Shown in pieces: positions 1-64,000 of a stretch of 64,000 nucleotides of DNA. The stretch's first letter is position 1. Each line of letters starts with the position of its first letter. Below the pieces are notes generated by a model. It worked only from the letters and a program-made list of their open reading frames with translations. It made no database searches and was not told the DNA's origin. The position numbers and the translations under genes were made by a program. The DNA comes from Aliidiomarina soli (lineage in GTDB: Bacteria; Pseudomonadota; Gammaproteobacteria; Enterobacterales; Alteromonadaceae): assembly GCF_003986975.1 (NCBI RefSeq), contig NZ_PIPO01000005.1, positions 62,001-126,000 on the forward strand, in the 5' to 3' direction.

Positions 1-584
1 TCCGGCCCCACCAGCAAGCTTACTTCCCCCGGAATTGTAGCACTCTTCAATGACTGCTCTGCGCTGGGTTCCAGGGTCAGGGTCAGTGGTCGTTCAGCGG
101 ACTCAAGATACTGTTGCAAGGTGATCGCGGGATTGACCCTGGGGACTGTATTACGGCCACTTTGCTCGCACGCTGCAATGACAATTTTCTGCCATTGCAG
201 CAGCTTTTTCTCGAGCCGTTCACCCTGCAATTTAACCCCGCAGCGGGCAGTGAAGATTGGAGTAATGCTGGCAACGCCGAGCTCCACCGATTTTTGCAAG
301 GTAAAGTCCATGCGGTCACCGCGGGAAATACCCTGAACAAGATGAATCTTCAGCGGCGACTCGACATCGGCCGTCTCCTGCGTCAGCACCTTAGCGCTGA
401 CATGTTTTTTGCTGGCGCTTTCAATCACCGCCTGGTAACGACAGTTGTCACCGCAAAAAAGCTCCAGTTCAGCACCCGCACCTAAACGCAAAACGCGGCC
501 AACATGGTTGGCCGCATCTGCTTCCAGTTCGACTAGTTCACCGCAGCGCAGGGGCTGCGGGTGGTAAATTCGAGGTACGCGCAT
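1..584 (-). CDS. rsmE: 16S rRNA m3U1498 methyltransferase RsmE, partial (3' end outside window)
   Basis: RsmE methylates N3 of U1498 of 16S rRNA using SAM. I translated the minus strand from ATG at 584: it opens MRVPRIYHPQPLRCGELVEL, the usual RsmE beginning, and stays open to the window edge (194 codons), ending in the SAM-site approach SLLVGP. The C-terminal ~50 residues lie outside. It starts 3 nt after the metK stop, so metK-rsmE is very likely one transcript; the two genes are also close in enterobacteria. Identification is by remembered family sequence, and the match is strong at both ends of the visible part. Confidence 0.9.
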   Translation of the reverse strand, partial: MRVPRIYHPQPLRCGELVELEADAANHVGRVLRLGAGAELELFCGDNCRYQAVIESASKKHVSAKVLTQETADVESPLKIHLVQGISRGDRMDFTLQKSVELGVASITPIFTARCGVKLQGERLEKKLLQWQKIVIAACEQSGRNTVPRVNPAITLQQYLESAERPLTLTLEPSAEQSLKSATIPGEVSLLVGP

Positions 585-587
585 CGG

Positions 588-1733
588 TCAGGCAACCGCG
601 TCCTGCAACAATGGCGCTTTGTCGGTGCGTTCCCAGGGGAACTCATCGCGACCAAAATGACCATAGGCAGCGGTCTGTAAATAGATAGGACGTTCCAGGT
701 CAAGCATCTGAATCAGGCCGTAAGGGCGTAAATCAAAGTGTTCGCGGACAGCACGGATAAGACTCGCTTCATCATGCTGGCTGGTGCCAAAGGTTTCAAT
801 ACTGATAGAGGTGGGTTCGGCGACACCAATTGCGTACGACAGCTGCACTTCGCAGCGCGCTGCCAGACCGGCTGCGACAATGTTTTTCGCGACATAGCGT
901 GCGGCATAGGCTGCGCTGCGATCCACTTTGGACGGGTCTTTACCTGAGAAAGCACCGCCGCCATGGCGAGCCATGCCGCCATAGGTATCGACAATGATTT
1001 TACGGCCAGTCAGGCCGCAATCACCCATCGGCCCGCCAATCACGAACTTGCCCGTTGGATTAATATGGAATTTGGTTTGTTTAGTGACCCACTCCGTTGG
1101 CAAAACAGGTTTGATGATATGTTCCATCACTGCTTCCTGCACGTCCTTCAGGCTGTATTCGGCTGCATGCTGGGTCGACAGCACGACCGCATCGATACCG
1201 ATCGGTTTGCCGTCTTCATAAACAAAGGTCAGTTGGCTTTTAGCATCCGGACGCAACCAGGGTAAGTCACTACGGCGCATGTCGGCCTGGCGCTGCATCA
1301 GCTTATGGGCATAGGTAATAGGAGCTGGCATAAGTACATCTGTTTCATTCGATGCATAGCCAAACATCAGGCCCTGATCGCCAGCACCCTGTTCTTCCGG
1401 GGCGCCACGGTCGACGCCCTGGTTGATATCGGCAGACTGCTTACCAATCGCATTAAGCACCGCACAGCTTCCAGCGTCAAAGCCCATATCTGAATGGGTG
1501 TAGCCAATTTTTTCGACGGTGTTACGAACCAGGCTCTCAACATCAACCCACGCGTGAGTATTGATCTCACCACCGACCAGAACCATGCCGGTTTTAACAT
1601 AGGTTTCGCAGGCCACACGCGCTTTCGGATCATCGCGCAGAATCGCATCCAGCACTGCGTCAGAAATCTGATCAGCAATTTTATCAGGATGTCCTTCAGA
1701 AACGGATTCAGAGGTAAACAGGTGTTGTGCCAT
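588..1733 (-). CDS. metK: S-adenosylmethionine synthetase
   Basis: MetK makes SAM from methionine and ATP in the cytoplasm. The protein is 381 aa (E. coli 384) and begins [20 protein letters not shown], with the N-terminal ATP/methionine-loop motif, the GAGDQG(L)MFGYA hexapeptide near residue 117 and the C-terminal [19 protein letters not shown] phosphate-binding loop. An upstream in-frame ATG at 1754 would add seven residues; I reject it because homologues begin at MAQH. A perfect Met box lies about 70 bp upstream, suggesting MetJ repression. rsmE follows after 3 nt. The neighbour tkt is divergent. Confidence 0.97.
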
Positions 1734-1802
1734 AGTTCGTAATTCTCTCTTCATTTTGAAACGGCGCTACTGTAGCCGTTTTTAGCGGTGAAATCCAGTT
1801 TT

Positions 1803-1818
1803 AGACGTCTATAAGTCC
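1803..1818 (-). promoter_or_regulatory. Candidate MetJ operator (Met boxes) upstream of metK
   Basis: AGACGTCT at 1803-1810 is the exact 8-bp Met box consensus. The adjoining octamer ATAAGTCC (1811-1818) matches it at 5 of 8 positions in the same register, as expected for tandem MetJ sites. It lies ~70 bp upstream of metK, a known MetJ target in enterobacteria. A -10-like TATAGA on the minus strand overlaps the site. Presence of MetJ in this organism is not shown by the window. Confidence 0.5.
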
Positions 1819-1902
1819 GAACGCCATGCTAAATTTGCGTGCGCGGTCTGAATTGTGGACAATACGCGCGCAGGCCATTGCTGCACACCCTTTACGTAAC
1901 CT

Positions 1903-1929
1903 ACCCGGGGAAAAGTTCATTTCCCGGGT
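1903..1929. repeat. GC-rich inverted repeat in the tkt leader
   Basis: ACCCGGGGAAA and TTTCCCGGGT form a near-perfect hairpin (one bulged G) with a 6-nt loop, ending about 23 bp before the tkt Shine-Dalgarno sequence. No T-run follows, so it is not a terminator. It could be an operator or a 5'-UTR structure; no assignment made. Confidence 0.4.
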
Positions 1930-1965
1930 TGAGTAAATGCTAGCCTTAAATCTCAGGAGTGTTCC

Positions 1966-3957
1966 ATGTCCCAACGTCGTCACCTCGCCAATGCCATTCG
2001 TGCCCTTAGTATGGATGCGGTTCAGCAAGCAAATTCTGGTCACCCTGGGGCCCCGATGGGCATGGCAGACATTGCTGAAGTTTTATGGCGAGACTACATG
2101 CAGCATAACCCGGCAAACCCTGAATGGGCCAACCGGGATCGCTTCGTGTTGTCAAATGGCCATGGCTCCATGCTGATTTATTCGTTACTGCACCTGACTG
2201 GCTACGATCTCGATATTAGCGAACTGAAAAACTTCCGTCAGTTACACTCCAAGACACCAGGGCACCCTGAGTATGGCTACACCCCGGGCGTAGAGACAAC
2301 CACCGGACCCCTGGGTCAGGGTCTGAGCAACGCCGTCGGCATGGCGCTGGCAGAAAAAGTGCTGGCCGCACAGTTTAATAAGCCGGGCCATGATGTGGTC
2401 GACCATTATACTTACACTTTCCTGGGTGATGGCTGCCTGATGGAAGGTATTTCCCATGAAGTTTGCTCGCTGGCCGGAACCCTTGGGCTTGGTAAACTGA
2501 TTGCATTTTATGATGACAATGGCATTTCTATCGATGGCGAGGTTGAGGGCTGGTTTACCGACGACACGGTACAGCGTTTCGAGAGCTATGGCTGGCACGT
2601 TATTGGCGGCGTCGACGGACATGACAGCGAGGCAGTTAATACAGCGATTGAAGCGGCGCGCCGGGAAACCGGTAAACCGACCTTAATTTGCTGCCGCACC
2701 GTGATTGGCTTTGGCTCACCGAACAAACAAGGTAAAGAAAGCTGCCACGGCGCCCCACTGGGGGATGATGAAATTGCTCTGGCACGCAAGGAACTGGGCT
2801 GGAACTATGGCCCCTTTGAAGTGCCAGCTGATATTTATCAGGCGTGGGACGCAAAGGCACGTGGTGCCGAAGCAGAAGCGGCCTGGAACGAAACATTTGC
2901 AGCGTATCGCGCGGCACACCCTGAACTGGCGGCTGAATTAGAGCGACGTCTGGCGGGTGAATTACCGGCTGACTTTGCTGACCAGGCGCAGGCTTACATT
3001 GAGAAACTTCAGGCCAACCCTGAGAAAGTAGCAACCCGTAAAGCATCGCAGCAGGCATTGAATGCGTTTGGCCCGTTATTACCTGAGTTGCTCGGCGGCT
3101 CAGCGGATCTGGCCGGTTCTAACCTGACTAAATGGGACCAGTCAAAGCCATTGACGCAGCAGGACGCCAGCGGCAACTACATTTATTACGGGGTGCGTGA
3201 ATTTGGCATGTCGGCGATTATGAATGGGATTGCGTTGCATGGTGGTTTCATTCCTTATGGTGCGACCTTCCTGATGTTTATGGAATATGCCCGCAACGCC
3301 GTGCGCATGGCCGCCCTGATGAAGCAGCCGGCTATTTTTGTCTACACCCATGACTCCATTGGTCTAGGTGAAGACGGCCCGACTCACCAGGCGGTGGAAC
3401 AACTGGCGAGCATGCGCGTGACCCCGAACCTGACCACCTGGCGTCCTTGTGATCAGGTTGAGTCAGCAGTTAGCTGGCGTGCAGCAATTGAACGTCGCGA
3501 CGGCCCCACTGCGTTGGTATTCACCCGTCAGGGCGTAGCGCCGCAACCACGCAACAGCGAGCAACTGGCTGATATTCGCCGCGGTGGCTATGTATTGAAA
3601 GACTTTGCTGAGAATCCTGAGCTTATTCTGATAGCCACTGGTTCTGAAGTGGAACTGGCGATGCAGGCGGCTGAGAAGCTGAGCGGGCAAGGTGAGAAGG
3701 TGCGTGTGGTCTCAATGCCAAGCACCGATGAATTTGATGCCCAAAGCGACGACTACAAAGAGCGTGTATTGCCGAAAGCAGTGCGTCGCCGTGTCGCCAT
3801 TGAAGCGAGCATCGCGGACTACTGGCTAAAGTATGTAGGCCTGGATGGCGCGGTAGTTGGCATGACTACCTTTGGTGAGTCAGCGCCAGCCGACCAGTTA
3901 TTCGAATTCTTTGGCTTTACCGTGGACAATATCGTTAAAACGGCGCAGGCGGTCTAA
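1966..3957 (+). CDS. tkt: Transketolase
   Basis: Thiamine-diphosphate enzyme of the non-oxidative pentose phosphate pathway, transferring two-carbon units between ketoses and aldoses. 663 aa, usual length. The N-terminal TPP domain shows [23 protein letters not shown]-type GDGCLMEG (cofactor-binding GDG...N) and SIDG; the Pyr domain has FSTHDSIG-type [16 protein letters not shown]; a C-terminal transketolase domain ends the chain. A good AGGAG stands 9 nt before the ATG. The stop is immediately followed by the ATG of epd, so the two are translationally coupled. First gene of tkt-epd-pgk-fba. Confidence 0.97.
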
Positions 3958-4974
3958 ATGAGCGCACCGCGCAAGATCCGTATTGCAATTAACGGGCTCG
4001 GACGGATAGGCCGCAGCGTGCTGCGTGCCCTGTACGAGTCGGGTTACCGCGAGCGTATTGAAGTGGTGGCAGTTAACGAGCTGGCCGCTGCCAGTTCGGT
4101 GGCTCATTTGCTTAAGTATGACAGTACTCACGGCCGTTTTGCGCTCCCTGTGAGCGCAGCAGACGGTTATTTGCAGATTGCAGAGGATCGTATCCAGCTG
4201 GTTCGCGAAGCAGAGTTAGCGAAGCTGCCATGGCAGGGGCTCGGCATCGACGTGGTACTTGATTGTACCGGGGTCTTTGGAAGTCGGGCGGATGCACAAA
4301 AGCATCTCGATGCGGGTGCCGGCAAAGTACTCTTTTCGCACCCGGCAGCCAACGATGTTGATATCACCGTGATTCAGGGGATTAACCAGCACGAACTGGA
4401 ACCCGGCCATCGCATTGTCTCCAACGGTTCCTGCACCACCAACTGCATCGTGCCGGTGATTAAAGTGCTCGACGATGCCTTTGGCGTTGACAGTGGCACC
4501 ATCACCACCATTCACTCGGCGATGAATGACCAGCAGGTGATCGATGCGCACCACGATAATCTGCGCCTGGCACGGGCGGCTTCGCAGTCGATTATTCCAA
4601 TTGATACCCGTCTGGCCCGCGGTATCGAGCGTATTTTACCGAAGTTTGCTGGTCGCTTTGAAGCCATAGCGGTAAGGGTCCCGACGACCAATGTATCGGT
4701 TATGGACCTCAGTGTGACCCTGCACAACCGGGTCGATATCAACAAGGTCAATGATGCGCTGGCCACCGCGGCAGAAGGGAGTCTTCAGGGCCTGCTTGGG
4801 TTTACCATGGAGCCTCTGGTGTCGGCTGATTTTAATCATGATCCGCGTTCGAGCATCGTCGATGGCACCCAAACACGGGTCAGTCATGGTCATTTGGTTA
4901 AGGTACTAACCTGGTGTGACAACGAGTGGGGCTTTGCTAACCGGATGCTGGATACCACCCTGAACCTGGCGTGA
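3958..4974 (+). CDS. epd: Erythrose-4-phosphate dehydrogenase (GapB/Epd)
   Basis: NAD-dependent oxidation of erythrose-4-phosphate to 4-phosphoerythronate, the first step of the DXP-dependent pyridoxal phosphate route. 338 aa with the GAPDH fold: Rossmann motif [19 protein letters not shown] at the N-terminus and catalytic Cys in SNGSCTTNC. Epd rather than glycolytic GAPDH is indicated by [38 protein letters not shown] and [19 protein letters not shown], which match E. coli Epd. The start codon abuts the tkt stop. In E. coli too epd sits directly before pgk. Confidence 0.93.
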
Positions 4975-5083
4975 GTTCGGCTGGCGCCTTAGCGTGAAGC
5001 GACTTAAAGTATAAACTGATTTTTTGATTATTGATGGCTAACCTAACTGGGTAGCCCGACAAGACAAGGACAAAGGACAAGCT

Positions 5084-6265
5084 ATGAGCGTTCTGGCAAT
5101 GACTGACTTTGATCTGCGCGGTAAGCGCGTGTTAATTCGTGAAGATCTCAATGTTCCGATCAAAGATGGCAAAGTAACCTCGGACGCGCGGCTAAAAGCG
5201 GCGCTGCCCACTTTGCAGAAAGCGCTTGAGCAAGGGGCTAAAGTGATGGTGATGTCGCATTTGGGCCGTCCAGAGGAAGGCCAGTACGATGAAGCCTACT
5301 CCATGGCGCCGGTGGCTCGCTATCTGGAGGAAGCGCTGAACTTTCCAGTGCGCATTGAAAGCAACTATTTAAACGGGGTTGATGTTGCCGGCGGTGAACT
5401 GGTTGTGTTTGAAAACGTTCGTTTTAACCAGGGTGAGAAAAAGAACGACCCTGAATTAGCGAAGAAGCTGGCAGCGTTGTGCGAGATCTTTGTGATGGAC
5501 GCATTCGGCACCGCCCATCGTGCTCAGGCCTCAACCTATGGTGTTGCCCAATATGCGCCTATCGCCTGCGCCGGTCCGTTGCTGTCGGCCGAACTGGAAG
5601 CACTGGGTAAGGCGTTGAAAGAGCCGAAGCGACCTCTGGTTGCCATTGTTGGTGGCTCTAAAGTGTCAACCAAGCTCACGGTGCTCAATTCGCTGGTACG
5701 TAAAGTTGACCAGTTGATTGTTGGCGGCGGCATTGCCAATACCTTTATCAAAGCGGCCGGACATAGCATTGGTAAATCGCTGTGTGAAGACGAGCTGGTG
5801 CGCGAAGCCAAACGCCTTGCCGATTCAGCGAAAACCCGCGGCGCGGATATTCCGGTACCCACCGATGTCGTAACCGGTAAAGAGTTTGCTGAAAACGCAG
5901 CGGCTGAAACCAAAGCAGTCACCAATGTGGCTGATGACGATATGATTTTCGATATTGGGCCGGAAACTTCAGCAGCACTGGCTGAAGTACTGAAAAGCGC
6001 TGGAACCATCGTCTGGAACGGACCTGTCGGTGTGTTTGAGTTTGAACAGTTTGGCGCCGGCACGCAGGCGCTTGCACAAGCGATAGCCGACAGTGACGCA
6101 TTTTCAATTGCAGGTGGTGGTGATACGCTGGCAGCCATTGATAAATATGGCATTGCAGACAAGATTTCATACATTTCGACCGGCGGCGGCGCGTTTTTAG
6201 AGTTTTTAGAAGGTAAAACCTTACCAGCGGTTGCCATTCTCGAAGCTCGCTGCAAAGACCACTAA
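5084..6265 (+). CDS. pgk: Phosphoglycerate kinase
   Basis: Interconverts 1,3-bisphosphoglycerate + ADP and 3-phosphoglycerate + ATP. 393 aa (E. coli 387). The N-domain has [19 protein letters not shown] and the substrate-binding SHLGRPEEG; the C-domain has the nucleotide-binding [18 protein letters not shown] and the hinge/tail GGGDTLAA and [20 protein letters not shown] precedes the ATG. It is 109 bp after epd, enough for an internal promoter, and 43 bp before fba. Confidence 0.97.
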
Positions 6266-6308
6266 GGTCGCGCAGGATCATAAATTTTAGTTTAAGGAGT
6301 ATTTTTTC

Positions 6309-7373
6309 ATGGCATTAATTTCATTGCGTCAGTTGCTGGATCACGCAGCAGAGCATAGTTACGGCGTCCCTGCCTACAACGTTAATAATTTAGAGCAGAT
6401 GCGCGCTATCATGCGTGCTGCCGATGACACCAACAGCCCTGTGATCGTGCAGGCCTCTGCCGGTGCGCGTAGCTACGCGGGTGCACCTTTCCTGCGCCAC
6501 TTGATTCTGGCTGCGATCGAAGAATGGCCACATATTCCGGTGGTGATGCACCAGGACCACGGCACCTCGCCAGCGGTCTGTCAGCGTTCGATTCAACTCG
6601 GCTTCAGTTCCGTGATGATGGATGGTTCATTGAAAGACGACGGCAAAACCCCGGCTGACTACGACTACAATGTCGATGTGACTCGTCGCACGGTAGAAAT
6701 GGCACATGCCTGTGGGGTCTCGGTTGAAGGTGAGCTGGGTGTGCTTGGTTCGCTGGAAACCGGCGAAGCCGGTGAAGAAGACGGCGTCGGTGCAGAGGGC
6801 AAACTGACCCACGATCAGTTACTGACCGATCCGGAAGAAGCCGCTGCATTTGTTAAAGCAACTCAGGTCGATGCACTGGCAATTGCCTGTGGTACGTCTC
6901 ATGGTGCGTACAAATTTACCCGTCCACCGACTGGTGACATTCTGGCTATCGAGCGGATTAAAGAAATCCATGCGCGTATTCCGGATACCCATTTAGTTAT
7001 GCACGGTTCGTCGTCAGTGCCGCAGGACTGGCTGGCGGTTATTAATGAGTTTGGTGGCGAGATCCCTGAAACTTACGGCGTGCCAGTTGAGCAAATTCAG
7101 GAAGGCATCCGCCACGGTGTGCGTAAGGTCAATATCGATACCGATCTGCGCTTAGCGTCGACAGGTGCGATTCGTCGTCACCTGGCCCAGAACACCAGCA
7201 ATTTTGACCCGCGTAAGTACTTCCAGGCAGCGACAGAGGCGATGTACGATATCTGTAAAGCTCGCTATGAAGCCTTTGGTACAGCAGGAAATGCAGACAA
7301 AATTAAACCAATTTCGCTGGAAGATATGTATAAGCGTTATGAAAGTGGTGCATTAAAAGCCACCGTTAAATAA
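6309..7373 (+). CDS. fba: Fructose-bisphosphate aldolase, class IIB (Calvin-cycle subtype)
   Basis: Zn-dependent aldolase for fructose-1,6- (and often sedoheptulose-1,7-) bisphosphate. 354 aa. Visible motifs are the N-terminal [20 protein letters not shown] (zinc His), [31 protein letters not shown] and [10 protein letters not shown], then [11 protein letters not shown]. The long C-terminal region and the sequence [19 protein letters not shown] belong to the CbbA-like subtype of class II aldolases rather than to E. coli FbaA. AAGGAG lies 11 nt upstream of the ATG. With tkt, epd and pgk it forms a sugar-phosphate operon; no RuBisCO or phosphoribulokinase is present here. Confidence 0.93.
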
Positions 7374-7402
7374 GCCATACAATTGTCTGTAAGGAGTGAG
7401 TT

Positions 7403-8194
7403 GTGTCTAAAGCAATCTCAACAGGAACCTTGGCAACCTTGTTGGTTGCCGCCATCCCAGGGTTTGTTCTGAGCTCAGCTGCGCTGGCTCAGGAGAACCA
7501 GGCCGAGGCAGAAGACCAGGGCTGGAAAGTTGAAACGGAAGTGGGTTTATTAATCCGCACCGGTAATACCGAGTCACAGTCCTGGAAAGGTAAGTTAAAC
7601 CTTGCGCGCGATATCGAGCGCTGGCGCCACCAGGCAGAATTTGACTATTACCGTCAGGAAACCGAGAACGAAGCGGGGCAAGATGTTATCGACGCCGACC
7701 GTTTCTTTGCCGCTGCGCAGACCAACCGTAAGTTTTCTGACGACAGTCGGTCATCGCTGTTTTTGTATGGCTCATACGAAGACGACCGTCTGAATAGCTA
7801 TGACTTCCAGTCTACGATTGCTGCCGGTTATGGTAATCGCTATACCTGGAACGAAGGTCTGTATGCGGACTTCGAAATTGGTCCTGGTTATTCGTACGAC
7901 AAGCGCATTGACACCGGTGAAACCAGTGGCGAGTGGATTCTGCGCCTGGCGGGGAAACTGAACTGGGATATTACGGCAAACTCGCGGTTCACCCAGAGTA
8001 TGTCGACCGAAGTAGGTAACGACAATACCCGTACCCGCTCGGTATCAGCGCTGACAGCGAATATCAATTCGTCGTTGGCGATGCGGGTGTCGTTAACACT
8101 GACTCATAACGACACTGTGTACCCAGTTGAAGATGGCTCGCTGCCGGAAAAACTGGATAGTGAGACCGCCGTTACGTTGGTGTACAGCTTTTAA
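7403..8194 (+). CDS. DUF481 family outer-membrane protein (YdiY-like)
   Basis: Predicted outer-membrane beta-barrel of the DUF481 (salt-induced/YdiY) family; function unknown. 263 aa from a GTG start with AAGGAG seven bases upstream. Signal peptide 1-29, likely cleaved after SAALA. The mature part has alternating aromatic strands typical of the family (GLLIRTGNTESQSWKGKLNLA, HQAEFDYYR, SSLFLYGSYEDDRLNSYDFQS) and ends in a C-terminal aromatic, VTLVYSF, the signature for BAM insertion. It follows fba after 29 bp and is closed by a strong terminator, so it may be the last gene of the tkt transcript. Confidence 0.85.
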   Translation: MSKAISTGTLATLLVAAIPGFVLSSAALAQENQAEAEDQGWKVETEVGLLIRTGNTESQSWKGKLNLARDIERWRHQAEFDYYRQETENEAGQDVIDADRFFAAAQTNRKFSDDSRSSLFLYGSYEDDRLNSYDFQSTIAAGYGNRYTWNEGLYADFEIGPGYSYDKRIDTGETSGEWILRLAGKLNWDITANSRFTQSMSTEVGNDNTRTRSVSALTANINSSLAMRVSLTLTHNDTVYPVEDGSLPEKLDSETAVTLVYSF

Positions 8195-8227
8195 CCAGCA
8201 TTTACGGAACGTTTAGCAGTAGTTCAG

Positions 8228-8262
8228 GCGTGGCTTACTTTCAGGTAAGGCACGCTTTTTTT
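8228..8262 (+). terminator. Rho-independent terminator after the DUF481 gene
   Basis: GCGTGGCTTAC (8228-8238) pairs with GTAAGGCACGC (8245-8255) with one internal mismatch and a 6-nt loop, followed by seven T (8256-8262). Confidence 0.9.
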
Positions 8263-8278
8263 CGCTCATGGAGGTCCT

Positions 8279-8734
8279 ATGCGTCTTATTCAGTCGGTTT
8301 CCCGGCTTAAATTGCTGGAAATTATGAATCGTCTCGACTTTTTCATTGAGTTAAGTGGGGAAGAGCGTCGCCTTTTGGTCGACGATAAGTTGCAGGTATA
8401 CAGCTGTCGTGAAGGACAGCCTATTACTAAGCAGGGCGACCATGACACCGCATTTTATCTGCTGCTGTCCGGTGAAGCGCGCATAGAAAAAGATGGCCAG
8501 CAGCTTGGCAGAGTCGGCACCGGCGAATTTATCGGCGAAGGGTCTTTTGTGACCCGAAACCCACGCAGTGCCTCCGCTATTGCTACGCGGGACTGTATTT
8601 TATTTCGGATTGATAACAAAGCCTTGCGCTCTTTAGGCGCAGTTATTCGGGAGAAGGTGAAAGACGCAATTATTCGCGGCATGGCGCGACGGATTGTGCA
8701 CTTGAACGAACGTCTTGAGCTCACACGGGTGTAA
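8279..8734 (+). CDS. Stand-alone cyclic nucleotide-binding domain protein
   Basis: 151 aa, consisting of one cNMP-binding (CRP-like) beta-barrel: hydrophobic lead-in FFIELSGEERRLLVD, the barrel with GQPITKQGDHDTAFYLLLSGEARI and the phosphate-binding-cassette region GEFIGEGSFVTRNPRSASAIA, then a C-terminal helix. There is no helix-turn-helix, so it is not itself a DNA-binding Crp. GGAGG lies 4 nt before the ATG. It sits just after a terminator and 9 bp before queA, so the two are probably cotranscribed. In the cassette the expected Arg is present (PRSASA), so nucleotide binding is plausible. The partner and ligand are unknown. Confidence 0.85.
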   Translation: MRLIQSVSRLKLLEIMNRLDFFIELSGEERRLLVDDKLQVYSCREGQPITKQGDHDTAFYLLLSGEARIEKDGQQLGRVGTGEFIGEGSFVTRNPRSASAIATRDCILFRIDNKALRSLGAVIREKVKDAIIRGMARRIVHLNERLELTRV

Positions 8735-8743
8735 GCAGGAATA

Positions 8744-10920
<2,177 letters not shown>

Positions 10921-11037
10921 TCAGGCGCGATTATACACAAAAATGGCTGACGATTGGCAGCAGCGGCAGAATTCCCTTGGTGTGCTAGATTTAACTAACT
11001 GTTTGGACAATGCATTTATGACGTCTTAGGAGATCCT

Positions 11038-11352
11038 ATGAGCGATAAAAAATCGGTGTTAGTACGGGCCACTATTGGTGACAACATGACTGTGTCCTTT
11101 CCAGACGGCAACGTTGTTGCATCGATGAAGGGGCGGGTTCGCTTTGAAAACTTTACCAACCTCAAAGTTGAGGTGCGCTTTGAAGACCTCGAACGGCGTT
11201 TCCATGTCACCCATGACGAAGCGGTGGAATTCAAAGTGGAAGAGCTGAAGACCTCCGGCAAGCACGAATTTACCCTGCATGAAGTAACCAGCGAGGGCCA
11301 TACCGACGACACCGTCTATGGCCAAGGCGTTATTGTGGTTGAAGGCGGATAA
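11038..11352 (+). CDS. Uncharacterised 104-aa protein
   Basis: I do not recognise this protein. It is 104 aa, without signal peptide or membrane segment, charged and predicted mostly beta (VLVRATIGDNMTVSFPDG, GRVRFENFTNLKVEVRFEDLERRFHV, KHEFTLHEVTS, YGQGVIVVEGG). GGAG lies 7 nt before the ATG and coding character is convincing: no near-complete ORF competes on the plus strand. It lies alone between tgt and the kinase gene, converging on the latter with a 7-bp gap. It may be lineage-specific. Confidence 0.75.
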   Translation: MSDKKSVLVRATIGDNMTVSFPDGNVVASMKGRVRFENFTNLKVEVRFEDLERRFHVTHDEAVEFKVEELKTSGKHEFTLHEVTSEGHTDDTVYGQGVIVVEGG

Positions 11353-11359
11353 AACCTTT

Positions 11360-14300
11360 CTAGAGGAAGATCAAATCGCGCTGTGTTGAGTGGCGGCAGG
11401 GCAGATTAAAGAGCTCCTCAACCGCCAGAGCGAGGCGCTCAATGCGCTGCCAGATCTCTAGCATGTAGCGTTGCGAGGGGTCCTGTGCCCGGTTAGCCTC
11501 ACATTGAGCGACTAGACCGGGGCTGACCTCGTCTCCGTTTAGACTGACAACAATTTCCTGCAATATCAGATTGGCCGGGTTCTTCGCCAGCTCGATCTGG
11601 GTACCCGGCAGGTTCTTCACCATTTCAATAAGCTGGGGACGAAGTTCGCTAAGCAGCGGCTCACCAGCCCAGATAATAGCACTGCTGGCATGCAGGTAGG
11701 CCCGGTTGTAGTGCTCGCTGGTGGTTTTCTCCAGGGTCTCGCGTAAAGACTGTAAGTCTGCTACGTCCTCGGTCAGACGCCAGCGTTGATAGTCGATGAC
11801 GAGTTGCCGCACATGGTTCAGCGCTGCGATGTTCGACGGCGACTCATCGAGCAGTTGCTGCACCCGCTCCAGTTGTTGCAGTGGCGGCAGTTGGCGCAGC
11901 TCAGCGGGCGGTGCAAACAGCTGCAAATCTAGCAGTAATAAGCTAAAGAACCGGATCCGCGGGAAGGTGTCGCGACCCTCGACAATTTGTTGATAGGCGC
12001 GCTGGTGCCACTGCGCGTATACCGGATCTTCCTCCGACAGCCGATAAAGCATATGAGCTAACGTCTGCGCATAGTTGTAGGCAATTACTCCATGGTTAGG
12101 AAGTGCCTGGTGGCTTTGTGCCAGATACTCGATGGCGTCCTGTAAACGAAGCCGGGCCTGCTGGTTGTCAAGGTATAAAGCACGATAACGTAGGTTTGCG
12201 CCTACGTTTGCAGCCACCGTGGGAAGGTCTGGTGCAATGCTATAAGCCATCTGCAGTGCGTCTTCATTGCGTTGCCAATAGTGTTCGCTTCGCTCGCCGG
12301 ACGTCAGCTCCGCCATATTCCGATGCTGACTAGCCAGGTTCAGATAGAACGACGGTCCACGGTGCGCCTCGGGAATGCGTTCAGCAATAACCTGAGCGCG
12401 CTGTAACAAGGGTTCGATGCTGCGCCCCAGGTTCGCCAGTGTGGTTTGTTGGGTGCGGATCTGGTTGAGATAACTTAAATGAATGGCGGTAGTTATACGG
12501 GGCTCCGTGCCTCGCTCCTTTGCATAACGAAGGGCAAGTTCATAATGGCGGGTAATTTGACGAACAGCTGTTAATGATTCCTCAGTCGGCTGACTGGTGT
12601 CTCGGCTAAGTAACGAACCCTGATGATGGTGATACATGGGATGCTCGTTGTCTACTTCCCTGGCGTAGTGCAGCTGCTGCTCCGCCAACTGATGCCAGCG
12701 TTCAAGGTTTTCACCGCCAGGCCCGGGGTAATAATGAACCAGCTCCAGGTAGGCCGAGGCGAGTCGAATATAGCTGCCAATCGACGATGGAGTCTGGGCA
12801 GCAAGGTTGTCTCCATAGTATTGCATGCTCTCAATCAGGGCGTCGGTATCGCCAGGCACCTGGCGGACCAGGGTATTGAATAATGCTTCAATCGCTAATG
12901 AAAGGCCGAGCTCGTAGCGGGGGTAAAACCAGCTTGGGAACTTACCGTTTTTCAGGATCGAATCCGCCTCCACTTCGTCACCGTTGAGGTAGGCTCGCAT
13001 GGCGCGCAGGTAATCCGCGGGCAGGTCACTGCGCTCTACACTGTCGAGGTAATGCAGAGCAGGTAAGCGGTGAGTGCTATGGGCCAGCGCTAAGGCGTCT
13101 TCCCGCGAGCTGGCTGACGGCAGATTAAATGCCTGTGAACGGGCAACGGTGTAGAGCCGCTGGTGCACAATCGCCAACGCCATCGCGGTGCTGTCGGAAC
13201 GCTCTCCGAGTTGCCAGGCCTGGGTCAATGCACTTTGCGCTTCCGTATTATTACCCAATTGAACAAAGAGGCGGCCAGCAGAGGCGTAATGATAAGCGCT
13301 CAGCCATTTGGGCAAGTCGTGGGCGCGCTCAACCCATTGCCGCGCAGCGTTTCGCAGTCGCTGCAATTCATCCCGTGAGGCATGTCGTGGCGATCGGTAT
13401 ATCGCGTCGATCTGGCTTTCCAGGCGGGTGACCTGTTCGTGCATGCGAACCTGTTCTAACTGGCGGTCTCTCATATGACTTTGGTAAAAGCCGGCAGCAA
13501 GGATTAATAACAGTCCTATGATGGTGGCTACCAGAACGGTACCGCGCAACCAACGGTTGCGCTGCCACAGTCGCTGGCCGCGGTACCATGGGTTGCGTCG
13601 CAATGAGATGGGTCGCGACTGCAGAAACGCCCGTAAGTCAGCCGCTAATAAAGCGGCATTCGCATAGCGTTGGGTCGGGTCGGGTTGTAAACAATGGCGA
13701 ATAACATACTGTAAATCGCGCGGCAGAGCTTCCAGCGCCTGATCACTGTGCTGGCCGGTTAAGACCATGCGCAGAGTGGCGCCGAGGGCGTAAATGTCGA
13801 TACTGGAGGTTAAGCGCGCGCCCTCAGTAAAACGTTCCGGGGCCATGTAATGCTCGGTTCCGACACCCGACGCAGAGGAATGATGGTGACTATCGGCGAT
13901 GCCAAAGTCGACCAGTACCGCGGTTAACGGATTACTGTCCTCCTGGAGGACGATATTGCCGGGTTTAATATCGCAGTGCACAATGCCTTTTCGATGCGCT
14001 TCTGCGATCGCATCACAGACTTGTGCAATCAGCTCGACGCGCTGACTAATACTGAAATGTTCACGCCAGTGATTGAGGTGCTGGCCTTTAACCAGTGACA
14101 TCACCAGATAGACCGCGTCACCTTCTTCGGCTACTTCATAGACCCTGCAAATATTGGGGTGATCGAGTTGCGCCAGCACACGGCCTTCGGCCAAAAGACG
14201 TTTGCGTTCCTGCAGATCACTGCGGTGAATAAACTTGATAGCGACGTCGCGATGAAGCTGATTATCGTGGGCTTTATAGACCGAGCCGGAGCTGCCATGG

Positions 14301-14437
14301 CCAATTTGTTCAAGGCAGCGATAACGACTGTTGATCGGGTACGGAAATATGCGGCGCGGGGCATCCGTTGCCGAAGGCGAATCCGATGGTTGTGACCCGG
14401 GAATATAAGTGTCCTGGTCGTCATAGGATGACGTCAT
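11360..14437 (-). CDS. Membrane-anchored serine/threonine protein kinase with large C-terminal helical domain
   Basis: 1025 aa from ATG 14437, chosen over 14476 because AGGAAAGGAA stands right before it. N-terminal Hanks-type kinase domain (~38-275): glycine loop GHGSSG (46-51), lysine K68 in VAIKFI, catalytic HCDIKPGN (154-161), DFG (177-179), APE (199-201). One membrane helix (~299-319) precedes about 700 residues of helical, TPR-like sequence rich in AL/YA pairs (for example LGNNTEAQSALTQAWQLGE), presumably periplasmic and sensory. HCD replaces the usual HRD, so activation-loop phosphorylation may not be required. Divergent from a PilZ gene 383 bp away. Confidence 0.9.
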   Translation of the reverse strand: MTSSYDDQDTYIPGSQPSDSPSATDAPRRIFPYPINSRYRCLEQIGHGSSGSVYKAHDNQLHRDVAIKFIHRSDLQERKRLLAEGRVLAQLDHPNICRVYEVAEEGDAVYLVMSLVKGQHLNHWREHFSISQRVELIAQVCDAIAEAHRKGIVHCDIKPGNIVLQEDSNPLTAVLVDFGIADSHHHSSASGVGTEHYMAPERFTEGARLTSSIDIYALGATLRMVLTGQHSDQALEALPRDLQYVIRHCLQPDPTQRYANAALLAADLRAFLQSRPISLRRNPWYRGQRLWQRNRWLRGTVLVATIIGLLLILAAGFYQSHMRDRQLEQVRMHEQVTRLESQIDAIYRSPRHASRDELQRLRNAARQWVERAHDLPKWLSAYHYASAGRLFVQLGNNTEAQSALTQAWQLGERSDSTAMALAIVHQRLYTVARSQAFNLPSASSREDALALAHSTHRLPALHYLDSVERSDLPADYLRAMRAYLNGDEVEADSILKNGKFPSWFYPRYELGLSLAIEALFNTLVRQVPGDTDALIESMQYYGDNLAAQTPSSIGSYIRLASAYLELVHYYPGPGGENLERWHQLAEQQLHYAREVDNEHPMYHHHQGSLLSRDTSQPTEESLTAVRQITRHYELALRYAKERGTEPRITTAIHLSYLNQIRTQQTTLANLGRSIEPLLQRAQVIAERIPEAHRGPSFYLNLASQHRNMAELTSGERSEHYWQRNEDALQMAYSIAPDLPTVAANVGANLRYRALYLDNQQARLRLQDAIEYLAQSHQALPNHGVIAYNYAQTLAHMLYRLSEEDPVYAQWHQRAYQQIVEGRDTFPRIRFFSLLLLDLQLFAPPAELRQLPPLQQLERVQQLLDESPSNIAALNHVRQLVIDYQRWRLTEDVADLQSLRETLEKTTSEHYNRAYLHASSAIIWAGEPLLSELRPQLIEMVKNLPGTQIELAKNPANLILQEIVVSLNGDEVSPGLVAQCEANRAQDPSQRYMLEIWQRIERLALAVEELFNLPCRHSTQRDLIFL

Positions 14438-14820
14438 TGAAGTTCCTTTCCTTATACCATGCGCCGATTGTATCAATCTTTTAACGTAAATTAAGTATAT
14501 TCACGGTAATTGACGTCGATTATCGATACGGTAAAGGGGCTCGAACGACTAATGTTAGCACTCACTCTGAAGCTGTTAGTTGCGCTGTATCAGTATTGGG
14601 TTATCGGGCAAACCTGGTCTGCGCCTTGCACTCACTACGTAAGTGGGGGCGGTGGTGACTTTCGCGTTCGAATATACCAGCCTTTGACGTGCCACCGCTG
14701 CCCTCACTCCTGCCTCTGCAAGTTTTTTAACCCCGTCTTTTATGTTTTCGATAAGGTGCTTGATATAGACAACAATCGCACCGACAATAGGGTTCTATTG
14801 CAGGTAGTACAGGGAAAGGA
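14438..14820. other. 383-bp divergent intergenic region, kinase/PilZ
   Basis: AT-rich next to the kinase gene, so promoters for both genes are likely here. The only open frame (TTG start at 14510, 104 codons) runs into the PilZ gene, lacks a Shine-Dalgarno sequence and has no family I recognise, so no gene is called. No clear operator or terminator was seen. Confidence 0.4.
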
Positions 14821-15525
14821 ATGACCGAGTTAAATATGTCCGTGGCAATGAAGTCTATCCCCGTCGATCTCGAGGTTGTAATGGGGATGCAAAGCCACCG
14901 GATTAGAGCCACCTGGGTTGGACAGCGGGAAGGTGAATACCTGGTTATCGATTTACCACGCAAATATACCTGGCGTGATCTGCAGGAGTGGTTCTATAAC
15001 GCGACATCTGTAGTGGTGCGTGGAGTGCTGGCAACGGGTCAGGTCTTCGCCGCTGAAAGCCGGGTGCTGGGAATGGTTGCGAAACCTTATCGACAGCTTT
15101 ACTTGTCGGCGCCTGACAAGCTGGAAGAGCGTTCACTGCGCAAAGTGCCACGCATTCAGGTCGATATTGACGCCAAGCTGAGTTTCGCCGCGGAGCTTCC
15201 AAAGCCGTCGGGCGTGCCCGCGGATTTTACGGGCTTACGAGGCCGGGTGACCGACTTGTCGCGCACCGGAATTGCCTTTGAAAGTTCAGAGAAACTGCCC
15301 TTTGTGCGCGAGCTTTTTATGAATAAGCTGGTCGATCTTGAATTATTTGACGAAGGCCAGTCGTTAAACAGCGTATTGGGTGAAGCAAAAAGTTGCCGGG
15401 TGACCGACAGTGGCTTGCTTAATTTCGGTATTGCAGTCGATACCCGTAACCGTGATTATGCGCAGGCATTGGGTCAGCTGATCCTTGCATCCCGTCATAT
15501 TAAAGCCGTATTACGCGGTGAATAG
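14821..15525 (+). CDS. PilZ domain protein, putative c-di-GMP receptor (YcgR-type architecture)
   Basis: 234 aa, soluble. The N-terminal ~100 residues resemble the YcgR-N/flagellar-brake module (VVMGMQSHRIRATWVGQREGEYLVIDLP). The C-terminal PilZ domain carries the c-di-GMP motif: an RxxxR-like RKVPR at ~107-111, followed by DLSRTGIAFE (D/NxSxxG). Both halves of the binding signature are present, so c-di-GMP binding is likely. An adjacent AGGGAAAGGA precedes the ATG; a second start at 14836 is possible. No flagellar or cellulose genes are nearby. Divergence from the membrane kinase hints at a shared signalling role, which is inference. Confidence 0.88.
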   Translation: MTELNMSVAMKSIPVDLEVVMGMQSHRIRATWVGQREGEYLVIDLPRKYTWRDLQEWFYNATSVVVRGVLATGQVFAAESRVLGMVAKPYRQLYLSAPDKLEERSLRKVPRIQVDIDAKLSFAAELPKPSGVPADFTGLRGRVTDLSRTGIAFESSEKLPFVRELFMNKLVDLELFDEGQSLNSVLGEAKSCRVTDSGLLNFGIAVDTRNRDYAQALGQLILASRHIKAVLRGE

Positions 15526-15676
15526 CACAGAATTTTGAGCAACTTAATGCTAACCCAGATCGAATTCTGATCTTGGGGTTTACAGCACAGGGTTATTTGT
15601 TTAAAATTCAGCACCAATTTTATTCGTAGTGGTTAAAAGTTAACCAGCAGCCAAAGTATCTTGAGGTGAGATTTTA

Positions 15677-15892
15677 ATGCCAGTAATTAAAGTGAAAGAA
15701 AACGAACCGTTTGACGTAGCATTGCGTCGCTTCAAGCGTTCATGCGAAAAAGCAGGTGTGTTGTCAGAAGTTCGCAGCCGTGAATTTTTTGAAAAACCAA
15801 CTGCAGAGCGCAAGCGTAAGAAAGCAGCTGCGGTAAAGCGTCACGCTAAGAAGTTGTCGCGCGAAAACGCTCGCCGTACGCGTTTGTACTAA
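15677..15892 (+). CDS. rpsU: 30S ribosomal protein S21
   Basis: 71 aa, exact family length, beginning [20 protein letters not shown] and ending in a very basic tail ([24 protein letters not shown]). It is the first gene of the macromolecular-synthesis operon rpsU-dnaG-rpoD. GAGGTGA stands 8 nt before the ATG. S21 has a role in translation initiation on the 30S subunit. Confidence 0.98.
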
Positions 15893-15960
15893 GGTTTTCT
15901 TTCTGGGGTCTTTCTGGCGTCCTGCTCTGGCGCTGAAAAAGCCGCCAGGCAGACAGAAAA

Positions 15961-15985
15961 ACCGTGCTCCAGGCACGGTTTTTTT
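15961..15985 (+). terminator. Intrinsic terminator between rpsU and dnaG
   Basis: ACCGTGC (15961-15967) pairs with GCACGGT (15973-15979) around a 5-nt loop, followed by T7. As in E. coli, it should let most transcripts end after rpsU, so S21 is made in excess over primase. Confidence 0.92.
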
Positions 15986-16081
15986 ATGTCTTAGGGAATG
16001 CCTTAGGGAATACGTTAGCAAAGCAGTTGGCTGAGAATGGCAACGCTAGGTTTCATCGAATGAAGCGAGTAAAGTAAGGGT

Positions 16082-17830
16082 ATGGCTGGACTCATTCCAA
16101 AAGACTTTATTCAGGATCTAATCGCCCGCGCTGATGTTGTTGAGGTGGTAGATTCGCGTGTCCGTTTGAAAAAAGCAGGCCGCAACTACCAGGCCTGCTG
16201 CCCGTTCCATAATGAGAAATCCCCCAGCTTCACCGTCGCCCCTGACAAGCAGTTTTATCACTGCTTCGGGTGTGGTGCCCACGGTAATGCGATTGATTTC
16301 ATCATGGAGTATGACGGCCTCGACTTTCCGGATGCGGTTGAAGAGCTGGCGTCGATGATGGGGGTTGAAGTGCCCCGTGAACAAGGTAGTGGGACTGGCA
16401 AACCAGTTGATAAACAGCAACAGGCCGATGACTACGCACTGATGGAAAGCTGTGCCCGGTTTTTTGCCCAACAATTGCGTAGCCACCCGCAAAAAGACCG
16501 GGTTATTAGCTACCTGAAAGGCCGTGGGCTCAGTGGCGAAACCGTGAAAGCCTTTGATATCGGCTATGCGCCGGATGACTGGGACGCGGTGCTAAAGCAA
16601 TTTGGTGGCAACAAGAGTGTGCAACAGCAATTGCTGTCGTTGAAACTGATCACAGAGAATGATCGCGGGCGGCGTTATGACTTTTTCCGTGACCGGATCA
16701 TGTTTCCGATCCGTGATCGACGTGGCCGGGTGGTCGGCTTTGGGGGCCGGGTGCTTGATCAGGGCGAACCCAAATACCTGAATTCGCCGGAAACCCGGAT
16801 CTTTCACAAAGGTCGCGAGCTCTATGGCTTCTGGCAGGTCAAACAGGCTCATAAGCAAATAGAAAGTGTGGTGCTGGTGGAAGGCTACATGGATGTGGTG
16901 GCGCTGGCTCAGCATGGCGTTACCAATGCGGTGGCGTCGCTGGGAACGGCGGCGACCTCCGATCATTTGCAGTTGCTGTTCCGCCACAGCCCTGTGGTGG
17001 TGTGTTGTTTTGATGGTGATCGTGCTGGCCGGGATGCGGCATGGCGAGCCATGGAAAACGCACTGCCGCTGTTAAAAGACGGCGTCGACATGCGCTTCTT
17101 ATTTTTGCCGGACGGGGAAGATCCGGATTCCCTGGTTCAGCGCGAAGGTCAGGCGGGATTTGAAAAACAGTTAAAGAATGCTCGTCCGCTGACCGATTAC
17201 TTTTTCGACCATTTAAAAACGTTGCATGATATTGGCACTTCAGCTGGCCGTACCGGGCTTGCAGGGCAGGCGGAGAGTCTGATTGAGCGGGTTTTAAGCG
17301 ATAATTTTAAAGCAGAATTACGCACTCAGTTGAATACATTACTTGGCCGCAACGCAGAAGTTGAGAGTCTAAGCTTGAAAAAAGCGGTCACCGGCTCCAC
17401 TAAACGTACAGCGGCGAGCACATCGAAACAGATGACGCCGGTATTGCGTGCGATGGGCCTGCTGGTGCAATACCCCTATTTGGGGAAAACAGTAGCGGTC
17501 CACGACGAATTGGTCGACCTGAATATGGATGGCGCCAAAATATTCGTCGCGTTGCACAAGCAGTGCCATGAAAAAGACCTCAGCACCGCGCAATTAATGG
17601 AAAGCTGGCGCGATACCCGTTACGCAGACAGTTTGCGGCGTTTAGCAAGCTGGCAGCACGGAGTGCTTGAGGAGAACGTGGAAAAGGAGTTCGGGGAAAC
17701 TTATTTGTTCCTCATCGACAGTTATCTGGAACAACGGCTGCAGGTTTTGCAGTCGTTAAGCGGGGAACAACTAACCCGTGAAAAACTTACGGAAATCGAG
17801 CAGTTACTGAAGTTACTGAAAGGCCGGTAG
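16082..17830 (+). CDS. dnaG: DNA primase
   Basis: Synthesises RNA primers for replication, working with DnaB helicase. 582 aa, as in E. coli. N-terminal CHC2 zinc finger with C40, H43, C61 and C64; the RNA-polymerase core with DFFRDRIMFPIRDRRGRVVGFGGRVL; the TOPRIM site with VEGYMD and FDGDRAGRDAA; and a C-terminal helicase-binding domain (~430-582) ending LTEIEQLLKLLKGR. The upstream SD is weak (GTAAGG), consistent with low expression. Confidence 0.97.
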   Translation: MAGLIPKDFIQDLIARADVVEVVDSRVRLKKAGRNYQACCPFHNEKSPSFTVAPDKQFYHCFGCGAHGNAIDFIMEYDGLDFPDAVEELASMMGVEVPREQGSGTGKPVDKQQQADDYALMESCARFFAQQLRSHPQKDRVISYLKGRGLSGETVKAFDIGYAPDDWDAVLKQFGGNKSVQQQLLSLKLITENDRGRRYDFFRDRIMFPIRDRRGRVVGFGGRVLDQGEPKYLNSPETRIFHKGRELYGFWQVKQAHKQIESVVLVEGYMDVVALAQHGVTNAVASLGTAATSDHLQLLFRHSPVVVCCFDGDRAGRDAAWRAMENALPLLKDGVDMRFLFLPDGEDPDSLVQREGQAGFEKQLKNARPLTDYFFDHLKTLHDIGTSAGRTGLAGQAESLIERVLSDNFKAELRTQLNTLLGRNAEVESLSLKKAVTGSTKRTAASTSKQMTPVLRAMGLLVQYPYLGKTVAVHDELVDLNMDGAKIFVALHKQCHEKDLSTAQLMESWRDTRYADSLRRLASWQHGVLEENVEKEFGETYLFLIDSYLEQRLQVLQSLSGEQLTREKLTEIEQLLKLLKGR

Positions 17831-17897
17831 AAAGCGCTTTTACCTAGCTTGGGTTAGGGCAAAAGTTAAACTAAAACTGGCCCGGAAACGTATATTT

Positions 17898-17906
17898 TGG
17901 TATAAT
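17898..17906 (+). promoter_or_regulatory. Extended -10 promoter for rpoD
   Basis: TGGTATAAT is a consensus extended -10 element (TATAAT at 17901-17906), 51 bp before the rpoD start codon. The -35 region at the usual distance is poor (TGGCCC), as is common with extended -10 promoters. It would allow rpoD to be transcribed apart from dnaG. Confidence 0.65.
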
Positions 17907-17956
17907 GCTTGGTCATTCCATGAATTCTCAAGTCATTTTCTGAGGTGATCGTCTGT

Positions 17957-19792
17957 ATGCAGACTCGGCAGTCGCAATTAAAACTTCTTATTGCTAAAGG
18001 TAAAGAGCAAGGTTACTTAACCTTTGCAGAAGTGAATGACCACTTACCACAAGATATCGTTGATTCGGATCAGATCGAAGATATTATCCGGATGATCAAC
18101 GATATGGGTATCAAGGTGTTTGAAAGCGCACCTGATGCCGATGACTTGATGATGAGTGAAGACAACGCGGACGAAGATGCAGCAGAAGCTGCAGCGGCCG
18201 CTCTTGCGACTGTGGAAAGCGAAATTGGTCGTACTACGGACCCGGTACGCATGTACATGCGTGAAATGGGTACGGTAGAGCTGTTAACCCGCGAAGGCGA
18301 AATCGTCATCGCTAAACGCATCGAAGAGGGTATTAATCAGGTTCAGTGCTCTGTTGCAGAGTACCCTGAAGCGATTAACTTCCTGCTTGAACAGTGGGAT
18401 GCCTACGAAGCTGAAGAAATCCGTCTAACTGAAATCATCTCTGGTTTTATTGACCCGAACGAGGTTGATGAAGCGCCTGTTAGTGCAACCCACGTGGGTT
18501 CAGAGCTAAGCAACGAACAGTTGAAAGACGAAGACGGCGACGATGACTCCGATGAGGACGATGAAGACAGCGCAGATACCGGTATTGATCCGGAATTTGC
18601 CCGCGAGCAGTTTACTGCCCTACGTGATCAGTACGAGACCACTCGGCAGGTTATCGCTAAGCATGGTCGTGACGACAAGCGTGCTCGGGTTGAAATCGAT
18701 GAACTGAGCGAGCTGTTTAAACAGTTCCGCCTGGTACCAAAACAGTTTGATCGCCTGGTGGCCGACATGCGCGCGATGATGAATCGTGTCCGTGTTCAGG
18801 AACGTTTGATCATGAAGCTCTGCATCGAGCATGCGAATGTGCCAAAGCGCACCTTTGTTCAGGCCTTTGCAGGCAATGAAAATTCAATGGCATGGTTCGA
18901 GCAGTTAGTTGATTCGAAGCAAAACTACTCGGCTGTGCTGAAAGAACAACGCTACGAAGTTGAGCGTTGCATTGGTAAGTTAGTGGCGGTGGAAGAAGAA
19001 ACCGGGCTGACCATTACCAAAGTGAAAGACATTAACCGTCGTATGTCGATCGGTGAAGCGAAAGCACGCCGGGCGAAGAAAGAAATGGTTGAAGCCAACC
19101 TGCGACTGGTTATTTCGATTGCAAAGAAATACACCAACCGCGGTTTGCAGTTCCTCGACCTGATCCAGGAAGGTAATATCGGCTTGATGAAAGCAGTCGA
19201 TAAGTTTGAATACCGTCGTGGTTACAAGTTCTCGACCTACGCAACCTGGTGGATCCGTCAGGCAATTACCCGTTCTATTGCCGACCAGGCACGGACCATT
19301 CGTATTCCGGTGCACATGATCGAAACCATCAACAAACTGAACCGTATTTCACGGCAGATGTTGCAGGAAATGGGTCGTGAGCCATTACCGGAAGAACTGG
19401 CAGAGCGTATGCTGATGCCGGAAGACAAGATCCGCAAAGTACTGAAGATCGCGAAAGAGCCGATTTCAATGGAAACCCCAATCGGCGATGACGAAGATTC
19501 GCATTTGGGTGACTTCATTGAAGACACCACACTCGACTTACCAGTCGATGCTGCGACCTCAGAAAGTCTGATGAACGCGGTGCGTGAAGTTCTGGGTGGC
19601 TTGACCGCTCGCGAAGCGAAAGTGTTACGCATGCGTTTTGGTATCGATATGAATACCGACCATACGCTGGAAGAAGTGGGCAAACAGTTCGATGTTACCC
19701 GCGAGCGTATCCGTCAGATCGAGGCCAAAGCACTACGCAAGCTGCGTCACCCAAGTCGCAGCGAACAGCTGAAAAGCTTTCTCGACGAATAG
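17957..19792 (+). CDS. rpoD: RNA polymerase primary sigma factor sigma-70
   Basis: 611 aa housekeeping sigma factor. I start at ATG 17957 ([20 protein letters not shown]), 8 nt after TGAGGTGA; an in-frame GTG at 17945 overlaps that site. Region 1.1 is followed by region 1.2 ([20 protein letters not shown]), an acidic non-conserved insert ([17 protein letters not shown], ~195-211), regions 2.1-2.4 (the -10-recognising [20 protein letters not shown]), region 3 and region 4.2 with the -35-recognising helix [20 protein letters not shown]. Last gene of rpsU-dnaG-rpoD. Confidence 0.98.
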
Positions 19793-19826
19793 AATCAAGC
19801 AGAAACAGGTTTTCTGTTGAAAAATG

Positions 19827-19851
19827 CCCGCTTTATAGCGGGTATTTTTTT
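19827..19851 (+). terminator. Intrinsic terminator after rpoD
   Basis: CCCGC (19827-19831) pairs with GCGGG (19838-19842) around TTTATA, followed by TA and T7. Confidence 0.9.
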
Positions 19852-19915
19852 GCCTTAAACTAGACGATCGTCTGATATTCATTTCTTTTATGTTAGCTAT
19901 TTTTGTTTTTGACAG

Positions 19916-19947
19916 AATATTTACATAACAACCGTTGTGTAAATATT
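19916..19947. repeat. 32-bp dyad upstream of TonB-dependent receptor gene
   Basis: AATATTTACA (19916-19925) and TGTAAATATT (19938-19947) are perfect inverted arms. The 12-bp centre itself contains ACAAC/TTGT-type symmetry. It ends 73 bp before the receptor ATG, a suitable place for an operator. Two smaller palindromes lie nearby: AGACGATCGTCT (19862-19873) and CAAGTAACTTG within 19956-19978. The regulator is unknown. Confidence 0.45.
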
Positions 19948-20020
19948 ACTAAAATGTAACAAGTAACTTGCACGTTACGAAAATACATGGCTCTGCCACA
20001 AAAAAACAAGGATAACAAAG

Positions 20021-22600
20021 ATGAAATCACGCTTCCGATTTTCGCTTTGTGCTGTAGCGATAACCTCTGTTCTTTCCTCACCTGCTGTTCTGGCTCAACA
20101 ACAAGATACCGATGCAGAATCGGTAGAACGTATTCAGGTGACGGGTTCCCGTATTAACCGTACCGACATCGAGGGTGCGTCGCCGATAACGGTTATTGAC
20201 CGCGACCTGATCGATTCCTCCGGCTACAAAAACCTCCAGCAGTTGCTTGAGCGAATGCCTTCGGCAGGGGTGGGGACGTTCTCAACCCGTGGCAACAGTC
20301 AGGATTCAACCGCCAATGGGGGCGCCGCCGTTAGCTTACGGGGCCTTGGCAGTGACGCTACACTGGTGCTGATTAACGGTCGCCGTGTCGCGGTATCCTC
20401 GTTTGCCGAAGGGGTGGCTAACTCGTTCGTTGATATTAATTCAATTCCGGTGGCCGCCATTGAACGGGTCGAGATCCTGAAGGACGGCGCATCCGCGATT
20501 TACGGCTCGGACGCCGTTGCGGGTGTGGTCAATATTATCTTACGCGACGACTTTGAAGGCACTGAGCTGACTGCCAGTTATGGTGGTACCACTGGCCCGA
20601 GCTACGACGAAACCAATGTCAGTGCCGTTTGGGGCACCGGCGACATGGACAGCAACACCACCATTATTTTTGACTACTTCAATAACAGCTCCATCATGGG
20701 AGCTGAAATGGGCCGTTTTGGCACCGCTGATCAATCCCCATGGGGCGGCAATGATTTTCGTTCCTCACGCGGCTTCCCGGGTAACTATGTAGTAAACGGC
20801 GAAGTGGTGGTCGACCCGGATTGCCCGGAAGACAGCACCTTTGGCGTCTCATGCGTGTACGACTACGGTCCGGCTACCATGACCATACCGGAATCAGAGC
20901 GGGTCGGCGCGATGCTATTGGCGCACCAGCGTCTGACCAATAACGTGGAAGCTTATCTCGAATTCAATGTGCAACATAACCGTTCTAAGGCCGGTGGGGC
21001 TGCGACACCTTTGGATGCAGACGCGGGATTAACCGTCCCTGGAGATCATCCGGATAACCCCTTTGGTGAAGACCTGCTGATTAACCGTCATCGCACGGTT
21101 GATGCCGGGCCACGGGTTTGGAGCATCGAGTCAGACACCCTGCGTTTGGTCGCTGGCTTACGTGGTGATATTAACTTCTGGAACTGGGACCTCTCGTTCC
21201 AGAAAGGACGCAACTCTGCCCTGCAAACCGGGAGCCGGGATCAGGGGTGGGTGCGCACCGATTTACTGCAGGAAGAAATCAATGCCGGCCGGTACAACCC
21301 GTTCGGCGGTACTATCAACTCACCTGAAGTTATTGACGCCATTACCACATCGCTGGTGCGTCGTGGTAAGTCACATATTACCGCGGTGGATGGCAGCATT
21401 GCCGGTGATGCCTTCGAGCTGGGTGACCATACGGTAAAAATGGCGGCTGGTTTTGAATACCGCGAAGAAGACGTGTTTGACCAACCGGATGACCAGTTCC
21501 AGCGCGGGCTGATTTTTGGTACTGAGTCAGTGCAGGCTGAAGCCAAGCGTGATCAGTGGGCCGCCTATGCAGAGTTCCTGGTGCCGTTAAGTGATGCGTT
21601 CGAAGTGTCAGTGGCAGGTCGCTACGACGATTACAGTGACTTTGGTTCAACCTTTAATCCACAGTTCAAAGTTCAGTATAGGGCAACTGATGACCTGCGC
21701 TTTCGCGCTGCATACGGCGAAGGTTTCCGTGCGCCGTCACTGGCTCAAATTGGTCTTGGGCCATCTCAGGTTTCGCAGTTCTTCGTCGACACCTATCGCT
21801 GTCCGGACGGTGACCCGAACAACCCGGCCTGTGGTTCCACGGACTACACCATTGTCTTTAGCGGCAATGATGACCTGGAAGCAGAAGAGTCTGAAAGCTG
21901 GAACATAGGGGGTGTGTGGCAGGTTAATGAGGCGTTGGATCTGACTGTAGACTACTGGTCAATTACTCAGGACAACAAAATTGACCGCAACGACTTCGAA
22001 ACCGTTTACAACGAAAACTGCAACGACCAGAACAGCACCGTCTGTGTGCGCCTGCCAGCAAACCCGGGTGACGAGCTGGGTGAGTTGTCTACTCTGTTCA
22101 ACAGCTATGTCAATATCAGCTCTCAGGAAGCGGCGGGTATCGACTTCTCAACCAGTTATCGGCTACCGGCAAATGACTACGGCGATTTCCGTTTTGGCTT
22201 TGACTGGTCGTGGATGACCACGTTTGAACGCAATGGCATCGATTATCTGGGTGAGTACAACTACCCGGAACATCGTTGGATCGCCAGCACCGACTGGACT
22301 CGTGATCGCTGGGGCGCCACCCTAAGCGTCAGCTACATAGGCGAATTCCAGGACTACAAGTCGCCACAGGATGTCGAGACCACCACCGTACGCGACATTA
22401 GCGCACAGGCGTTACTCGACCTTCAGTTCCGTTTCGACGTGAATCAGTCGTTACGGCTTTCTGTCGGTGGGACCAACATTCTGGATGAAGATCCTCCGTT
22501 TGCAATTGGTGACGGCGACGGCGACCTCTACGGCTACGCCTCAGGTGTGCACAACCCGCGCGGGCGTTTCCTCTACGCCCGGGTGAACTACAGCTTCTAA
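20021..22600 (+). CDS. TonB-dependent outer-membrane receptor
   Basis: 859 aa. Signal peptide ~1-25 cleaved after AVLA; a TonB-box-like ERIQVTGSRI follows at ~35-44. Plug domain motifs are SLRGLGSDATLVLINGRR and the typical ERVEILKDGASAIYGSDAVAGVVNII. The rest is a 22-strand barrel with GYRAPSL-type EGFRAPSLAQIG and a terminal aromatic (YARVNYSF). It belongs to the large receptor group with LNGRR/DAVAGVVN motifs that includes many peptide and carbohydrate receptors; substrate cannot be told. AAGGA lies upstream of the ATG. Monocistronic: terminators on both sides. Confidence 0.9.
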   Translation: MKSRFRFSLCAVAITSVLSSPAVLAQQQDTDAESVERIQVTGSRINRTDIEGASPITVIDRDLIDSSGYKNLQQLLERMPSAGVGTFSTRGNSQDSTANGGAAVSLRGLGSDATLVLINGRRVAVSSFAEGVANSFVDINSIPVAAIERVEILKDGASAIYGSDAVAGVVNIILRDDFEGTELTASYGGTTGPSYDETNVSAVWGTGDMDSNTTIIFDYFNNSSIMGAEMGRFGTADQSPWGGNDFRSSRGFPGNYVVNGEVVVDPDCPEDSTFGVSCVYDYGPATMTIPESERVGAMLLAHQRLTNNVEAYLEFNVQHNRSKAGGAATPLDADAGLTVPGDHPDNPFGEDLLINRHRTVDAGPRVWSIESDTLRLVAGLRGDINFWNWDLSFQKGRNSALQTGSRDQGWVRTDLLQEEINAGRYNPFGGTINSPEVIDAITTSLVRRGKSHITAVDGSIAGDAFELGDHTVKMAAGFEYREEDVFDQPDDQFQRGLIFGTESVQAEAKRDQWAAYAEFLVPLSDAFEVSVAGRYDDYSDFGSTFNPQFKVQYRATDDLRFRAAYGEGFRAPSLAQIGLGPSQVSQFFVDTYRCPDGDPNNPACGSTDYTIVFSGNDDLEAEESESWNIGGVWQVNEALDLTVDYWSITQDNKIDRNDFETVYNENCNDQNSTVCVRLPANPGDELGELSTLFNSYVNISSQEAAGIDFSTSYRLPANDYGDFRFGFDWSWMTTFERNGIDYLGEYNYPEHRWIASTDWTRDRWGATLSVSYIGEFQDYKSPQDVETTTVRDISAQALLDLQFRFDVNQSLRLSVGGTNILDEDPPFAIGDGDGDLYGYASGVHNPRGRFLYARVNYSF

Positions 22601-22636
22601 CGTTCACCAACCGATTCTACCCTCCCTGGTAGAGAA

Positions 22637-22661
22637 GACCCCGTTCGCGGGGTCTTTTTTT
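22637..22661 (+). terminator. Intrinsic terminator after the receptor gene
   Basis: GACCCCG (22637-22643), TTCG tetraloop, CGGGGTC (22648-22654), then T7. It touches the stop codon of the opposing XRE gene. Confidence 0.93.
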
Positions 22662-22866
22662 ATTCGCCAAGTTCAAACAGCTCATCGACACTGCACTTGA
22701 AATACCGGGCTAGCTTCAAAGCGATTTGCACTGAAGGAGTGAATTTACGCCGCTCGATTGTGCTAATGGTTTTGCGGGACACCCCAATAGCGTCAGCAAG
22801 CTCTTGTTGGGACAGGCCTGCTCTACTACGCCACTCAGGTATCTTATTCAGAACATGGTCATTCAT
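22660..22866 (-). CDS. XRE-family transcriptional regulator
   Basis: 68 aa, one Cro/C1-type helix-turn-helix (WRSRAGLSQQELADAIGVSRKTISTIERRKFTPSVQIALKLARYF), ending in the common CSVDELFELGE tail. This compact type usually accompanies small membrane proteins, as here, where two such genes lie directly upstream in the same direction (9 bp from the nearest). It is the best candidate to bind the two dyads in front of the operon (autoregulation). Last gene of a three-gene operon. Confidence 0.88.
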   Translation of the reverse strand: MNDHVLNKIPEWRSRAGLSQQELADAIGVSRKTISTIERRKFTPSVQIALKLARYFKCSVDELFELGE

Positions 22867-22875
22867 TATGTTCCC

Positions 22876-23046
22876 TTAAAACCATTTAAGACCGGACCAA
22901 ACCACATAAGTAATAATGACGAGCAAAACAAATTTCGCCACCAGAAGCGCAGCAGGTGCAAGTGGATGACTGCCAAACGTAGCACTCATCATTCTGATGT
23001 TGAGTGCGCTGGCTCTTAAATGAGTAATAGCTTGTGACGTCAGCAT
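22876..23046 (-). CDS. Small membrane protein in XRE operon
   Basis: 56 aa from ATG 23046, one base after the stop of the preceding gene and preceded by GAAGAGGAC. One hydrophobic helix near the C-terminus (PAALLVAKFVLLVIITYVVW). A longer reading frame upstream overlaps the previous gene and is rejected. No family recognised; its place between a membrane protein and an XRE regulator suggests it belongs to their module. Confidence 0.6.
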   Translation of the reverse strand: MLTSQAITHLRASALNIRMMSATFGSHPLAPAALLVAKFVLLVIITYVVWSGLKWF

Positions 23047-23047
23047 A

Positions 23048-23539
23048 TTATTCGTCCTCTTCATGCAGTTGGGTAAGTAGAAGGCAGCCGAAAACAAGGG
23101 AGCTGACGAACATTAAAGTCGCTGACACTGTCTGCGCGTTTAGTAAAGTCGTTACTGCTGATGAGTTAAATTCTAGCAAGCTGAGATATAAAAAGCCGAA
23201 GCACACAAAATAGTTAACGGTGAAGGTTTTTGATCCTGCAGCCCGATAGACACTCAATGCGTATTCATCTCTTAGAATCATAAGTACTGAATTCCAATTC
23301 GTTACCACGTTAAATTGTTTAAGCTGAAGCAGATAGCGAAATAGAAAAAACAGACCAAGAACCACGGGTATAAGTTTAAAATGCTCGAAAATAAAGCTTT
23401 GTAGGATAGCGTCGTTTGGTGAAACGGCTGTGATGACGTTCAACACGATGATGTATAAAAACTGCAGTGCTAAAACAAGTGAAACTAACCCGCTAAACTG
23501 CAAGGCCGCGAGCTGAGCATTGGGTGACCATTTAGACAT
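23048..23539 (-). CDS. Four-helix membrane protein in XRE operon
   Basis: 163 aa with about four membrane segments (~15-37, ~52-70, ~108-127, ~134-155). A conserved-looking cytosolic stretch LRDEYALSVYRAAGSKTF resembles the DER...A..T segment of small membrane proteins (DUF2178/DUF2975-like) that pair with XRE regulators, but I cannot assign the family firmly. AAGGAG and AAAAGG precede the ATG. First gene of the operon with the 56-aa protein and the XRE regulator. Confidence 0.72.
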   Translation of the reverse strand: MSKWSPNAQLAALQFSGLVSLVLALQFLYIIVLNVITAVSPNDAILQSFIFEHFKLIPVVLGLFFLFRYLLQLKQFNVVTNWNSVLMILRDEYALSVYRAAGSKTFTVNYFVCFGFLYLSLLEFNSSAVTTLLNAQTVSATLMFVSSLVFGCLLLTQLHEEDE

Positions 23540-23557
23540 CCTTTTTCTCCTTATTAT

Positions 23558-23615
23558 GTAACCCTAGGGTTTCAAGAATAAGCGATATATCTTGCGATTG
23601 GAACCCTAAGGTTAC
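23558..23615. promoter_or_regulatory. Twin operator dyads for the XRE operon
   Basis: GTAACCCTAGGGTTTC (23558-23573) and GGAACCCTAAGGTTAC (23600-23615) are variants of one 16-bp palindrome built on AACCCTARGGTT. Their centres are 42 bp apart, four helical turns. A third half-site GTAACCC is at 23635-23641. They lie immediately upstream of the minus-strand operon, the position expected for binding by the operon's own XRE protein. They are also within 270 bp of the divergent nuclease gene. Confidence 0.65.
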
Positions 23616-23698
23616 ATCGTTTGGGTTTTTATTGGTAACCCTTTGATTTTAATGAGAATTTAAAACTAGCCCATTTTTAGCTCTTTTTGGATGTGTAT

Positions 23699-23716
23699 CT
23701 GTCACCTAAAAGACAT
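23699..23716 (+). promoter_or_regulatory. Candidate Pho box upstream of secreted nuclease gene
   Basis: CTGTCACCTAAAAGACAT has the 7+4+7 layout of a PhoB site: first half CTGTCAC (6 of 7 to CTGTCAT), 4-bp spacer, weaker second half AAGACAT (4 of 7). TAACAT, a -10-like hexamer, begins exactly 10 bp after the box, the normal PhoB promoter spacing. The biology fits, since DNA is a phosphorus source. The weak second half limits confidence. Confidence 0.4.
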
Positions 23717-23823
23717 AACAACGCGTTAACATCTTGAGGCTTGAATCGCTGCGAAGCTAAATCAGGGTTTTGGGGTACGACGAGTAGCTTTGCATCATGA
23801 CTATAAAAACCCGGAGAATACGG

Positions 23824-26811
23824 ATGAGAGTTTTACTCACAGTCGCTACCCTGGCGCTGAGCGCGCCTGCGTTCGCGTCACAGCCCATTGCCTACTGGGC
23901 ACAGAATGACAACGAATTAGTCGACGGCGGCAACGGATTCACGCCAGCTTCATTCCCCATGCCTGCCGATGTCGGTGAAGGCAGTCTGTACCTGAGCAAC
24001 TTCAATGATGACGTGCAGGACGGTGCCTACCGTTTTATCCAGAGCTTCGCAGGCTCAACCAGCAACGCGTTGCCGGGCTTTGGCTCTGGCGGCTCGCTGT
24101 CGCCCCAGGGCGGCGCTGGCAACAGCAACAACGGCATGTCGGTGATAATGGAGGTGGACACCACTGAATTACAGGACATCCACGTAAGCTGGGCTCAGCG
24201 TGGTACCGCCACCGGCTTTGACAGTCGTGAGTTTGCCTGGTCGGTAGACGGCAGCAACTACACCGTGGTCGAAACCGATACCGGCGCCCTGGGGTCGTCG
24301 TGGTCGGTTGAGAACTATGACCTGTCTGCAGTCACAGCACTCAACGACCAGCCCAACGTCTATTTCCGCATCACGTTAGATGGTGCATCCAGCCAGAATG
24401 GCAACAACCGCTTTGACAACCTGCTTGTCAGTGCAACCAACGCGGCTGACGCTGATCGTATTACTGTGTATGACAATGATTTCAGCAGCGACCCCTTTAA
24501 CCAGGGCTGGTATGAGGTCAATGTCAGTGGCAACGAGCGCTGGCAGTGGGACGGCGACTTCGACAATATCAGCCTGGCACCTTATGTGGGTGGGCAGTGC
24601 CAGTCCAATGAAAACTGGCTGATATCGCCACGTTTTGACTTCTCGCGTCAGTTTGATGAGCGCCTGGCGCTTGATATTGCGCGCGGCTTCCCGGGTGATA
24701 ACCCGCTGGAGATATATTACAGCGAAAGCTACAACGGTGAGGGCGAGATCGACCCTGAACAGTGGCAGTTGCTCACTGTTATCGACAGCGATGACTTTAA
24801 CCAGAATAACGTCCCTCAGCGGTTTGATGGCTTCGAACAGCTGCAGGATATCGAAGGCTACGGTTATATCGCCGTGCGTTTTAGCTATCAGGATGGTGAC
24901 TGTGGCACCTGGCGGGTTAGCGGCATTGAACTAACGGCGGAAGTTGAACTGAATACGCCGGACGAATTTGCCTGTGGCGCGCCGGCGACACCCATTCACT
25001 ATGTCCAGGGCGAAGGCTTTCAAAGCCCGCTGCAAAATGCATTTGTGCATCTTGAAGGGGTCGTGACCGGCTCGTTCCAAAGCACCGAAGACGGCGGTTT
25101 AGGCGGTTTCTTCCTGCAAATGGCGGACGCGGCGCAGGACGACAACCCGCTCACCTCAGAAGGCATTTTCGTCCACGACGACAACTTTGGCCGCAATGTC
25201 TATCGCGGTGACATTGTTCGCGTCGCCGGGGTGGTGAGCGAGCAGTTTTCCGAAACCCAGTTGGGTACGGTCAGCGATGTCGAACTCTGTGCCAGCAATC
25301 ACCTTGATCACGTGAGCCCGGCACTGGTTGAATTGCCGGTTATTGATTCGATTGAATTTGAAGCCCTCGAAGGCATGTGGGTAGAAACCGGGCAGGAGCT
25401 TGTGGTCACTGATGTCTACAATGCGGTTCGTTTTGGTGAAATTCAGGTTTCCTCGCAACGCCTGTACCAGCCAACCCAATTGGTCGCGCCCGGAGAGCCA
25501 GCGCAGGCGCTGCAGGCCGCCAATGACCTTGACCGTCTACTTATCGACAACGCACGCAGCGGCTCAAACCGTTTACCCTTTCTGACTGGTGCCGATGGTG
25601 TCAACGAACTGTCCGCCAGCAACCCAATTCGGGCGGGATACACCCTTGAGACCGGGTTTGATGGACTGATGGGCTTTGCGTTCGACGCGTACCGGGTACG
25701 TGCATTGGCCGAACCTGAATTTATAACCAACAGCAACCCACGTCACGAAGCGCCAAGACGCCGTAGCCAACTGCGTATCGCCAGCTTTAACGTGGAAAAC
25801 CTGTTTACCACCTTACAGGGACCTGGTGTAGGTTGTGGACCGAATGACTTGTCATGTCGCGGCGCCAACACCAGCAGCGAACTAGAGCGGCAGCTGGCGA
25901 AACTGGTGGCAGCCATTAGTGCAATGGACGCTGATATTGTGGCACTGGTTGAAGTTGAAAACGACGCCAATGACAGCACCCTGGACACACTGGTCAGCGC
26001 ATTAAATGACGCCAACCCTTACGACAACTGGCACTACCTTGCCACCGGCGAAATTGGCACCGATGCGATTAAAAATGCGTTTGTGTATCGCTCGCGCCGG
26101 GTTGAACCCGTTGGCGACTATGCCGTGCTCGACTCCAGCGTTGACCCAGACTTTGACACTTCACGGCAACGTCCGGCCCTGGCGCAAAGTTTCGCCACCC
26201 GAAATGGTGGGCGCTTTACAGCGGTTAACGTCCACCTGCGCTCGAAAGGGTCCTGCCCGTCGGACAACGGACCAGATGCCGACTCGGGCGACGGTCAGGG
26301 CTGCTGGAATCAGTGGCGTACCTTGTCAGCCGCGGCACTGGCACGCTGGTTAGCGGATGATCCGACAGGTGCTGGCACAGCCAATCATCTGATTTTGGGT
26401 GACTTCAACGCCTATGCGCAGGAAGACCCGCTGACCACCTTGTATGATGCCGGCTACGTTAATCTGGCTATGGCTGAGAATGACGGCGAAGCCGACTACT
26501 ACAGCTACACCTATTTTGGTCAGGCAGGTAGCCTCGATTATGGGTTAGCCAGCCCGTCGCTGGCACAGCAGGTGCTTGCGGCTGAGTACTGGCCGATTAA
26601 CAGTGACGAGATCCCTGCGTTTAACTACCGTGAAGGCGAACTACCCGGCGGTTTCCTGCAAAAGCCTGCAAGCTTTTATCAGTCCGACGAGTTCCGTTCA
26701 TCTGACCATGACCCGCTACTTATCGACCTCAACGTACGCCGTTGCAACCCCGGCATAGGCTTACGGACGCAGCAGTCTCGCGGCCGTGGGTTATCCAGCC
26801 CGCAGTGTTGA
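23824..26811 (+). CDS. Secreted ExeM/NucH-family extracellular DNA nuclease
   Basis: 995 aa from ATG 23824, which has GGAG 8 nt upstream and gives a clean signal peptide MRVLLTVATLALSAPAFA; an ATG at 23797 has no SD. After two beta-sandwich/choice-of-anchor-like regions (~25-380) comes an OB-fold segment (~395-500) as in ExeM/NucH, then the endonuclease/exonuclease/phosphatase domain (~650-980) with ASFNVENLF, ALVEVEND, KNAFVYRS, VNVHLRSKG, GDFNAYAQEDP, GSLDYGLAS and SDHDPLLI. It should degrade extracellular DNA. No C-terminal membrane anchor or GlyGly-CTERM is visible; the end is Cys-containing (RRCNPG...SPQC). Confidence 0.9.
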   Translation: MRVLLTVATLALSAPAFASQPIAYWAQNDNELVDGGNGFTPASFPMPADVGEGSLYLSNFNDDVQDGAYRFIQSFAGSTSNALPGFGSGGSLSPQGGAGNSNNGMSVIMEVDTTELQDIHVSWAQRGTATGFDSREFAWSVDGSNYTVVETDTGALGSSWSVENYDLSAVTALNDQPNVYFRITLDGASSQNGNNRFDNLLVSATNAADADRITVYDNDFSSDPFNQGWYEVNVSGNERWQWDGDFDNISLAPYVGGQCQSNENWLISPRFDFSRQFDERLALDIARGFPGDNPLEIYYSESYNGEGEIDPEQWQLLTVIDSDDFNQNNVPQRFDGFEQLQDIEGYGYIAVRFSYQDGDCGTWRVSGIELTAEVELNTPDEFACGAPATPIHYVQGEGFQSPLQNAFVHLEGVVTGSFQSTEDGGLGGFFLQMADAAQDDNPLTSEGIFVHDDNFGRNVYRGDIVRVAGVVSEQFSETQLGTVSDVELCASNHLDHVSPALVELPVIDSIEFEALEGMWVETGQELVVTDVYNAVRFGEIQVSSQRLYQPTQLVAPGEPAQALQAANDLDRLLIDNARSGSNRLPFLTGADGVNELSASNPIRAGYTLETGFDGLMGFAFDAYRVRALAEPEFITNSNPRHEAPRRRSQLRIASFNVENLFTTLQGPGVGCGPNDLSCRGANTSSELERQLAKLVAAISAMDADIVALVEVENDANDSTLDTLVSALNDANPYDNWHYLATGEIGTDAIKNAFVYRSRRVEPVGDYAVLDSSVDPDFDTSRQRPALAQSFATRNGGRFTAVNVHLRSKGSCPSDNGPDADSGDGQGCWNQWRTLSAAALARWLADDPTGAGTANHLILGDFNAYAQEDPLTTLYDAGYVNLAMAENDGEADYYSYTYFGQAGSLDYGLASPSLAQQVLAAEYWPINSDEIPAFNYREGELPGGFLQKPASFYQSDEFRSSDHDPLLIDLNVRRCNPGIGLRTQQSRGRGLSSPQC

Positions 26812-26838
26812 TAGTGATACAAGTATCCGACATAGCAA

Positions 26839-26863
26839 AGCCGCTCGTTTGAGCGGCTTTTTT
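26839..26863 (+). terminator. Intrinsic terminator between nuclease and membrane protein genes
   Basis: AGCCGCTC (26839-26846), GTTT loop, GAGCGGCT (26851-26858), then T-run. It lies 27 bp after the nuclease stop codon. The minus-strand gene ending at 26888 reads toward it, but the A-run is too short to be sure it works in both directions. Confidence 0.9.
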
Positions 26864-26887
26864 GTAGACCCAGGTTTGTGGTTCGAA

Positions 26888-27346
26888 TTAAGCCCTTGAG
26901 CGTATGAAACGTTCACGCAGCGTTTGGTCTGAAAAAGTGGCCGGTAACTGCAGTACGTAGAAGATGACAGCAAATAAAACGCACATCACTATGAGAGACG
27001 GGTAGAACAGTATGTCGACCGTGGAGGCTGTCACCTGAAACCAGTGCCCGGCAGCAAACAGGGCTATGGCAGAGCTAGGAAGACCAATGATAAGGAACGT
27101 CGCAACCAAATTTTCAACGTACTTGACGTAACTTTGACCCAGCCCGTGCTCTTTGCGTAAGCGTCGAATACGTATGGCAAAATCAGACCCGTAGTTAAGA
27201 TATATCATCAGCGAAAAACCTAAGCCCATCAGTAATGGAGCCCAGGGATAGGAGGCAAGGCCTGAGATAACCAGGATATTGGCAAGCGCAGTCAGCGCGA
27301 GGCGGCGGATAAGCGCCCGTTGAATAGACAGTGGTAGTTCGCGCAT
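26888..27346 (-). CDS. Uncharacterised multi-pass membrane protein
   Basis: 152 aa from ATG 27346 (CAGGGAGATCTC upstream). A longer reading frame begins inside the tRNA gene and is rejected. About four hydrophobic segments: ~14-30, ~33-50, ~78-98 and ~112-137. The loop between the second and third is basic (FAIRIRRLRKEHGLG), so it is likely cytoplasmic. No family recognised. It stands alone between a terminator and the tRNA gene. Confidence 0.7.
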   Translation of the reverse strand: MRELPLSIQRALIRRLALTALANILVISGLASYPWAPLLMGLGFSLMIYLNYGSDFAIRIRRLRKEHGLGQSYVKYVENLVATFLIIGLPSSAIALFAAGHWFQVTASTVDILFYPSLIVMCVLFAVIFYVLQLPATFSDQTLRERFIRSRA

Positions 27347-27522
27347 GAGATCTCCCTGTTTTTCAACTTCACATCTACGATGCACAAATAGTGACCGATT
27401 AACAGTTAAATAACAAGGTAAAAGTTGCACCAGCCGCCGCCCATCCCTTATACTCCCACCGCTTGTTTTCAAGCACCTACCTTCAGAAGTTCCGGCAACA
27501 GGCCCACAACTTCGCAGCATAC

Positions 27523-27598
27523 GGCCCCTTAGCTCAGTGGTTAGAGCACCCGACTCATAATCGGTTGGTCCCCAGTTCAAATCTGGGAGGGGCCACCA
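27523..27598 (+). tRNA. ileX: tRNA-Ile(CAU), lysidine-modified type
   Basis: 76 nt with encoded CCA. Acceptor GGCCCCT/AGGGGCC, D arm GCTC/GAGC, anticodon loop CTCATAA, T arm CCCAG/CTGGG. The first 26 nt and the anticodon loop are as in E. coli ileX, so CAU is read as k2C (lysidine) and decodes AUA as Ile rather than Met. The bottom pair of the anticodon stem is a C/U mismatch (E. coli has G/U). A T-run follows directly. Accessory genes begin just downstream. Confidence 0.92.
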
Positions 27599-27712
27599 TT
27601 TTTTCAGTGACTCCCTTATGTCACTTTGGCTTTGTGTAGCGGATATGTAGCAATCGCACCGCCTTACATGCGTCTAAGAAGGGCGGTCGATTATGCTGAG
27701 CAGCTACCTGCA

Positions 27713-28036
27713 TTAGGCGACGTGACCTAAAAACTCATCAGCAGAGTGAATGCCTTCACGGTCCTGACAGATTTTAAAGAGGCGAAACAAGTTTTTTGCA
27801 GTGGCATTACCACTAGGACTAACCATGCGGCGCAGGCCAGGTTCCTGCATCTGCAGTGCTTTTGCTACTTCATCGAAAGCCTGGGTCCCATTGAGATAAT
27901 CTCGCAGCATAGAATTGCCAACGACAATATCACCTTCAAGATAAGACTCTAGCGCTTCCAGCAGCAATCCTTTGCGGTATTCGGGGTCTTTACATAACTC
28001 CATGACTGTATCTTTAAACTCACGAGTTAAAGCCAT
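27713..28036 (-). CDS. HigA-type addiction-module antidote protein
   Basis: 107 aa antitoxin with the typical opening MALTREFKDTVMELCKDPEYRKGLLLEALESYLEGD, then DYLNGTQAFDEVAKALQM (first part of the HTH) and GLRRMVSPSGNATAKNLFRLFKIC. The family pairs with RelE/ParE-fold 'killer' proteins and represses its own promoter. It overlaps the 3' end of the toxin gene by 17 bp; toxin first, antitoxin second is normal for this group. TGAGGT within the toxin gene serves as SD. Confidence 0.88.
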   Translation of the reverse strand: MALTREFKDTVMELCKDPEYRKGLLLEALESYLEGDIVVGNSMLRDYLNGTQAFDEVAKALQMQEPGLRRMVSPSGNATAKNLFRLFKICQDREGIHSADEFLGHVA

Positions 28037-28295
28037 CTTCTTTTACCTCACCTTCTGTAATGCAGTAAATGCGGTATCCTGGCCCATAATCGATTCGGCG
28101 CTCCTGTAAGCCGTTACCATCAGTAATCGCCTTATGGTCTCCGAAGTTACCAGCCTCCATTTGGGTGACCGCTTTAGTGACTTTAGCTTTCGCCCTGGCA
28201 TCCTTTAAGTTGACCAGCCAATCCCGAAACGGGGCGCTGTCATCCTGGGCTTTGTACTCTTGAGCTTTCCGCTCGACTACGGGTATCGCTGCCAA
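28020..28295 (-). CDS. RelE/HigB-type toxin, C-terminally truncated
   Basis: 91 aa from TTG 28293-28295 with AAGGAG 6 nt before it. The core matches 'addiction module killer' proteins: APFRDWLVNLKDARAKAKVTKAV, GNFGDHKAITDGNGLQERRIDYGPGYRIYC. Full-length relatives continue after PGYRVYF with a strand and a conserved LL.GG.K..Q..DI helix (~30-35 residues); here the frame runs instead into GEVKEDGFNS and stops 16 bp inside the antitoxin gene. The missing piece includes residues thought to form the active site and core sheet, so activity is doubtful. Confidence 0.75.
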   Translation of the reverse strand: MAAIPVVERKAQEYKAQDDSAPFRDWLVNLKDARAKAKVTKAVTQMEAGNFGDHKAITDGNGLQERRIDYGPGYRIYCITEGEVKEDGFNS

Positions 28296-28928
28296 GTTAC
28301 ACTCCTTTGTTATTCAAACTATAATAACGTATATGTTATTAATCAAGCTAATCTATAGCTTTTACTCAGTTTCGTTGCTGAGCAAAGGCTATAATGAGTT
28401 TTAAGATCGGCCAGCAGCGTCTTGGTTATGGTTTAGTTCGGATCAGTGTTGTATGAAGCATTTAAGCTGACTGTTGAGGAATCGGCAGGTTGGGATTGAT
28501 ATCGAAGAGCGATTTTAAGCGCGCGCCCTTGCAGTAGACGCATGGGAGGCGCTGGTGAGATGAGCGAGGCTGCCGGATTAGAATGACCTGACAGAGGCTA
28601 GAAAATAATCCGAAGATGTTCATTAGTCGAGTCTGGATCAAGGATCCAGCCCGCCGGTGACTGAATAACCGATTGACCAAATTGCAGGTCTAAGTCGTGC
28701 ATGTTTTTCAGCGCATCCATGGTAGTCATTGGGGATTGACTCCAAAAGCTAAATGTCGCTCTGCGCTCTATCGGGTCGCGCATATCGGCAAGTGCCGGCG
28801 CGTTGCGAACATCGATCACGCGGCCTTGCATGGTTAATTGGAGCATTTCAGCATTCGGCAAGAAAATTACAGCGGGCTCAAGCTGATGAAAGCCTCCGTC
28901 ACCCTGAGCAAAATGCATAGGCAGCTCA
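28132..28928. repeat. Duplicated block, copy A
   Basis: Two parts of this block recur at 33872-34496 in the same orientation: 28132-28190 (interior of the toxin gene) and 28356-28928 (intergenic sequence plus the 3' end of a peptidase gene). Copy B lacks the roughly 165 bp between them, joined at the shared TAGCTTT. The peptidase-coding part differs at only a handful of positions in about 320; the noncoding part is more diverged. The intergenic portion 28347-28597 holds no gene I can support. Confidence 0.85.
28318..28346 (-). promoter_or_regulatory. Promoter with embedded operator for the toxin-antitoxin operon
   Basis: On the minus strand TTGATT (-35, 28341-28346) and TATAGT (-10, 28318-28323) are 17 bp apart. 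The spacer holds the palindrome AATAACGTATATGTTATT (28323-28340), so a bound antitoxin would block RNA polymerase. The -10 ends 23 bp before the TTG start. Confidence 0.72.
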
Positions 28929-29083
28929 AAAATAAACGCCGGAAGGTCTTTAGGTAAGTTTTTAGCAACCCGACTAATAACCTGCTCTGTCCGCGAAGCG
29001 AAGTCATCAAGAATCTCGTTCAGTAATGCTTCACTGAAGCCAACCTCTTTTGGGGTGGCCAGAAAGTGTGCTCGTCGAATCAT
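28598..29083 (-). pseudogene. Chimera: HipA C-terminal remnant fused to peptidase C-terminus
   Basis: Open frame of 161 codons made from two unrelated tails. Residues ~1-52 (RRAHFLATPKEVGFSEAL..., ...VISRVAKNLPKDLPAFIF) match the C-terminus of E. coli-type HipA, where PRHFLATAKV...SLPTDFPENV is found; the match extends a few codons upstream of the ATG until an in-frame TGA. From ELPMHF onward the protein is nearly identical to the C-terminus of the metallopeptidase encoded at 34133-35569, but TAG ends it after LRIIF, removing the last 11 residues. Neither part contains an active site. Almost surely a recombination remnant. Confidence 0.75.
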
Positions 29084-29178
29084 GATGCACTGGTATTTTC
29101 GGCCGGCTGATTTTCAGTTGCGGTTTGGTCTTGCGGTAAAACCTCGTGATAGACAATAAAAGCCGCATGGTCGGCCAT
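29080..29178 (-). CDS. Possible 32-aa peptide upstream of the HipA-tail chimera
   Basis: ATG 29178 with GAGGTGAT seven bases upstream opens a 32-codon frame (MADHAAFIVYHEVLPQDQTA...), whose TGA overlaps the ATG of the chimera. It is not recognisable and may be the ruined start of a longer gene; coding status uncertain. Confidence 0.25.
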   Translation of the reverse strand: MADHAAFIVYHEVLPQDQTATENQPAENTSAS

Positions 29179-29261
29179 ATATCACCTCTACGATATTGAG
29201 CCTGACTCAAGGAGCCAGGCTCAATCGCCTTACTTACCTGAGATAGTATTAAAGCTATTAA

Positions 29262-29444
29262 TCAGGTTTCGGTAATCTGGAATGTGGTTGGCAATTTGAA
29301 ATATTCAGCCAATGCAGCCAGCGCCAATACGTTGTTTTTAAACATGTCTGGTTGAATATCGCGAACCAGCGACAGCAGACCTGTTTGGTGGTCCACGAGT
29401 AGCACCGCGGCATCGTCTTTATTCAGGCGTGGGTAGTCATTCAT
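29262..29444 (-). pseudogene. N-terminal remnant of a YcaC-type isochorismatase-family hydrolase
   Basis: 60 codons. Residues 1-52 (YPRLNKDDAAVLLVDHQTGL, then LVRDIQPDMFKNNVLALAALAEYFKLPT) match the start of YcaC-like cysteine hydrolases (about 200 aa), including the catalytic Asp in LVDHQTG. After LPT the sequence leaves the family and stops (TFQITET). The catalytic Lys and Cys parts are missing. SD and start are intact. It lies 65 bp downstream of a pirin gene in the same direction; pirin and YcaC genes are often neighbours, so this is the decayed end of a normal operon. Confidence 0.8.
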
Positions 29445-29508
29445 TGTCTTTCTCCTGGTGATGGCGAGTTACCGACTGTCATAAGGTTAAAAAGCGGGCC
29501 AGAGCTCT

Positions 29509-30348
29509 TTATGCAAAGTCTTTGATCGCTTGTGCGATCTCTTCTTCTGTATTCATCACAAAGGGTCCGTAACCAACGACTGGCTCGTTAAGTGGCGCAC
29601 CTGCGGTCACCAATAGGCGTGAGTCGTTGTTGGCTTCAAGATGAATGCTGTCACCGTGATTGGCGAAGCTGACCAAAGAGGCGTCGCGCACAATCTCAGA
29701 TTGATTCACCAGCACAGTGCCAGTTAAGGTCGTCATCATCAGGTTCCAGTGCTTAGGAAATGGCAACTCGATGGACTCACCTGCCACCAGATTTAAGTCC
29801 ATCACCAATAAGTCACTCATAATCCGTGCAGGCCCGGTCACGCCATTGAAGGTGCCGGCCACGACCCGGTACGACGACTCAAGCGCGTCGAATTGATGAA
29901 ACGGCATGGTGGCGGCTTCAAGGCTCTGGTAGTTTGCAGGTGTAGCTTTGTGCTCGGCAGGCAAGTTGACCCATAGCTGCACCATTTCTAAGGTGCCGCC
30001 ACTTTTAGCGAAGGCATCGCTATGAAACTCTTCGTGCAAAATGCCGCTGCCTGCAGTCATCCATTGCACATCACCAGGGCCGATAACGCCGCCTTGCCCG
30101 GTGCTGTCGCGATGCGCAACCTCACCGTGGTAAACCAAAGTGACGGTTTCAAAACCCTTGTGCGGATGGCTATCGACACCGCGAGCGCGCTGTGCAGGGC
30201 CGAATTGGACGGGGCCTGCATAGTCCAGCAATAAGAATGGCGACACCGCCTGCGGGTTCTCAAAATAAGAAAACATGGTGCTGACCGGGAAGCCATTGCC
30301 GACCCAGTGGGCATCAGTTGCAGTGTGAATATGACGTATTGTTCTCAT
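29509..30348 (-). CDS. Pirin family protein
   Basis: 279 aa bicupin. The N-terminal cupin has the metal site region GVDSHPHKGFETVTLVYHGEVAHRDSTGQGGVIGPGDVQWMTAGSGILHEEFH with the three His and one Glu typical of bacterial pirins (quercetin 2,3-dioxygenase-like YhaK/YhhW group). The C-terminal cupin has LPFPKHWNLMMTTLTGTVLVN. Physiological role in this organism unknown. Divergent from a LysR gene, 112 bp away, which probably regulates it. Confidence 0.93.
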   Translation of the reverse strand: MRTIRHIHTATDAHWVGNGFPVSTMFSYFENPQAVSPFLLLDYAGPVQFGPAQRARGVDSHPHKGFETVTLVYHGEVAHRDSTGQGGVIGPGDVQWMTAGSGILHEEFHSDAFAKSGGTLEMVQLWVNLPAEHKATPANYQSLEAATMPFHQFDALESSYRVVAGTFNGVTGPARIMSDLLVMDLNLVAGESIELPFPKHWNLMMTTLTGTVLVNQSEIVRDASLVSFANHGDSIHLEANNDSRLLVTAGAPLNEPVVGYGPFVMNTEEEIAQAIKDFA

Positions 30349-30423
30349 AGAACCTCCCGTTTAGTGATGTTGAAAGGTTATATTTGGCACGAACGCTTGC
30401 ATAGGTGCTGCAAAAGGACTTAA

Positions 30424-30441
30424 CGTTCTACTTATGGAACG
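30424..30441. promoter_or_regulatory. Inverted repeat in the pirin/lysR divergent region
   Basis: CGTTCTACTTATGGAACG has arms CGTTC and GAACG in a region where a LysR regulator would bind to control both genes. Single site, so only suggestive. Confidence 0.35.
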
Positions 30442-30460
30442 AAATAGCGGCGGCACTCAC

Positions 30461-31366
30461 ATGCATGATCTGAATGACTTATATTACTTTTCTAAGGTGG
30501 TCGAACATCGCGGGTTCGCTCCCGCTGGGCGAGCGCTCAACATTGCTAAGTCGCGCTTAAGCAGGCGGGTGCGTCAACTAGAGGACGAGCTTGGGGTCAG
30601 TCTGCTGGCTCGCTCGTCGCGAGCTTTTGTCATTAGCGAGGTGGGGGAACAGTTTTATCAGCACTGCCGCGCGATGCTGATTGAGGCTGAAGCCGCAATC
30701 GAGACTGTCGCCGCTATGCAATCCGAGCCTTGCGGGACCATCAAGCTGTCATGTCCTATCGGCCTGCTTAACTTCCATGTTGGAGATTTGCTGGCCGACT
30801 TTATGCTCGCCTATCCAAAAGTAACGGTGGAGCTGGACGCGACCAACCGACGCGTGGATGTGCTCGGTGAGGGCTATGACATGGCTATACGGGTACGTCC
30901 TTTTCCGTTAGAAGACAGTGATTTAGTGCTTAAAGTGCTGTCTCAGCGAGAGCAGTGCCTGGTGGCATCGCCCGGCTTACGGGAGCGCTACGGCGAGGCG
31001 TTATCTCCACTTGATCTGGTGAAGTATCCCGCGTTGGCGCGTGACATGCCGAACGAGAACCACGCCTGGAAACTGGAAGACGAACACCACAATCAAACGA
31101 CCATAACTTTCAAGCCACGTTATCTGACCACAGATATGCTCGCTCTTAAACAAGCGGCGCTCAAGGGGGTAGGGATAGTTCAACTCCCTTCACTCATGCT
31201 CGACGGCGATTTAGCCCAAGGCCGTCTAGTTCAACTTTTGCCAGGCTGGCGACCACGAACCGAAGTCATTCATGCTGTCTTTCTCTCGCGCAGGGGCATG
31301 TTGCCTTCCGTGCGTGCTCTGATCGACTTCCTGGCCGCTCGTTATGACGAGATGGAAGAGCGCTAG
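30461..31366 (+). CDS. LysR-family transcriptional regulator
   Basis: 301 aa from ATG 30461 (MHDLNDLYYFSKVVEHRGFA), the usual beginning of this subgroup; an ATG nine codons upstream lacks support. N-terminal winged HTH (PAGRALNIAKSRLSRRVRQLEDELGVSLLARSSR), then a substrate-binding domain from ~88 (GTIKLSCPIGLLNFHVGDLLADFM). It resembles regulators found beside pirin and YcaC/quinone-related genes. Effector unknown. It lies between two pirin genes, divergent from the first and 90 bp upstream of the second. Confidence 0.92.
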   Translation: MHDLNDLYYFSKVVEHRGFAPAGRALNIAKSRLSRRVRQLEDELGVSLLARSSRAFVISEVGEQFYQHCRAMLIEAEAAIETVAAMQSEPCGTIKLSCPIGLLNFHVGDLLADFMLAYPKVTVELDATNRRVDVLGEGYDMAIRVRPFPLEDSDLVLKVLSQREQCLVASPGLRERYGEALSPLDLVKYPALARDMPNENHAWKLEDEHHNQTTITFKPRYLTTDMLALKQAALKGVGIVQLPSLMLDGDLAQGRLVQLLPGWRPRTEVIHAVFLSRRGMLPSVRALIDFLAARYDEMEER

Positions 31367-31456
31367 TGGTATGCATCCAACACAACGCAGCGTTCCATTG
31401 GTAAGACTGGTGGCTAGGTTAATAACTGGCTAAGCTGAGAAAAAAGGAGGTAGAGC

Positions 31457-32377
31457 ATGAGTAACCTTAGCAACCAGACCGAGCTGTCGTGTCAATTTGA
31501 GAACGCTGCATGTGACGCCATTGAACTGGTCATCAAGCCTCACGAGAAAGACTTGGGTGGGTTTTGTGTGCGCCGACTATTGCCCAACGCATTGTTGAAA
31601 TCTGTTGGCCCATGGATATTCTTTGATCATATGGGGCCTGCCACCTTTGCCGCGGGTGATGAGTTCAAGGTGAGGCCACACCCGCATATCGGGATTGCCA
31701 CGGTGACCTATCTGTTTGAGGGAGAAATTGTGCACAGGGATTCTTTGGGCAGTCATCAAACCATCGAGCCTGGTGCGATTAATCTTATGGTTACCGGCTC
31801 AGGAGTTGTCCATTCAGAGCGACAAACGCCTGAACAGCAAGCGCAGCAACGAGAGCTACATGGATTGCAATTGTGGTTGGCTCTGCCAGAGCAGAATCAA
31901 GACATCTCGCCTGAATTCCATCATTATGCGGCCAGTGATATTCCATCTACTAAGGTGAATGGCGTGCGAGTCAGAGTTTTGATGGGGGAGGCGTATGCTC
32001 GAACATCACCAGTAAAAACCTTCAGCGATACTTTGTATGTTGAGGCCACCTTAAGTACTGGTCAGGAGCTTGAACTACCGGTCAGTGATGAGCTTGCGGT
32101 GTATGTGGTGTCCGGTAGTCTGCTTGCCCGACACACGGAAATGAAGACCCAGTCGATGCTGGTGTTTAACACACAGAACGGTGCTGTCACTGTCAAAGCA
32201 CTAGAGACAACCCAAATCGCTATACTAGGTGGTCAAGGGCTCGGGCCTCGTCATATAGAATGGAATTTTGTTTCTACCGATCCGGCTAAAATCGAACAAG
32301 CTAAACGCGACTGGAAAGCGGAACGCTTTGCCAAGGTTCCAGGGGATGATAGTGAATTTATTCCGTTGCCAGAATAA
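31457..32377 (+). CDS. Pirin family protein (second copy)
   Basis: 306 aa. N-terminal cupin with FFDHMGPATFAAGDEF, VRPHPHIGIATVTYLFEGEIVHRDSLG and GSGVVHSERQTPE: the metal-binding His/Glu pattern is complete. The C-terminal cupin follows. It shares only the general pirin pattern with the protein at 29509-30348, so it is not a recent duplicate. AAAGGAGG lies 9 nt before the ATG. No clear terminator follows. Confidence 0.93.
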   Translation: MSNLSNQTELSCQFENAACDAIELVIKPHEKDLGGFCVRRLLPNALLKSVGPWIFFDHMGPATFAAGDEFKVRPHPHIGIATVTYLFEGEIVHRDSLGSHQTIEPGAINLMVTGSGVVHSERQTPEQQAQQRELHGLQLWLALPEQNQDISPEFHHYAASDIPSTKVNGVRVRVLMGEAYARTSPVKTFSDTLYVEATLSTGQELELPVSDELAVYVVSGSLLARHTEMKTQSMLVFNTQNGAVTVKALETTQIAILGGQGLGPRHIEWNFVSTDPAKIEQAKRDWKAERFAKVPGDDSEFIPLPE

Positions 32378-32471
32378 GAGCAGTGCACTAGCTATAGCTT
32401 CGTCTGCGTCTGACAAATAAGTTCTCGACTCTTGACCTGATTAAATGTGCCCTGACGTGCTCGGCAAAAGC

Positions 32472-33584
32472 TCAATCCACGCTGATCACCTCGAGTGCCC
32501 GGTTGAGTTCAACACTCGGCCCGCTGATCGCGTCATCAAAATCCACGAAACGCACATCATAGAAGTGCACGGTATAGCCATCATCACCGACCTCTACGCG
32601 TGCGTAGGGGTAGCGCGACCAACTGAGAAAATTCTGTGCCTCCGTGGTCTCGGCGGCGCTCTGCGTGCGTGGATCCTGCATCAGGCTAGGCAATGCGGAG
32701 CGCTCTAGTTTCAGTCTTGGACTGCCCAGCCAGTTCCATTGACCCAGAAAGTAAGCGTCTTCGCTCTGCACGATTACGTTGCCACGTAGTGGATTAATCG
32801 CTACCGGCCCGACCATAACGTCGTTCACCTCGAGACCTTGCGCCGAAGCGATGGCGCGCACCTGTTCCCTGGCAGCAGTGGCACCGGCGATATTCGCGCC
32901 GATATAGGCTGCGGCGACTAGTAGTACAATGCGCGTGAGACGGGTGACACGGTGGCTGCCCATTTGCAGTGCTGGCCAGCGTAGACGTATCACCACCAAT
33001 GCCCCCAGGGCTAGCAGCCACAGTATCCGCGCGGCCGGTGCGACTAACTCGCTGAGGAACATCGGTAATGACAGCACTATCGCGAGTGTCGCCCAGGCCA
33101 CCAGTGCCATGCGCCGCGCTGACCAGGTCAGAAATGTGATACCGCCAAGCGTCAGCCACAGCCATGGGTCAATGATGAACAGCACATCGCCATAGAGCCA
33201 ACGGTCGTCGAAAGGCATGAGCAGTCGAACTCCGTAGTTGTTCAGCCAGTCGAAGAACAGGTGTAGTGACACACCAAGTGCAGTCAGTAAAAATAATTGT
33301 CCAGCCTGTGCGGGGCGGGCGTCAGGGTTGCGGCGCCGTCGCACCCAGCGGTCCCATAATAGCAACAACGATGTCACCAGCAGCGGTAACACGATGAGCG
33401 CTGCAATGCCGTGGGTCACGCCGCGACGATGGGCCAGGGCGGCGTAATCATCGAGTAGAATCAGCCCGTCAATATCGGGCACTACAGCGCCGATTAATAG
33501 TGCTGCGGTCGCCAAAGGCGTGACGCGACGCAGGCCAGCTGCTGCTATTGCTGAGCCGCTTAACGCATGCGCGACTGGGTCCAT
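32472..33584 (-). CDS. YdjM/YbcI-type membrane-bound metal-dependent hydrolase (DUF457)
   Basis: 370 aa from ATG 33584 (AGGAGAAG upstream; the upstream extension is rejected). It begins MDPVAHALSGSAIAAAGLRR and shows GAVVPDID, RRGVTHGI and LFFDWLNNYG, the His/Asp motifs of the LexA-regulated YdjM family, with about seven membrane helices. A C-terminal soluble domain (~250-370, with VRAIASAQGLEVNDVMVGPVAINPLRGNVIV) is usual in longer members. The gene is visibly more GC-rich than its neighbours, so it may be a separate acquisition. No LexA box was found upstream. Confidence 0.82.
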   Translation of the reverse strand: MDPVAHALSGSAIAAAGLRRVTPLATAALLIGAVVPDIDGLILLDDYAALAHRRGVTHGIAALIVLPLLVTSLLLLWDRWVRRRRNPDARPAQAGQLFLLTALGVSLHLFFDWLNNYGVRLLMPFDDRWLYGDVLFIIDPWLWLTLGGITFLTWSARRMALVAWATLAIVLSLPMFLSELVAPAARILWLLALGALVVIRLRWPALQMGSHRVTRLTRIVLLVAAAYIGANIAGATAAREQVRAIASAQGLEVNDVMVGPVAINPLRGNVIVQSEDAYFLGQWNWLGSPRLKLERSALPSLMQDPRTQSAAETTEAQNFLSWSRYPYARVEVGDDGYTVHFYDVRFVDFDDAISGPSVELNRALEVISVD

Positions 33585-33871
33585 GAAACTTCTCCTACTG
33601 CTGTATGCTAATGTTGATTGTGCCCACAAAATCGTCAGATTGAACTTTTCTTTCTTCGCCATTCAACCCATACCAATCCCTTGCTACCATAAACTTAAAG
33701 CATTCAAGAACAAAAATATTATCGTCGTAACTTCTTTGTTACCATCAACGCAACGTTATCAAAAATATAGGTTTGCTCGTGTTAGCTTTGTATATAGGGA
33801 TGTTACTGGGTCAGCTTTATTCGCTTTATGGCTTGCTGGACGTGGTAAAGGCGCATGAGGGTAGCGAAGTC
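33585..33871. other. AT-rich intergenic stretch
   Basis: No gene, RNA or clear signal seen here. It separates the YdjM-type gene from copy B of the duplicated block, and its low GC differs sharply from the YdjM-type gene. Confidence 0.4.
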
Positions 33872-34496
33872 ATATAGTCTCCGAAGTTACCAGCCTCCAT
33901 TTAGGTCACCGCTTTAGTGACTTTAGCTTTTACTTAGTTTCATTGCTGCGCAAAGGTTATAAAGTGTTTTAAGACTGGCCACCAGCGTCTTGGTTATGGT
34001 TCAGCTCGGATCAGCGTTGCATGAAGCATCTAAGCTGACTGTTGAGGAGTCGACAGGACGGGATTAATATCGAAGAGCGATTTAAAGCGCGCCTCTCTGC
34101 AGTCGAAGCATGGGAGGCGCTGGTGAAATGAGTCAGGCTTCCGGGTCAGAATGACCTGACAGAGGCCCGAAAATAATCCGAAGATGTTCATTAGTCGAGT
34201 CTGGATCAAGGATCCAGCCCGCCGGTGACTGAATAACCGATTGACCAAATTGCAGGTCTAAGTCGTGCATGTTTTTCAGCGCATCCACGGTAGTCATTGG
34301 GGATTGACTCCAAAAGCTAAATGTCGCTCCGCGCTCTATCGGGTCGCGCATATCGGCAAGTGCCGGCGCGTTGCGAACGTCGATCACACTGCCCTGCATG
34401 GTTAATTGGAGCATTTCAGCATTCGGCAAGAAAATTACAGCGGGCTCAAGCTGATGAAAGCCTCCGTCACCCTGAGCAAAATGCATAGGTAGCTCA
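33872..34496. repeat. Duplicated block, copy B
   Basis: Direct repeat of copy A (28132-28928) with an internal deletion. The toxin-gene fragment CCGAAGTTACCAGCCTCCAT (33881-33900) is fused at TAGCTTT directly to the sequence that in copy A lies upstream of the toxin promoter. Thus copy B has lost the toxin start, promoter, operator and antitoxin, while the peptidase gene running into it is whole. Confidence 0.85.
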
Positions 34497-35569
34497 ATAG
34501 AACCGTCTTTGCTCACCGCATTCACCGTGATATCTAACCGATAAGGGTACGAGGCTTCGATGTCCGCTAGTGTAACGAGCTCAGACTGAGTCGCTTGTGC
34601 GCGCGCCAAATACTCCGAGAAATCATATTGCGCAATGACATCATTGAATTGCGTAAGTGCCTCTTCGGTGGAGATAGAAAATATCTGCAAGGCTAACTCG
34701 TATGGCGTTTCTCCCTCTTCGACAGCCTCGCGCCAATTGTTGTCTGATTCAGAAAAATCATCAATAAGATCAATCAAAACAGCGCCAGTGACATAGGCAG
34801 AGAAGCGGGCTGCATAGATGGTTTCAAAGCTTTCTGGGAAATTGTTGGAAAAATTGTCGATGCTGTCGCGGTAATGTCCCCCGAAGGTTGCGTGTACACC
34901 AACCCAATGCGCAGTTCCTTCAATACGCTCTACGTCACCCAGGTAGGCTGCCACTTCCGGTGCGATGAGTTCGTTTAGCGCCACTCGAACGGTTAGCCAA
35001 TCACGAATATGCGCAATCTCGCGGCTTTCATGGGCTTGTTTCGCCAGAGCGAACTGTAGCGCCAGCATGGCGCGAATAGAGGCTTCATCAAGATGTTCAG
35101 GGTCAAGAAATTGAGAACGGCCCACGTCTGCAAATTCGGTTCGCTGATAACCATGAAAGGCTTCATGCAAAAGCGTCTCACGGCTGTCATCAGTTGTTCT
35201 ATCTTCGCTATTCAGGAGAGCTGCGGTGGCAACCTGATTGTTAGGTAGAGGGTAGTTAATATAGAAGTGAAAGTCGGTGATGTTCGGTAAACGTTCAGAA
35301 TAATAATAGTAATTATCTGCCAATTCTTGATAACCCGATATAGGCTCATTTGGGGTAAATAAAACCGCTTGGCCTTCGTGATTATAGACAATAAATGATG
35401 TGTTCTCGTCCCAGAAGCTTGGCCAAACAGAGGCAAAGTGAAGGTGTGATTCTTGTGTCGTTGTCGCGAAGTGAAGTAAATCTTCTTGCGTTTCTGTGTA
35501 CTGTGCACTGTGATGTTCCGCGACCGGCGCGAGCGATATTGTCATCGCAAATATAAAGTGAGTGAGCAT
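34133..35569 (-). CDS. Putative periplasmic zinc metallopeptidase
   Basis: 478 aa from ATG 35569 (AAAAGGAC upstream; the TTG at 35590 is less likely). A short hydrophobic N-terminus (MLTHFIFAMTISLAPVAEH) looks like a weak signal peptide. HEAFHGYQ near residue 140 is an HExxH zinc site; ERIEGTAHWVG about 90 residues later could give the third ligand Glu, making it gluzincin-like. The C-terminal ~120 residues are beta-rich and are the part duplicated at 28598-28928. Substrate and exact family unknown. Confidence 0.7.
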   Translation of the reverse strand: MLTHFIFAMTISLAPVAEHHSAQYTETQEDLLHFATTTQESHLHFASVWPSFWDENTSFIVYNHEGQAVLFTPNEPISGYQELADNYYYYSERLPNITDFHFYINYPLPNNQVATAALLNSEDRTTDDSRETLLHEAFHGYQRTEFADVGRSQFLDPEHLDEASIRAMLALQFALAKQAHESREIAHIRDWLTVRVALNELIAPEVAAYLGDVERIEGTAHWVGVHATFGGHYRDSIDNFSNNFPESFETIYAARFSAYVTGAVLIDLIDDFSESDNNWREAVEEGETPYELALQIFSISTEEALTQFNDVIAQYDFSEYLARAQATQSELVTLADIEASYPYRLDITVNAVSKDGSIELPMHFAQGDGGFHQLEPAVIFLPNAEMLQLTMQGSVIDVRNAPALADMRDPIERGATFSFWSQSPMTTVDALKNMHDLDLQFGQSVIQSPAGWILDPDSTNEHLRIIFGPLSGHSDPEA

Positions 35570-35750
35570 GATAGTCCTTTTCAGCTTCAAGGCGGATGGC
35601 GGATGAGTTCGGATCCTGGTACATAATCTCGAACTGCGCCATAGCTTGTTTCCATTTGCATATGGGCACCTTCCACTTTTTTGAAGCTTAACGCAAGATC
35701 AAATGCAACACTTTCATAACAGCCTTGCAGATATACGTTATACCAGTAAA

Positions 35751-37019
35751 TTACTGGGGGATATACCCAACCCGGAACTCAGCGCTGAGCCTATGCCAAT
35801 GGGCTTTTAACGCGACTTTATGCTCATCCAGCATAGGCAGCTCAGCAAGCATCTGCGGCCATTCACTGTGGGCTTTCTCGATGGTATCAAGTAAATGCGC
35901 TCGCACAGCGGGCCAGGGTACGCCGACTATTTCAGACCAGCGCTCAAAGTGCTCGAAGGTAATCTCGTTCCACTGTTTTGTACCAACCATATTAAGCGCC
36001 AGGCGGTCGTTTTTAATGTAAGGTGCGGTGAAAACTACATCGTAGGATGGAGCCAGGCGCATGGAACGCTGATCGGCATACATCACTGTCCAGTTTTTAA
36101 GATGCGCATCGCCATTCCCCAATAGAATATTGACCAGTAATCTTCTGGCCATCTGCTGAATATCAGCCAAACCGTCCGCACTTTCCTGGTAAAGCGTTTT
36201 GCCCAATTGTTCATAATTCACTTTTTGGTACTTATCCGCTGGGTATAAGCCGAACACCTGGGCAAAATCCTCTGTATGGACGCGGCAATTACTGGCGCGA
36301 TCAAACCGCTGAATGGCGTAAGCGAAAGGCTCATCAGGTAAACGAATATTTGGAAGTCCCGCTAGTTCATCGAGGCCAATTAAACGTGTATCTGGCGTTT
36401 CAACACCGGCTGCTTCAGCCAGTCTCATGCACGTAAACTCGTTCGCTGGTACGCTTTTATGGACTGTTGATGGAGTTTTTACTATCCAGAAATCCTCTGG
36501 TATCGACTGATCGATATGATAACGACCATCGATAAGTACTGAAGAAAATTTCATCTGCACGCCAGCGAGGGAGAACTTTGTATCTACATGTTGTGTGTTG
36601 ATTTGCTGCGGTTCTGTGGATAAGCGCTGCTGCAATGCCCAGTCGGGCATATTGCCTGCATTGATAGGTGTGGCAACTATAGCGCCTGGTAAGTTAGCGC
36701 CCAGGTACGCCAACATACTGAACTCGTTGTCGATATGGCATTGCAATGCTTGCGCAGTGAGTTCTCGTAAAGCGCCTTCGGGAAGTAGGTTCGACAGGAC
36801 AGGCGGAATTCGATTCGTACGAACTTGAGGGCGGTTAAGATAATTTCTGTCGCGTATTTGCCTCAGGGTAAATACCGGGCGTTGAGCCTGAGGCATTGTC
36901 CGATAGTCAGGATTAAAGGTCAGAATATTTTTGCCACCCGCATAGTGGGCTATGACTGCGACATCGACGCCATGCAGTCTAATCTCGAGGGCTTCCACTT
37001 GCTCTGTTTGCTTGGTCAC
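35751..37019 (-). CDS. hipA: HipA-family serine/threonine kinase toxin (module 1)
   Basis: 422 aa from GTG 37019, which overlaps the hipB stop by 4 bp (GTGA). HipA-like fold: N-subdomain 1 (VLSNLLPEGALRELTA), the ATP-loop region FSLAGVQMKFS, IVKTPS, NEFTCMRLAEAAG, AIQRFDR, the catalytic LGNGDAHLKNW and metal-binding APSYDVV. All catalytic residues known in E. coli HipA have counterparts. HipA toxins phosphorylate aminoacyl-tRNA synthetases and cause growth arrest; the target here is unknown. Divergent from a second hipBA operon. Confidence 0.92.
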   Translation of the reverse strand: MTKQTEQVEALEIRLHGVDVAVIAHYAGGKNILTFNPDYRTMPQAQRPVFTLRQIRDRNYLNRPQVRTNRIPPVLSNLLPEGALRELTAQALQCHIDNEFSMLAYLGANLPGAIVATPINAGNMPDWALQQRLSTEPQQINTQHVDTKFSLAGVQMKFSSVLIDGRYHIDQSIPEDFWIVKTPSTVHKSVPANEFTCMRLAEAAGVETPDTRLIGLDELAGLPNIRLPDEPFAYAIQRFDRASNCRVHTEDFAQVFGLYPADKYQKVNYEQLGKTLYQESADGLADIQQMARRLLVNILLGNGDAHLKNWTVMYADQRSMRLAPSYDVVFTAPYIKNDRLALNMVGTKQWNEITFEHFERWSEIVGVPWPAVRAHLLDTIEKAHSEWPQMLAELPMLDEHKVALKAHWHRLSAEFRVGYIPQ

Positions 37020-37327
37020 TGATTGTCTTCCTTACCAAACCAGAACTCGAGATCTTCTTTGTCATCCTCCAGTGTTCCGGGCTCACTTTGAGGGACGGAG
37101 TTATTAGCTGGGGTACTGACTTTACTTTGTTTTGGGGTAATAGAAAGCTCCAGATTGAGCCCTTCTAGGACCCTCAATAAGGTAGACAGCTTCATATCGT
37201 TTCCAGATTCAACACGCTGATACTGCTGCTGCTTCATGCCAATGCGCATGTACATATCAGCCTGCTCCATGCCGAGCTCTTTGCGACGTTTCGCCAATAA
37301 TTGAGAGATATCCTGAATTGAGGTCAT
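37016..37327 (-). CDS. hipB: HipB-type antitoxin, XRE family (module 1)
   Basis: 103 aa from ATG 37327 (AAGGCG seven bases upstream). HTH at ~6-60 (LLAKRRKELGMEQADMYMRIGMKQQQYQRVESGNDMKLSTLLRVLEGL), then a flexible acidic tail ending EFWFGKEDNQ, which in HipB proteins contacts HipA. Three evenly spaced dyads upstream are its probable operators. Confidence 0.9.
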   Translation of the reverse strand: MTSIQDISQLLAKRRKELGMEQADMYMRIGMKQQQYQRVESGNDMKLSTLLRVLEGLNLELSITPKQSKVSTPANNSVPQSEPGTLEDDKEDLEFWFGKEDNQ

Positions 37328-37341
37328 GGTTTGCGCCTTGG

Positions 37342-37417
37342 ACAACTTAAATGTTGTTTATAGTGTATAATACAACTTTAAAATTGTAAAAATTCTATTT
37401 AACAATTCAAGTGTTGT
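37342..37417. promoter_or_regulatory. Three operator dyads of hipBA module 1, 30-bp spacing
   Basis: 16-bp palindromes of form ACAAC-N6-GTTGT: 37342-37357 (perfect arms), 37372-37387 (ACAAC/ATTGT) and 37402-37417 (ACAAT/GTTGT). Their starts are exactly 30 bp apart. They cover the upstream region of the minus-strand hipBA operon, as the multiple operators of E. coli hipBA do. The AT-rich stretches between them hold possible -10 elements. Confidence 0.75.
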
Positions 37418-37486
37418 ACTACAACGAAACGCAATATGGATTGTGAGAGTCCTGATTTCAGTATTCAAAGAGGATAATTTGATTTT

Positions 37487-37529
37487 ATACCCATGTAGGT
37501 ATATATCTGATTTATACCTATTTCGGTAT
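37487..37529. promoter_or_regulatory. Two operator dyads of hipBA module 2
   Basis: ATACC-CATGTA-GGTAT (37487-37502) and ATACC-TATTTC-GGTAT (37514-37529) are perfect 5-6-5 dyads, 27 bp apart, ending 20 bp before the hipB start codon. They resemble the E. coli HipB site TATCC-N8-GGATA in outer bases but with a shorter spacer, and differ fully from the ACAAC/GTTGT set of module 1. Confidence 0.75.
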
Positions 37530-37549
37530 ATCAGATCCCCAAGGTCGCT

Positions 37550-37795
37550 ATGAGACTCAATACCCCACAAGACATTGGCGCAATGCTGCGGGATGCTCGC
37601 AAAGCTAAAAGCTGGACTCAGGCAGAGCTTGCCAGTCGCCTGGGTATGTATCAGAAAGATGTGTCAAAGGCGGAAACTCAGCCGGAAAAGCTCAATGTTG
37701 CTGTTCTGCTTTCTATATGTGCCATGCTTGATGTTCGCCTGAGTGTTGGCACTCTGGGCAATACCAAAAAAGCTGACCTGGAGATGGATTTCTAA
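37550..37795 (+). CDS. hipB: HipB-type antitoxin, XRE family (module 2)
   Basis: 81 aa. HTH with DIGAMLRDARKAKSWTQAELASRLGMYQKDVSKAETQPEKLNVAVLLSICAMLDVRLSV, then a short tail KKADLEMDF. Compact, like E. coli HipB (88 aa). Its TAA overlaps the hipA ATG by one base (TAATG), giving coupled translation. No clear SD is visible before the ATG (CCCAAGGTCGCT, AAGG at best). Confidence 0.9.
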   Translation: MRLNTPQDIGAMLRDARKAKSWTQAELASRLGMYQKDVSKAETQPEKLNVAVLLSICAMLDVRLSVGTLGNTKKADLEMDF

Positions 37796-39114
37796 TGGGG
37801 CGTCGTTCGCACACTGACATGTTGTACTGCGCCATGAATGGCATTCTGGTTGGCCGTCTACTTCGCCGTCATGGTCGTTTGAGCTTTCAGTATGAGTCAG
37901 AGTGGATAAGCAGGAAAGGTAGCCGGGCTATCTCGCTGAGTATTCCGCTGCAGTCGCAAGAGATTATGACTGATGCCGTGCATGCGTACTTCGAAAACCT
38001 CTTACCCGATAGCGACGTTGTTCGTAAGCATATTGTCGATAAGTTGGGTGCTACAAGTAATTCTCCGTTCGATCTGTTGGCGCAAATTGGTGGTGATTGT
38101 ATCGGCGCGTTATCGCTCACCAAAGAGCCTGTTACTGATTCTATCCTGCCGACTGTCAATGTAAGCAAGCTCAGAGACTACGAGGTTGCCCAACACATCC
38201 GTCATACCCGCCAGGAGAATATGCTGGGCTTACAGGCGGATGACGACTTTCGTATTTCACTTGCTGGGGCTCAGGAAAAGACAGCCTTAACGTTGTGGGA
38301 CGGTGACTGGTGCAAGCCGCATGGGGCCACACCCACCACACATATCTTTAAGCCGCCGATTATGCACCATCCACAAATGGCGCTCGACATGTCGAATAGT
38401 GTGGAGAATGAGTGGTTTTGTTTACGCTTTCTGGGTCGCCTTGGCTTACCCGTTACTCGTGCCGACATCGCTAAATTCGAGGACCAGACGGTGCTGGTGG
38501 TGGAGCGTTTTGACCGCGTGGTTCAGCCTGAGCAGAACCGTATTGTACGATTGCCGCAGGAGGACATGTGCCAGGCGTTAGGGGTCGTGAGCGGCAGTAA
38601 ATATGAAGAATTTGGTGGCCCTGGCTCACTTGATATTATGAAGGTGTTGTCAGGCTCACTGACACCGCATGAAGACAAACTGACCTTTTTCAAAAGCCAG
38701 ATCGCGTTTTGGCTGCTCGCAGCCATCGACGGGCATGCAAAAAATTTCAGTATTCACCTGCAGTCCAATGGCTATCGGCTTTGTCCGCTGTATGACGTAC
38801 TGAGTGCTTATCCGTACTTTGGTCAGGGCAATATTCAGCGCCAGAAAATAAAAATGGCGATGAAGGTGCATAGTAAAAACACTCACTATCGCTGGCATGA
38901 AATCATGGGGCGGCATTGGCTTGCCCATGGCCGATACCTCGGTCTTTCGACTGAGTATATTGAAGAGGCAATACGCTCAATTGTTTCGAACACGGAGTCA
39001 GCGCTCGCCTGCACTTTAAACGACGCGCCGAACGATGGTGCCAGACAGGTAGGTGAGTTAATTCAGGGGCACATACTGCGTCAAGTTGAGCGACTGCGGG
39101 CTACCTTGAACTAA
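37795..39114 (+). CDS. hipA: HipA-family serine/threonine kinase toxin (module 2, E. coli HipA-like)
   Basis: 439 aa, very near to E. coli HipA (440 aa) in length and motifs: RISLAGAQEKTALTLWDGDW with the regulatory-serine loop, PTTHIFKPPI, LVVERFDR, RLPQEDMCQALG, KYEEFGGPG, the catalytic AIDGHAKNFSIHL and LYDVLSAYPYFG, and a C-terminal GRHWLAHGRYLGL segment. Kinase expected to inactivate a tRNA synthetase (GltX in E. coli) and induce dormancy. Last gene before the START protein, which converges on it. Confidence 0.94.
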   Translation: MGRRSHTDMLYCAMNGILVGRLLRRHGRLSFQYESEWISRKGSRAISLSIPLQSQEIMTDAVHAYFENLLPDSDVVRKHIVDKLGATSNSPFDLLAQIGGDCIGALSLTKEPVTDSILPTVNVSKLRDYEVAQHIRHTRQENMLGLQADDDFRISLAGAQEKTALTLWDGDWCKPHGATPTTHIFKPPIMHHPQMALDMSNSVENEWFCLRFLGRLGLPVTRADIAKFEDQTVLVVERFDRVVQPEQNRIVRLPQEDMCQALGVVSGSKYEEFGGPGSLDIMKVLSGSLTPHEDKLTFFKSQIAFWLLAAIDGHAKNFSIHLQSNGYRLCPLYDVLSAYPYFGQGNIQRQKIKMAMKVHSKNTHYRWHEIMGRHWLAHGRYLGLSTEYIEEAIRSIVSNTESALACTLNDAPNDGARQVGELIQGHILRQVERLRATLN

Positions 39115-39165
39115 AAAAGGCAAAGCCACACTCGCGAATACTGTCTTCGATTCTGTACTGAAAGG

Positions 39166-39813
39166 TTAAACGCCGCCACAGGGTATATGGCGATAGGGCT
39201 CTTTGTAGTCAGCCAAAACCGACTCTAAGGAGCGAAACGTTTGTTGAATAGCTCGCAGGGTTGTGCGGCGGGCAATGGTGCGCGGTATTCGGCCTTCTGG
39301 ATTTGCATACCCCTGATAAGTAATCGAGAGTGCGCCATTTTCACCTTGCTGGAGTTGCCAATTTGCGGCCACCTCTGTCATCCGCACCACCCCTTGCGCT
39401 GGCGCTAATGCATCGCTGGCATTCTCAATGTTTAAATGCAAAGTTTGTGAGTCTGAGTGAAACTGCCATTCGCTGCGGGTCACCATATCGCGGCTGCTTA
39501 TTGGCCATATTGTTTTGAAGACAGTATGTACAACGTGAATGGTATCCGCGGGCTGATCGATAATCGTTGCATTACGCGTGTTGCTCGCCCAATTACTAAT
39601 TTGGCTCGTATCTTCCAGTAAGTGTAAAAATGCGGCGGCACATGACTGCACATTGGTTTCCGCTTGGATCTCCAGAGTATCCCCATGGCTGTAACGATAA
39701 TGAATGCGTATATCGTTAGAGCTTGAATACTTTTCCCATCCGCGTAATTCTGCGTCCCCACTCGCGTGAGTGGTTACCAACATAAGGTTAAGCATTAAAA
39801 ATTTCGCAATCAT
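39166..39813 (-). CDS. START-domain lipid-binding-like secreted protein
   Basis: 215 aa with N-terminal signal peptide (~1-18, cleaved near THASG). The body is a START/SRPBCC domain: WEKYSSSNDIRIHYRYSHGD, AAFLHLLEDTSQISNWASNTRNATIID, TVFKTIWPISSRDMVTRSEW (the characteristic WP(I/L)S.RD) and GYANPEGRIPRTIARRTTLRAI. Such proteins occur widely in marine gammaproteobacteria; a hydrophobic ligand is likely but unknown. Converges on hipA. Confidence 0.82.
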   Translation of the reverse strand: MIAKFLMLNLMLVTTHASGDAELRGWEKYSSSNDIRIHYRYSHGDTLEIQAETNVQSCAAAFLHLLEDTSQISNWASNTRNATIIDQPADTIHVVHTVFKTIWPISSRDMVTRSEWQFHSDSQTLHLNIENASDALAPAQGVVRMTEVAANWQLQQGENGALSITYQGYANPEGRIPRTIARRTTLRAIQQTFRSLESVLADYKEPYRHIPCGGV

Positions 39814-39883
39814 CTTTCATTTTCCGTCAGCAGTCGGCTTCATAACTATATCGCTGTTCTGCTTTTTATATGCACATTCAATT

Positions 39884-39920
39884 AAAAAAGGACAAAGCCA
39901 AACTGGCTCTGTCCTTTTTT
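39884..39920 (-). terminator. Intrinsic terminator after ybiT, possibly bidirectional
   Basis: GGACAAAGCCA (39890-39900) pairs with TGGCTCTGTCC (39904-39914) with one internal mismatch and a 3-nt loop. It is flanked by A6 on the left and T6 on the right, so it can work on either strand. On the minus strand it ends the ybiT transcript. Confidence 0.9.
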
Positions 39921-39977
39921 CATAATGATAAACTGAAAGGGTGCGCTTACCTTAGGTAAGGCACCTAGCCGGAGCAA

Positions 39978-41564
39978 TTACTCGCCGAGCTGGCGCAGGT
40001 AATCGTCATAGCTACCGGCGAAGTCGCGAATACCGTCTTCGGTGATTTCGATAATGCGGTTGGCCAGTGAGGAAACAAACTCACGGTCGTGGCTGACAAA
40101 TAGCAGGGTGCCTTTGTAGTCTTCCAGCGCCAGGTTTAATGACTCAATGGATTCCATATCAAGGTGGTTGGTTGGTTCGTCCATCACCAGGATATTAGGT
40201 GTTTGCAGAATCAGTTTGCCGAAAATCATCCGGCCTTTTTCGCCACCAGAGAGTATTTTAACGGGCTTCTTGATGTCGTCCTGCGAAAACAGCATGCGGC
40301 CGAGTACACCACGTACGTTTTGTTCGTCGTGTTGCGGCTGCATCCACTGGCTCATCCACTCAAACACGTTAAGATCCTGGTCGAACATGTCGCCGTGATC
40401 CTGTGGGCAGTATCCAATGTTGGCGTTTTCAGACCACTTGTACTTGCCGCCGTCCAGTTCATAGTCACCCATCAGGCACTTCAGCAGGGTGGTCTTACCG
40501 ATACCGTTACTGCCTAAAATGGCAACTTTCTCACCGACTTCAATTTGCGTAGACAGCTGGTTTAATACCTTCTCGTCACCAAAGGATTTGCTCAGCTTGT
40601 CGACTTCAAGTGCCTGGCGATACAGCTTTTTCTGCTGTTCAAAGCGGATGTACGGGCTCATTCGGCTGGACGCTTTCACTTCATCCAGTTTGATTTTTTC
40701 AATCTGGCGCGCGCGCGATGTTGCTTGCTTGGCTTTCGATGCGTTGGCCGAGAAGCGACTGACGAAAGCCTGGAGTTCCGCTATTTTGTCTTTTTTCTTG
40801 GCATTGTCCGACAGCAACTGCTCGCGGGCCTGGGTCGCAGCAAACATGTAATCGTCATAGTTGCCCGGGTATAAACGCAGTTCGCCGTAGTCAATATCTG
40901 CCATGTGCGTGCACACGCTATTCAGAAAGTGGCGGTCATGGGAAATAATAATCATCGTGCTTTGGCGTTCAGCCAGCACGCTTTCCAGCCAGCGAATGGT
41001 GTTGATATCGAGGTTGTTGGTCGGCTCATCGAGCAACATAATGTCAGGGTCTGAAAACAGTACCTGCGCCAACAGGACACGAATTTTCATGCCCGGGGCC
41101 AGTGCCGACATCGGCTGGAAGTGTTGCTCAATTGGAATGCCCAGCGCGGTCAACAATTCACCGGCACGGGATTCTGCGGTGTAGCCGTCGAGTTCGCCGA
41201 ACTGAACTTCAAGATCAGCCACACGCATGCCGTCTTCTTCATTCATGTCGCCGGCGTAGATCTGGTCGCGCTCTTCTTTCACTGCCCAAAGCGTTTCGTG
41301 ACCCATGATCACCGTGTCGACCACGGTGAATTTTTCATAGGCGAACTGGTCCTGGCGCAACTTACCGACGCGCAGATCAGGCCCGACAGAGACGTGACCG
41401 GACGACGGGTCCTGGTCACCGCTTAAAATACGCATAAACGTGGATTTGCCGCATCCATTCGCGCCAATCAGGCCGTATCGGTTGCCCTGGCCAAACTTGA
41501 CAGAGATATTTTCGAACAGAGGTTTTGCACCAAACTGCATGGTGATATTTGAAGCTGAAATCAC
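39978..41564 (-). CDS. ybiT: ABC-F family ATPase YbiT
   Basis: 528 aa (E. coli 530) from GTG 41564 ([20 protein letters not shown]); a 22-residue upstream extension to ATG 41630 is absent in homologues. Two ABC domains without membrane segments: Walker A GANGCGKS and GSNGIGKT, signatures in [14 protein letters not shown] and LSGGEKGRM, Walker [13 protein letters not shown] and [12 protein letters not shown]. Between them the linker with [39 protein letters not shown] proteins act at the ribosomal E site; YbiT's role is poorly known. Confidence 0.93.
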
Positions 41565-41715
41565 GTAATGGGTACTCAAAATTATAGAAGCGAATGAAGT
41601 CGCGCAGGGTACGCGATCTGGCCCGATCATTCAATCTAAAGCGGGCTATGGCTGTCGAATGAGGCGATGGTTATTCGATAAATTAGTGAAGTAGGCAACT
41701 TTAGAGGAACACACA

Positions 41716-42126
41716 GTGAAAATAGCAATTGAGACCCATGTAAAAGCCAGTCTGGCTGAGACCTGGAAAGCCTGGAACGATCCCGAAGCGATAAAGCAGT
41801 GGAATACAGCTCAGGCAGACTGGCATACCACTCATAGCGAGGTCGACTTGCGCGCCGGGGGCCGTTTCGTCTCGCGGATGGCAGCCAAAGACGGCAGCGT
41901 GGCCTTCGATTTTGAGGGCCAGTACACCAACGTGGTGCCACAGCAACTGATTGAGTTCGAAATGGCCGATGGCCGCAAGGTCAAGGTGGAGTTCAGCGAA
42001 ATTTCAGGTTGTGTCCTGGTGCAGGAAGTCTTTGACGCCGAAACCGAACACTCTGTCGAACAGCAGCGGGAAGGGTGGCAGGCAATCCTCAATAACTTTG
42101 CCAGCTATGTTGAGAGCAGCCAGTAG
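41716..42126 (+). CDS. SRPBCC (AHSA1-like) family protein
   Basis: 136 aa from GTG 41716 with AGAGGAAC upstream. It is an AHSA1/YndB-type START-fold protein: ETHVKASLAETWKAWNDPEAIKQWNTAQADWHTTHSEVDLRAGGRF at the start, EGWQAILNNFASYVES at the C-terminus. Small soluble protein of unknown ligand. Divergent from ybiT, 151 bp away. Confidence 0.9.
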   Translation: MKIAIETHVKASLAETWKAWNDPEAIKQWNTAQADWHTTHSEVDLRAGGRFVSRMAAKDGSVAFDFEGQYTNVVPQQLIEFEMADGRKVKVEFSEISGCVLVQEVFDAETEHSVEQQREGWQAILNNFASYVESSQ

Positions 42127-42225
42127 ATGACGTATTAAAAGTTGCCACATAGCTGACCGCGCTGTGCGATGATCTGATAAAGTCATGTTTATCATACAAT
42201 TTGCAAGAAAAGGACTGTACATTAC

Positions 42226-43365
42226 ATGACCAGATTTTTCGCGGCAGCGATCGGCGCTTTAATGTTTGTGGTCAGTAACGTGACGTTGGCTGATGATAAA
42301 GCCTCGTTTCAAGTTTATTCAGAACGACTGGATGAAAGCGTTACCATTCGTGTCGCCTTACCGGAAAGCTATCTGCATTCAACAGACTTTGCCTACCCGG
42401 TGCTACTAGTGATGGATGGCTCGACACAGTTCGAACACATTGCAGGTAACGTGAATTTTTTGAGTACCTTCGCGGAAATCCCGGAAATGATTGTCGTCGG
42501 TGTGAGTGCCAATAACCGGCTCAAAAATTTCACCCATACCGAGGTTGAGCAGTTTGCGGGGCGCTCAGGGGGCGCTGGCAGGTTCACCGAATTTTTGCTT
42601 AATGAACTGCTGCCCCAGCTACGCGATGAGTATCGAGTTGCACCTTATACCGCTGTGACCGGGCATTCGTTGTCAGGTTTGTACACCACATATCTTGCCT
42701 TACACCATGCCGATGAAATCCAGGCGGTTATTTCGGTAAGCCCGAGCCTGTGGTGGGACGATTTCGCCATACTTAGTCACGTCGGCCAGCTGCAGGATGA
42801 ACGGCCCGCTTCTCGCTGGTTTGCGAGCATGGCAAGTGAGCCAGGCGAGATGGCAGAAGGGTTTGCGCGGTTAACTCAACAACTCGATAGCCTGTCAGCA
42901 AGCAACACTGAGTGGGAGTTGCAGCAGTTCGCTGATGAAACCCATGACACCACGCCGTTAATTGGCAACGTCACTGGGTTACGGTCGATATTTAACGGCT
43001 TCAACGCGGTCCCTGAAGTTGATGTTAAATCTATGCAGGATCTGGAGCGTTACTACCAGCAATACGCAGTGACATCTGGCTACAACCTGCCTATGGGTCA
43101 TCAACAGTACAATGTATATGGTCTAAAAGCGGCGTATGAAGGCCAGCTGCCCTGGGGCATTGCTATTCTGCAGGCGGGCACCGAACAATTTCCCGAATCT
43201 GAAATTCTGTGGGACAGCCTGGCAACGGCGTATAAAATGAATGACGATTTGCCTGCCGCACTAGAGGCCTCAGGCAAGGCAGTCGAGTTTGCCAAAACGC
43301 ATCACTCAAAGTACTTGAGTGAAATCTTGCTGCAAAACGAATCGCTCAAACGGGCGGAACGTTAG
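42226..43365 (+). CDS. Secreted esterase (esterase D / IroE-like alpha/beta hydrolase)
   Basis: 379 aa with signal peptide MTRFFAAAIGALMFVVSNVTLA. The alpha/beta-hydrolase domain (~28-265) has PVLLVMDGSTQFEH, nucleophile elbow GHSLSG, and a probable catalytic His in DETHDTTPL; it is of the putative-esterase (PF00756) type that includes siderophore esterases and esterase D. A C-terminal ~110-residue TPR-like region follows (WDSLATAYKMNDDLPAALEASGKAVEFA). No siderophore genes adjoin it, so substrate is open. Confidence 0.85.
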   Translation: MTRFFAAAIGALMFVVSNVTLADDKASFQVYSERLDESVTIRVALPESYLHSTDFAYPVLLVMDGSTQFEHIAGNVNFLSTFAEIPEMIVVGVSANNRLKNFTHTEVEQFAGRSGGAGRFTEFLLNELLPQLRDEYRVAPYTAVTGHSLSGLYTTYLALHHADEIQAVISVSPSLWWDDFAILSHVGQLQDERPASRWFASMASEPGEMAEGFARLTQQLDSLSASNTEWELQQFADETHDTTPLIGNVTGLRSIFNGFNAVPEVDVKSMQDLERYYQQYAVTSGYNLPMGHQQYNVYGLKAAYEGQLPWGIAILQAGTEQFPESEILWDSLATAYKMNDDLPAALEASGKAVEFAKTHHSKYLSEILLQNESLKRAER

Positions 43366-43413
43366 ATAAAGTTTGTGAATTGGCAAACACACCGCCCTGA
43401 GGTCCTGATACGG

Positions 43414-45756
43414 TTAAAAATGGTAACGCGCGGTTAGCGTTGCCCGGCGCGGTGGTAAATATTGTGCGCTGGTGATACCGATGCCAAAGGTATCTGTATG
43501 CAGCGACGCCACGGCATCGTTATCCAGCAGGTTCTGAACATTCAGTTCTACAGACCAGTCATCATTTGCTGAGAAATAGCCAAAGTTCAGGTTCACCAGA
43601 TTATACGACTTAACTAAATCCCGGCTCGGGGAATTGAATACCCGAGCGTAGTAGTCGCCACGGTAGTTATAACCCAAGGTGCTTCGAAGTGACGCTCCGT
43701 TGGTTAAAGGGTAGTCGTGAGTTAAGCGGATGTTGGCAACGAACTCTGGGATCTTGGCTAACTGATTTCCGGTTAGATTAACCGCGGTGGCCTCGCGAGC
43801 GGCGTTGATTTCTTCTACCGGCGCCCCTGCTAAGATTAAACCGACGGATGCGTTTTCTGCTTCTGCTCGGTCAATGGCATCTCGACCTTTTTTTACTTCG
43901 GAATCCATAAAGGTCAGGTTTGAACTTAATGACCAGCTGTCAGTAAGGCGCATAGAGGATTCAATCTCGAGGCCATAGACTTCGGCTTCCGGAATGTTAG
44001 ATGCACCGGAATTAAAACGGTCGATACCACTGGATTCAAACAGGTAGTCTTCATAATCATAATAAAATGTGGCTAGGTTCAAACGCCAGCGATTGTCCCA
44101 AAATTGATTTTTACTACCGAGTTCGTAGGCCGTTACCGTTTCCTGGTCAAACACTTGAGGGAAAAATCGTGTGTCGGTGCTGCTGTTTGAGCCCGCAGGT
44201 TTAACGCCTGTGGCTGCAGAGGCATAGACCATAGTATGGTCAGTTAAGATGTAGTCGAGAGCGACTTTCCCGGTAATATTGTCTGTACGGTCACTGGGAG
44301 TGCTAGTAATCGGCGTGCGATCAGGTACACAATTGAGGCTGCATCGCTCGTCGCTGAATTTATTTTCGGTATAACGAAGGCCCGTGGTTAAGGTGAGACG
44401 TTCAGATATGTCATAAGCTATTTGCCCAAACACCGAGTAGGACTCAAAATTGCGATAATCTGAGTTAATAAAATCAATGTCCTGATTGTTGGCGAATATA
44501 TCTGGGCCCTCCACGACCTCATTCAACGGTTCGCCGTCTCGGTCACCATCATAGAAGTTGCGAGTGTTGCTGAAAATTTGGGTGTCTACATAAAACGCAC
44601 CCAGGACCCAGCGCAAGGGAGTGTTTACATCCGTCGAAATCAGGTTCATCTCTGCGGTGTACGAGGTGTCTTCCTGACGTAAATTACTGACGTATTCAGG
44701 GATGGGCACCTGCCCTAAATTGGTTGGTGTTTCACCATCAGCTAAAGGGAAGGGCGCTGGATCGTTGGCGGTCAGGCTTGAGCGGTCCATATCAAGCCGC
44801 CGACGCATGTCGTAAGTTTGCTGAGAGAAAACACCTTTCAATGTCGCCCAGTCCATATCGTAACTCAGGTGCAACCCCAGGAGCTCGTTGTCCAGCTTAT
44901 AGTATTGAAAGGTATCGTGATGGACTACACGAGGATCATCCGAAATAGTATCGTAGCTGCCCTTTAGCGCTGGACCGTTCGTGTCTGAGCTAAACTGCAT
45001 GTACTGGGTCATCACTTCGAGTCGCTCGCTTGGGTCCCATAACAGTTGTGCCCGCAGGGTGGTGTCATTCTTGTCATCCAGTCGCGTGTCATGTTGCATT
45101 GCTAAGTTTCGGGTAAACCCATCATGTTGCCGATGAGACCCCGACAAACGCAGTGCAAGCTGGTCATTCAGAGGTAAATTGAGTGAACTGCGTAGGTTTT
45201 GAGTGTTGTACTGACCGAAAGTAAAATCAACAAAACCAGAACTAGCAAATGTATCAGGGCGTCGCGTAACCACGTTAACGGCGCCACCAGTAGAGCTATT
45301 GCCATAAATGGTCCCGTCAGGTCCACGCTGAACCTCAATACGTTCGATATCTACCAGGTCGGCCCAGAGCGCATAGTCATTCGCCATGAAAATACCGTCG
45401 ATATGGTAGGCCACAGCAGGTTTAGTCCCCGCGTTGTCGGGAATTTCGTTACCGACACCACGAATGGTGATGCTCGGTCGGTAGCCTTGTACGCTCGACA
45501 CCACTAAGCCTGGCACCTGATCACTTAAATCGAACATAGTAGCTACGTTCAGCCGATCTAAGTCATCTCCACTTACCACTGAAATAGCATCTGGGATTTC
45601 TTGCAGATTCTGTTCAGTGCGTTGAGCGGTGACGATAATGCGTTCTACATCGTCAGTCGTTTCTTCGGCGTGGGCAAAGGAACTACAAATAGCAGTGCTA
45701 ACGGCTAGGCTGACAGTTGAAAACGAGCAAACTATATGGACCAGAGACTTATTCAT
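43414..45756 (-). CDS. TonB-dependent receptor, candidate phosphate-regulated
   Basis: 780 aa. Signal peptide ~1-30 cleaved at FAHA/EE. TonB-box-like ERIIVTAQR, then plug with QNLQEIPDAISVVSGDDLDRL, SITIRGVGNE, VQRGPDGTIYGNSSTGGAVNVVTRRP. Barrel ends ATLTARYHF. The plug style (VTAQR...E..IPDAISV..G.DL) is that of the large 'TonB-dependent receptor, FecA/outer-membrane' group with unknown ligands. Divergent from a 5'-nucleotidase gene with paired candidate Pho boxes between them, suggesting uptake of a phosphorus compound such as a nucleotide or nucleoside. This is inference. Confidence 0.9.
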   Translation of the reverse strand: MNKSLVHIVCSFSTVSLAVSTAICSSFAHAEETTDDVERIIVTAQRTEQNLQEIPDAISVVSGDDLDRLNVATMFDLSDQVPGLVVSSVQGYRPSITIRGVGNEIPDNAGTKPAVAYHIDGIFMANDYALWADLVDIERIEVQRGPDGTIYGNSSTGGAVNVVTRRPDTFASSGFVDFTFGQYNTQNLRSSLNLPLNDQLALRLSGSHRQHDGFTRNLAMQHDTRLDDKNDTTLRAQLLWDPSERLEVMTQYMQFSSDTNGPALKGSYDTISDDPRVVHHDTFQYYKLDNELLGLHLSYDMDWATLKGVFSQQTYDMRRRLDMDRSSLTANDPAPFPLADGETPTNLGQVPIPEYVSNLRQEDTSYTAEMNLISTDVNTPLRWVLGAFYVDTQIFSNTRNFYDGDRDGEPLNEVVEGPDIFANNQDIDFINSDYRNFESYSVFGQIAYDISERLTLTTGLRYTENKFSDERCSLNCVPDRTPITSTPSDRTDNITGKVALDYILTDHTMVYASAATGVKPAGSNSSTDTRFFPQVFDQETVTAYELGSKNQFWDNRWRLNLATFYYDYEDYLFESSGIDRFNSGASNIPEAEVYGLEIESSMRLTDSWSLSSNLTFMDSEVKKGRDAIDRAEAENASVGLILAGAPVEEINAAREATAVNLTGNQLAKIPEFVANIRLTHDYPLTNGASLRSTLGYNYRGDYYARVFNSPSRDLVKSYNLVNLNFGYFSANDDWSVELNVQNLLDNDAVASLHTDTFGIGITSAQYLPPRRATLTARYHF

Positions 45757-45803
45757 GGGATATTCCGTTTAGTGTCGAATTTTCAACAGTTTGTTGGTCA
45801 TTT

Positions 45804-45843
45804 ATGACCCACTGATGACAGCTTTCTGTCGTAATTTTGACAT
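45804..45843. promoter_or_regulatory. Two back-to-back candidate Pho boxes
   Basis: Minus strand, 45821 to 45804: CTGTCAT-CAGT-GGGTCAT (first half perfect, second 5/7). Plus strand, 45826-45843: CTGTCGT-AATT-TTGACAT (6/7 and 5/7). Both have the 7+4+7 spacing of PhoB sites, each pointing toward the gene on its side, separated by 4 bp. The genes are a TonB receptor and a periplasmic 5'-nucleotidase, typical Pho-regulon functions. -10 elements are not clear. Confidence 0.6.
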
Positions 45844-45891
45844 CTTGATGTGCAATGGTGGCATGCACTGCAATGGATAAAAGGTGATGCT

Positions 45892-47712
45892 ATGAAGCGG
45901 CAATACGTGCTGATTTTGGTCTGGCTACTAGCGTTAGGCTGGCCTGTCGGAGCCCATGCGACGTCTCAGCAACTTTGGCTCGAACCAATGAGCGAAACGG
46001 TTCTGCCGTTCGAGGTCACATACCTGCTTCACCGGGCTGCACGCCCTGATGCGGAATGGGTTAGGTTGAGTGAACTGGAACCAGCTCTGCGGCAAAACGA
46101 TGTTGATCTCACAGTCTTCTATATCAATGACCTACACAATAAACTGGTTATTCCTGATTCAAGGCGAGGCGACACGTATGTATTTGCTCAGATGATGCAG
46201 CGCATTGAGGCCCGCCGTCAGGAGGAGGGCGAGTTGGTATTGTTTTTCTCTGCAGGGGATGACCACACTGGCGAAGTATATGACGAACTGCTTGGTACCA
46301 CGCCAGACAACTTCATTGCGAGTCTGGCTTACCATACTTATAGTCATGCCAATCTGACAGCGGCAGTACTTGGTAATCATGAGTTTGATCGTGGTAGTCA
46401 GATCTTGAAAGCCAAGATTGAGAGTAATGCACGCTTTCCTTTGCTTTCAGCGAATTTGCAACAGTCAGCTGTGCTGTCACACCAACATTATGCCAGCGCA
46501 CTTATCGGAGAGTACCAAGGCGCGCGCATAGGCGTGGTCGGTTTGACCTCCTCAGAAGATACGAAAACTAACCAGGCGGATGACCCCGAGTTGTATCTCG
46601 CTCCCCAGCTTGATGCGCTAAGAACCGTGGCCTCTGAGCTCGAACCCCATGTAAACTTGCTTATTGCACTAACACATATTGGCTATAGCACGGATGTCGG
46701 TACCGACGACCGTGCTGTGGCAAATATGTTGGGCGAACTCTCAGTACCTGCGGTCGTGATTGGCGGACACTCACATACGTTACTTGAGCCAAACGCACAG
46801 GGACAAGTTGATGAAGCGCATATCGTAAATAATGTGCCTATTGTTCAGGCAGGTAGCTGGGGACGGTATTTGGGCGAATTACAGCTAACGCTTGCGCAGC
46901 ATGACAGCCTGTTGCAGATCCGATCAAACCAGCTCCATGCAATAAGGGAAAATGTAAACAGCGGTGCACAGGTGGCTAGCGAATTTCAGCAACAGATTAT
47001 AGCGCCCGTGTTGGCTAGCTTAGATGAGGTATTGAATGAGACTTTGACCGTCGCCGACGATAATGATGCGTTAAGCACTGATACCACGTTGGCTCAGCGG
47101 TACAGAGCTGAAACCGCTATCGCAAACGTGATTACAGACGCAGTGGCTGAGCGTCTGGCCGTTGATGTTGCGGCGGTTAACGCATCTGGCATTTTGGCAG
47201 GGGTAGAACCAGGGCAGGCAATTAATTTCAACGATTGGTTCCAGGTGATGCCATATGCTGATGTTATACATATTGTAGAGCTGACACCCAGCCAGCTAAA
47301 GCACATTGTTGAGAGTAATGCGCAACGACTGGTGCGCAATGAAGAAGCGAATGAATTTGATTTAACAGATTTTGTGTCACGAGGCTTTGTTCACTTTTCC
47401 AGTGCATTGCGATACCGGGTAAGAGAGGAAGACAGTGGTGTCAGTGAAGTTACTTTGCACGGTAAGCGGCTTGAGGATTACGATCCGGATCATGTTATTA
47501 AGCTCGCCCTGGGAGACTATATTGTTAATGGCAATCAGGGCTGGCGCGGTGAGATTATAGGTGAACGTTTACCGGATACCATCATTGGTTATGATATGAC
47601 ACAGCACGCTACATTCAATACTGGACTATTATTGCGCAACGAGGTCACGCAGTACCTGCGCTCGCAATCTAGGCTTGACGCTGTCGTCGATCAGCGATTG
47701 CAGGTGGACTAA
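45892..47712 (+). CDS. Periplasmic bifunctional metallophosphatase/5'-nucleotidase
   Basis: 606 aa from ATG 45892 (AAAGGTGAT upstream; upstream ATG at 45850 rejected as it lies before the SD). Signal peptide ~1-23 (ALGWPVGAHA). Metallophosphatase domain with YINDLHNK, AGDDHTG, GNHEFDRG, LTHIG and GGHSHTLLEP, giving the two-metal site; one change: the second motif is GDDHTG rather than the common GDxxxG. 5'-nucleotidase C-terminal domain (~390-570) with NASGILAGVEPG, FNDWFQVMPYADVIHIVELT. Should release phosphate and nucleosides from nucleotides. Candidate Pho box just upstream. Confidence 0.92.
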   Translation: MKRQYVLILVWLLALGWPVGAHATSQQLWLEPMSETVLPFEVTYLLHRAARPDAEWVRLSELEPALRQNDVDLTVFYINDLHNKLVIPDSRRGDTYVFAQMMQRIEARRQEEGELVLFFSAGDDHTGEVYDELLGTTPDNFIASLAYHTYSHANLTAAVLGNHEFDRGSQILKAKIESNARFPLLSANLQQSAVLSHQHYASALIGEYQGARIGVVGLTSSEDTKTNQADDPELYLAPQLDALRTVASELEPHVNLLIALTHIGYSTDVGTDDRAVANMLGELSVPAVVIGGHSHTLLEPNAQGQVDEAHIVNNVPIVQAGSWGRYLGELQLTLAQHDSLLQIRSNQLHAIRENVNSGAQVASEFQQQIIAPVLASLDEVLNETLTVADDNDALSTDTTLAQRYRAETAIANVITDAVAERLAVDVAAVNASGILAGVEPGQAINFNDWFQVMPYADVIHIVELTPSQLKHIVESNAQRLVRNEEANEFDLTDFVSRGFVHFSSALRYRVREEDSGVSEVTLHGKRLEDYDPDHVIKLALGDYIVNGNQGWRGEIIGERLPDTIIGYDMTQHATFNTGLLLRNEVTQYLRSQSRLDAVVDQRLQVD

Positions 47713-47791
47713 GCTCATCCAAACTTGGCGGTTTCTTTGTGGCGACTAAGATAGACTATTAACGCAGTCAGGCACTTCAAGGAGAACGCAA

Positions 47792-48826
47792 TTGTTGAAC
47801 CCGGAAAGCTGGACACTGTTGCAGGCTGTGATGGTGTTTCTATTCTGTGTGCTGGTAATTGGGATTGCCGGCACCCGGATCACGCGTGTGGTTGACCAAC
47901 TGGCTGACCGCACGGGTATTGGTGAAGCGGCTGCGGGAGCTGTGTTGCTTGGTGGTAGTACCTCGATTGGCGGCTCGGTATTGTCGGTGACGGCGGCCTG
48001 GAATGGGCATCCGGAACTGGCGGTCAGTAATGCCTTAGGTGGTATTGCGGTACAGACGTTCTTTCTGGCGGTGGCGGATATGATCTACCGGCGCGCCAAC
48101 CTTGAGCATGCGGCGGCGTCGGCGCCCAATATGATGCAAAACGGTCTGCTTATCCTGCTGCTGTCGGTGATATTGATGACGCCGTTACTGCCGGATGTCA
48201 CTATTTGGGGGATCCACCCGGTCACACCCTTGCTCTTTATTACCTATGTCTATGGTATTTACCTGGTGCAGGGGGCGCGTAACATGCCCATGTGGGCGCC
48301 GACCAAAACCAGGGAAACCCGTGAAGATACCCCGGATGACACCACCCGCATGCCGTCGCCAGCGCGTCTGTGGGGAGAATTTACAGTGTTACTGGTAGTG
48401 CTTGGTTTTGCCGGTTGGACACTGGAACCTTCGGCCACCGTTATCGCCGCACAAACCGGCTTAACTCAGACCATCGTCGGTGTCTTATTGACCGCGGTGA
48501 GCACCTCGATACCTGAGCTGGTCACTTCAATCGCGGCGGTACGGCGCGGCGCACTGACCCTGGCAGTTAGCGGTATCATCGGTGGCAACGCGTTCGATAC
48601 CTTGTTCACCGCGGCCTCGGATGTGGCCTACCTTGGTGGCTCGATTTATCACACCATGACTGATGCTACCTTGTTCTGGGTATGTCTTACTCTGGTCATG
48701 TCAGCGGTGCTGATGATGGGGCTGATTCGTCGTGAACGTTCCGGACCAGGCCGCATTGGCCTGGAGAGTGTGCTGATTCTGCTGCTCTACCTTGGTGGCG
48801 TCTGGTTGTTGCTAAGTCAGCTCTGA
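47792..48826 (+). CDS. CaCA-family sodium/calcium exchanger-like protein
   Basis: 344 aa with ~10-11 membrane helices. The two inverted ion-binding repeats are visible: GAAVLLGGSTSIGGSVLSVTAAW with SNALGGIAVQTFF in the first half, and LLTAVSTSIPELVTSIAAVRRGALTLAVSGIIGGNAFDTLF in the second. The first repeat is weaker: the usual G(N)SxxE Glu is replaced (TSIGGSVLS), while the second keeps SIPE. A hydrophilic loop lies at ~165-190. TTG start (47792, or 47795) with AAGGAG eight to ten bases upstream. Transported cation uncertain. Confidence 0.82.
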   Translation: MLNPESWTLLQAVMVFLFCVLVIGIAGTRITRVVDQLADRTGIGEAAAGAVLLGGSTSIGGSVLSVTAAWNGHPELAVSNALGGIAVQTFFLAVADMIYRRANLEHAAASAPNMMQNGLLILLLSVILMTPLLPDVTIWGIHPVTPLLFITYVYGIYLVQGARNMPMWAPTKTRETREDTPDDTTRMPSPARLWGEFTVLLVVLGFAGWTLEPSATVIAAQTGLTQTIVGVLLTAVSTSIPELVTSIAAVRRGALTLAVSGIIGGNAFDTLFTAASDVAYLGGSIYHTMTDATLFWVCLTLVMSAVLMMGLIRRERSGPGRIGLESVLILLLYLGGVWLLLSQL

Positions 48827-48840
48827 TTTGTATTGGTGTA

Positions 48841-48868
48841 TTGCTTTTGTTGCTCCAGGGGGTATAGT
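48841..48868 (+). promoter_or_regulatory. Candidate promoter of the metal-efflux operon
   Basis: TTGCTT (48841-48846) and TATAGT (48863-48868), 16 bp apart, 26 bp before the first start codon of the operon. The spacer is not lengthened as in MerR/CueR-type promoters. No metal-regulator gene is in the window. Confidence 0.45.
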
Positions 48869-48894
48869 GGCAAAACTACTCATAGGAGCTTTCG

Positions 48895-49311
48895 ATGCGT
48901 TTCTGGATCGTGCTAATGACAATATGTTCGCTGCTCAGTCTGCCTTTTTCAGGCAGTATGGCGGCTGATACTGTCCATCACAGCAACGACCACAGCAACG
49001 AAATGCACGCCATGTCTGAACACGATCAGCATGAGTCTGCGTCGGCAACCGAAGACGGCGAACATTGTCCTCAGAGCATGCCTGTCACTGAAGTCGCTGA
49101 TGACTGCTGTGACGATAACGCCAACGGACCTGAGTGTGGCAGTTGCCCGCCTGATTGTGGCCATTGCGCGATGTCTGATCACGGATCTTGCGCTGCCCTT
49201 ACGATGCAGCAAACCTTTGCCCAGTCGGTTATCAACTCGGCTGTAGTGAGTACCTCCTCGTTTTACCAACTCTTATCGGGGCAACCCACACCACCACCTA
49301 TTATTTCCTGA
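48895..49311 (+). CDS. Cys/His-rich periplasmic protein heading the Cu/Ag efflux operon
   Basis: 138 aa. Signal peptide ~1-24 (SLPFSGSMA/AD). The mature part begins with a His/Met-rich run (VHHSNDHSNEMHAMSEHDQH) and has eight Cys (ECPQ-type HCP, DDCCDD, PECGSCPPDCGHCAMSDHGSC), clearly a metal-binding sequence. It resembles the short secreted proteins placed before CusC/CzcC genes in marine proteobacteria, but I know no characterised homologue. A role as periplasmic Cu/Ag buffer or sensor is inferred. 70 bp upstream of the outer-membrane channel gene. Confidence 0.75.
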   Translation: MRFWIVLMTICSLLSLPFSGSMAADTVHHSNDHSNEMHAMSEHDQHESASATEDGEHCPQSMPVTEVADDCCDDNANGPECGSCPPDCGHCAMSDHGSCAALTMQQTFAQSVINSAVVSTSSFYQLLSGQPTPPPIIS

Positions 49312-49381
49312 TTCCGACATTTAGGTTCCGGTCGTTCGCCTAGTCGCGCGCCGGTTATGTTGAGAATGCAGGAGATATTGC

Positions 49382-50725
49382 ATGTCATTTTTTACCCGCA
49401 CAGCCCGTTTAACGGTGGCTGTTGCCACGCTTACCCTGGCAGCTTGCGCTAGTTATAGTCCCAATTATGAGGCGCTGGACCAACAGGTTCGCGCTGAATC
49501 TGCACCGCTTCCGGTGGATGCGGATATTGCTGAGCTTATCCGCTATGCCCAGCGCCACCACCCTGCGGTACTTGCCGCCGAGGCTCGTCTTGAACGCGCC
49601 CGTGCGGGTTCTGTCGCTGCTGGTGCGTTTGCTGACCCGCAGTTAAGTATCAGTCAGGGCCTGAATGACGCCGATTATCAAACCTTAGGGCTGTCCCAGG
49701 AAATTCCGGTGTTTGGGCGCCGCGGAATGAGCATTGAACAGGCCCGTACTGCTGAACGAGCTGCCCAGGCCCGCTTGGTCGAAGTCAAAGCCGACCTTGC
49801 TGCGAATGTGGTGCAGGCATTCAGTGAATATCTCTATGTGGGCGAAAATCAGCGATTGCAGGGCGATTTAGTTCAGTTGCTGGAGCAATTTACCGCAGTC
49901 GCTGAACGCAGCTACGCAGCTGGGTCGGTGAGTATGCCGGACTTACTGCGGGCGCAGAACGCGCTGGATGAAGCGCGTAGTGATTATCAGAACCTTGACG
50001 CTATGCTGTTTTCGCAACGTGCCCGCCTGAACTCGGCCCTTGGTCGTGATGCCCGCACTGAAATTGAGGGCGACTATTCACTTATCCAGTCACATCGTGA
50101 ATTTGCTCGCTTGCCAGCACCTGCGGATGAACTCTACGCCCTGCTAAAAGAACAGAATCCTGCCTTACTGGCCAGCCGCTTTGAAGTGGAAAGCATGCTG
50201 GTTGGGCAGGATTTAGCAGACAGCGCCGGATTACCAAGACTGATGGTGGGTGCCGAGTACATGAACACAGCCATGGCGTCAGACACCATCGTCGGTATGG
50301 TCTCGGTGTCGCTGCCCATCTGGCGCTCAAATTACCGCGCCCAGCGTGATGCCGCGAAAGCCGATGTAGAAACCGGTATACAGCAGCTGCGGGCGGCAGA
50401 GCTCGAGGTACAGGCTGAACTTAGTATGGCGCTTTATCAGTGGCGGGAAGCAGAGCGGAATCGTGAACTCTACGGTGACGTGCTGGTTGCCCGCTCTGAA
50501 CAGGCTGTCGCTACCACCTTAAGTAACTACCAGAACGGCAATGCCGGGTTTACCGATGTGATTACCAGTCAGCGTGAGTGGTTAAGCTTTGCGCTGGCGC
50601 ATCGTCGGGCGCTTGCCAATCAACTTGCCGCCGTTGCCACCATCCATGCACTTATCCCAGCAAGTCTTTCAGAGACTGCGCCTGCCGCTACGCAAGACAA
50701 CAAGGTTGAGGTTGACCATGAATAA
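49382..50725 (+). CDS. cusC: TolC-family outer-membrane lipoprotein channel (CusC/CzcC-like)
   Basis: 447 aa. Lipoprotein signal with lipobox LAAC (Cys ~22). Two OEP repeats of helical hairpins: AELIRYAQRHHPAVLAAEARLERARAG..., DPQLSISQGL, GLSQEIPVFGRRGMSIEQARTAERAAQARL, then EIPLW-type SVSLPIWRSNYRAQRDAAKADVETG. Outer-membrane exit duct of an RND heavy-metal pump. Its end overlaps the adaptor gene by 8 bp. Confidence 0.9.
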   Translation: MSFFTRTARLTVAVATLTLAACASYSPNYEALDQQVRAESAPLPVDADIAELIRYAQRHHPAVLAAEARLERARAGSVAAGAFADPQLSISQGLNDADYQTLGLSQEIPVFGRRGMSIEQARTAERAAQARLVEVKADLAANVVQAFSEYLYVGENQRLQGDLVQLLEQFTAVAERSYAAGSVSMPDLLRAQNALDEARSDYQNLDAMLFSQRARLNSALGRDARTEIEGDYSLIQSHREFARLPAPADELYALLKEQNPALLASRFEVESMLVGQDLADSAGLPRLMVGAEYMNTAMASDTIVGMVSVSLPIWRSNYRAQRDAAKADVETGIQQLRAAELEVQAELSMALYQWREAERNRELYGDVLVARSEQAVATTLSNYQNGNAGFTDVITSQREWLSFALAHRRALANQLAAVATIHALIPASLSETAPAATQDNKVEVDHE

Positions 50726-52547
50726 GAAAAATCCAGTGACGGTGATTGCCGTTATTTTTGTCGTGATTGTGCTTGGCGCGACGGCGCTTGGACTGTCCTT
50801 TCAGACTCCTCACCAGGACGACCATGACCACAGTCAGGAGACCGCGGCTAGTGAGTATTTACACCAGCATGGCGAGGATCAGGAACAGGAATATACCTGC
50901 TCCATGCACCCGAACTTTCGCTCAACCGATCCGAATGAGCGCTGCCCGATTTGCGGCATGGAGCTTATTCCCGTCACCACCAGTGCAGCGCGTGACGATG
51001 ACCTGACACGCATTGAGTTTACTGGCCGCAGCCTGGCACTGCTTGATCTTCAAACCTACGTGGTGCAACGGGGAAGCGCGAGTGCACAACTGCGGATGAT
51101 AGGCTCACTGGAATTTGATGAACGTTCGCTCACGGCTATTAGTGCCTGGACAGGCGGGCGGATCGAGAACCTGTATGTGAACTTTACCGGGGACTACGTT
51201 GAGGCTGGTGAGCCATTGGTTGAACTCTATAGTCCTGAATTGTACGTCGCCCAGCAGGAATTACTTCAGGCCTACAATCAGGCCCAACGCGACGCGCCTG
51301 GTTTCCTGGCCGACTCGAATCAAACCACCCTGCGCGCGTCACGCGAACGTTTACGTTTGCTCGGCCTTACCAGTACACAAATCGAGAAAATTATTGAAAG
51401 CGGTGAAGCCAGCGACCGGATCACCATTTATGCGCCAACAGCAGGGCTGGTGGTGACACGCAATGTGTCGCAGGGGGATTACGTAAACACCGGCGACACG
51501 GTGCTCGAACTAGCGGACGGGGATCAGCTGTGGGCGGTGTTCGAGTTGTTTGAACGTGACCTGCAGTATATTGAGGTGGGCCAGCAGCTTGAGTTTGACC
51601 TGCGCGCGTCCAATGAGCGGATCGAGGGGGTTGTCGAATCCCTGGGCCCACGTATCGATGCAGAGCGTCGCACCCGCGAAGTTCGGGTTGCTATTAGCGG
51701 CAGTGAGCATTCTCTGACCGCGGGGTCTTTTGTGCGCGCACTGGTGAATGTTGAAGTCGATGACGTGATGACAATTCCGGCCTCAGCGCCGCTGTTAACG
51801 GGTGACCGAGCCGTTGTCTATGTACGGGTGAGTGAAGACAGCAGTGAATTTGAAGCGCGCAATGTAGAAATAGGCCGCAAGCTTGGTGACAGTTATGAAG
51901 TGCTAAGCGGGCTTGCTGAAGGCGACCATGTGGTTAGCCGCGGAGCATTCCGCATCGACAGCGAACTGCAACTACGTGGACGCCCAAGCATGATGGCGCC
52001 GCAGGGTGGCGGAGCCGTGGGCCATGATCACGGCAATGGCGAGAGCGCTGGGTCAGAACAGCAAGTGACTCATGAGCAACATCAAGAATCAGCAGCACCA
52101 ACAGGCGAAAACCTGCAGTTAGGCGACCTGCCGCGACATTACTTCGCTATGTGGGACGCCTTGCATAACGATGATCTGGAAGCATGGCAGAGCGCCGCTA
52201 CAGACTTTTACCAGTTCGCTGATACAATTCGCTGGCCCCATAACATGCACGACCTGCATGCTGAATTAAGCACTGGCGCGGGCCATGCCCACCACGTCGA
52301 TAGTCTGGATCGGGCGCGCGAACTGTTTCAGCTCCACTCCCAGGCGATGATAGCCCTGGCGCGGGCTGATTACCTTGAAGTGAATGCTTACCTGATGTTC
52401 TGCCCGATGGCCTTTGACAACCAGGGCGCTTACTGGCTGCAGCCGGATAACCGTCTGCTGAACCCCTACTTTGGCGGCAGTATGTTGCGCTGCGGCGACC
52501 GCGTAGAAAGCTTTGAAGCGGGCCATGACAGCCACGGAGGTCACTAA
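50718..52547 (+). CDS. cusB: RND efflux adaptor (CusB-like) with heavy-metal-binding and DUF3347 modules
   Basis: 609 aa from ATG 50718, inside the cusC end. Signal-anchor helix ~7-27, His-rich stretch (QDDHDHSQ), then the small heavy-metal-binding motif with C61, H64, C76 and C79 (YTCSMHP, CPICGMEL). Membrane-fusion domains follow: SAWTGGRIENLYVNFTGDYVEAGEPL, hairpin ~190-250, beta-barrel IYAPTAGLVVTRNVSQGDYV. A His-rich linker (~430-470) leads to a C-terminal DUF3347 domain (~475-600) with FCPMAF, AYWLQPDNRLLNPYFGGSML, CGDRV. The DUF3347 fusion is longer than E. coli CusB (407 aa). Confidence 0.88.
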   Translation: MNKKNPVTVIAVIFVVIVLGATALGLSFQTPHQDDHDHSQETAASEYLHQHGEDQEQEYTCSMHPNFRSTDPNERCPICGMELIPVTTSAARDDDLTRIEFTGRSLALLDLQTYVVQRGSASAQLRMIGSLEFDERSLTAISAWTGGRIENLYVNFTGDYVEAGEPLVELYSPELYVAQQELLQAYNQAQRDAPGFLADSNQTTLRASRERLRLLGLTSTQIEKIIESGEASDRITIYAPTAGLVVTRNVSQGDYVNTGDTVLELADGDQLWAVFELFERDLQYIEVGQQLEFDLRASNERIEGVVESLGPRIDAERRTREVRVAISGSEHSLTAGSFVRALVNVEVDDVMTIPASAPLLTGDRAVVYVRVSEDSSEFEARNVEIGRKLGDSYEVLSGLAEGDHVVSRGAFRIDSELQLRGRPSMMAPQGGGAVGHDHGNGESAGSEQQVTHEQHQESAAPTGENLQLGDLPRHYFAMWDALHNDDLEAWQSAATDFYQFADTIRWPHNMHDLHAELSTGAGHAHHVDSLDRARELFQLHSQAMIALARADYLEVNAYLMFCPMAFDNQGAYWLQPDNRLLNPYFGGSMLRCGDRVESFEAGHDSHGGH

Positions 52548-52549
52548 TT

Positions 52550-55500
52550 ATGACCAACTGGCTATTACAAAATAAGTTGGTCGTTGGCTTACTGGCGGTG
52601 ATTGTTGTGGTCGCCGGTATTCTGGTCGCCCCCTTTAACTGGGACACCGGGATGCCGCGTTCACCGGTGGCCGTAGATGCCATTCCTAATATCGGCGAGA
52701 ACCAGCAGATCGTCTATACCGAGTGGCCAGGGCGCTCGCCGCAGGACGTCGATGACCAGATAAGCTACCCCTTGTCGGTGCAAATGATGGGGGTGCCCGG
52801 GGTTAAGGACGTGCGGACCTTGTCGATGTTTGGTTTTTCCAGCATTGCGGTCATTTTCAACGACGATGTGGAATTTTACTGGTCACGCTCGCGCCTGCTG
52901 GAGAAACTCAGCAGTTTGCCTCCCGGCACTTTGCCTGATGGTGTGCAACCGGCATTGGGGCCGGATGCGACAGGCCTCGGCCAGGTATATTTATATACCT
53001 TGGAAGGGCGCGACCCGCAGGGGAACCCGATTGGTGGCTGGGACTTAGACGAACTGCGTTCGGTGCAGGACTGGTATTTGCGCTATGCGCTGCTCGCTGC
53101 AGAAGGTATTTCTGAAGTCGCCTCGGTGGGCGGCTATGTCCGCGAATACCAGATTGATGTCGACCCCGACGCCCTGCGCTATTACGACGTGACCCTTGAA
53201 CAGGTAATGACCGCCGTTCAGCAATCGAATCTGGACATAGGCGCGCGTACCACCGAGATCAATCAGGTGGAATACATTGTGCGCGGGGTTGGTTTTATTG
53301 AGTCGCTGGAAGACATTGAACGTGCCGTGGTGCGTTTAGCCAGTGACAACTCGCCGATACTGGTATCCGATGTGACAACGGTTGGTTTTGGCCCGGCGGA
53401 GCGTCGCGGCGCTCTGGATGTTGCTGGTGCTGAAGCGGTTGGTGGCGTGGTCACCGTACGCGAAGGCTTTAACCCACTGGAAGCAATCGAAAATACCAAA
53501 GAACGCATCGCCGAAGTGGCGTCGAGTATGCCGGCGCGTGCAGTGATTGACTGGGACGCGGTGACTCCACAACAGGTCAGCGAGTTTGCAGCCAGTCAGC
53601 AGTTGCCGGATTACCAAACCGGAACGCTTAACTTTGATGATGAGAGTCAGAGTGCCTGGTCTGAATGGTTGCAGGCGCACCCGCAGGACAGCTGGCCTGA
53701 CTGGATAAACCTGAGTCAGATCAATGTGGTGCCGTTTTATGACCGCTCGACGCTGATCATGGAAACCTTAGGCACCCTGGATGACGCGCTGGCTCAGCAG
53801 CTATTGGTGACCACCGCCGTGGTCATGATCCTGCTGTTGCATCTGCGCTCGGCCATTACCGTCGCGACCATGCTGCCGCTGGCGGTATTGATGACCTTTA
53901 TTGGCATGCGGGTCCTTGGCGTTGAAGCCAATATTGTGGCGTTAGCGGGCATTGCGATTGCCATCGGTACCATTGTCGATATGGGGATTATTGTCGCCGA
54001 CAATATTTTAAGGCTGCGTAAACAGTTCCCGGATACCGAAATCGGCGCCATTATTCAGCGCGGTACGAAAGAAGTGGGGCCGGCAGTGCTGACCGCGATT
54101 GCGACCACAGTGATAAGCTTCCTGCCAGTTTTCACCATGACAGGCGCTGAAGGTAAACTCTTCACCCCTCTGGCCTACACCAAAACTTTAGTGCTGCTGT
54201 CCGCGGTGTTGCTGGCGCTGGTGGTGGTACCTGTGATGTTGCGGCTGTTACTCAGCGACCGTCTGCGTAAGCTCGATGCCTGGCTTGAGGCGCGGCGCAA
54301 GGCCTACCAGATTGCCTATGTGGTGCTTACTCTGGTGGTGCTGATTGTACTGGCTAATTTATGGGAGCCCTTAGGCCCTGCCGCCGGAACGGTGCGTAAC
54401 CTGCTCTTCGTGGTCATATTGTTTGCTGCTGTGGTAGGTAGTTTTGCGCTGATTATTCGCTTCTATGAACCCATGTTGCGCTGGTGCCTGCGCTTTAAAG
54501 CCGCATTTTTAGCGCTGCCGGTACTGGTGATTGTAGCGGGGCTTGCCACGGTTCCCGGTTTAGGGCGTGAGTTTATGCCGTCGCTTGATGAAGGGTCCTT
54601 TCTGCTGATGCCTACGACTATGCCACATGCATCAATTGGCGAAGCGCTGGATGTATTGAGCCAGCAGGACAAAGCGATAGCAGCGATCCCGGAAGTGGAC
54701 TCGGTGGTGGGAAAAATTGGCCGCGCGGAAACGGCGCTCGACCCGGCGCCAGTGTCGATGATCGAAACCATCATTAACTACAAAAGTGAGTTCCGTACTG
54801 ATGAAAATGGCCGTCGACTTAACTTCAGAACCGATGCGGACGACAATTTTGTTCGCGACGCTGACGGTGAGTTAATCGAAGATCGGCGCGGCAGACCATA
54901 CCGTCAATGGCGCGACCATATCCAAAGCCCAGCCGATATCTGGACTGAAATCACTGCGGCTGCGGAAGTGCCCGGGGTGACCTCAGCCCCGCGTCTGCAA
55001 CCGATCGAAACCCGCCAGCTGATGTTACAAACCGGCATGCGGGCGTCGATGGGGGTCAAAGTCCAGGCTCCGGATTTGGAAACCCTGGAGCAGGCGGCTA
55101 TCGATATTGAACGGGTGCTACGCGGTTCTGATGGAGTCAATGCAGCTTCAGTCAGTGCTGAGCGTGTGGTCGGCAAGCCCTATTTGGAAATCAATCTGTT
55201 GCGCGACCAGATAGCCCGTTATGGGCTCAGTGTTGAGACGGTGCAAAACACCATTGCTGCCGCACTGGGCGGGGTTGAAGTAACTCGCAGCATTGAAGGA
55301 CGTGAACGCTATCCGATTCGCGTGCGCTATCAGCGTGAGCGGCGTGACGATATTGAGGCGATGTACGAGAGCCTGATCACGGCCGCTAACGGGGCTCAGA
55401 TACCCTTGTCTGAGGTGGCTGAAATTACCTACACTCGTGGCCCTCAGATGATCCGGTCAGAAAATACCTTCCTCACTGCTTATGTCACCTTTGGTTCCGT

Positions 55501-56242
55501 TGCAGGCTACGCGGAAGTTGAGGCGGTCGAAGCGGCCAGCGAACATCTGCGTTTAGCCCAACAGCGCGGAGAGCTCAGGCTGCCATCAGGGGTAAGCTAT
55601 AGCTTCGCCGGAAGTTATCAGCAGCAGCAAAGTGCAATGCAAACATTGCAGTTAGTGATCCCATTGTCGCTGATCCTGATTTTTATTCTGTTGTATCTGC
55701 AATTTAAAGAGGTCAGTACCGCGTTGATGGTGTTCAGTGGTATCGCAGTCGCCTGGGGCGGCGGTTTTATCATGCTTTACCTCTATGCTCAGTCATGGTT
55801 CGCAAACTTTAGTATTCCATTGATTACTCAGGGTGTCCCAGTGCGCGAGATCTTCCAGTTCGAAGTCACCAACCTCAGTGTCGCTGTGTGGGTTGGTTTC
55901 CTTGCGCTGTTTGGGATTGCAGTCGACGACGGTGTGGTGATGGCGACGTACCTGAAGCAGCGTTTCAGTGAAGGCGTCAGTGACACGGTCGAGAGCGTGC
56001 GTAACCGCACTGTAGAGGCCGGGTTGCAGCGGGTACGCCCCTGCCTGATGACCAGCGCGACTACCATTCTGGCGCTCTTTCCGGTACTTACAGCGACCGG
56101 GCGGGGTGCAGATTTAATGATCCCAATGGCCATCCCTACGGTCGGCGGCCTGACCTTTGTCGTGCTGTCGATGTTTGTGGTGCCAGTGCTGTATAGCTGG
56201 CGCGAAGAATTGAAACTTAAATTTAATCGTAAAGGAGTTTGA
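52550..56242 (+). CDS. cusA: HME-RND heavy-metal efflux pump (CusA-type), enlarged
   Basis: 1230 aa, versus 1047 for E. coli CusA. HME-RND marks: [43 protein letters not shown], the TM4 proton-relay segment [58 protein letters not shown] and a C-terminal [14 protein letters not shown]. Extra parts: ~45 residues before TM2 ([11 protein letters not shown]...), ~80 residues with two more hydrophobic segments between the usual TM6 and TM7 ([37 protein letters not shown]), and a ~50-residue periplasmic insert ([18 protein letters not shown]). Likely exports Cu(I)/Ag(I) by proton exchange. Confidence 0.9.
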   Translation: [1230 protein letters not shown]

Positions 56243-56243
56243 A

Positions 56244-56603
56244 ATGTTGAAATTTAACCAGGTAATCACCGCCGTAGCAGTCACGTTTTTTGTCAATGGT
56301 GCCGCGCTCGCTCAGCAGGAACATGCGCACCACCAGCACGGCAACGCCCATAGCGAGGAGCATGCTGAGATAGCATTTGTTCGTGCCGAGGTGGTGGAAG
56401 TGGATTTAGAGCACAATGAGCTGGTTCTGCGCCATGAGGCGATTGAACATCTGAATATGGCAGCCATGACGATGGCCTTTAGTGCCGCTGATGGTGTCGA
56501 TATCTCTCATTTGAGTGAAGGCGATGACATCAAGGTCAAGGTAGAGCGTCAGGACAGGGACTTCGTGATCATCGAAATGGAAGCAAACCAACATACTCAT
56601 TGA
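56244..56603 (+). CDS. cusF: CusF-like periplasmic copper-binding protein
   Basis: 119 aa, signal peptide ~1-23 (FVNGAALA). A His-rich leader (EHAHHQHGNAHSEEHAE) precedes the small CusF beta-barrel with LRHEAIEHLNMAAMTMAFSA: the two Met of MTM plus the upstream His form the Cu(I)/Ag(I) site; the stacking Trp of E. coli CusF is not at the usual place. Starts 1 base after the cusA stop, so it is cotranscribed. Would hand Cu(I) to the pump. Confidence 0.88.
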   Translation: MLKFNQVITAVAVTFFVNGAALAQQEHAHHQHGNAHSEEHAEIAFVRAEVVEVDLEHNELVLRHEAIEHLNMAAMTMAFSAADGVDISHLSEGDDIKVKVERQDRDFVIIEMEANQHTH

Positions 56604-56921
56604 ACATTCTTTAAACTGTTTTAACTGATCTTTACATATTTTTATGCATTAAAAGAATATATAAATTCATGTACAACTCATTGGGCTGGAGGAAATACGA
56701 CCAGTTGAAGCCGACAAGGCTAGTACGAAAGTGTAATGTAGTTGGCTATACAACTACGGTGTTCATGGTCGATTCTGAAACTTTAGTAGTTGTATAGAAA
56801 CCTTTAAAAACGGGCTTTGTAAAGGATAAGTGGAATTCTTCGAAGTTGCATATACATCTTTATAACTGTTATGAATAGTGTGTTAGATAAACTAAATGTG
56901 CAATAAGCGGGGAAAACGACG
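56604..56921. other. 318-bp intergenic region with inverted repeats, upstream of TonB receptor
   Basis: No gene supported. CTATACAACTAC (56746-56757) is repeated inverted as GTAGTTGTATAG (56786-56797), 12 of 12 bp, 28 bp apart; a further GTAGTTG at 56738-56744 makes a second dyad with the left copy. These could be operators or a leader structure for the receptor gene. No terminator after cusF and no Fur-like site was seen. Confidence 0.45.
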
Positions 56922-59624
56922 ATGAATAAAATTTCAAAAATAGCCTTAGCAGTCAGTCTCGGCTTGTTACCAGCCCAGCAGCTAGTAGCTCAGGACGACA
57001 ACCAGCCTGCAGCGGCGGAGCAAAGCTACGAACGCATTACAGTAACAGGCTCACGTGTGTTACGGGCCGAGGCAGAAAGTGCAGCCCCAGTTCAGGTCTT
57101 TACAGCCGAAGATATTGAAGCGACCGGCCTGACCTCGATGGAGATGGTGTTGCAACGTATGTCAGCCTCGGCTGGCTATGGCGGAAACCAGACTAGCGCC
57201 TACTGGAACGGTGGTGGCTGGGGTACTACGCAGGTTAACTTACGTGGCCTTGGCGCCAACCGCACACTGGTGCTGTTAAATGGCCGCCGGGTAGTCAATG
57301 GTGGTACAGGTGCGAACAGCTCAGTTGATTTAAATACCATTCCGCTGACCATGGTTGAGCGCATCGAAGTACTAAAAGATGGCGCCTCGGCAATTTATGG
57401 CGCGGATGCAGTTGCTGGCGTAGTCAACGTGATTACCCGCAAAAGTTACGATGGTTTTATGGTTGAAGGCCGGGTTGCGGGTACTGAACACGGCGACGGA
57501 GGCGAGCGTCAGGTTAATATGATGTTCGGTGCAAGCTCAGATCGTGGCCGGATTGTAACCACAGCCAGTTACCGTAGCACCGACGCAGTTAATATGGCTG
57601 ACCGTGCTCCCTGCGCCCTTGCAGAAACGGTCCCGGGCGAACTGAATTGTGTTGGCAGCGCCTCCACACCCGGTGGCCGCGCGGTGCTCACCAGTGGTCC
57701 GAATCAGGGCGATATGATTAATTTCAATCAACCCGGTGCTGAAGACCCTAATGGCTATTCACCTTATGATCCTAACCTGCACAATGTGAATTCATTCCCT
57801 TCACTGAACGCAGTAAACCCGGTAACGACCTTAAGCTTTTCCAGCTTTGGCGACTACCGTCTGGGTCAGGACACCATAGCGTTCGCAGAGCTGCTATATA
57901 ATAACCGCCGCTCTAGCCAGATTGGCGCACCGGGTACGTTACGTAATATTGATTATGCAGCGGATCATCCTGATAACCCGGTGGGCGAGGATATCCGTGT
58001 GGTTCAGCGTCGACTGGAGGAAGCAGGCCCGCGTGGTTTTGAACAGGACATCAGTACGTTCCGCGTAGTCACCGGCTTTAACGGTCTGTGGAACAATAAT
58101 TGGGCCTGGGAAGTGGCGTACAACTATGGCCGCACCAGTGGTTCAGATGCTTCTACCAACATCGTCAATCTGGAACGTATGGAGCGGACTATTAACCCTG
58201 AAACCTGCGGCAGCGACGGCGTACCCTGCGCCAATCTATTGGGCTACGGTAATGTCAGCCAGGATGCACTCGACTACATGCTGTTTCGTATCAGTGGTGA
58301 CGGTGGTAACGAGCAACGCTCGGTCACAGCCAACATCGCGGGCGACCTGTTTTCAACCTCCCGTGGTGTTATTCCTGTCGCATTTGGTATCGAAAGCCGT
58401 ACTGAGCGTGGCTGGAGTGAGCCTGATTCATCAGTGGTGGCGGGTATTATGAACACCAACCGTCGTGAGCCTTTACGCGGTCAGTATCAGGTAAACGAAG
58501 CCTATGTGGAAACTTCAGTTCCATTGCTCGATGGACATCGTTTTGCCGATTATATGGCGCTGGATTTCGCCTATCGCTATTCCGATTACGACACCTTTGG
58601 CAGTGACGGAAACTATAAAGTCGGTCTGCACTGGAACGTGAATCAGGATCTGAAACTACGGGCTACTCAGTCTACGGCGTTCCGGGTGCCAAATATCCCT
58701 GAGCTCTTTGGTGGTATCGGTGAAGGTAACCTGACCACTACCGATCCATGCTCTGGCTGGGATCAACCCGGCGCGGATGCGACAGTGGCTGCTAACTGTC
58801 AGGCCGATGGTGTACCCGCAGGCTACACCCAGCTTGGTTCAAGCGTACTGACTCAAACCGGTGGTAACCCAGCATTGCAGCCTGAAGATGCGAATACCTT
58901 TACCGCGGGTATGGTGTGGGACGTGCAGTATGTTGAAGGGCTCCAGGTCACCCTGGATTACTTCGATATTGAAATCGAAAACGCAATCCGTGGGGTGGCA
59001 GGCTCGACCAAACTGGCTGCCTGTTATAACTCGGAAAACCTGTCTCACCCGTTTTGTAATGACGACAGCTTTTCTCGTGACGAGTTGACTGGTGCAGTCG
59101 AATTCCTCTCCGCGCAACCGGCCAATGTAGCAACTGAAAATGTTTCGGGTATTGATGCGTCAGTTTATTATCGTACCCAGCTAGCTGGTCTTGATGCGTC
59201 CTTTAATCTGAATATGACCTATCTCAATGAGTATACGGTAGAGCCTTTTGCTGGCGCTCAACCGATAGAGTACGCAGGGCATATTACCGGTGGTAGCGGC
59301 AGTTACGCCCGTCTGCGCTCGGATGCGGCGGTCACTCTTGGTACTGATACCTGGCAGGCCAACTATAACATCCGCATGATCGGCTCGGCAGATGATATTA
59401 ACGCATCACCGGGCGACATCGGAGCCGAGGCACCTGCTGTGTTCTACCACGATTTGCAGGGCGTTTATTTCATGACTGATAACTGGAGCCTGACGGTTGG
59501 CGCAAACAACCTGTTTGATAAGAAGGCGCCTTATATACAGAGCTGGACGGATGCCAATACAGACACCATGACCTATGACCTGATGGGTCGGAAGCTGTAC
59601 GCAAAAGTACGTTACGAGTTTTAA
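56922..59624 (+). CDS. TonB-dependent receptor of the PepSY-reductase locus
   Basis: 900 aa. Signal peptide ~1-23 (QQLVAQ/DD). TonB-box-like ERITVTGSRV at ~37-46. Plug motifs VNLRGLGANRTLVLLNGRRVVNG and ERIEVLKDGASAIYGADAVAGVVNVITR; barrel ends KLYAKVRYEF. Same receptor class as the protein at 20021-22600, but with low overall similarity. A terminator lies after it, with the PepSY gene starting 63 bp downstream, so the downstream genes may be expressed by read-through. The pairing with PepSY proteins suggests an iron or other metal chelate as substrate. Confidence 0.9.
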   Translation: MNKISKIALAVSLGLLPAQQLVAQDDNQPAAAEQSYERITVTGSRVLRAEAESAAPVQVFTAEDIEATGLTSMEMVLQRMSASAGYGGNQTSAYWNGGGWGTTQVNLRGLGANRTLVLLNGRRVVNGGTGANSSVDLNTIPLTMVERIEVLKDGASAIYGADAVAGVVNVITRKSYDGFMVEGRVAGTEHGDGGERQVNMMFGASSDRGRIVTTASYRSTDAVNMADRAPCALAETVPGELNCVGSASTPGGRAVLTSGPNQGDMINFNQPGAEDPNGYSPYDPNLHNVNSFPSLNAVNPVTTLSFSSFGDYRLGQDTIAFAELLYNNRRSSQIGAPGTLRNIDYAADHPDNPVGEDIRVVQRRLEEAGPRGFEQDISTFRVVTGFNGLWNNNWAWEVAYNYGRTSGSDASTNIVNLERMERTINPETCGSDGVPCANLLGYGNVSQDALDYMLFRISGDGGNEQRSVTANIAGDLFSTSRGVIPVAFGIESRTERGWSEPDSSVVAGIMNTNRREPLRGQYQVNEAYVETSVPLLDGHRFADYMALDFAYRYSDYDTFGSDGNYKVGLHWNVNQDLKLRATQSTAFRVPNIPELFGGIGEGNLTTTDPCSGWDQPGADATVAANCQADGVPAGYTQLGSSVLTQTGGNPALQPEDANTFTAGMVWDVQYVEGLQVTLDYFDIEIENAIRGVAGSTKLAACYNSENLSHPFCNDDSFSRDELTGAVEFLSAQPANVATENVSGIDASVYYRTQLAGLDASFNLNMTYLNEYTVEPFAGAQPIEYAGHITGGSGSYARLRSDAAVTLGTDTWQANYNIRMIGSADDINASPGDIGAEAPAVFYHDLQGVYFMTDNWSLTVGANNLFDKKAPYIQSWTDANTDTMTYDLMGRKLYAKVRYEF

Positions 59625-59630
59625 CCTGTA

Positions 59631-59676
59631 CGGGCGGCCGTTTCCCTTTATGGCAACGCGGTCGCCCGGTTTTTTT
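59631..59676 (+). terminator. Intrinsic terminator between receptor and PepSY genes
   Basis: CGGGCGGCCG (59631-59640) pairs with CGGTCGCCCG (59659-59668, one G-U pair) and is followed by G and a T-run. The loop is 18 nt. It may attenuate expression of the inner-membrane genes relative to the receptor. Confidence 0.8.
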
Positions 59677-59687
59677 GAGGTAAGTCT

Positions 59688-60404
59688 ATGCAATATCAAT
59701 CCTCTGCGTTTCGTACCTGGCATCGCTGGTTAGGCATTATTGTCGGTGTGCAAATGGTTGTCTGGGCGATCTCGGGCGCTTATATGGTGATTGTTCAGTT
59801 ACCTTTTATTCACGGCGAGCATCTGACTCAGGAAGCAAATGGTGAAATCCGTGATTCGTCACTGGTTGAACGTTTGCCAGCAGTGCTTGAGAACTATCCG
59901 CAGGTTAATCAGATCCACCTGGTAAATCGACTGGTGCAGGGCGACGACCAGGATCTGGCACAAGTACATTCCGAGAGTGAAAAGTTCTTAGTCAATTTAC
60001 ACACCTTAGCACCGGTTGAACTTTCCGAAGCCGATATCAAAGGCCTGGCCGCCGCCTATTACGCCAAAGGCGAACCCACTATCAGTGGTGTGGAGTACAT
60101 TGAAGAGGCGCCACCGACTGAGTTGAGCGAACGTTACTTGCCGATTTGGCGGGTTAATTTTGATGATTTTGGCAACACAAGTTTATACCTGCATCCGCAG
60201 ACCGGTGAGATGACAGTAAGGCGTCACGACTTCTGGCGTGGGTTCGACATCATGTGGATGTTCCATATTATGGATTACGACGAACGCGTCGACATTACCA
60301 CTTGGTGGTTACGCGCCTTTATTTTTGCCACCTTTGCCTTCTTGTTTACCGGCACTGTGCTACTGCTACAGACCCTATGGGCGTCGCGGAGGAAACCAGC
60401 ATGA
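59688..60404 (+). CDS. PepSY-domain inner-membrane protein
   Basis: 238 aa. N-terminal helix (~13-33) with the HRWLGIIVGVQMVVWAISGAYM signature of PepSY_TM proteins, a periplasmic PepSY-like domain (~40-200, with LPIWRVNFDDFGNTSLYLHPQTGEMTVRR) and a C-terminal helix (~213-233). SD GAGGT lies 7 nt before the ATG. Its last 4 bp overlap the ATG of the next gene. PepSY_TM proteins beside TonB receptors are often involved in siderophore-iron reduction; the next gene supports this. Confidence 0.85.
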   Translation: MQYQSSAFRTWHRWLGIIVGVQMVVWAISGAYMVIVQLPFIHGEHLTQEANGEIRDSSLVERLPAVLENYPQVNQIHLVNRLVQGDDQDLAQVHSESEKFLVNLHTLAPVELSEADIKGLAAAYYAKGEPTISGVEYIEEAPPTELSERYLPIWRVNFDDFGNTSLYLHPQTGEMTVRRHDFWRGFDIMWMFHIMDYDERVDITTWWLRAFIFATFAFLFTGTVLLLQTLWASRRKPA

Positions 60405-62182
60405 AGTTCTTACAATGGTTACACCGCTGGACCGGTTTAATTTTACTCATTCAGCTCATGCTGTGGACGATTAGCGGTCTGTATTTTGCGCTGGTCGATC
60501 ACCACGGCATGAAAGGGCATCAGTACTTTAGTATGCAACAACCCGAAGCATTGAACCGGGCGCAACTGGCCAATCTCTCACCGGCCTGGTGGGATGAATT
60601 TAACGGCGTGACTAAAGTGCATAGCTACACTACTCAGGGCTTGCCGCGGGTGGAAGTGCATCATCAGGATGGCATTACCCACCTGGATGGACGTGACGGC
60701 AGTGTGTGGCAAACCGATCAGAATTTTGCGCAGCAAATTGCGCAGGCAAGTTATTCCGGCCCCGGTAGTCTGGCCCGGGTTACGCCAATTGAGCGTACCC
60801 GAGAGCTACATGACTGGAGAGGGCAAGGTTATCGGATCGATTTTGATGATGATCTGAACACCCGGGTATATGTTGACAGAGCATCGGGCACGGTTATCGA
60901 CCATAGAAATACTCCCTGGGTGGTTGCTGACTGGATGTTCCGACTTCATTTTATCGATTATACCGGTGGTCGGAATTTTAATAACATGGTGGCAATTGCC
61001 GCTGCGGTGATGACTCTGTGGTTTGCGCTGTCAGGTTTTATCCTGCTGATCAAACTACTGAATAGCGGCGAAATGCGCTTCACTCTGCGCAAAGCATCAC
61101 TAACGGCCGATGTCGGCGAGCGCCAATTCAAATTCAGCGACAAAGCGCACAAAACCGTACTGCAGGTTTTGCAACACAATGATATTGCAGTAGAAAGTGG
61201 CTGTGGCGGCGGTGGAACCTGTGGTTTCTGCGCGGTAAAAGCGGCGCCGGATACACCGGTTACGGTTAGTGACCGTGCTCAGTTGTCTGCAACCCAGTTA
61301 GAGCAAGGCTATCGCCTGGCCTGCCAGCACAGCATTGAAATGCTGCACAAGGTTGAGGTGCCGGAAACGGACGCCCGCAAGTATTCATTGCAGCTGAAAG
61401 AATCGCGTTTCATTACCCCTATGCTCAGAGAGCTGCGTTTTGAAGTGGCTGACGGACCAGTGGAATACGCGGCAGGTCAGTATATGCAGTTCCTGATCCC
61501 GGCAGGTGCCGGGCAAAGCCGACCCGCCGATATCCCGGAAGACTACGTCATTGAATGGCATGCTATTGAAGCCTGCGACTTTAAGCATGACGCTGTACGA
61601 CGCAGTTACTCGATGGCTACTGCAGCAGGCGGCACAGAACTGGTCTTTACCGTGCGTTATCAGCCACAGGCCCCAGGGGCACTTGCGCCAGGTGTGGGTT
61701 CGTCATACCTGTGTAACTTAAAGCCCGGCGAAACCATTATTGCAGAAGGCCCGTTTGGTGACTTTCAGCGGCTTGCCGGGGCTGATCGTAAGCTTTGCTT
61801 TATCGGTGGTGGCGCTGGTATGGCACCGTTGCGGGCGCTTATCCAGGAAGAGCTAAGAAGCCATCAACCAAGGCCAATGCAGTTTTTCTATGGCGCGCGG
61901 AATCGTGGTGAAGTGCTCTACATTGATGAGTTTGTTGAACTCGACAACGCGGATAAACTGCGCTTTGTGCCGGTTCTGTCAGAGCCCCGCGAAACCTGTC
62001 AGTGGGGTGATGCCGAGGGGTTTGTGCATGAAACAGCCGAAGCCTGGCTGCGTCAGCAGGACATCAGTGAGTACGACTTCTACATTTGTGGTCCGCCACG
62101 TATGCTCGCTGCAGCCTTGTCGATGCTGAAAGAACTGAAGGTAGATCCATCGCGTGTTCGCTATGACGATTTTGGGAACTAG
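60401..62182 (+). CDS. PepSY membrane domain fused to a 2Fe-2S/FAD/NAD(P)H reductase (NqrF-like)
   Basis: 593 aa from ATG 60401 (ATGA overlap with the previous stop). Residues 1-225 repeat the PepSY_TM plan: HRWTGLILLIQLMLWTISGLYF (TM ~11-31), periplasmic part, TM ~196-219. Then a plant-type ferredoxin domain with C268, C274, C277 and C308 (C-x5-C-x2-C-x30-C), a FAD-binding domain with RRSYSMA (~400-406), and an NAD(P)-binding domain with FIGGGAGMAPLR (~467-478) and YICGPPRM near the C-terminus. The C-terminal half resembles NqrF. It can pass electrons from NADH to the membrane or periplasm. A ferric-reductase role is inferred. Confidence 0.88.
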   Translation: MKFLQWLHRWTGLILLIQLMLWTISGLYFALVDHHGMKGHQYFSMQQPEALNRAQLANLSPAWWDEFNGVTKVHSYTTQGLPRVEVHHQDGITHLDGRDGSVWQTDQNFAQQIAQASYSGPGSLARVTPIERTRELHDWRGQGYRIDFDDDLNTRVYVDRASGTVIDHRNTPWVVADWMFRLHFIDYTGGRNFNNMVAIAAAVMTLWFALSGFILLIKLLNSGEMRFTLRKASLTADVGERQFKFSDKAHKTVLQVLQHNDIAVESGCGGGGTCGFCAVKAAPDTPVTVSDRAQLSATQLEQGYRLACQHSIEMLHKVEVPETDARKYSLQLKESRFITPMLRELRFEVADGPVEYAAGQYMQFLIPAGAGQSRPADIPEDYVIEWHAIEACDFKHDAVRRSYSMATAAGGTELVFTVRYQPQAPGALAPGVGSSYLCNLKPGETIIAEGPFGDFQRLAGADRKLCFIGGGAGMAPLRALIQEELRSHQPRPMQFFYGARNRGEVLYIDEFVELDNADKLRFVPVLSEPRETCQWGDAEGFVHETAEAWLRQQDISEYDFYICGPPRMLAAALSMLKELKVDPSRVRYDDFGN

Positions 62183-62221
62183 CTAATCATAGGACTATCC
62201 TGCTGAGTCGGAGGAAGCATT

Positions 62222-62270
62222 GCCCACTTGTTCATAAATTGACCTTTCCATTTGTGAATCGGTGGGCTTT
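62222..62270 (+). terminator. Probable terminator after the reductase gene
   Basis: GCCCAC (62222-62227) and GTGGGC (62262-62267) enclose further partial pairing (TTCATAAAT with ATTTGTGAA), followed by only TTT. Weak T-run, so function is uncertain. Confidence 0.5.
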
Positions 62271-62306
62271 AATCATTAACAATATTAGTTGATGGCGGAA
62301 CTCGAT

Positions 62307-63350
62307 ATGAAAACTTCTTACTCATCAGTCGCACTTGCGTGTGCACTATTTATGGGCGTTCAGCCCGCATCCGACGCTTGCACCCGAGCTGTTTATCAGG
62401 GGCCTCAAGGGCTAACTATTACAGCCCGTTCAATGGATTGGAAAGACGACATTCCCGCCAATCTATGGGTGTTTCCAAGAGGGATGGAACGTCACGGCGC
62501 AGTGGGGGATAACTCACTACAGTGGACTTCCACCTATGCCAGCGTGGTCACCAGCTCTTTTGACATCGCCAGTACCGATGGAATGAATGAAAAAGGCCTG
62601 GTTGCCAATCTGCTGTGGTTAGCAGAGTCCGAATACCCTGATTACGATAGCTCGCAAATAGGTCTGTCCGTTGCTGCCTGGGTGCAGTATGTGCTGGATA
62701 ATTTTGCCAGCGTCAGTGAAGCAGTTGAGGCACTGCAGGATGAGCCGTTTGTCGTCGTATCGTCGGACATTCCTGGTACAGAGCGTTTTACTACGGTGCA
62801 TTTATCGATTTCTGATGCTGAAGGTGACAGCGCTATATTTGAGTATATCGATGGTCGGCTGGTGACCCATCACAGCGCAGACTATCAGGTGATGACCAAC
62901 TCCCCTGTGTTTGATCAGCAGATCGCGCTGAATCAGTACTGGCGGCAAATCGGTGGCACCACTATGTTACCGGGTACAAATCGTGCTGCTGACCGGTTTG
63001 TGCGTGCGTCTTTCTATATCGACGCGATTCCACAAACCTCTGACCCCCATATCGCAGTGGGAAGTGTCTTCAGTGTAATTCGCAATGCTTCAGTGCCATA
63101 TGGTATTTCCTCAGAAGAAGAGCCTAATATCTCATCTACCCGTTGGCGGACGGTGGCTGACCAAAAGCACCTGAAGTATTACTTTGAAACCGCATTAACC
63201 CCCAATACCTTCTGGGTCGACCTGAATCAGTTCGATGTCAGTGAAGGGGCAGAGGTGAAATGGCTTCGGGTTGACGACAACCAGATCTATTCTGGTGAAA
63301 CATCAGCGCATTTTGAGTCTACTACAGCATTCGAATTCGCTGGTTTGTAA
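62307..63350 (+). CDS. Choloylglycine hydrolase/penicillin V acylase-family amidase
   Basis: 347 aa from ATG 62307 (GGCGGA upstream). Signal peptide ends at ASDA, leaving Cys25 as residue 1 of the mature protein: CTRAVY is the N-terminal-nucleophile start of this family. Other marks: ITARSMDWKDD (conserved Arg and Asp near residues 40-43), TDGMNEKGLVANLLWL and MTNSPVFDQQIALNQYW (conserved Asn). It should cleave a linear amide: bile salts, penicillin V, N-acyl homoserine lactones or fatty N-acyl amino acids are known substrates in the family. Which one is open. Follows the reductase gene by 124 bp. Confidence 0.9.
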   Translation: MKTSYSSVALACALFMGVQPASDACTRAVYQGPQGLTITARSMDWKDDIPANLWVFPRGMERHGAVGDNSLQWTSTYASVVTSSFDIASTDGMNEKGLVANLLWLAESEYPDYDSSQIGLSVAAWVQYVLDNFASVSEAVEALQDEPFVVVSSDIPGTERFTTVHLSISDAEGDSAIFEYIDGRLVTHHSADYQVMTNSPVFDQQIALNQYWRQIGGTTMLPGTNRAADRFVRASFYIDAIPQTSDPHIAVGSVFSVIRNASVPYGISSEEEPNISSTRWRTVADQKHLKYYFETALTPNTFWVDLNQFDVSEGAEVKWLRVDDNQIYSGETSAHFESTTAFEFAGL

Positions 63351-63370
63351 ACTGTATTGACTGCCTGCTG

Positions 63371-63379
63371 TGCTATGAT
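63371..63379 (+). promoter_or_regulatory. Extended -10 promoter for yaeQ
   Basis: TGCTATGAT is an extended -10 element 33 bp before the yaeQ ATG. No good -35 at the normal distance (ACTGTA). Confidence 0.5.
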
Positions 63380-63412
63380 GCGGCCATTATTTAGCACAGT
63401 AGAGAGTACGTC

Positions 63413-63952
63413 ATGGCGTTGCAGGCAACCCCTTATAAAGTCAGTCTGGATATTTCAGATATGGATCGCGGCGTCTACGAGACGGTTAAAGTGACCGTCG
63501 CACGCCATCCGTCAGAGACTGAACTGAGGCTGGTTGCGCGGATTATTGCGTACGCCATTTTTTATCACGAGCACCTGGCTTTCGGCCGAGGCCTGTCGGA
63601 CACCGACGAGGCGGCGTTATGGCAGCTAAGCCTGGACGGCCAGATTGAACACTGGATCGATGTCGGTCAGCCTGATGCCGACCGCATCACCAAGTCGAGC
63701 CGTCGCGCGCCACAGATGTCAGTGCTTGCTTATGGTAATACCCGTATCTGGGCTGAAAAACTGCTACCTAAAGTGAATGACCTCAAGCAGGTCCGTATTC
63801 TCGCACTCCCGGAGCCTGAGCACGCTGAACTCGCCTCGCAGATTGGCAGAAATATCCACTGGGGCGTGATGGTCACTGACGGGGTACTCTATGTCAGCGA
63901 TGGTGACAGCCAGGTTGAACTTACACTGCAGGAGCTGAAAGCCGCGCAGTAG
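63413..63952 (+). CDS. yaeQ: YaeQ family protein
   Basis: 179 aa (E. coli YaeQ 181). Starts MALQATPYKVSLDISDMDRGVYETVKVTVARHPSETELRLVARIIAYA and has the PD-(D/E)xK-like core features of the family: AFGRGLSDTDEAALWQLSLDGQIEHWIDVGQPD, KSSRRAPQMSVLAYG. Cellular function is not established. SD is poor (AGAGAG). Confidence 0.95.
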   Translation: MALQATPYKVSLDISDMDRGVYETVKVTVARHPSETELRLVARIIAYAIFYHEHLAFGRGLSDTDEAALWQLSLDGQIEHWIDVGQPDADRITKSSRRAPQMSVLAYGNTRIWAEKLLPKVNDLKQVRILALPEPEHAELASQIGRNIHWGVMVTDGVLYVSDGDSQVELTLQELKAAQ

Positions 63953-63971
63953 TCTAGCTTACCGGGTTAAT

Positions 63972-63987
63972 CGCCGCGATCGCGGCG
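63972..63987. repeat. 16-bp perfect GC palindrome after yaeQ
   Basis: CGCCGCGATCGCGGCG stands 20 bp after the yaeQ stop. No T-run follows, so it is not a classic terminator. Its meaning is unclear; the sequence after it reaches the window end without a recognisable gene. Confidence 0.5.
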
Positions 63988-64000
63988 TGCGTAGCCGCTA

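Follow-up and report, generated by a model that had tools for sequence, protein, structure and literature searches.

Several ferrisiderophore reductases (FoxB, HiuB, FsrB and FpvG) are PepSY_TM membrane proteins that, in the descriptions available, have a pair of histidines at each membrane face. The genes for FoxB and HiuB lie beside those for TonB receptors, as do the genes described here. Unlike the latter, these reductases act on iron, have at least four transmembrane (TM) segments in one chain and, in the case of HiuABC, are under Fur control. To our knowledge, none of them has a fused NADH path.

The closest copper-related system is that of Bordetella pertussis, in which the TonB receptor CrtA adjoins the PepSY_TM protein CrpH (PMC12914433, PMC13038864; compared here by description). 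According to the available part of the latter report, CrpH is encoded in one operon with the TonB copper importer and requires an equivalent periplasmic histidine pair, with one essential histidine in each PepSY half; a histidine of the receptor is proposed to act as a copper filter, and CrpH could work independently of its receptor. CrpH carries the histidines of both halves on one chain, whereas the present locus encodes two chains, one of them fused to an NADH reductase (PMC13038864). CrpH is also tied to copper starvation and to oxidases, in contrast to the efflux and detoxification neighbours and HutC-type operators found here.

Three other systems share single features with this locus. 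A set of 1077 PepSY-like proteins likewise joins a PepSY membrane module to an NAD-binding domain, but these come from flavinylation gene clusters and were read as iron systems, and the word copper is absent from the text as available (PMC8238504). CcoG is also a bacterial Cu(II) reductase in the account available, but it relies on a pair of tetranuclear Fe-S clusters, and its role is connected with the assembly of cbb3 oxidase (PMC7558416). Finally, a TonB receptor of Caulobacterales and Sphingomonadales is predicted to be under HutC and possibly belongs to the same family as the receptor described here; it was predicted for histidine uptake, and the portion of the report available states no link to copper or PepSY proteins (Leyn 2016, PMC5343134).

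Organization of the locus

The window (the whole 64-kb stretch of DNA that was analysed) contains genes for a TonB receptor, PepSY1 and a reductase fusion in that order, and the last two overlap by ATGA at the fusion start, as the initial annotation had read them from the open reading frames. The features of the region are as follows.

49382..50725, + strand: CusC/TolC-type outer-membrane factor (TolC/NodT families, scores under cut-off)
50718..52547, + strand: CusB-type periplasmic adaptor (RND_mfp above cut-off, CusB model under its cut-off; start 50718 is assumed, as the first ATG of the reading frame)
52550..56242, + strand: CusA/CzcA-family heavy-metal RND pump (TIGR00914, 745 bits, cut-off 701)
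56244..56603, + strand: CusF-type periplasmic copper chaperone (CusF_Ec, 66.9 bits, cut-off 27)
56742..56753, + strand: predicted HutC-like site TTGGCTATACAA (operator-motif comparison)
56790..56801, + strand: predicted HutC-like half site TTGTATAGAAAC (operator-motif comparison)
56846..56857, + strand: predicted HutC-like site TTGCATATACAT (one mismatch to TGTA-N2-TACA)
56922..59624, + strand: TonB-dependent receptor, 900 aa (Pfam Plug and TonB barrel, both over their gathering cut-offs)
59631..59676, + strand: strong hairpin, then a T run, GUUUUUUU (-27 kcal/mol, z -3.0)
59688..60404, + strand: PepSY1, a two-TM PepSY_TM half-protein (Pfam PepSY_TM)
60401..62182, + strand: PepSY2-ferredoxin-FAD-NAD(P)H reductase fusion, 593 aa (Pfam domains; start ATG 60401)
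62222..62272 (ends approximate), + strand: hairpin with a U-rich tail (116-nt stretch folded, z -3.8)

The initial annotation did not mention the cusCBA-cusF genes, which lie immediately upstream of the trio; by contiguity with Cus/Cop genes, the trio lies in a copper-resistance cluster. The hairpin between receptor and PepSY1 is a putative partial terminator or attenuator separating the receptor from the reductase pair, and that after the fusion is probably the terminator of the pair. The loop of the former exceeds the limit of the automatic hairpin scanner, and this hairpin also is new relative to the initial annotation.

The PepSY pair

Both PepSY1 and the fusion match PepSY_TM (PF03929) above its gathering cut-off of 28.8 (41.2 and 31.6 bits), and the fusion also contains Fer2, FAD_binding_6 and NAD_binding_1 domains above their Pfam gathering cut-offs. 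Residues C268, C274, C277 and C308, R401-Y403-S404 and the CGP at 563-565 do not vary in an alignment of 20 fusions that includes the one from the window, and neither do five of the eight residues of GGGAGMAP, which bears out the NqrF-type 2Fe-2S, FAD and NAD(P)H path first proposed for this protein. The ferredoxin-FAD-NADH module aligns with NqrF of Na+-NQR over 393 residues (Z 38.5, rmsd 9.2), and the fusion scores 222 bits against the NqrF family TIGR01941, short of the curated cut-off of 295. NqrF has one N-terminal helix and has NqrA-E as partners. In contrast, the predicted structure of the fusion places a PepSY domain between two long flanking helices. A separate NqrF-like gene is present elsewhere in the genome (C1:8643).

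The HRW(L/T)G start that the initial annotation noticed in both PepSY proteins is real, and the similarity runs end to end: PepSY1 aligns with residues 1-225 of the fusion at 23% identity (hhalign probability 100, E 2.4e-62). PepSY1 residues H12, H42 and H193 are present in all 53 pair loci among the matches listed, and H8 and H183 in 20/20 aligned fusions. PepSY1 and the PepSY module of the fusion are end-to-end paralogues with two invariant histidines each, as would be expected of a split diheme PepSY_TM reductase. PepSY1 H12 and H193 and fusion H8 and H183 are probably heme ligands, and the predicted topology would put two histidines on each membrane face, as in FoxB. Neither protein reaches four TM helices per chain, which only the pair together or single-chain relatives do. 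In 7 of 48 loci among the matches listed, one chain carries both, in support of the earlier suggestion that they pair. Judged by these features, the pair would be a variant of the known FoxB/CrpH-type reductases, and the idea of a reductive system at the inner membrane gains support.

Structural searches extend this comparison little. No chain was found when the PepSY1 profile was compared with the PDB, and the structure lists for the fusion were filled with NqrF-like reductase domains and did not reach FoxB. The full-length PepSY_TM protein of the genome (C9) aligns weakly to either half. A model of the single-chain relative L063 has pLDDT of 27-59 over residues 1-60, the first half being poor because the alignment held fusion rows only; alignments with PepSY1 rows put the PepSY domain of the fusion on the wrong half, and the geometry of L063 was left unused. 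In three receptor loci, PepSY2 occurs without a reductase domain (L219, 244 aa; L220, 263 aa; L221, 244 aa), so NADH is not a universal donor.

Association with copper genes

A profile search of contigs, from which the best 80 loci among the matches listed were kept, showed that 40 of the 53 pair loci contain copper genes, compared with 0/35 random stretches and 0/60 reductase-only loci. The random stretches come from 17 pair-bearing genomes, with plasmids and named genomes left out; in the reductase-only loci, the match begins at or after residue 135 and PepSY1 has no match. The latter loci are mostly from other phyla, and 14 of them are shorter than 10 kb. Because the copper and hut markers were drawn from the window and five plasmid loci, eight loci (the window and L028-L034) are circular or near copies, and without them the counts are 32 and 27 of 45, the 32 being copper genes. 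Some redundancy persists within these 45, with L085 and L086 close to L033 and further loci close to one another (for example, L042/L045 and L040/L044/L066). No copper marker was found in the fetched stretch (10-32 kb; 10 kb for L047 and L181) of 13 of the 53 pair loci. These include L055 and L056, from two close relatives in Pseudidiomarina in which the receptor is present, and a mostly single-chain set (L047, L049, L050, L052-L054 and L181).

The gene order DUF411-TolC-CusB-CusA-PepSY1-fusion-CopC-CopD is recurrent, and the module is also found on plasmids amid copper-resistance genes. The copper link is well supported, and copper is the most likely metal. The initial annotation was right to propose a metal link, and iron is less likely than copper.

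The survey bears on the direction of copper movement. The receptor might scavenge chelated Cu(II) that the pair reduces for cytochrome oxidase assembly, as proposed for CrtA/CrpH, the efflux genes nearby being separate members of the copper locus. According to the accounts available, B. pertussis likewise has a PepSY_TM protein paired with a TonB importer of copper (PMC12914433, PMC13038864), and CopC-CopD, a possible import pair, follows the fusion in many loci. However, most neighbours of the pair serve efflux and detoxification (CusCBA, CusF, CopA, CopB and a P1B ATPase), which fits copper excess rather than starvation, and the CrpH operon is copper-repressed and, in the part of the report available, is not described with Cus genes (PMC13038864). 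We consider copper acquisition unlikely.

Alternatively, the pair could, during copper stress, reduce a nonmetal target in the periplasm, for example oxidised methionine or thiols in Cus proteins. In E. coli under copper stress, MsrPQ repairs periplasmic proteins that have been oxidised, the focus being on CusF, as far as the source available goes (PMC9302797). Against this, the known PepSY_TM enzymes are metal reductases in the account available (PMC13038864), and we attach very little probability to a nonmetal target.

The TonB receptor and HutC-like sites

Eight Cys residues of the receptor are invariant in 34 aligned family members, and H709 lies inside the C701-C712 loop. The initial annotation held that homologues lacking a TonB receptor would count against its reading, and this applies in part: the receptor is present in the stretch of only 22 of 53 pair loci among the matches listed, a count in which L032 is an unrelated receptor matching itself (25% identical), L029 is a near copy of L028, and L035 was scored receptor-free with its receptor just outside the stretch (L222). 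TonB import is thus an add-on, and copper genes are the commoner partner of the pair. The receptor is a frequent but not obligatory companion, often accompanied by hut genes or hutC, a tie to histidine utilisation that is new relative to the initial annotation.

A search with the receptor alone found PepSY genes nearby in 8 of 17 other genomes; of these eight, seven have copper genes and six hutC. Genes hutH or hutU are beside the pair in 8/53 loci, compared with 0/35 random and 0/60 reductase-only loci, among the matches listed. Of the nine HutC proteins that satisfy the TIGR02018 model, six are encoded near the receptor, in stretches where hutH/U gave no match. No hut marker was found within 44001-64000 of the window, and an exact HutC operator is present at the genome's own hut locus.

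HutC-like sites (at least 10/12) occur within 300 bp upstream of 12/25 receptors versus 14/346 other ORFs, and within 700 bp upstream of 18/25 versus 18/341, the latter distance being post hoc, as it was picked after distant sites had been seen. The p values of both comparisons treat related loci as independent, and the control ORFs include hut genes where present; the 25 exclude L029, L032 and nine loci of low identity (L223-L231). The distance is 530-680 bp in Xanthomonadaceae, where the site falls at or past the 5' end of a copL-like gene, and 6/7 Xanthomonadaceae-like loci have sites within the 700-bp stretch. Perfect TGTA-N2-TACA sites are found in L218-L220 and L068; those upstream of the window's receptor have at least one mismatch. 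Seven of the 25 loci (L031, L062-L065, L072 and L221) have no site of at least 10/12 within 700 bp. The HutC motif is promiscuous, with 172 candidate sites in P. aeruginosa in the description available.

A palindrome search had suggested a receptor-specific operator, the 12-mer GTAGTTGTATAG, which overlaps the 56742..56753 site on the reverse strand, has a copy at 56786-56797 and matches exactly nowhere else in the genome. This candidate was dropped when the HutC comparison explained it better. One near match elsewhere, in L137, is inside another gene.

These sites bear on whether the trio takes up ferric siderophores with periplasmic iron reduction as by FoxB or HiuB. The PepSY_TM reductases named besides CrpH act on iron in the account available (PMC13038864), and a related receptor in a plasmid record is annotated with siderophore transport. 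On the other hand, copper genes surround the pair (iron genes were not among the markers), and the sites upstream of the receptor are HutC-like. The best Fur box there matches a Fur consensus at 11/19, equalled in 457/500 shuffles, a weak comparison because the window's other TonB receptor, possibly a siderophore receptor and the intended positive control, likewise gave nothing above shuffles (9/19, 500/500). The trio is probably not an iron-uptake system; this reading, originally the main one, was demoted after the copper survey and is now very unlikely.

The receptor might instead import free histidine or histidine peptides, and the PepSY pair might be a copper enzyme sharing the locus by chance. 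Pair and receptor are separate in many genomes, and the HutC-regulon TonB receptor predicted by Leyn et al. appears without copper in the part of that report available (PMC5343134). Yet adjacency of receptor and pair recurs in three or more separate parts of the tree. Eight receptors 45-53% identical to that of the window occur with PepSY genes, whereas nine with 36-45% identity lack both PepSY and hut markers in their vicinity. This reading is quite unlikely.

Proposed function

With moderate confidence, we propose that the pair uses NADH to reduce Cu(II) in the periplasm, supplying Cu(I) to CusF and CusCBA, and that the receptor is controlled by HutC and takes up a chelate of the copper-histidine type. 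Gene order, domains, invariant residues, copper context, hutC/hut linkage and operator-like sites are read directly from the sequence, and from them we infer heme binding, copper reduction, a ligand and an order of events that would be as follows. PepSY1 and the fusion would form one membrane enzyme, a split form of the four-helix diheme PepSY_TM reductases. Electrons would pass from NADH to FAD and 2Fe-2S on the cytoplasmic side, then through two hemes held between the subunits, by H12 with H8 at the cytoplasmic face and H193 with H183 at the periplasmic face, to a periplasmic acceptor. This acceptor is most likely Cu(II), which would be turned to Cu(I) for CusF and CusCBA.

In several clades, this one included, the enzyme would be partnered with a TonB receptor having HutC-type operators upstream, which most likely brings in Cu(II) on histidine or a histidine-like chelate. 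Reduction would release the ligand, Cu(I) would exit via Cus, and histidine would enter the Hut pathway. Copper import next to an efflux pump is counter-intuitive. The whole scheme of chelate dismantling under HutC (urocanate) control, from Cu(II)-histidine import through the split diheme NADH reductase to Cu(I) export via CusF/CusCBA and histidine consumption via Hut, is tentative and, as a unit, less likely than not.

Conclusions

Cus pumps handle the Cu(I) form. Where oxygen is present, the available copper is Cu(II), according to the part of the literature available (PMC12914433). A mobile reductase within Cus operons is a testable candidate for a missing reduction step. If the whole scheme is true, the trio would represent a dedicated cupric reductase of the periplasm, driven by NADH and coupled to efflux through Cus, and would link resistance to copper with the catabolism of amino acids. 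The HutC/hut link also allows the class of ligand of an orphan TonB receptor to be predicted.

Organization of the trio and its surroundings

The TonB receptor, PepSY1 (the shorter PepSY_TM protein) and the fusion follow a cus cluster on the same strand of the window:

49382-56603 (+), cusC-cusB-cusA-cusF
56922-59624 (+), TonB receptor, 900 aa, 318 bp after cusF
59688-60404 (+), PepSY1, 238 aa, 63 bp after the receptor
60401-62182 (+), fusion of PepSY2, 2Fe-2S, FAD and NAD(P)H reductase parts, 593 aa; its own ATG overlaps the PepSY1 stop (ATGA)

The order of the three genes in the initial annotation, with the last two overlapping, is thus borne out, and Pfam supports all domains named for them. 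Its assignment of the reductase part to the NqrF type agrees with an NqrF-like sequence and predicted fold, but the score against the NqrF profile (TIGR01941) is 222 bits, below the cut-off of 295. The predicted structure of the fusion (mean pLDDT 86) matches Vibrio NqrF with a Z of 38.5 over 393 residues, at an rmsd of 9.2. The gap between receptor and PepSY1 contains a hairpin with GUUUUUUU after it, which may let the cell make more receptor than reductase.

Immediately before cusC, a secreted-looking protein of 138 aa (48895-49311, +) is rich in His, Cys and Asp and has no Pfam or NCBIfam match; it is a candidate periplasmic copper binder. A linear amide C-N hydrolase of the choloylglycine hydrolase family (62307-63350, +) lies 3' of a terminator-like hairpin and is probably not part of the module. 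A second TonB receptor (43414-45756, -), whose best NCBIfam match is TonB-siderophore at 181 bits, below cut-off, adjoins a gene weakly matching enterochelin esterase (42226-43365), and the two are a possible siderophore pair.

Copper genes accompany the PepSY pair

The genomic context of PepSY1 and the fusion is copper. Relatives of the fusion were gathered from plasmids, from order, class and phylum genomes and, as the best 80 loci, from named genomes. They occur in 24 of 295 genomes of the order-level draw at E 1e-60, 3 of 369 at class level and 11 of 398 at phylum level (one lacking the PepSY part); these draws are not disjoint and also contain the genome of the window. Of 53 loci with the pair, 40 carry one or more of ten copper markers and 35 carry two or more; after removal of eight marker-source or near-copy loci, these figures become 32 and 27 of 45. 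The markers are absent from 35 random stretches of 17 pair-bearing genomes and from 60 related-reductase loci without a PepSY1 match. A repeated gene order is DUF411-TolC-CusB-CusA-PepSY1-fusion-CopC-CopD.

None of the ten markers was seen in the stretches of 13 of the 53 pair loci. Three of these have the receptor (L055, L056, L063), the remainder are mostly single-chain loci or short contigs, and one (L049) has a P-type ATPase upstream. The Salinimonas plasmid of L033 encodes a second 2Fe-2S protein (22404-24341), at a distance of about 8 kb from the pair and close to a gene of the cytochrome c3 family.

PepSY1 and the fusion as a probable single enzyme

The N-terminal part of the fusion is paralogous to PepSY1 over its full length (E 2.4e-62), and both are encoded in a single open frame of 825-856 codons in 7 of 48 loci examined (L047, L049, L050, L052, L053, L054, L063). 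The earlier proposal that the two PepSY proteins pair in the membrane is strengthened by these observations, and the two are probably one enzyme in two chains. Each has one histidine in its first helix and another shortly ahead of its second. PepSY1 carries H12 and H193 in 53 of 53 loci, H8 and H183 of the fusion are kept in 20 of 20 aligned fusions, and all four are retained in the single-chain loci. Passages of PMC13038864 report that CrpH, the single-chain PepSY_TM protein of Bordetella pertussis, requires two periplasmic histidines, one per half, for function. We infer two hemes located between the subunits.

H42 of PepSY1 is likewise invariant, and H180 is found at 37 of the 40 copper-gene loci versus 6 of the 13 others, although these loci are related and not independent. 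In L219, L220 and L221, the receptor and PepSY1 are followed by a short PepSY2 without the ferredoxin/FAD/NAD part, so a PepSY pair can occur with a different source of electrons.

The receptor accompanies some of the pairs and carries a signature of its own

The TonB receptor had been proposed as a companion of the fusion. It is found in 22 of 53 pair stretches (counting an unrelated self-match, L032, and a near copy, L029) but was not seen in the other stretches, and is thus an add-on. Fusions linked to a receptor occupy at least three regions of a 49-fusion tree, one with the window and Idiomarinaceae, one with Colwelliaceae, and one with Alpha- and Betaproteobacteria, Xanthomonadaceae and Microbulbifer. 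At 8 of 53 loci, the histidine-utilization genes hutH or hutU are neighbours of the pair; with marker sources removed the figure is 4 of 45, and the control stretches and loci give none.

As a query alone (E 1e-170), the receptor was found in 10 of 398 and 13 of 295 genomes, 17 besides the window's. PepSY genes are nearby in eight of the 17, with copper genes in seven of these eight and hutC in six. The other nine receptors share 36-45% identity with that of the window, and their stretches (one only 9.8 kb) lack PepSY, hut and copper markers except for an RND pump, 23% identical, in L224. L219 and L220 carry hutC after the short PepSY2, with copA-copB alongside, and 9 of 9 HutC proteins tested pass TIGR02018. 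H287 is present in 96% of 25 receptors in the clade with copper or PepSY genes versus 33% of nine other family members, and H709 in 84% versus 0%. Eight cysteines are invariant across all 34 sequences, copper-linked or not, and likely form four disulfide pairs (231/243, 429/436, 610/626, 701/712). ECF sigma, FecR or DUF4198-like genes lie near the trio in L028, L029 and L063; these calls follow annotation in X. citri and sequence judgement only in L063, where two downstream genes have no NCBIfam match.

HutC-like sites upstream of the receptor

Parts of PMC12977541 describe binding of Pseudomonas HutC to TGTA-N2-TACA. In the window's genome, TTGTATATACAA occurs as a single exact copy, upstream of hutC-hutU-hutH and between them and a divergent gene that, from its position, is probably hutI. 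The window's receptor promoter contains three imperfect HutC-like sites. Sites at almost matching positions occur in three Idiomarinaceae orthologues, where they fall in the most conserved blocks of a gap that has otherwise diverged. Perfect sites are found in L218 (overlapping the assumed start), L219, L220 and L068. With a 300-bp upstream stretch fixed in advance, 12 of 25 receptors have a site scoring at least 10/12, versus 14 of 346 other ORFs in the same loci (Mann-Whitney p 5.7e-6). In Xanthomonadaceae-like loci, noticed via L160, the site is more distant: 530-680 bp separate it from the receptor, and it lies at or beyond the 5' end of a copL-like gene. A 700-bp stretch, adopted post hoc after L160 had revealed distant sites, gives 18 of 25 versus 18 of 341; L031, L062, L063, L064, L065, L072 and L221 have no such site even then. 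A search for Fur boxes gave nothing above shuffles, but its intended positive control gave nothing either.

In three Xanthomonadaceae-like loci (L028, L060, L161), the copL-like gene separates the receptor from a divergent hutC and has two HutC-like sites (10/12) about 80 bp apart around its start, so this may be a point where regulation by copper and by histidine converges.

Relation to known systems and proposed function

Fusions of PepSY and NAD domains were counted previously and interpreted as iron systems (in portions of PMC8238504), CrtA/CrpH of B. pertussis is a known combination of a TonB importer for copper and a PepSY_TM protein, and a TonB receptor under HutC control has been predicted to serve histidine (in sections of PMC5343134). 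Among top-ranked matches in the open-licence literature, no text connects the pair with Cus/Cop clusters, and none connects the receptor with both copper and HutC; the word PepSY is absent from the main texts of two papers on copper islands.

Metal buffering by histidine is documented: passages of PMC13001215 report that Acinetobacter HutH releases zinc from the histidine pool and that Brucella histidine auxotrophs are copper sensitive. The simplest reading, in which we infer copper reduction, heme binding and the ligand, is NADH-driven Cu(II) reduction with removal by Cus. Electrons from NADH would cross the membrane via PepSY1 and the fusion and convert Cu(II) in the periplasm to Cu(I), to be removed by CusF and CusCBA. 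In loci with the receptor, copper would come in bound to histidine or a similar ligand, and the freed ligand would induce and feed the Hut pathway.
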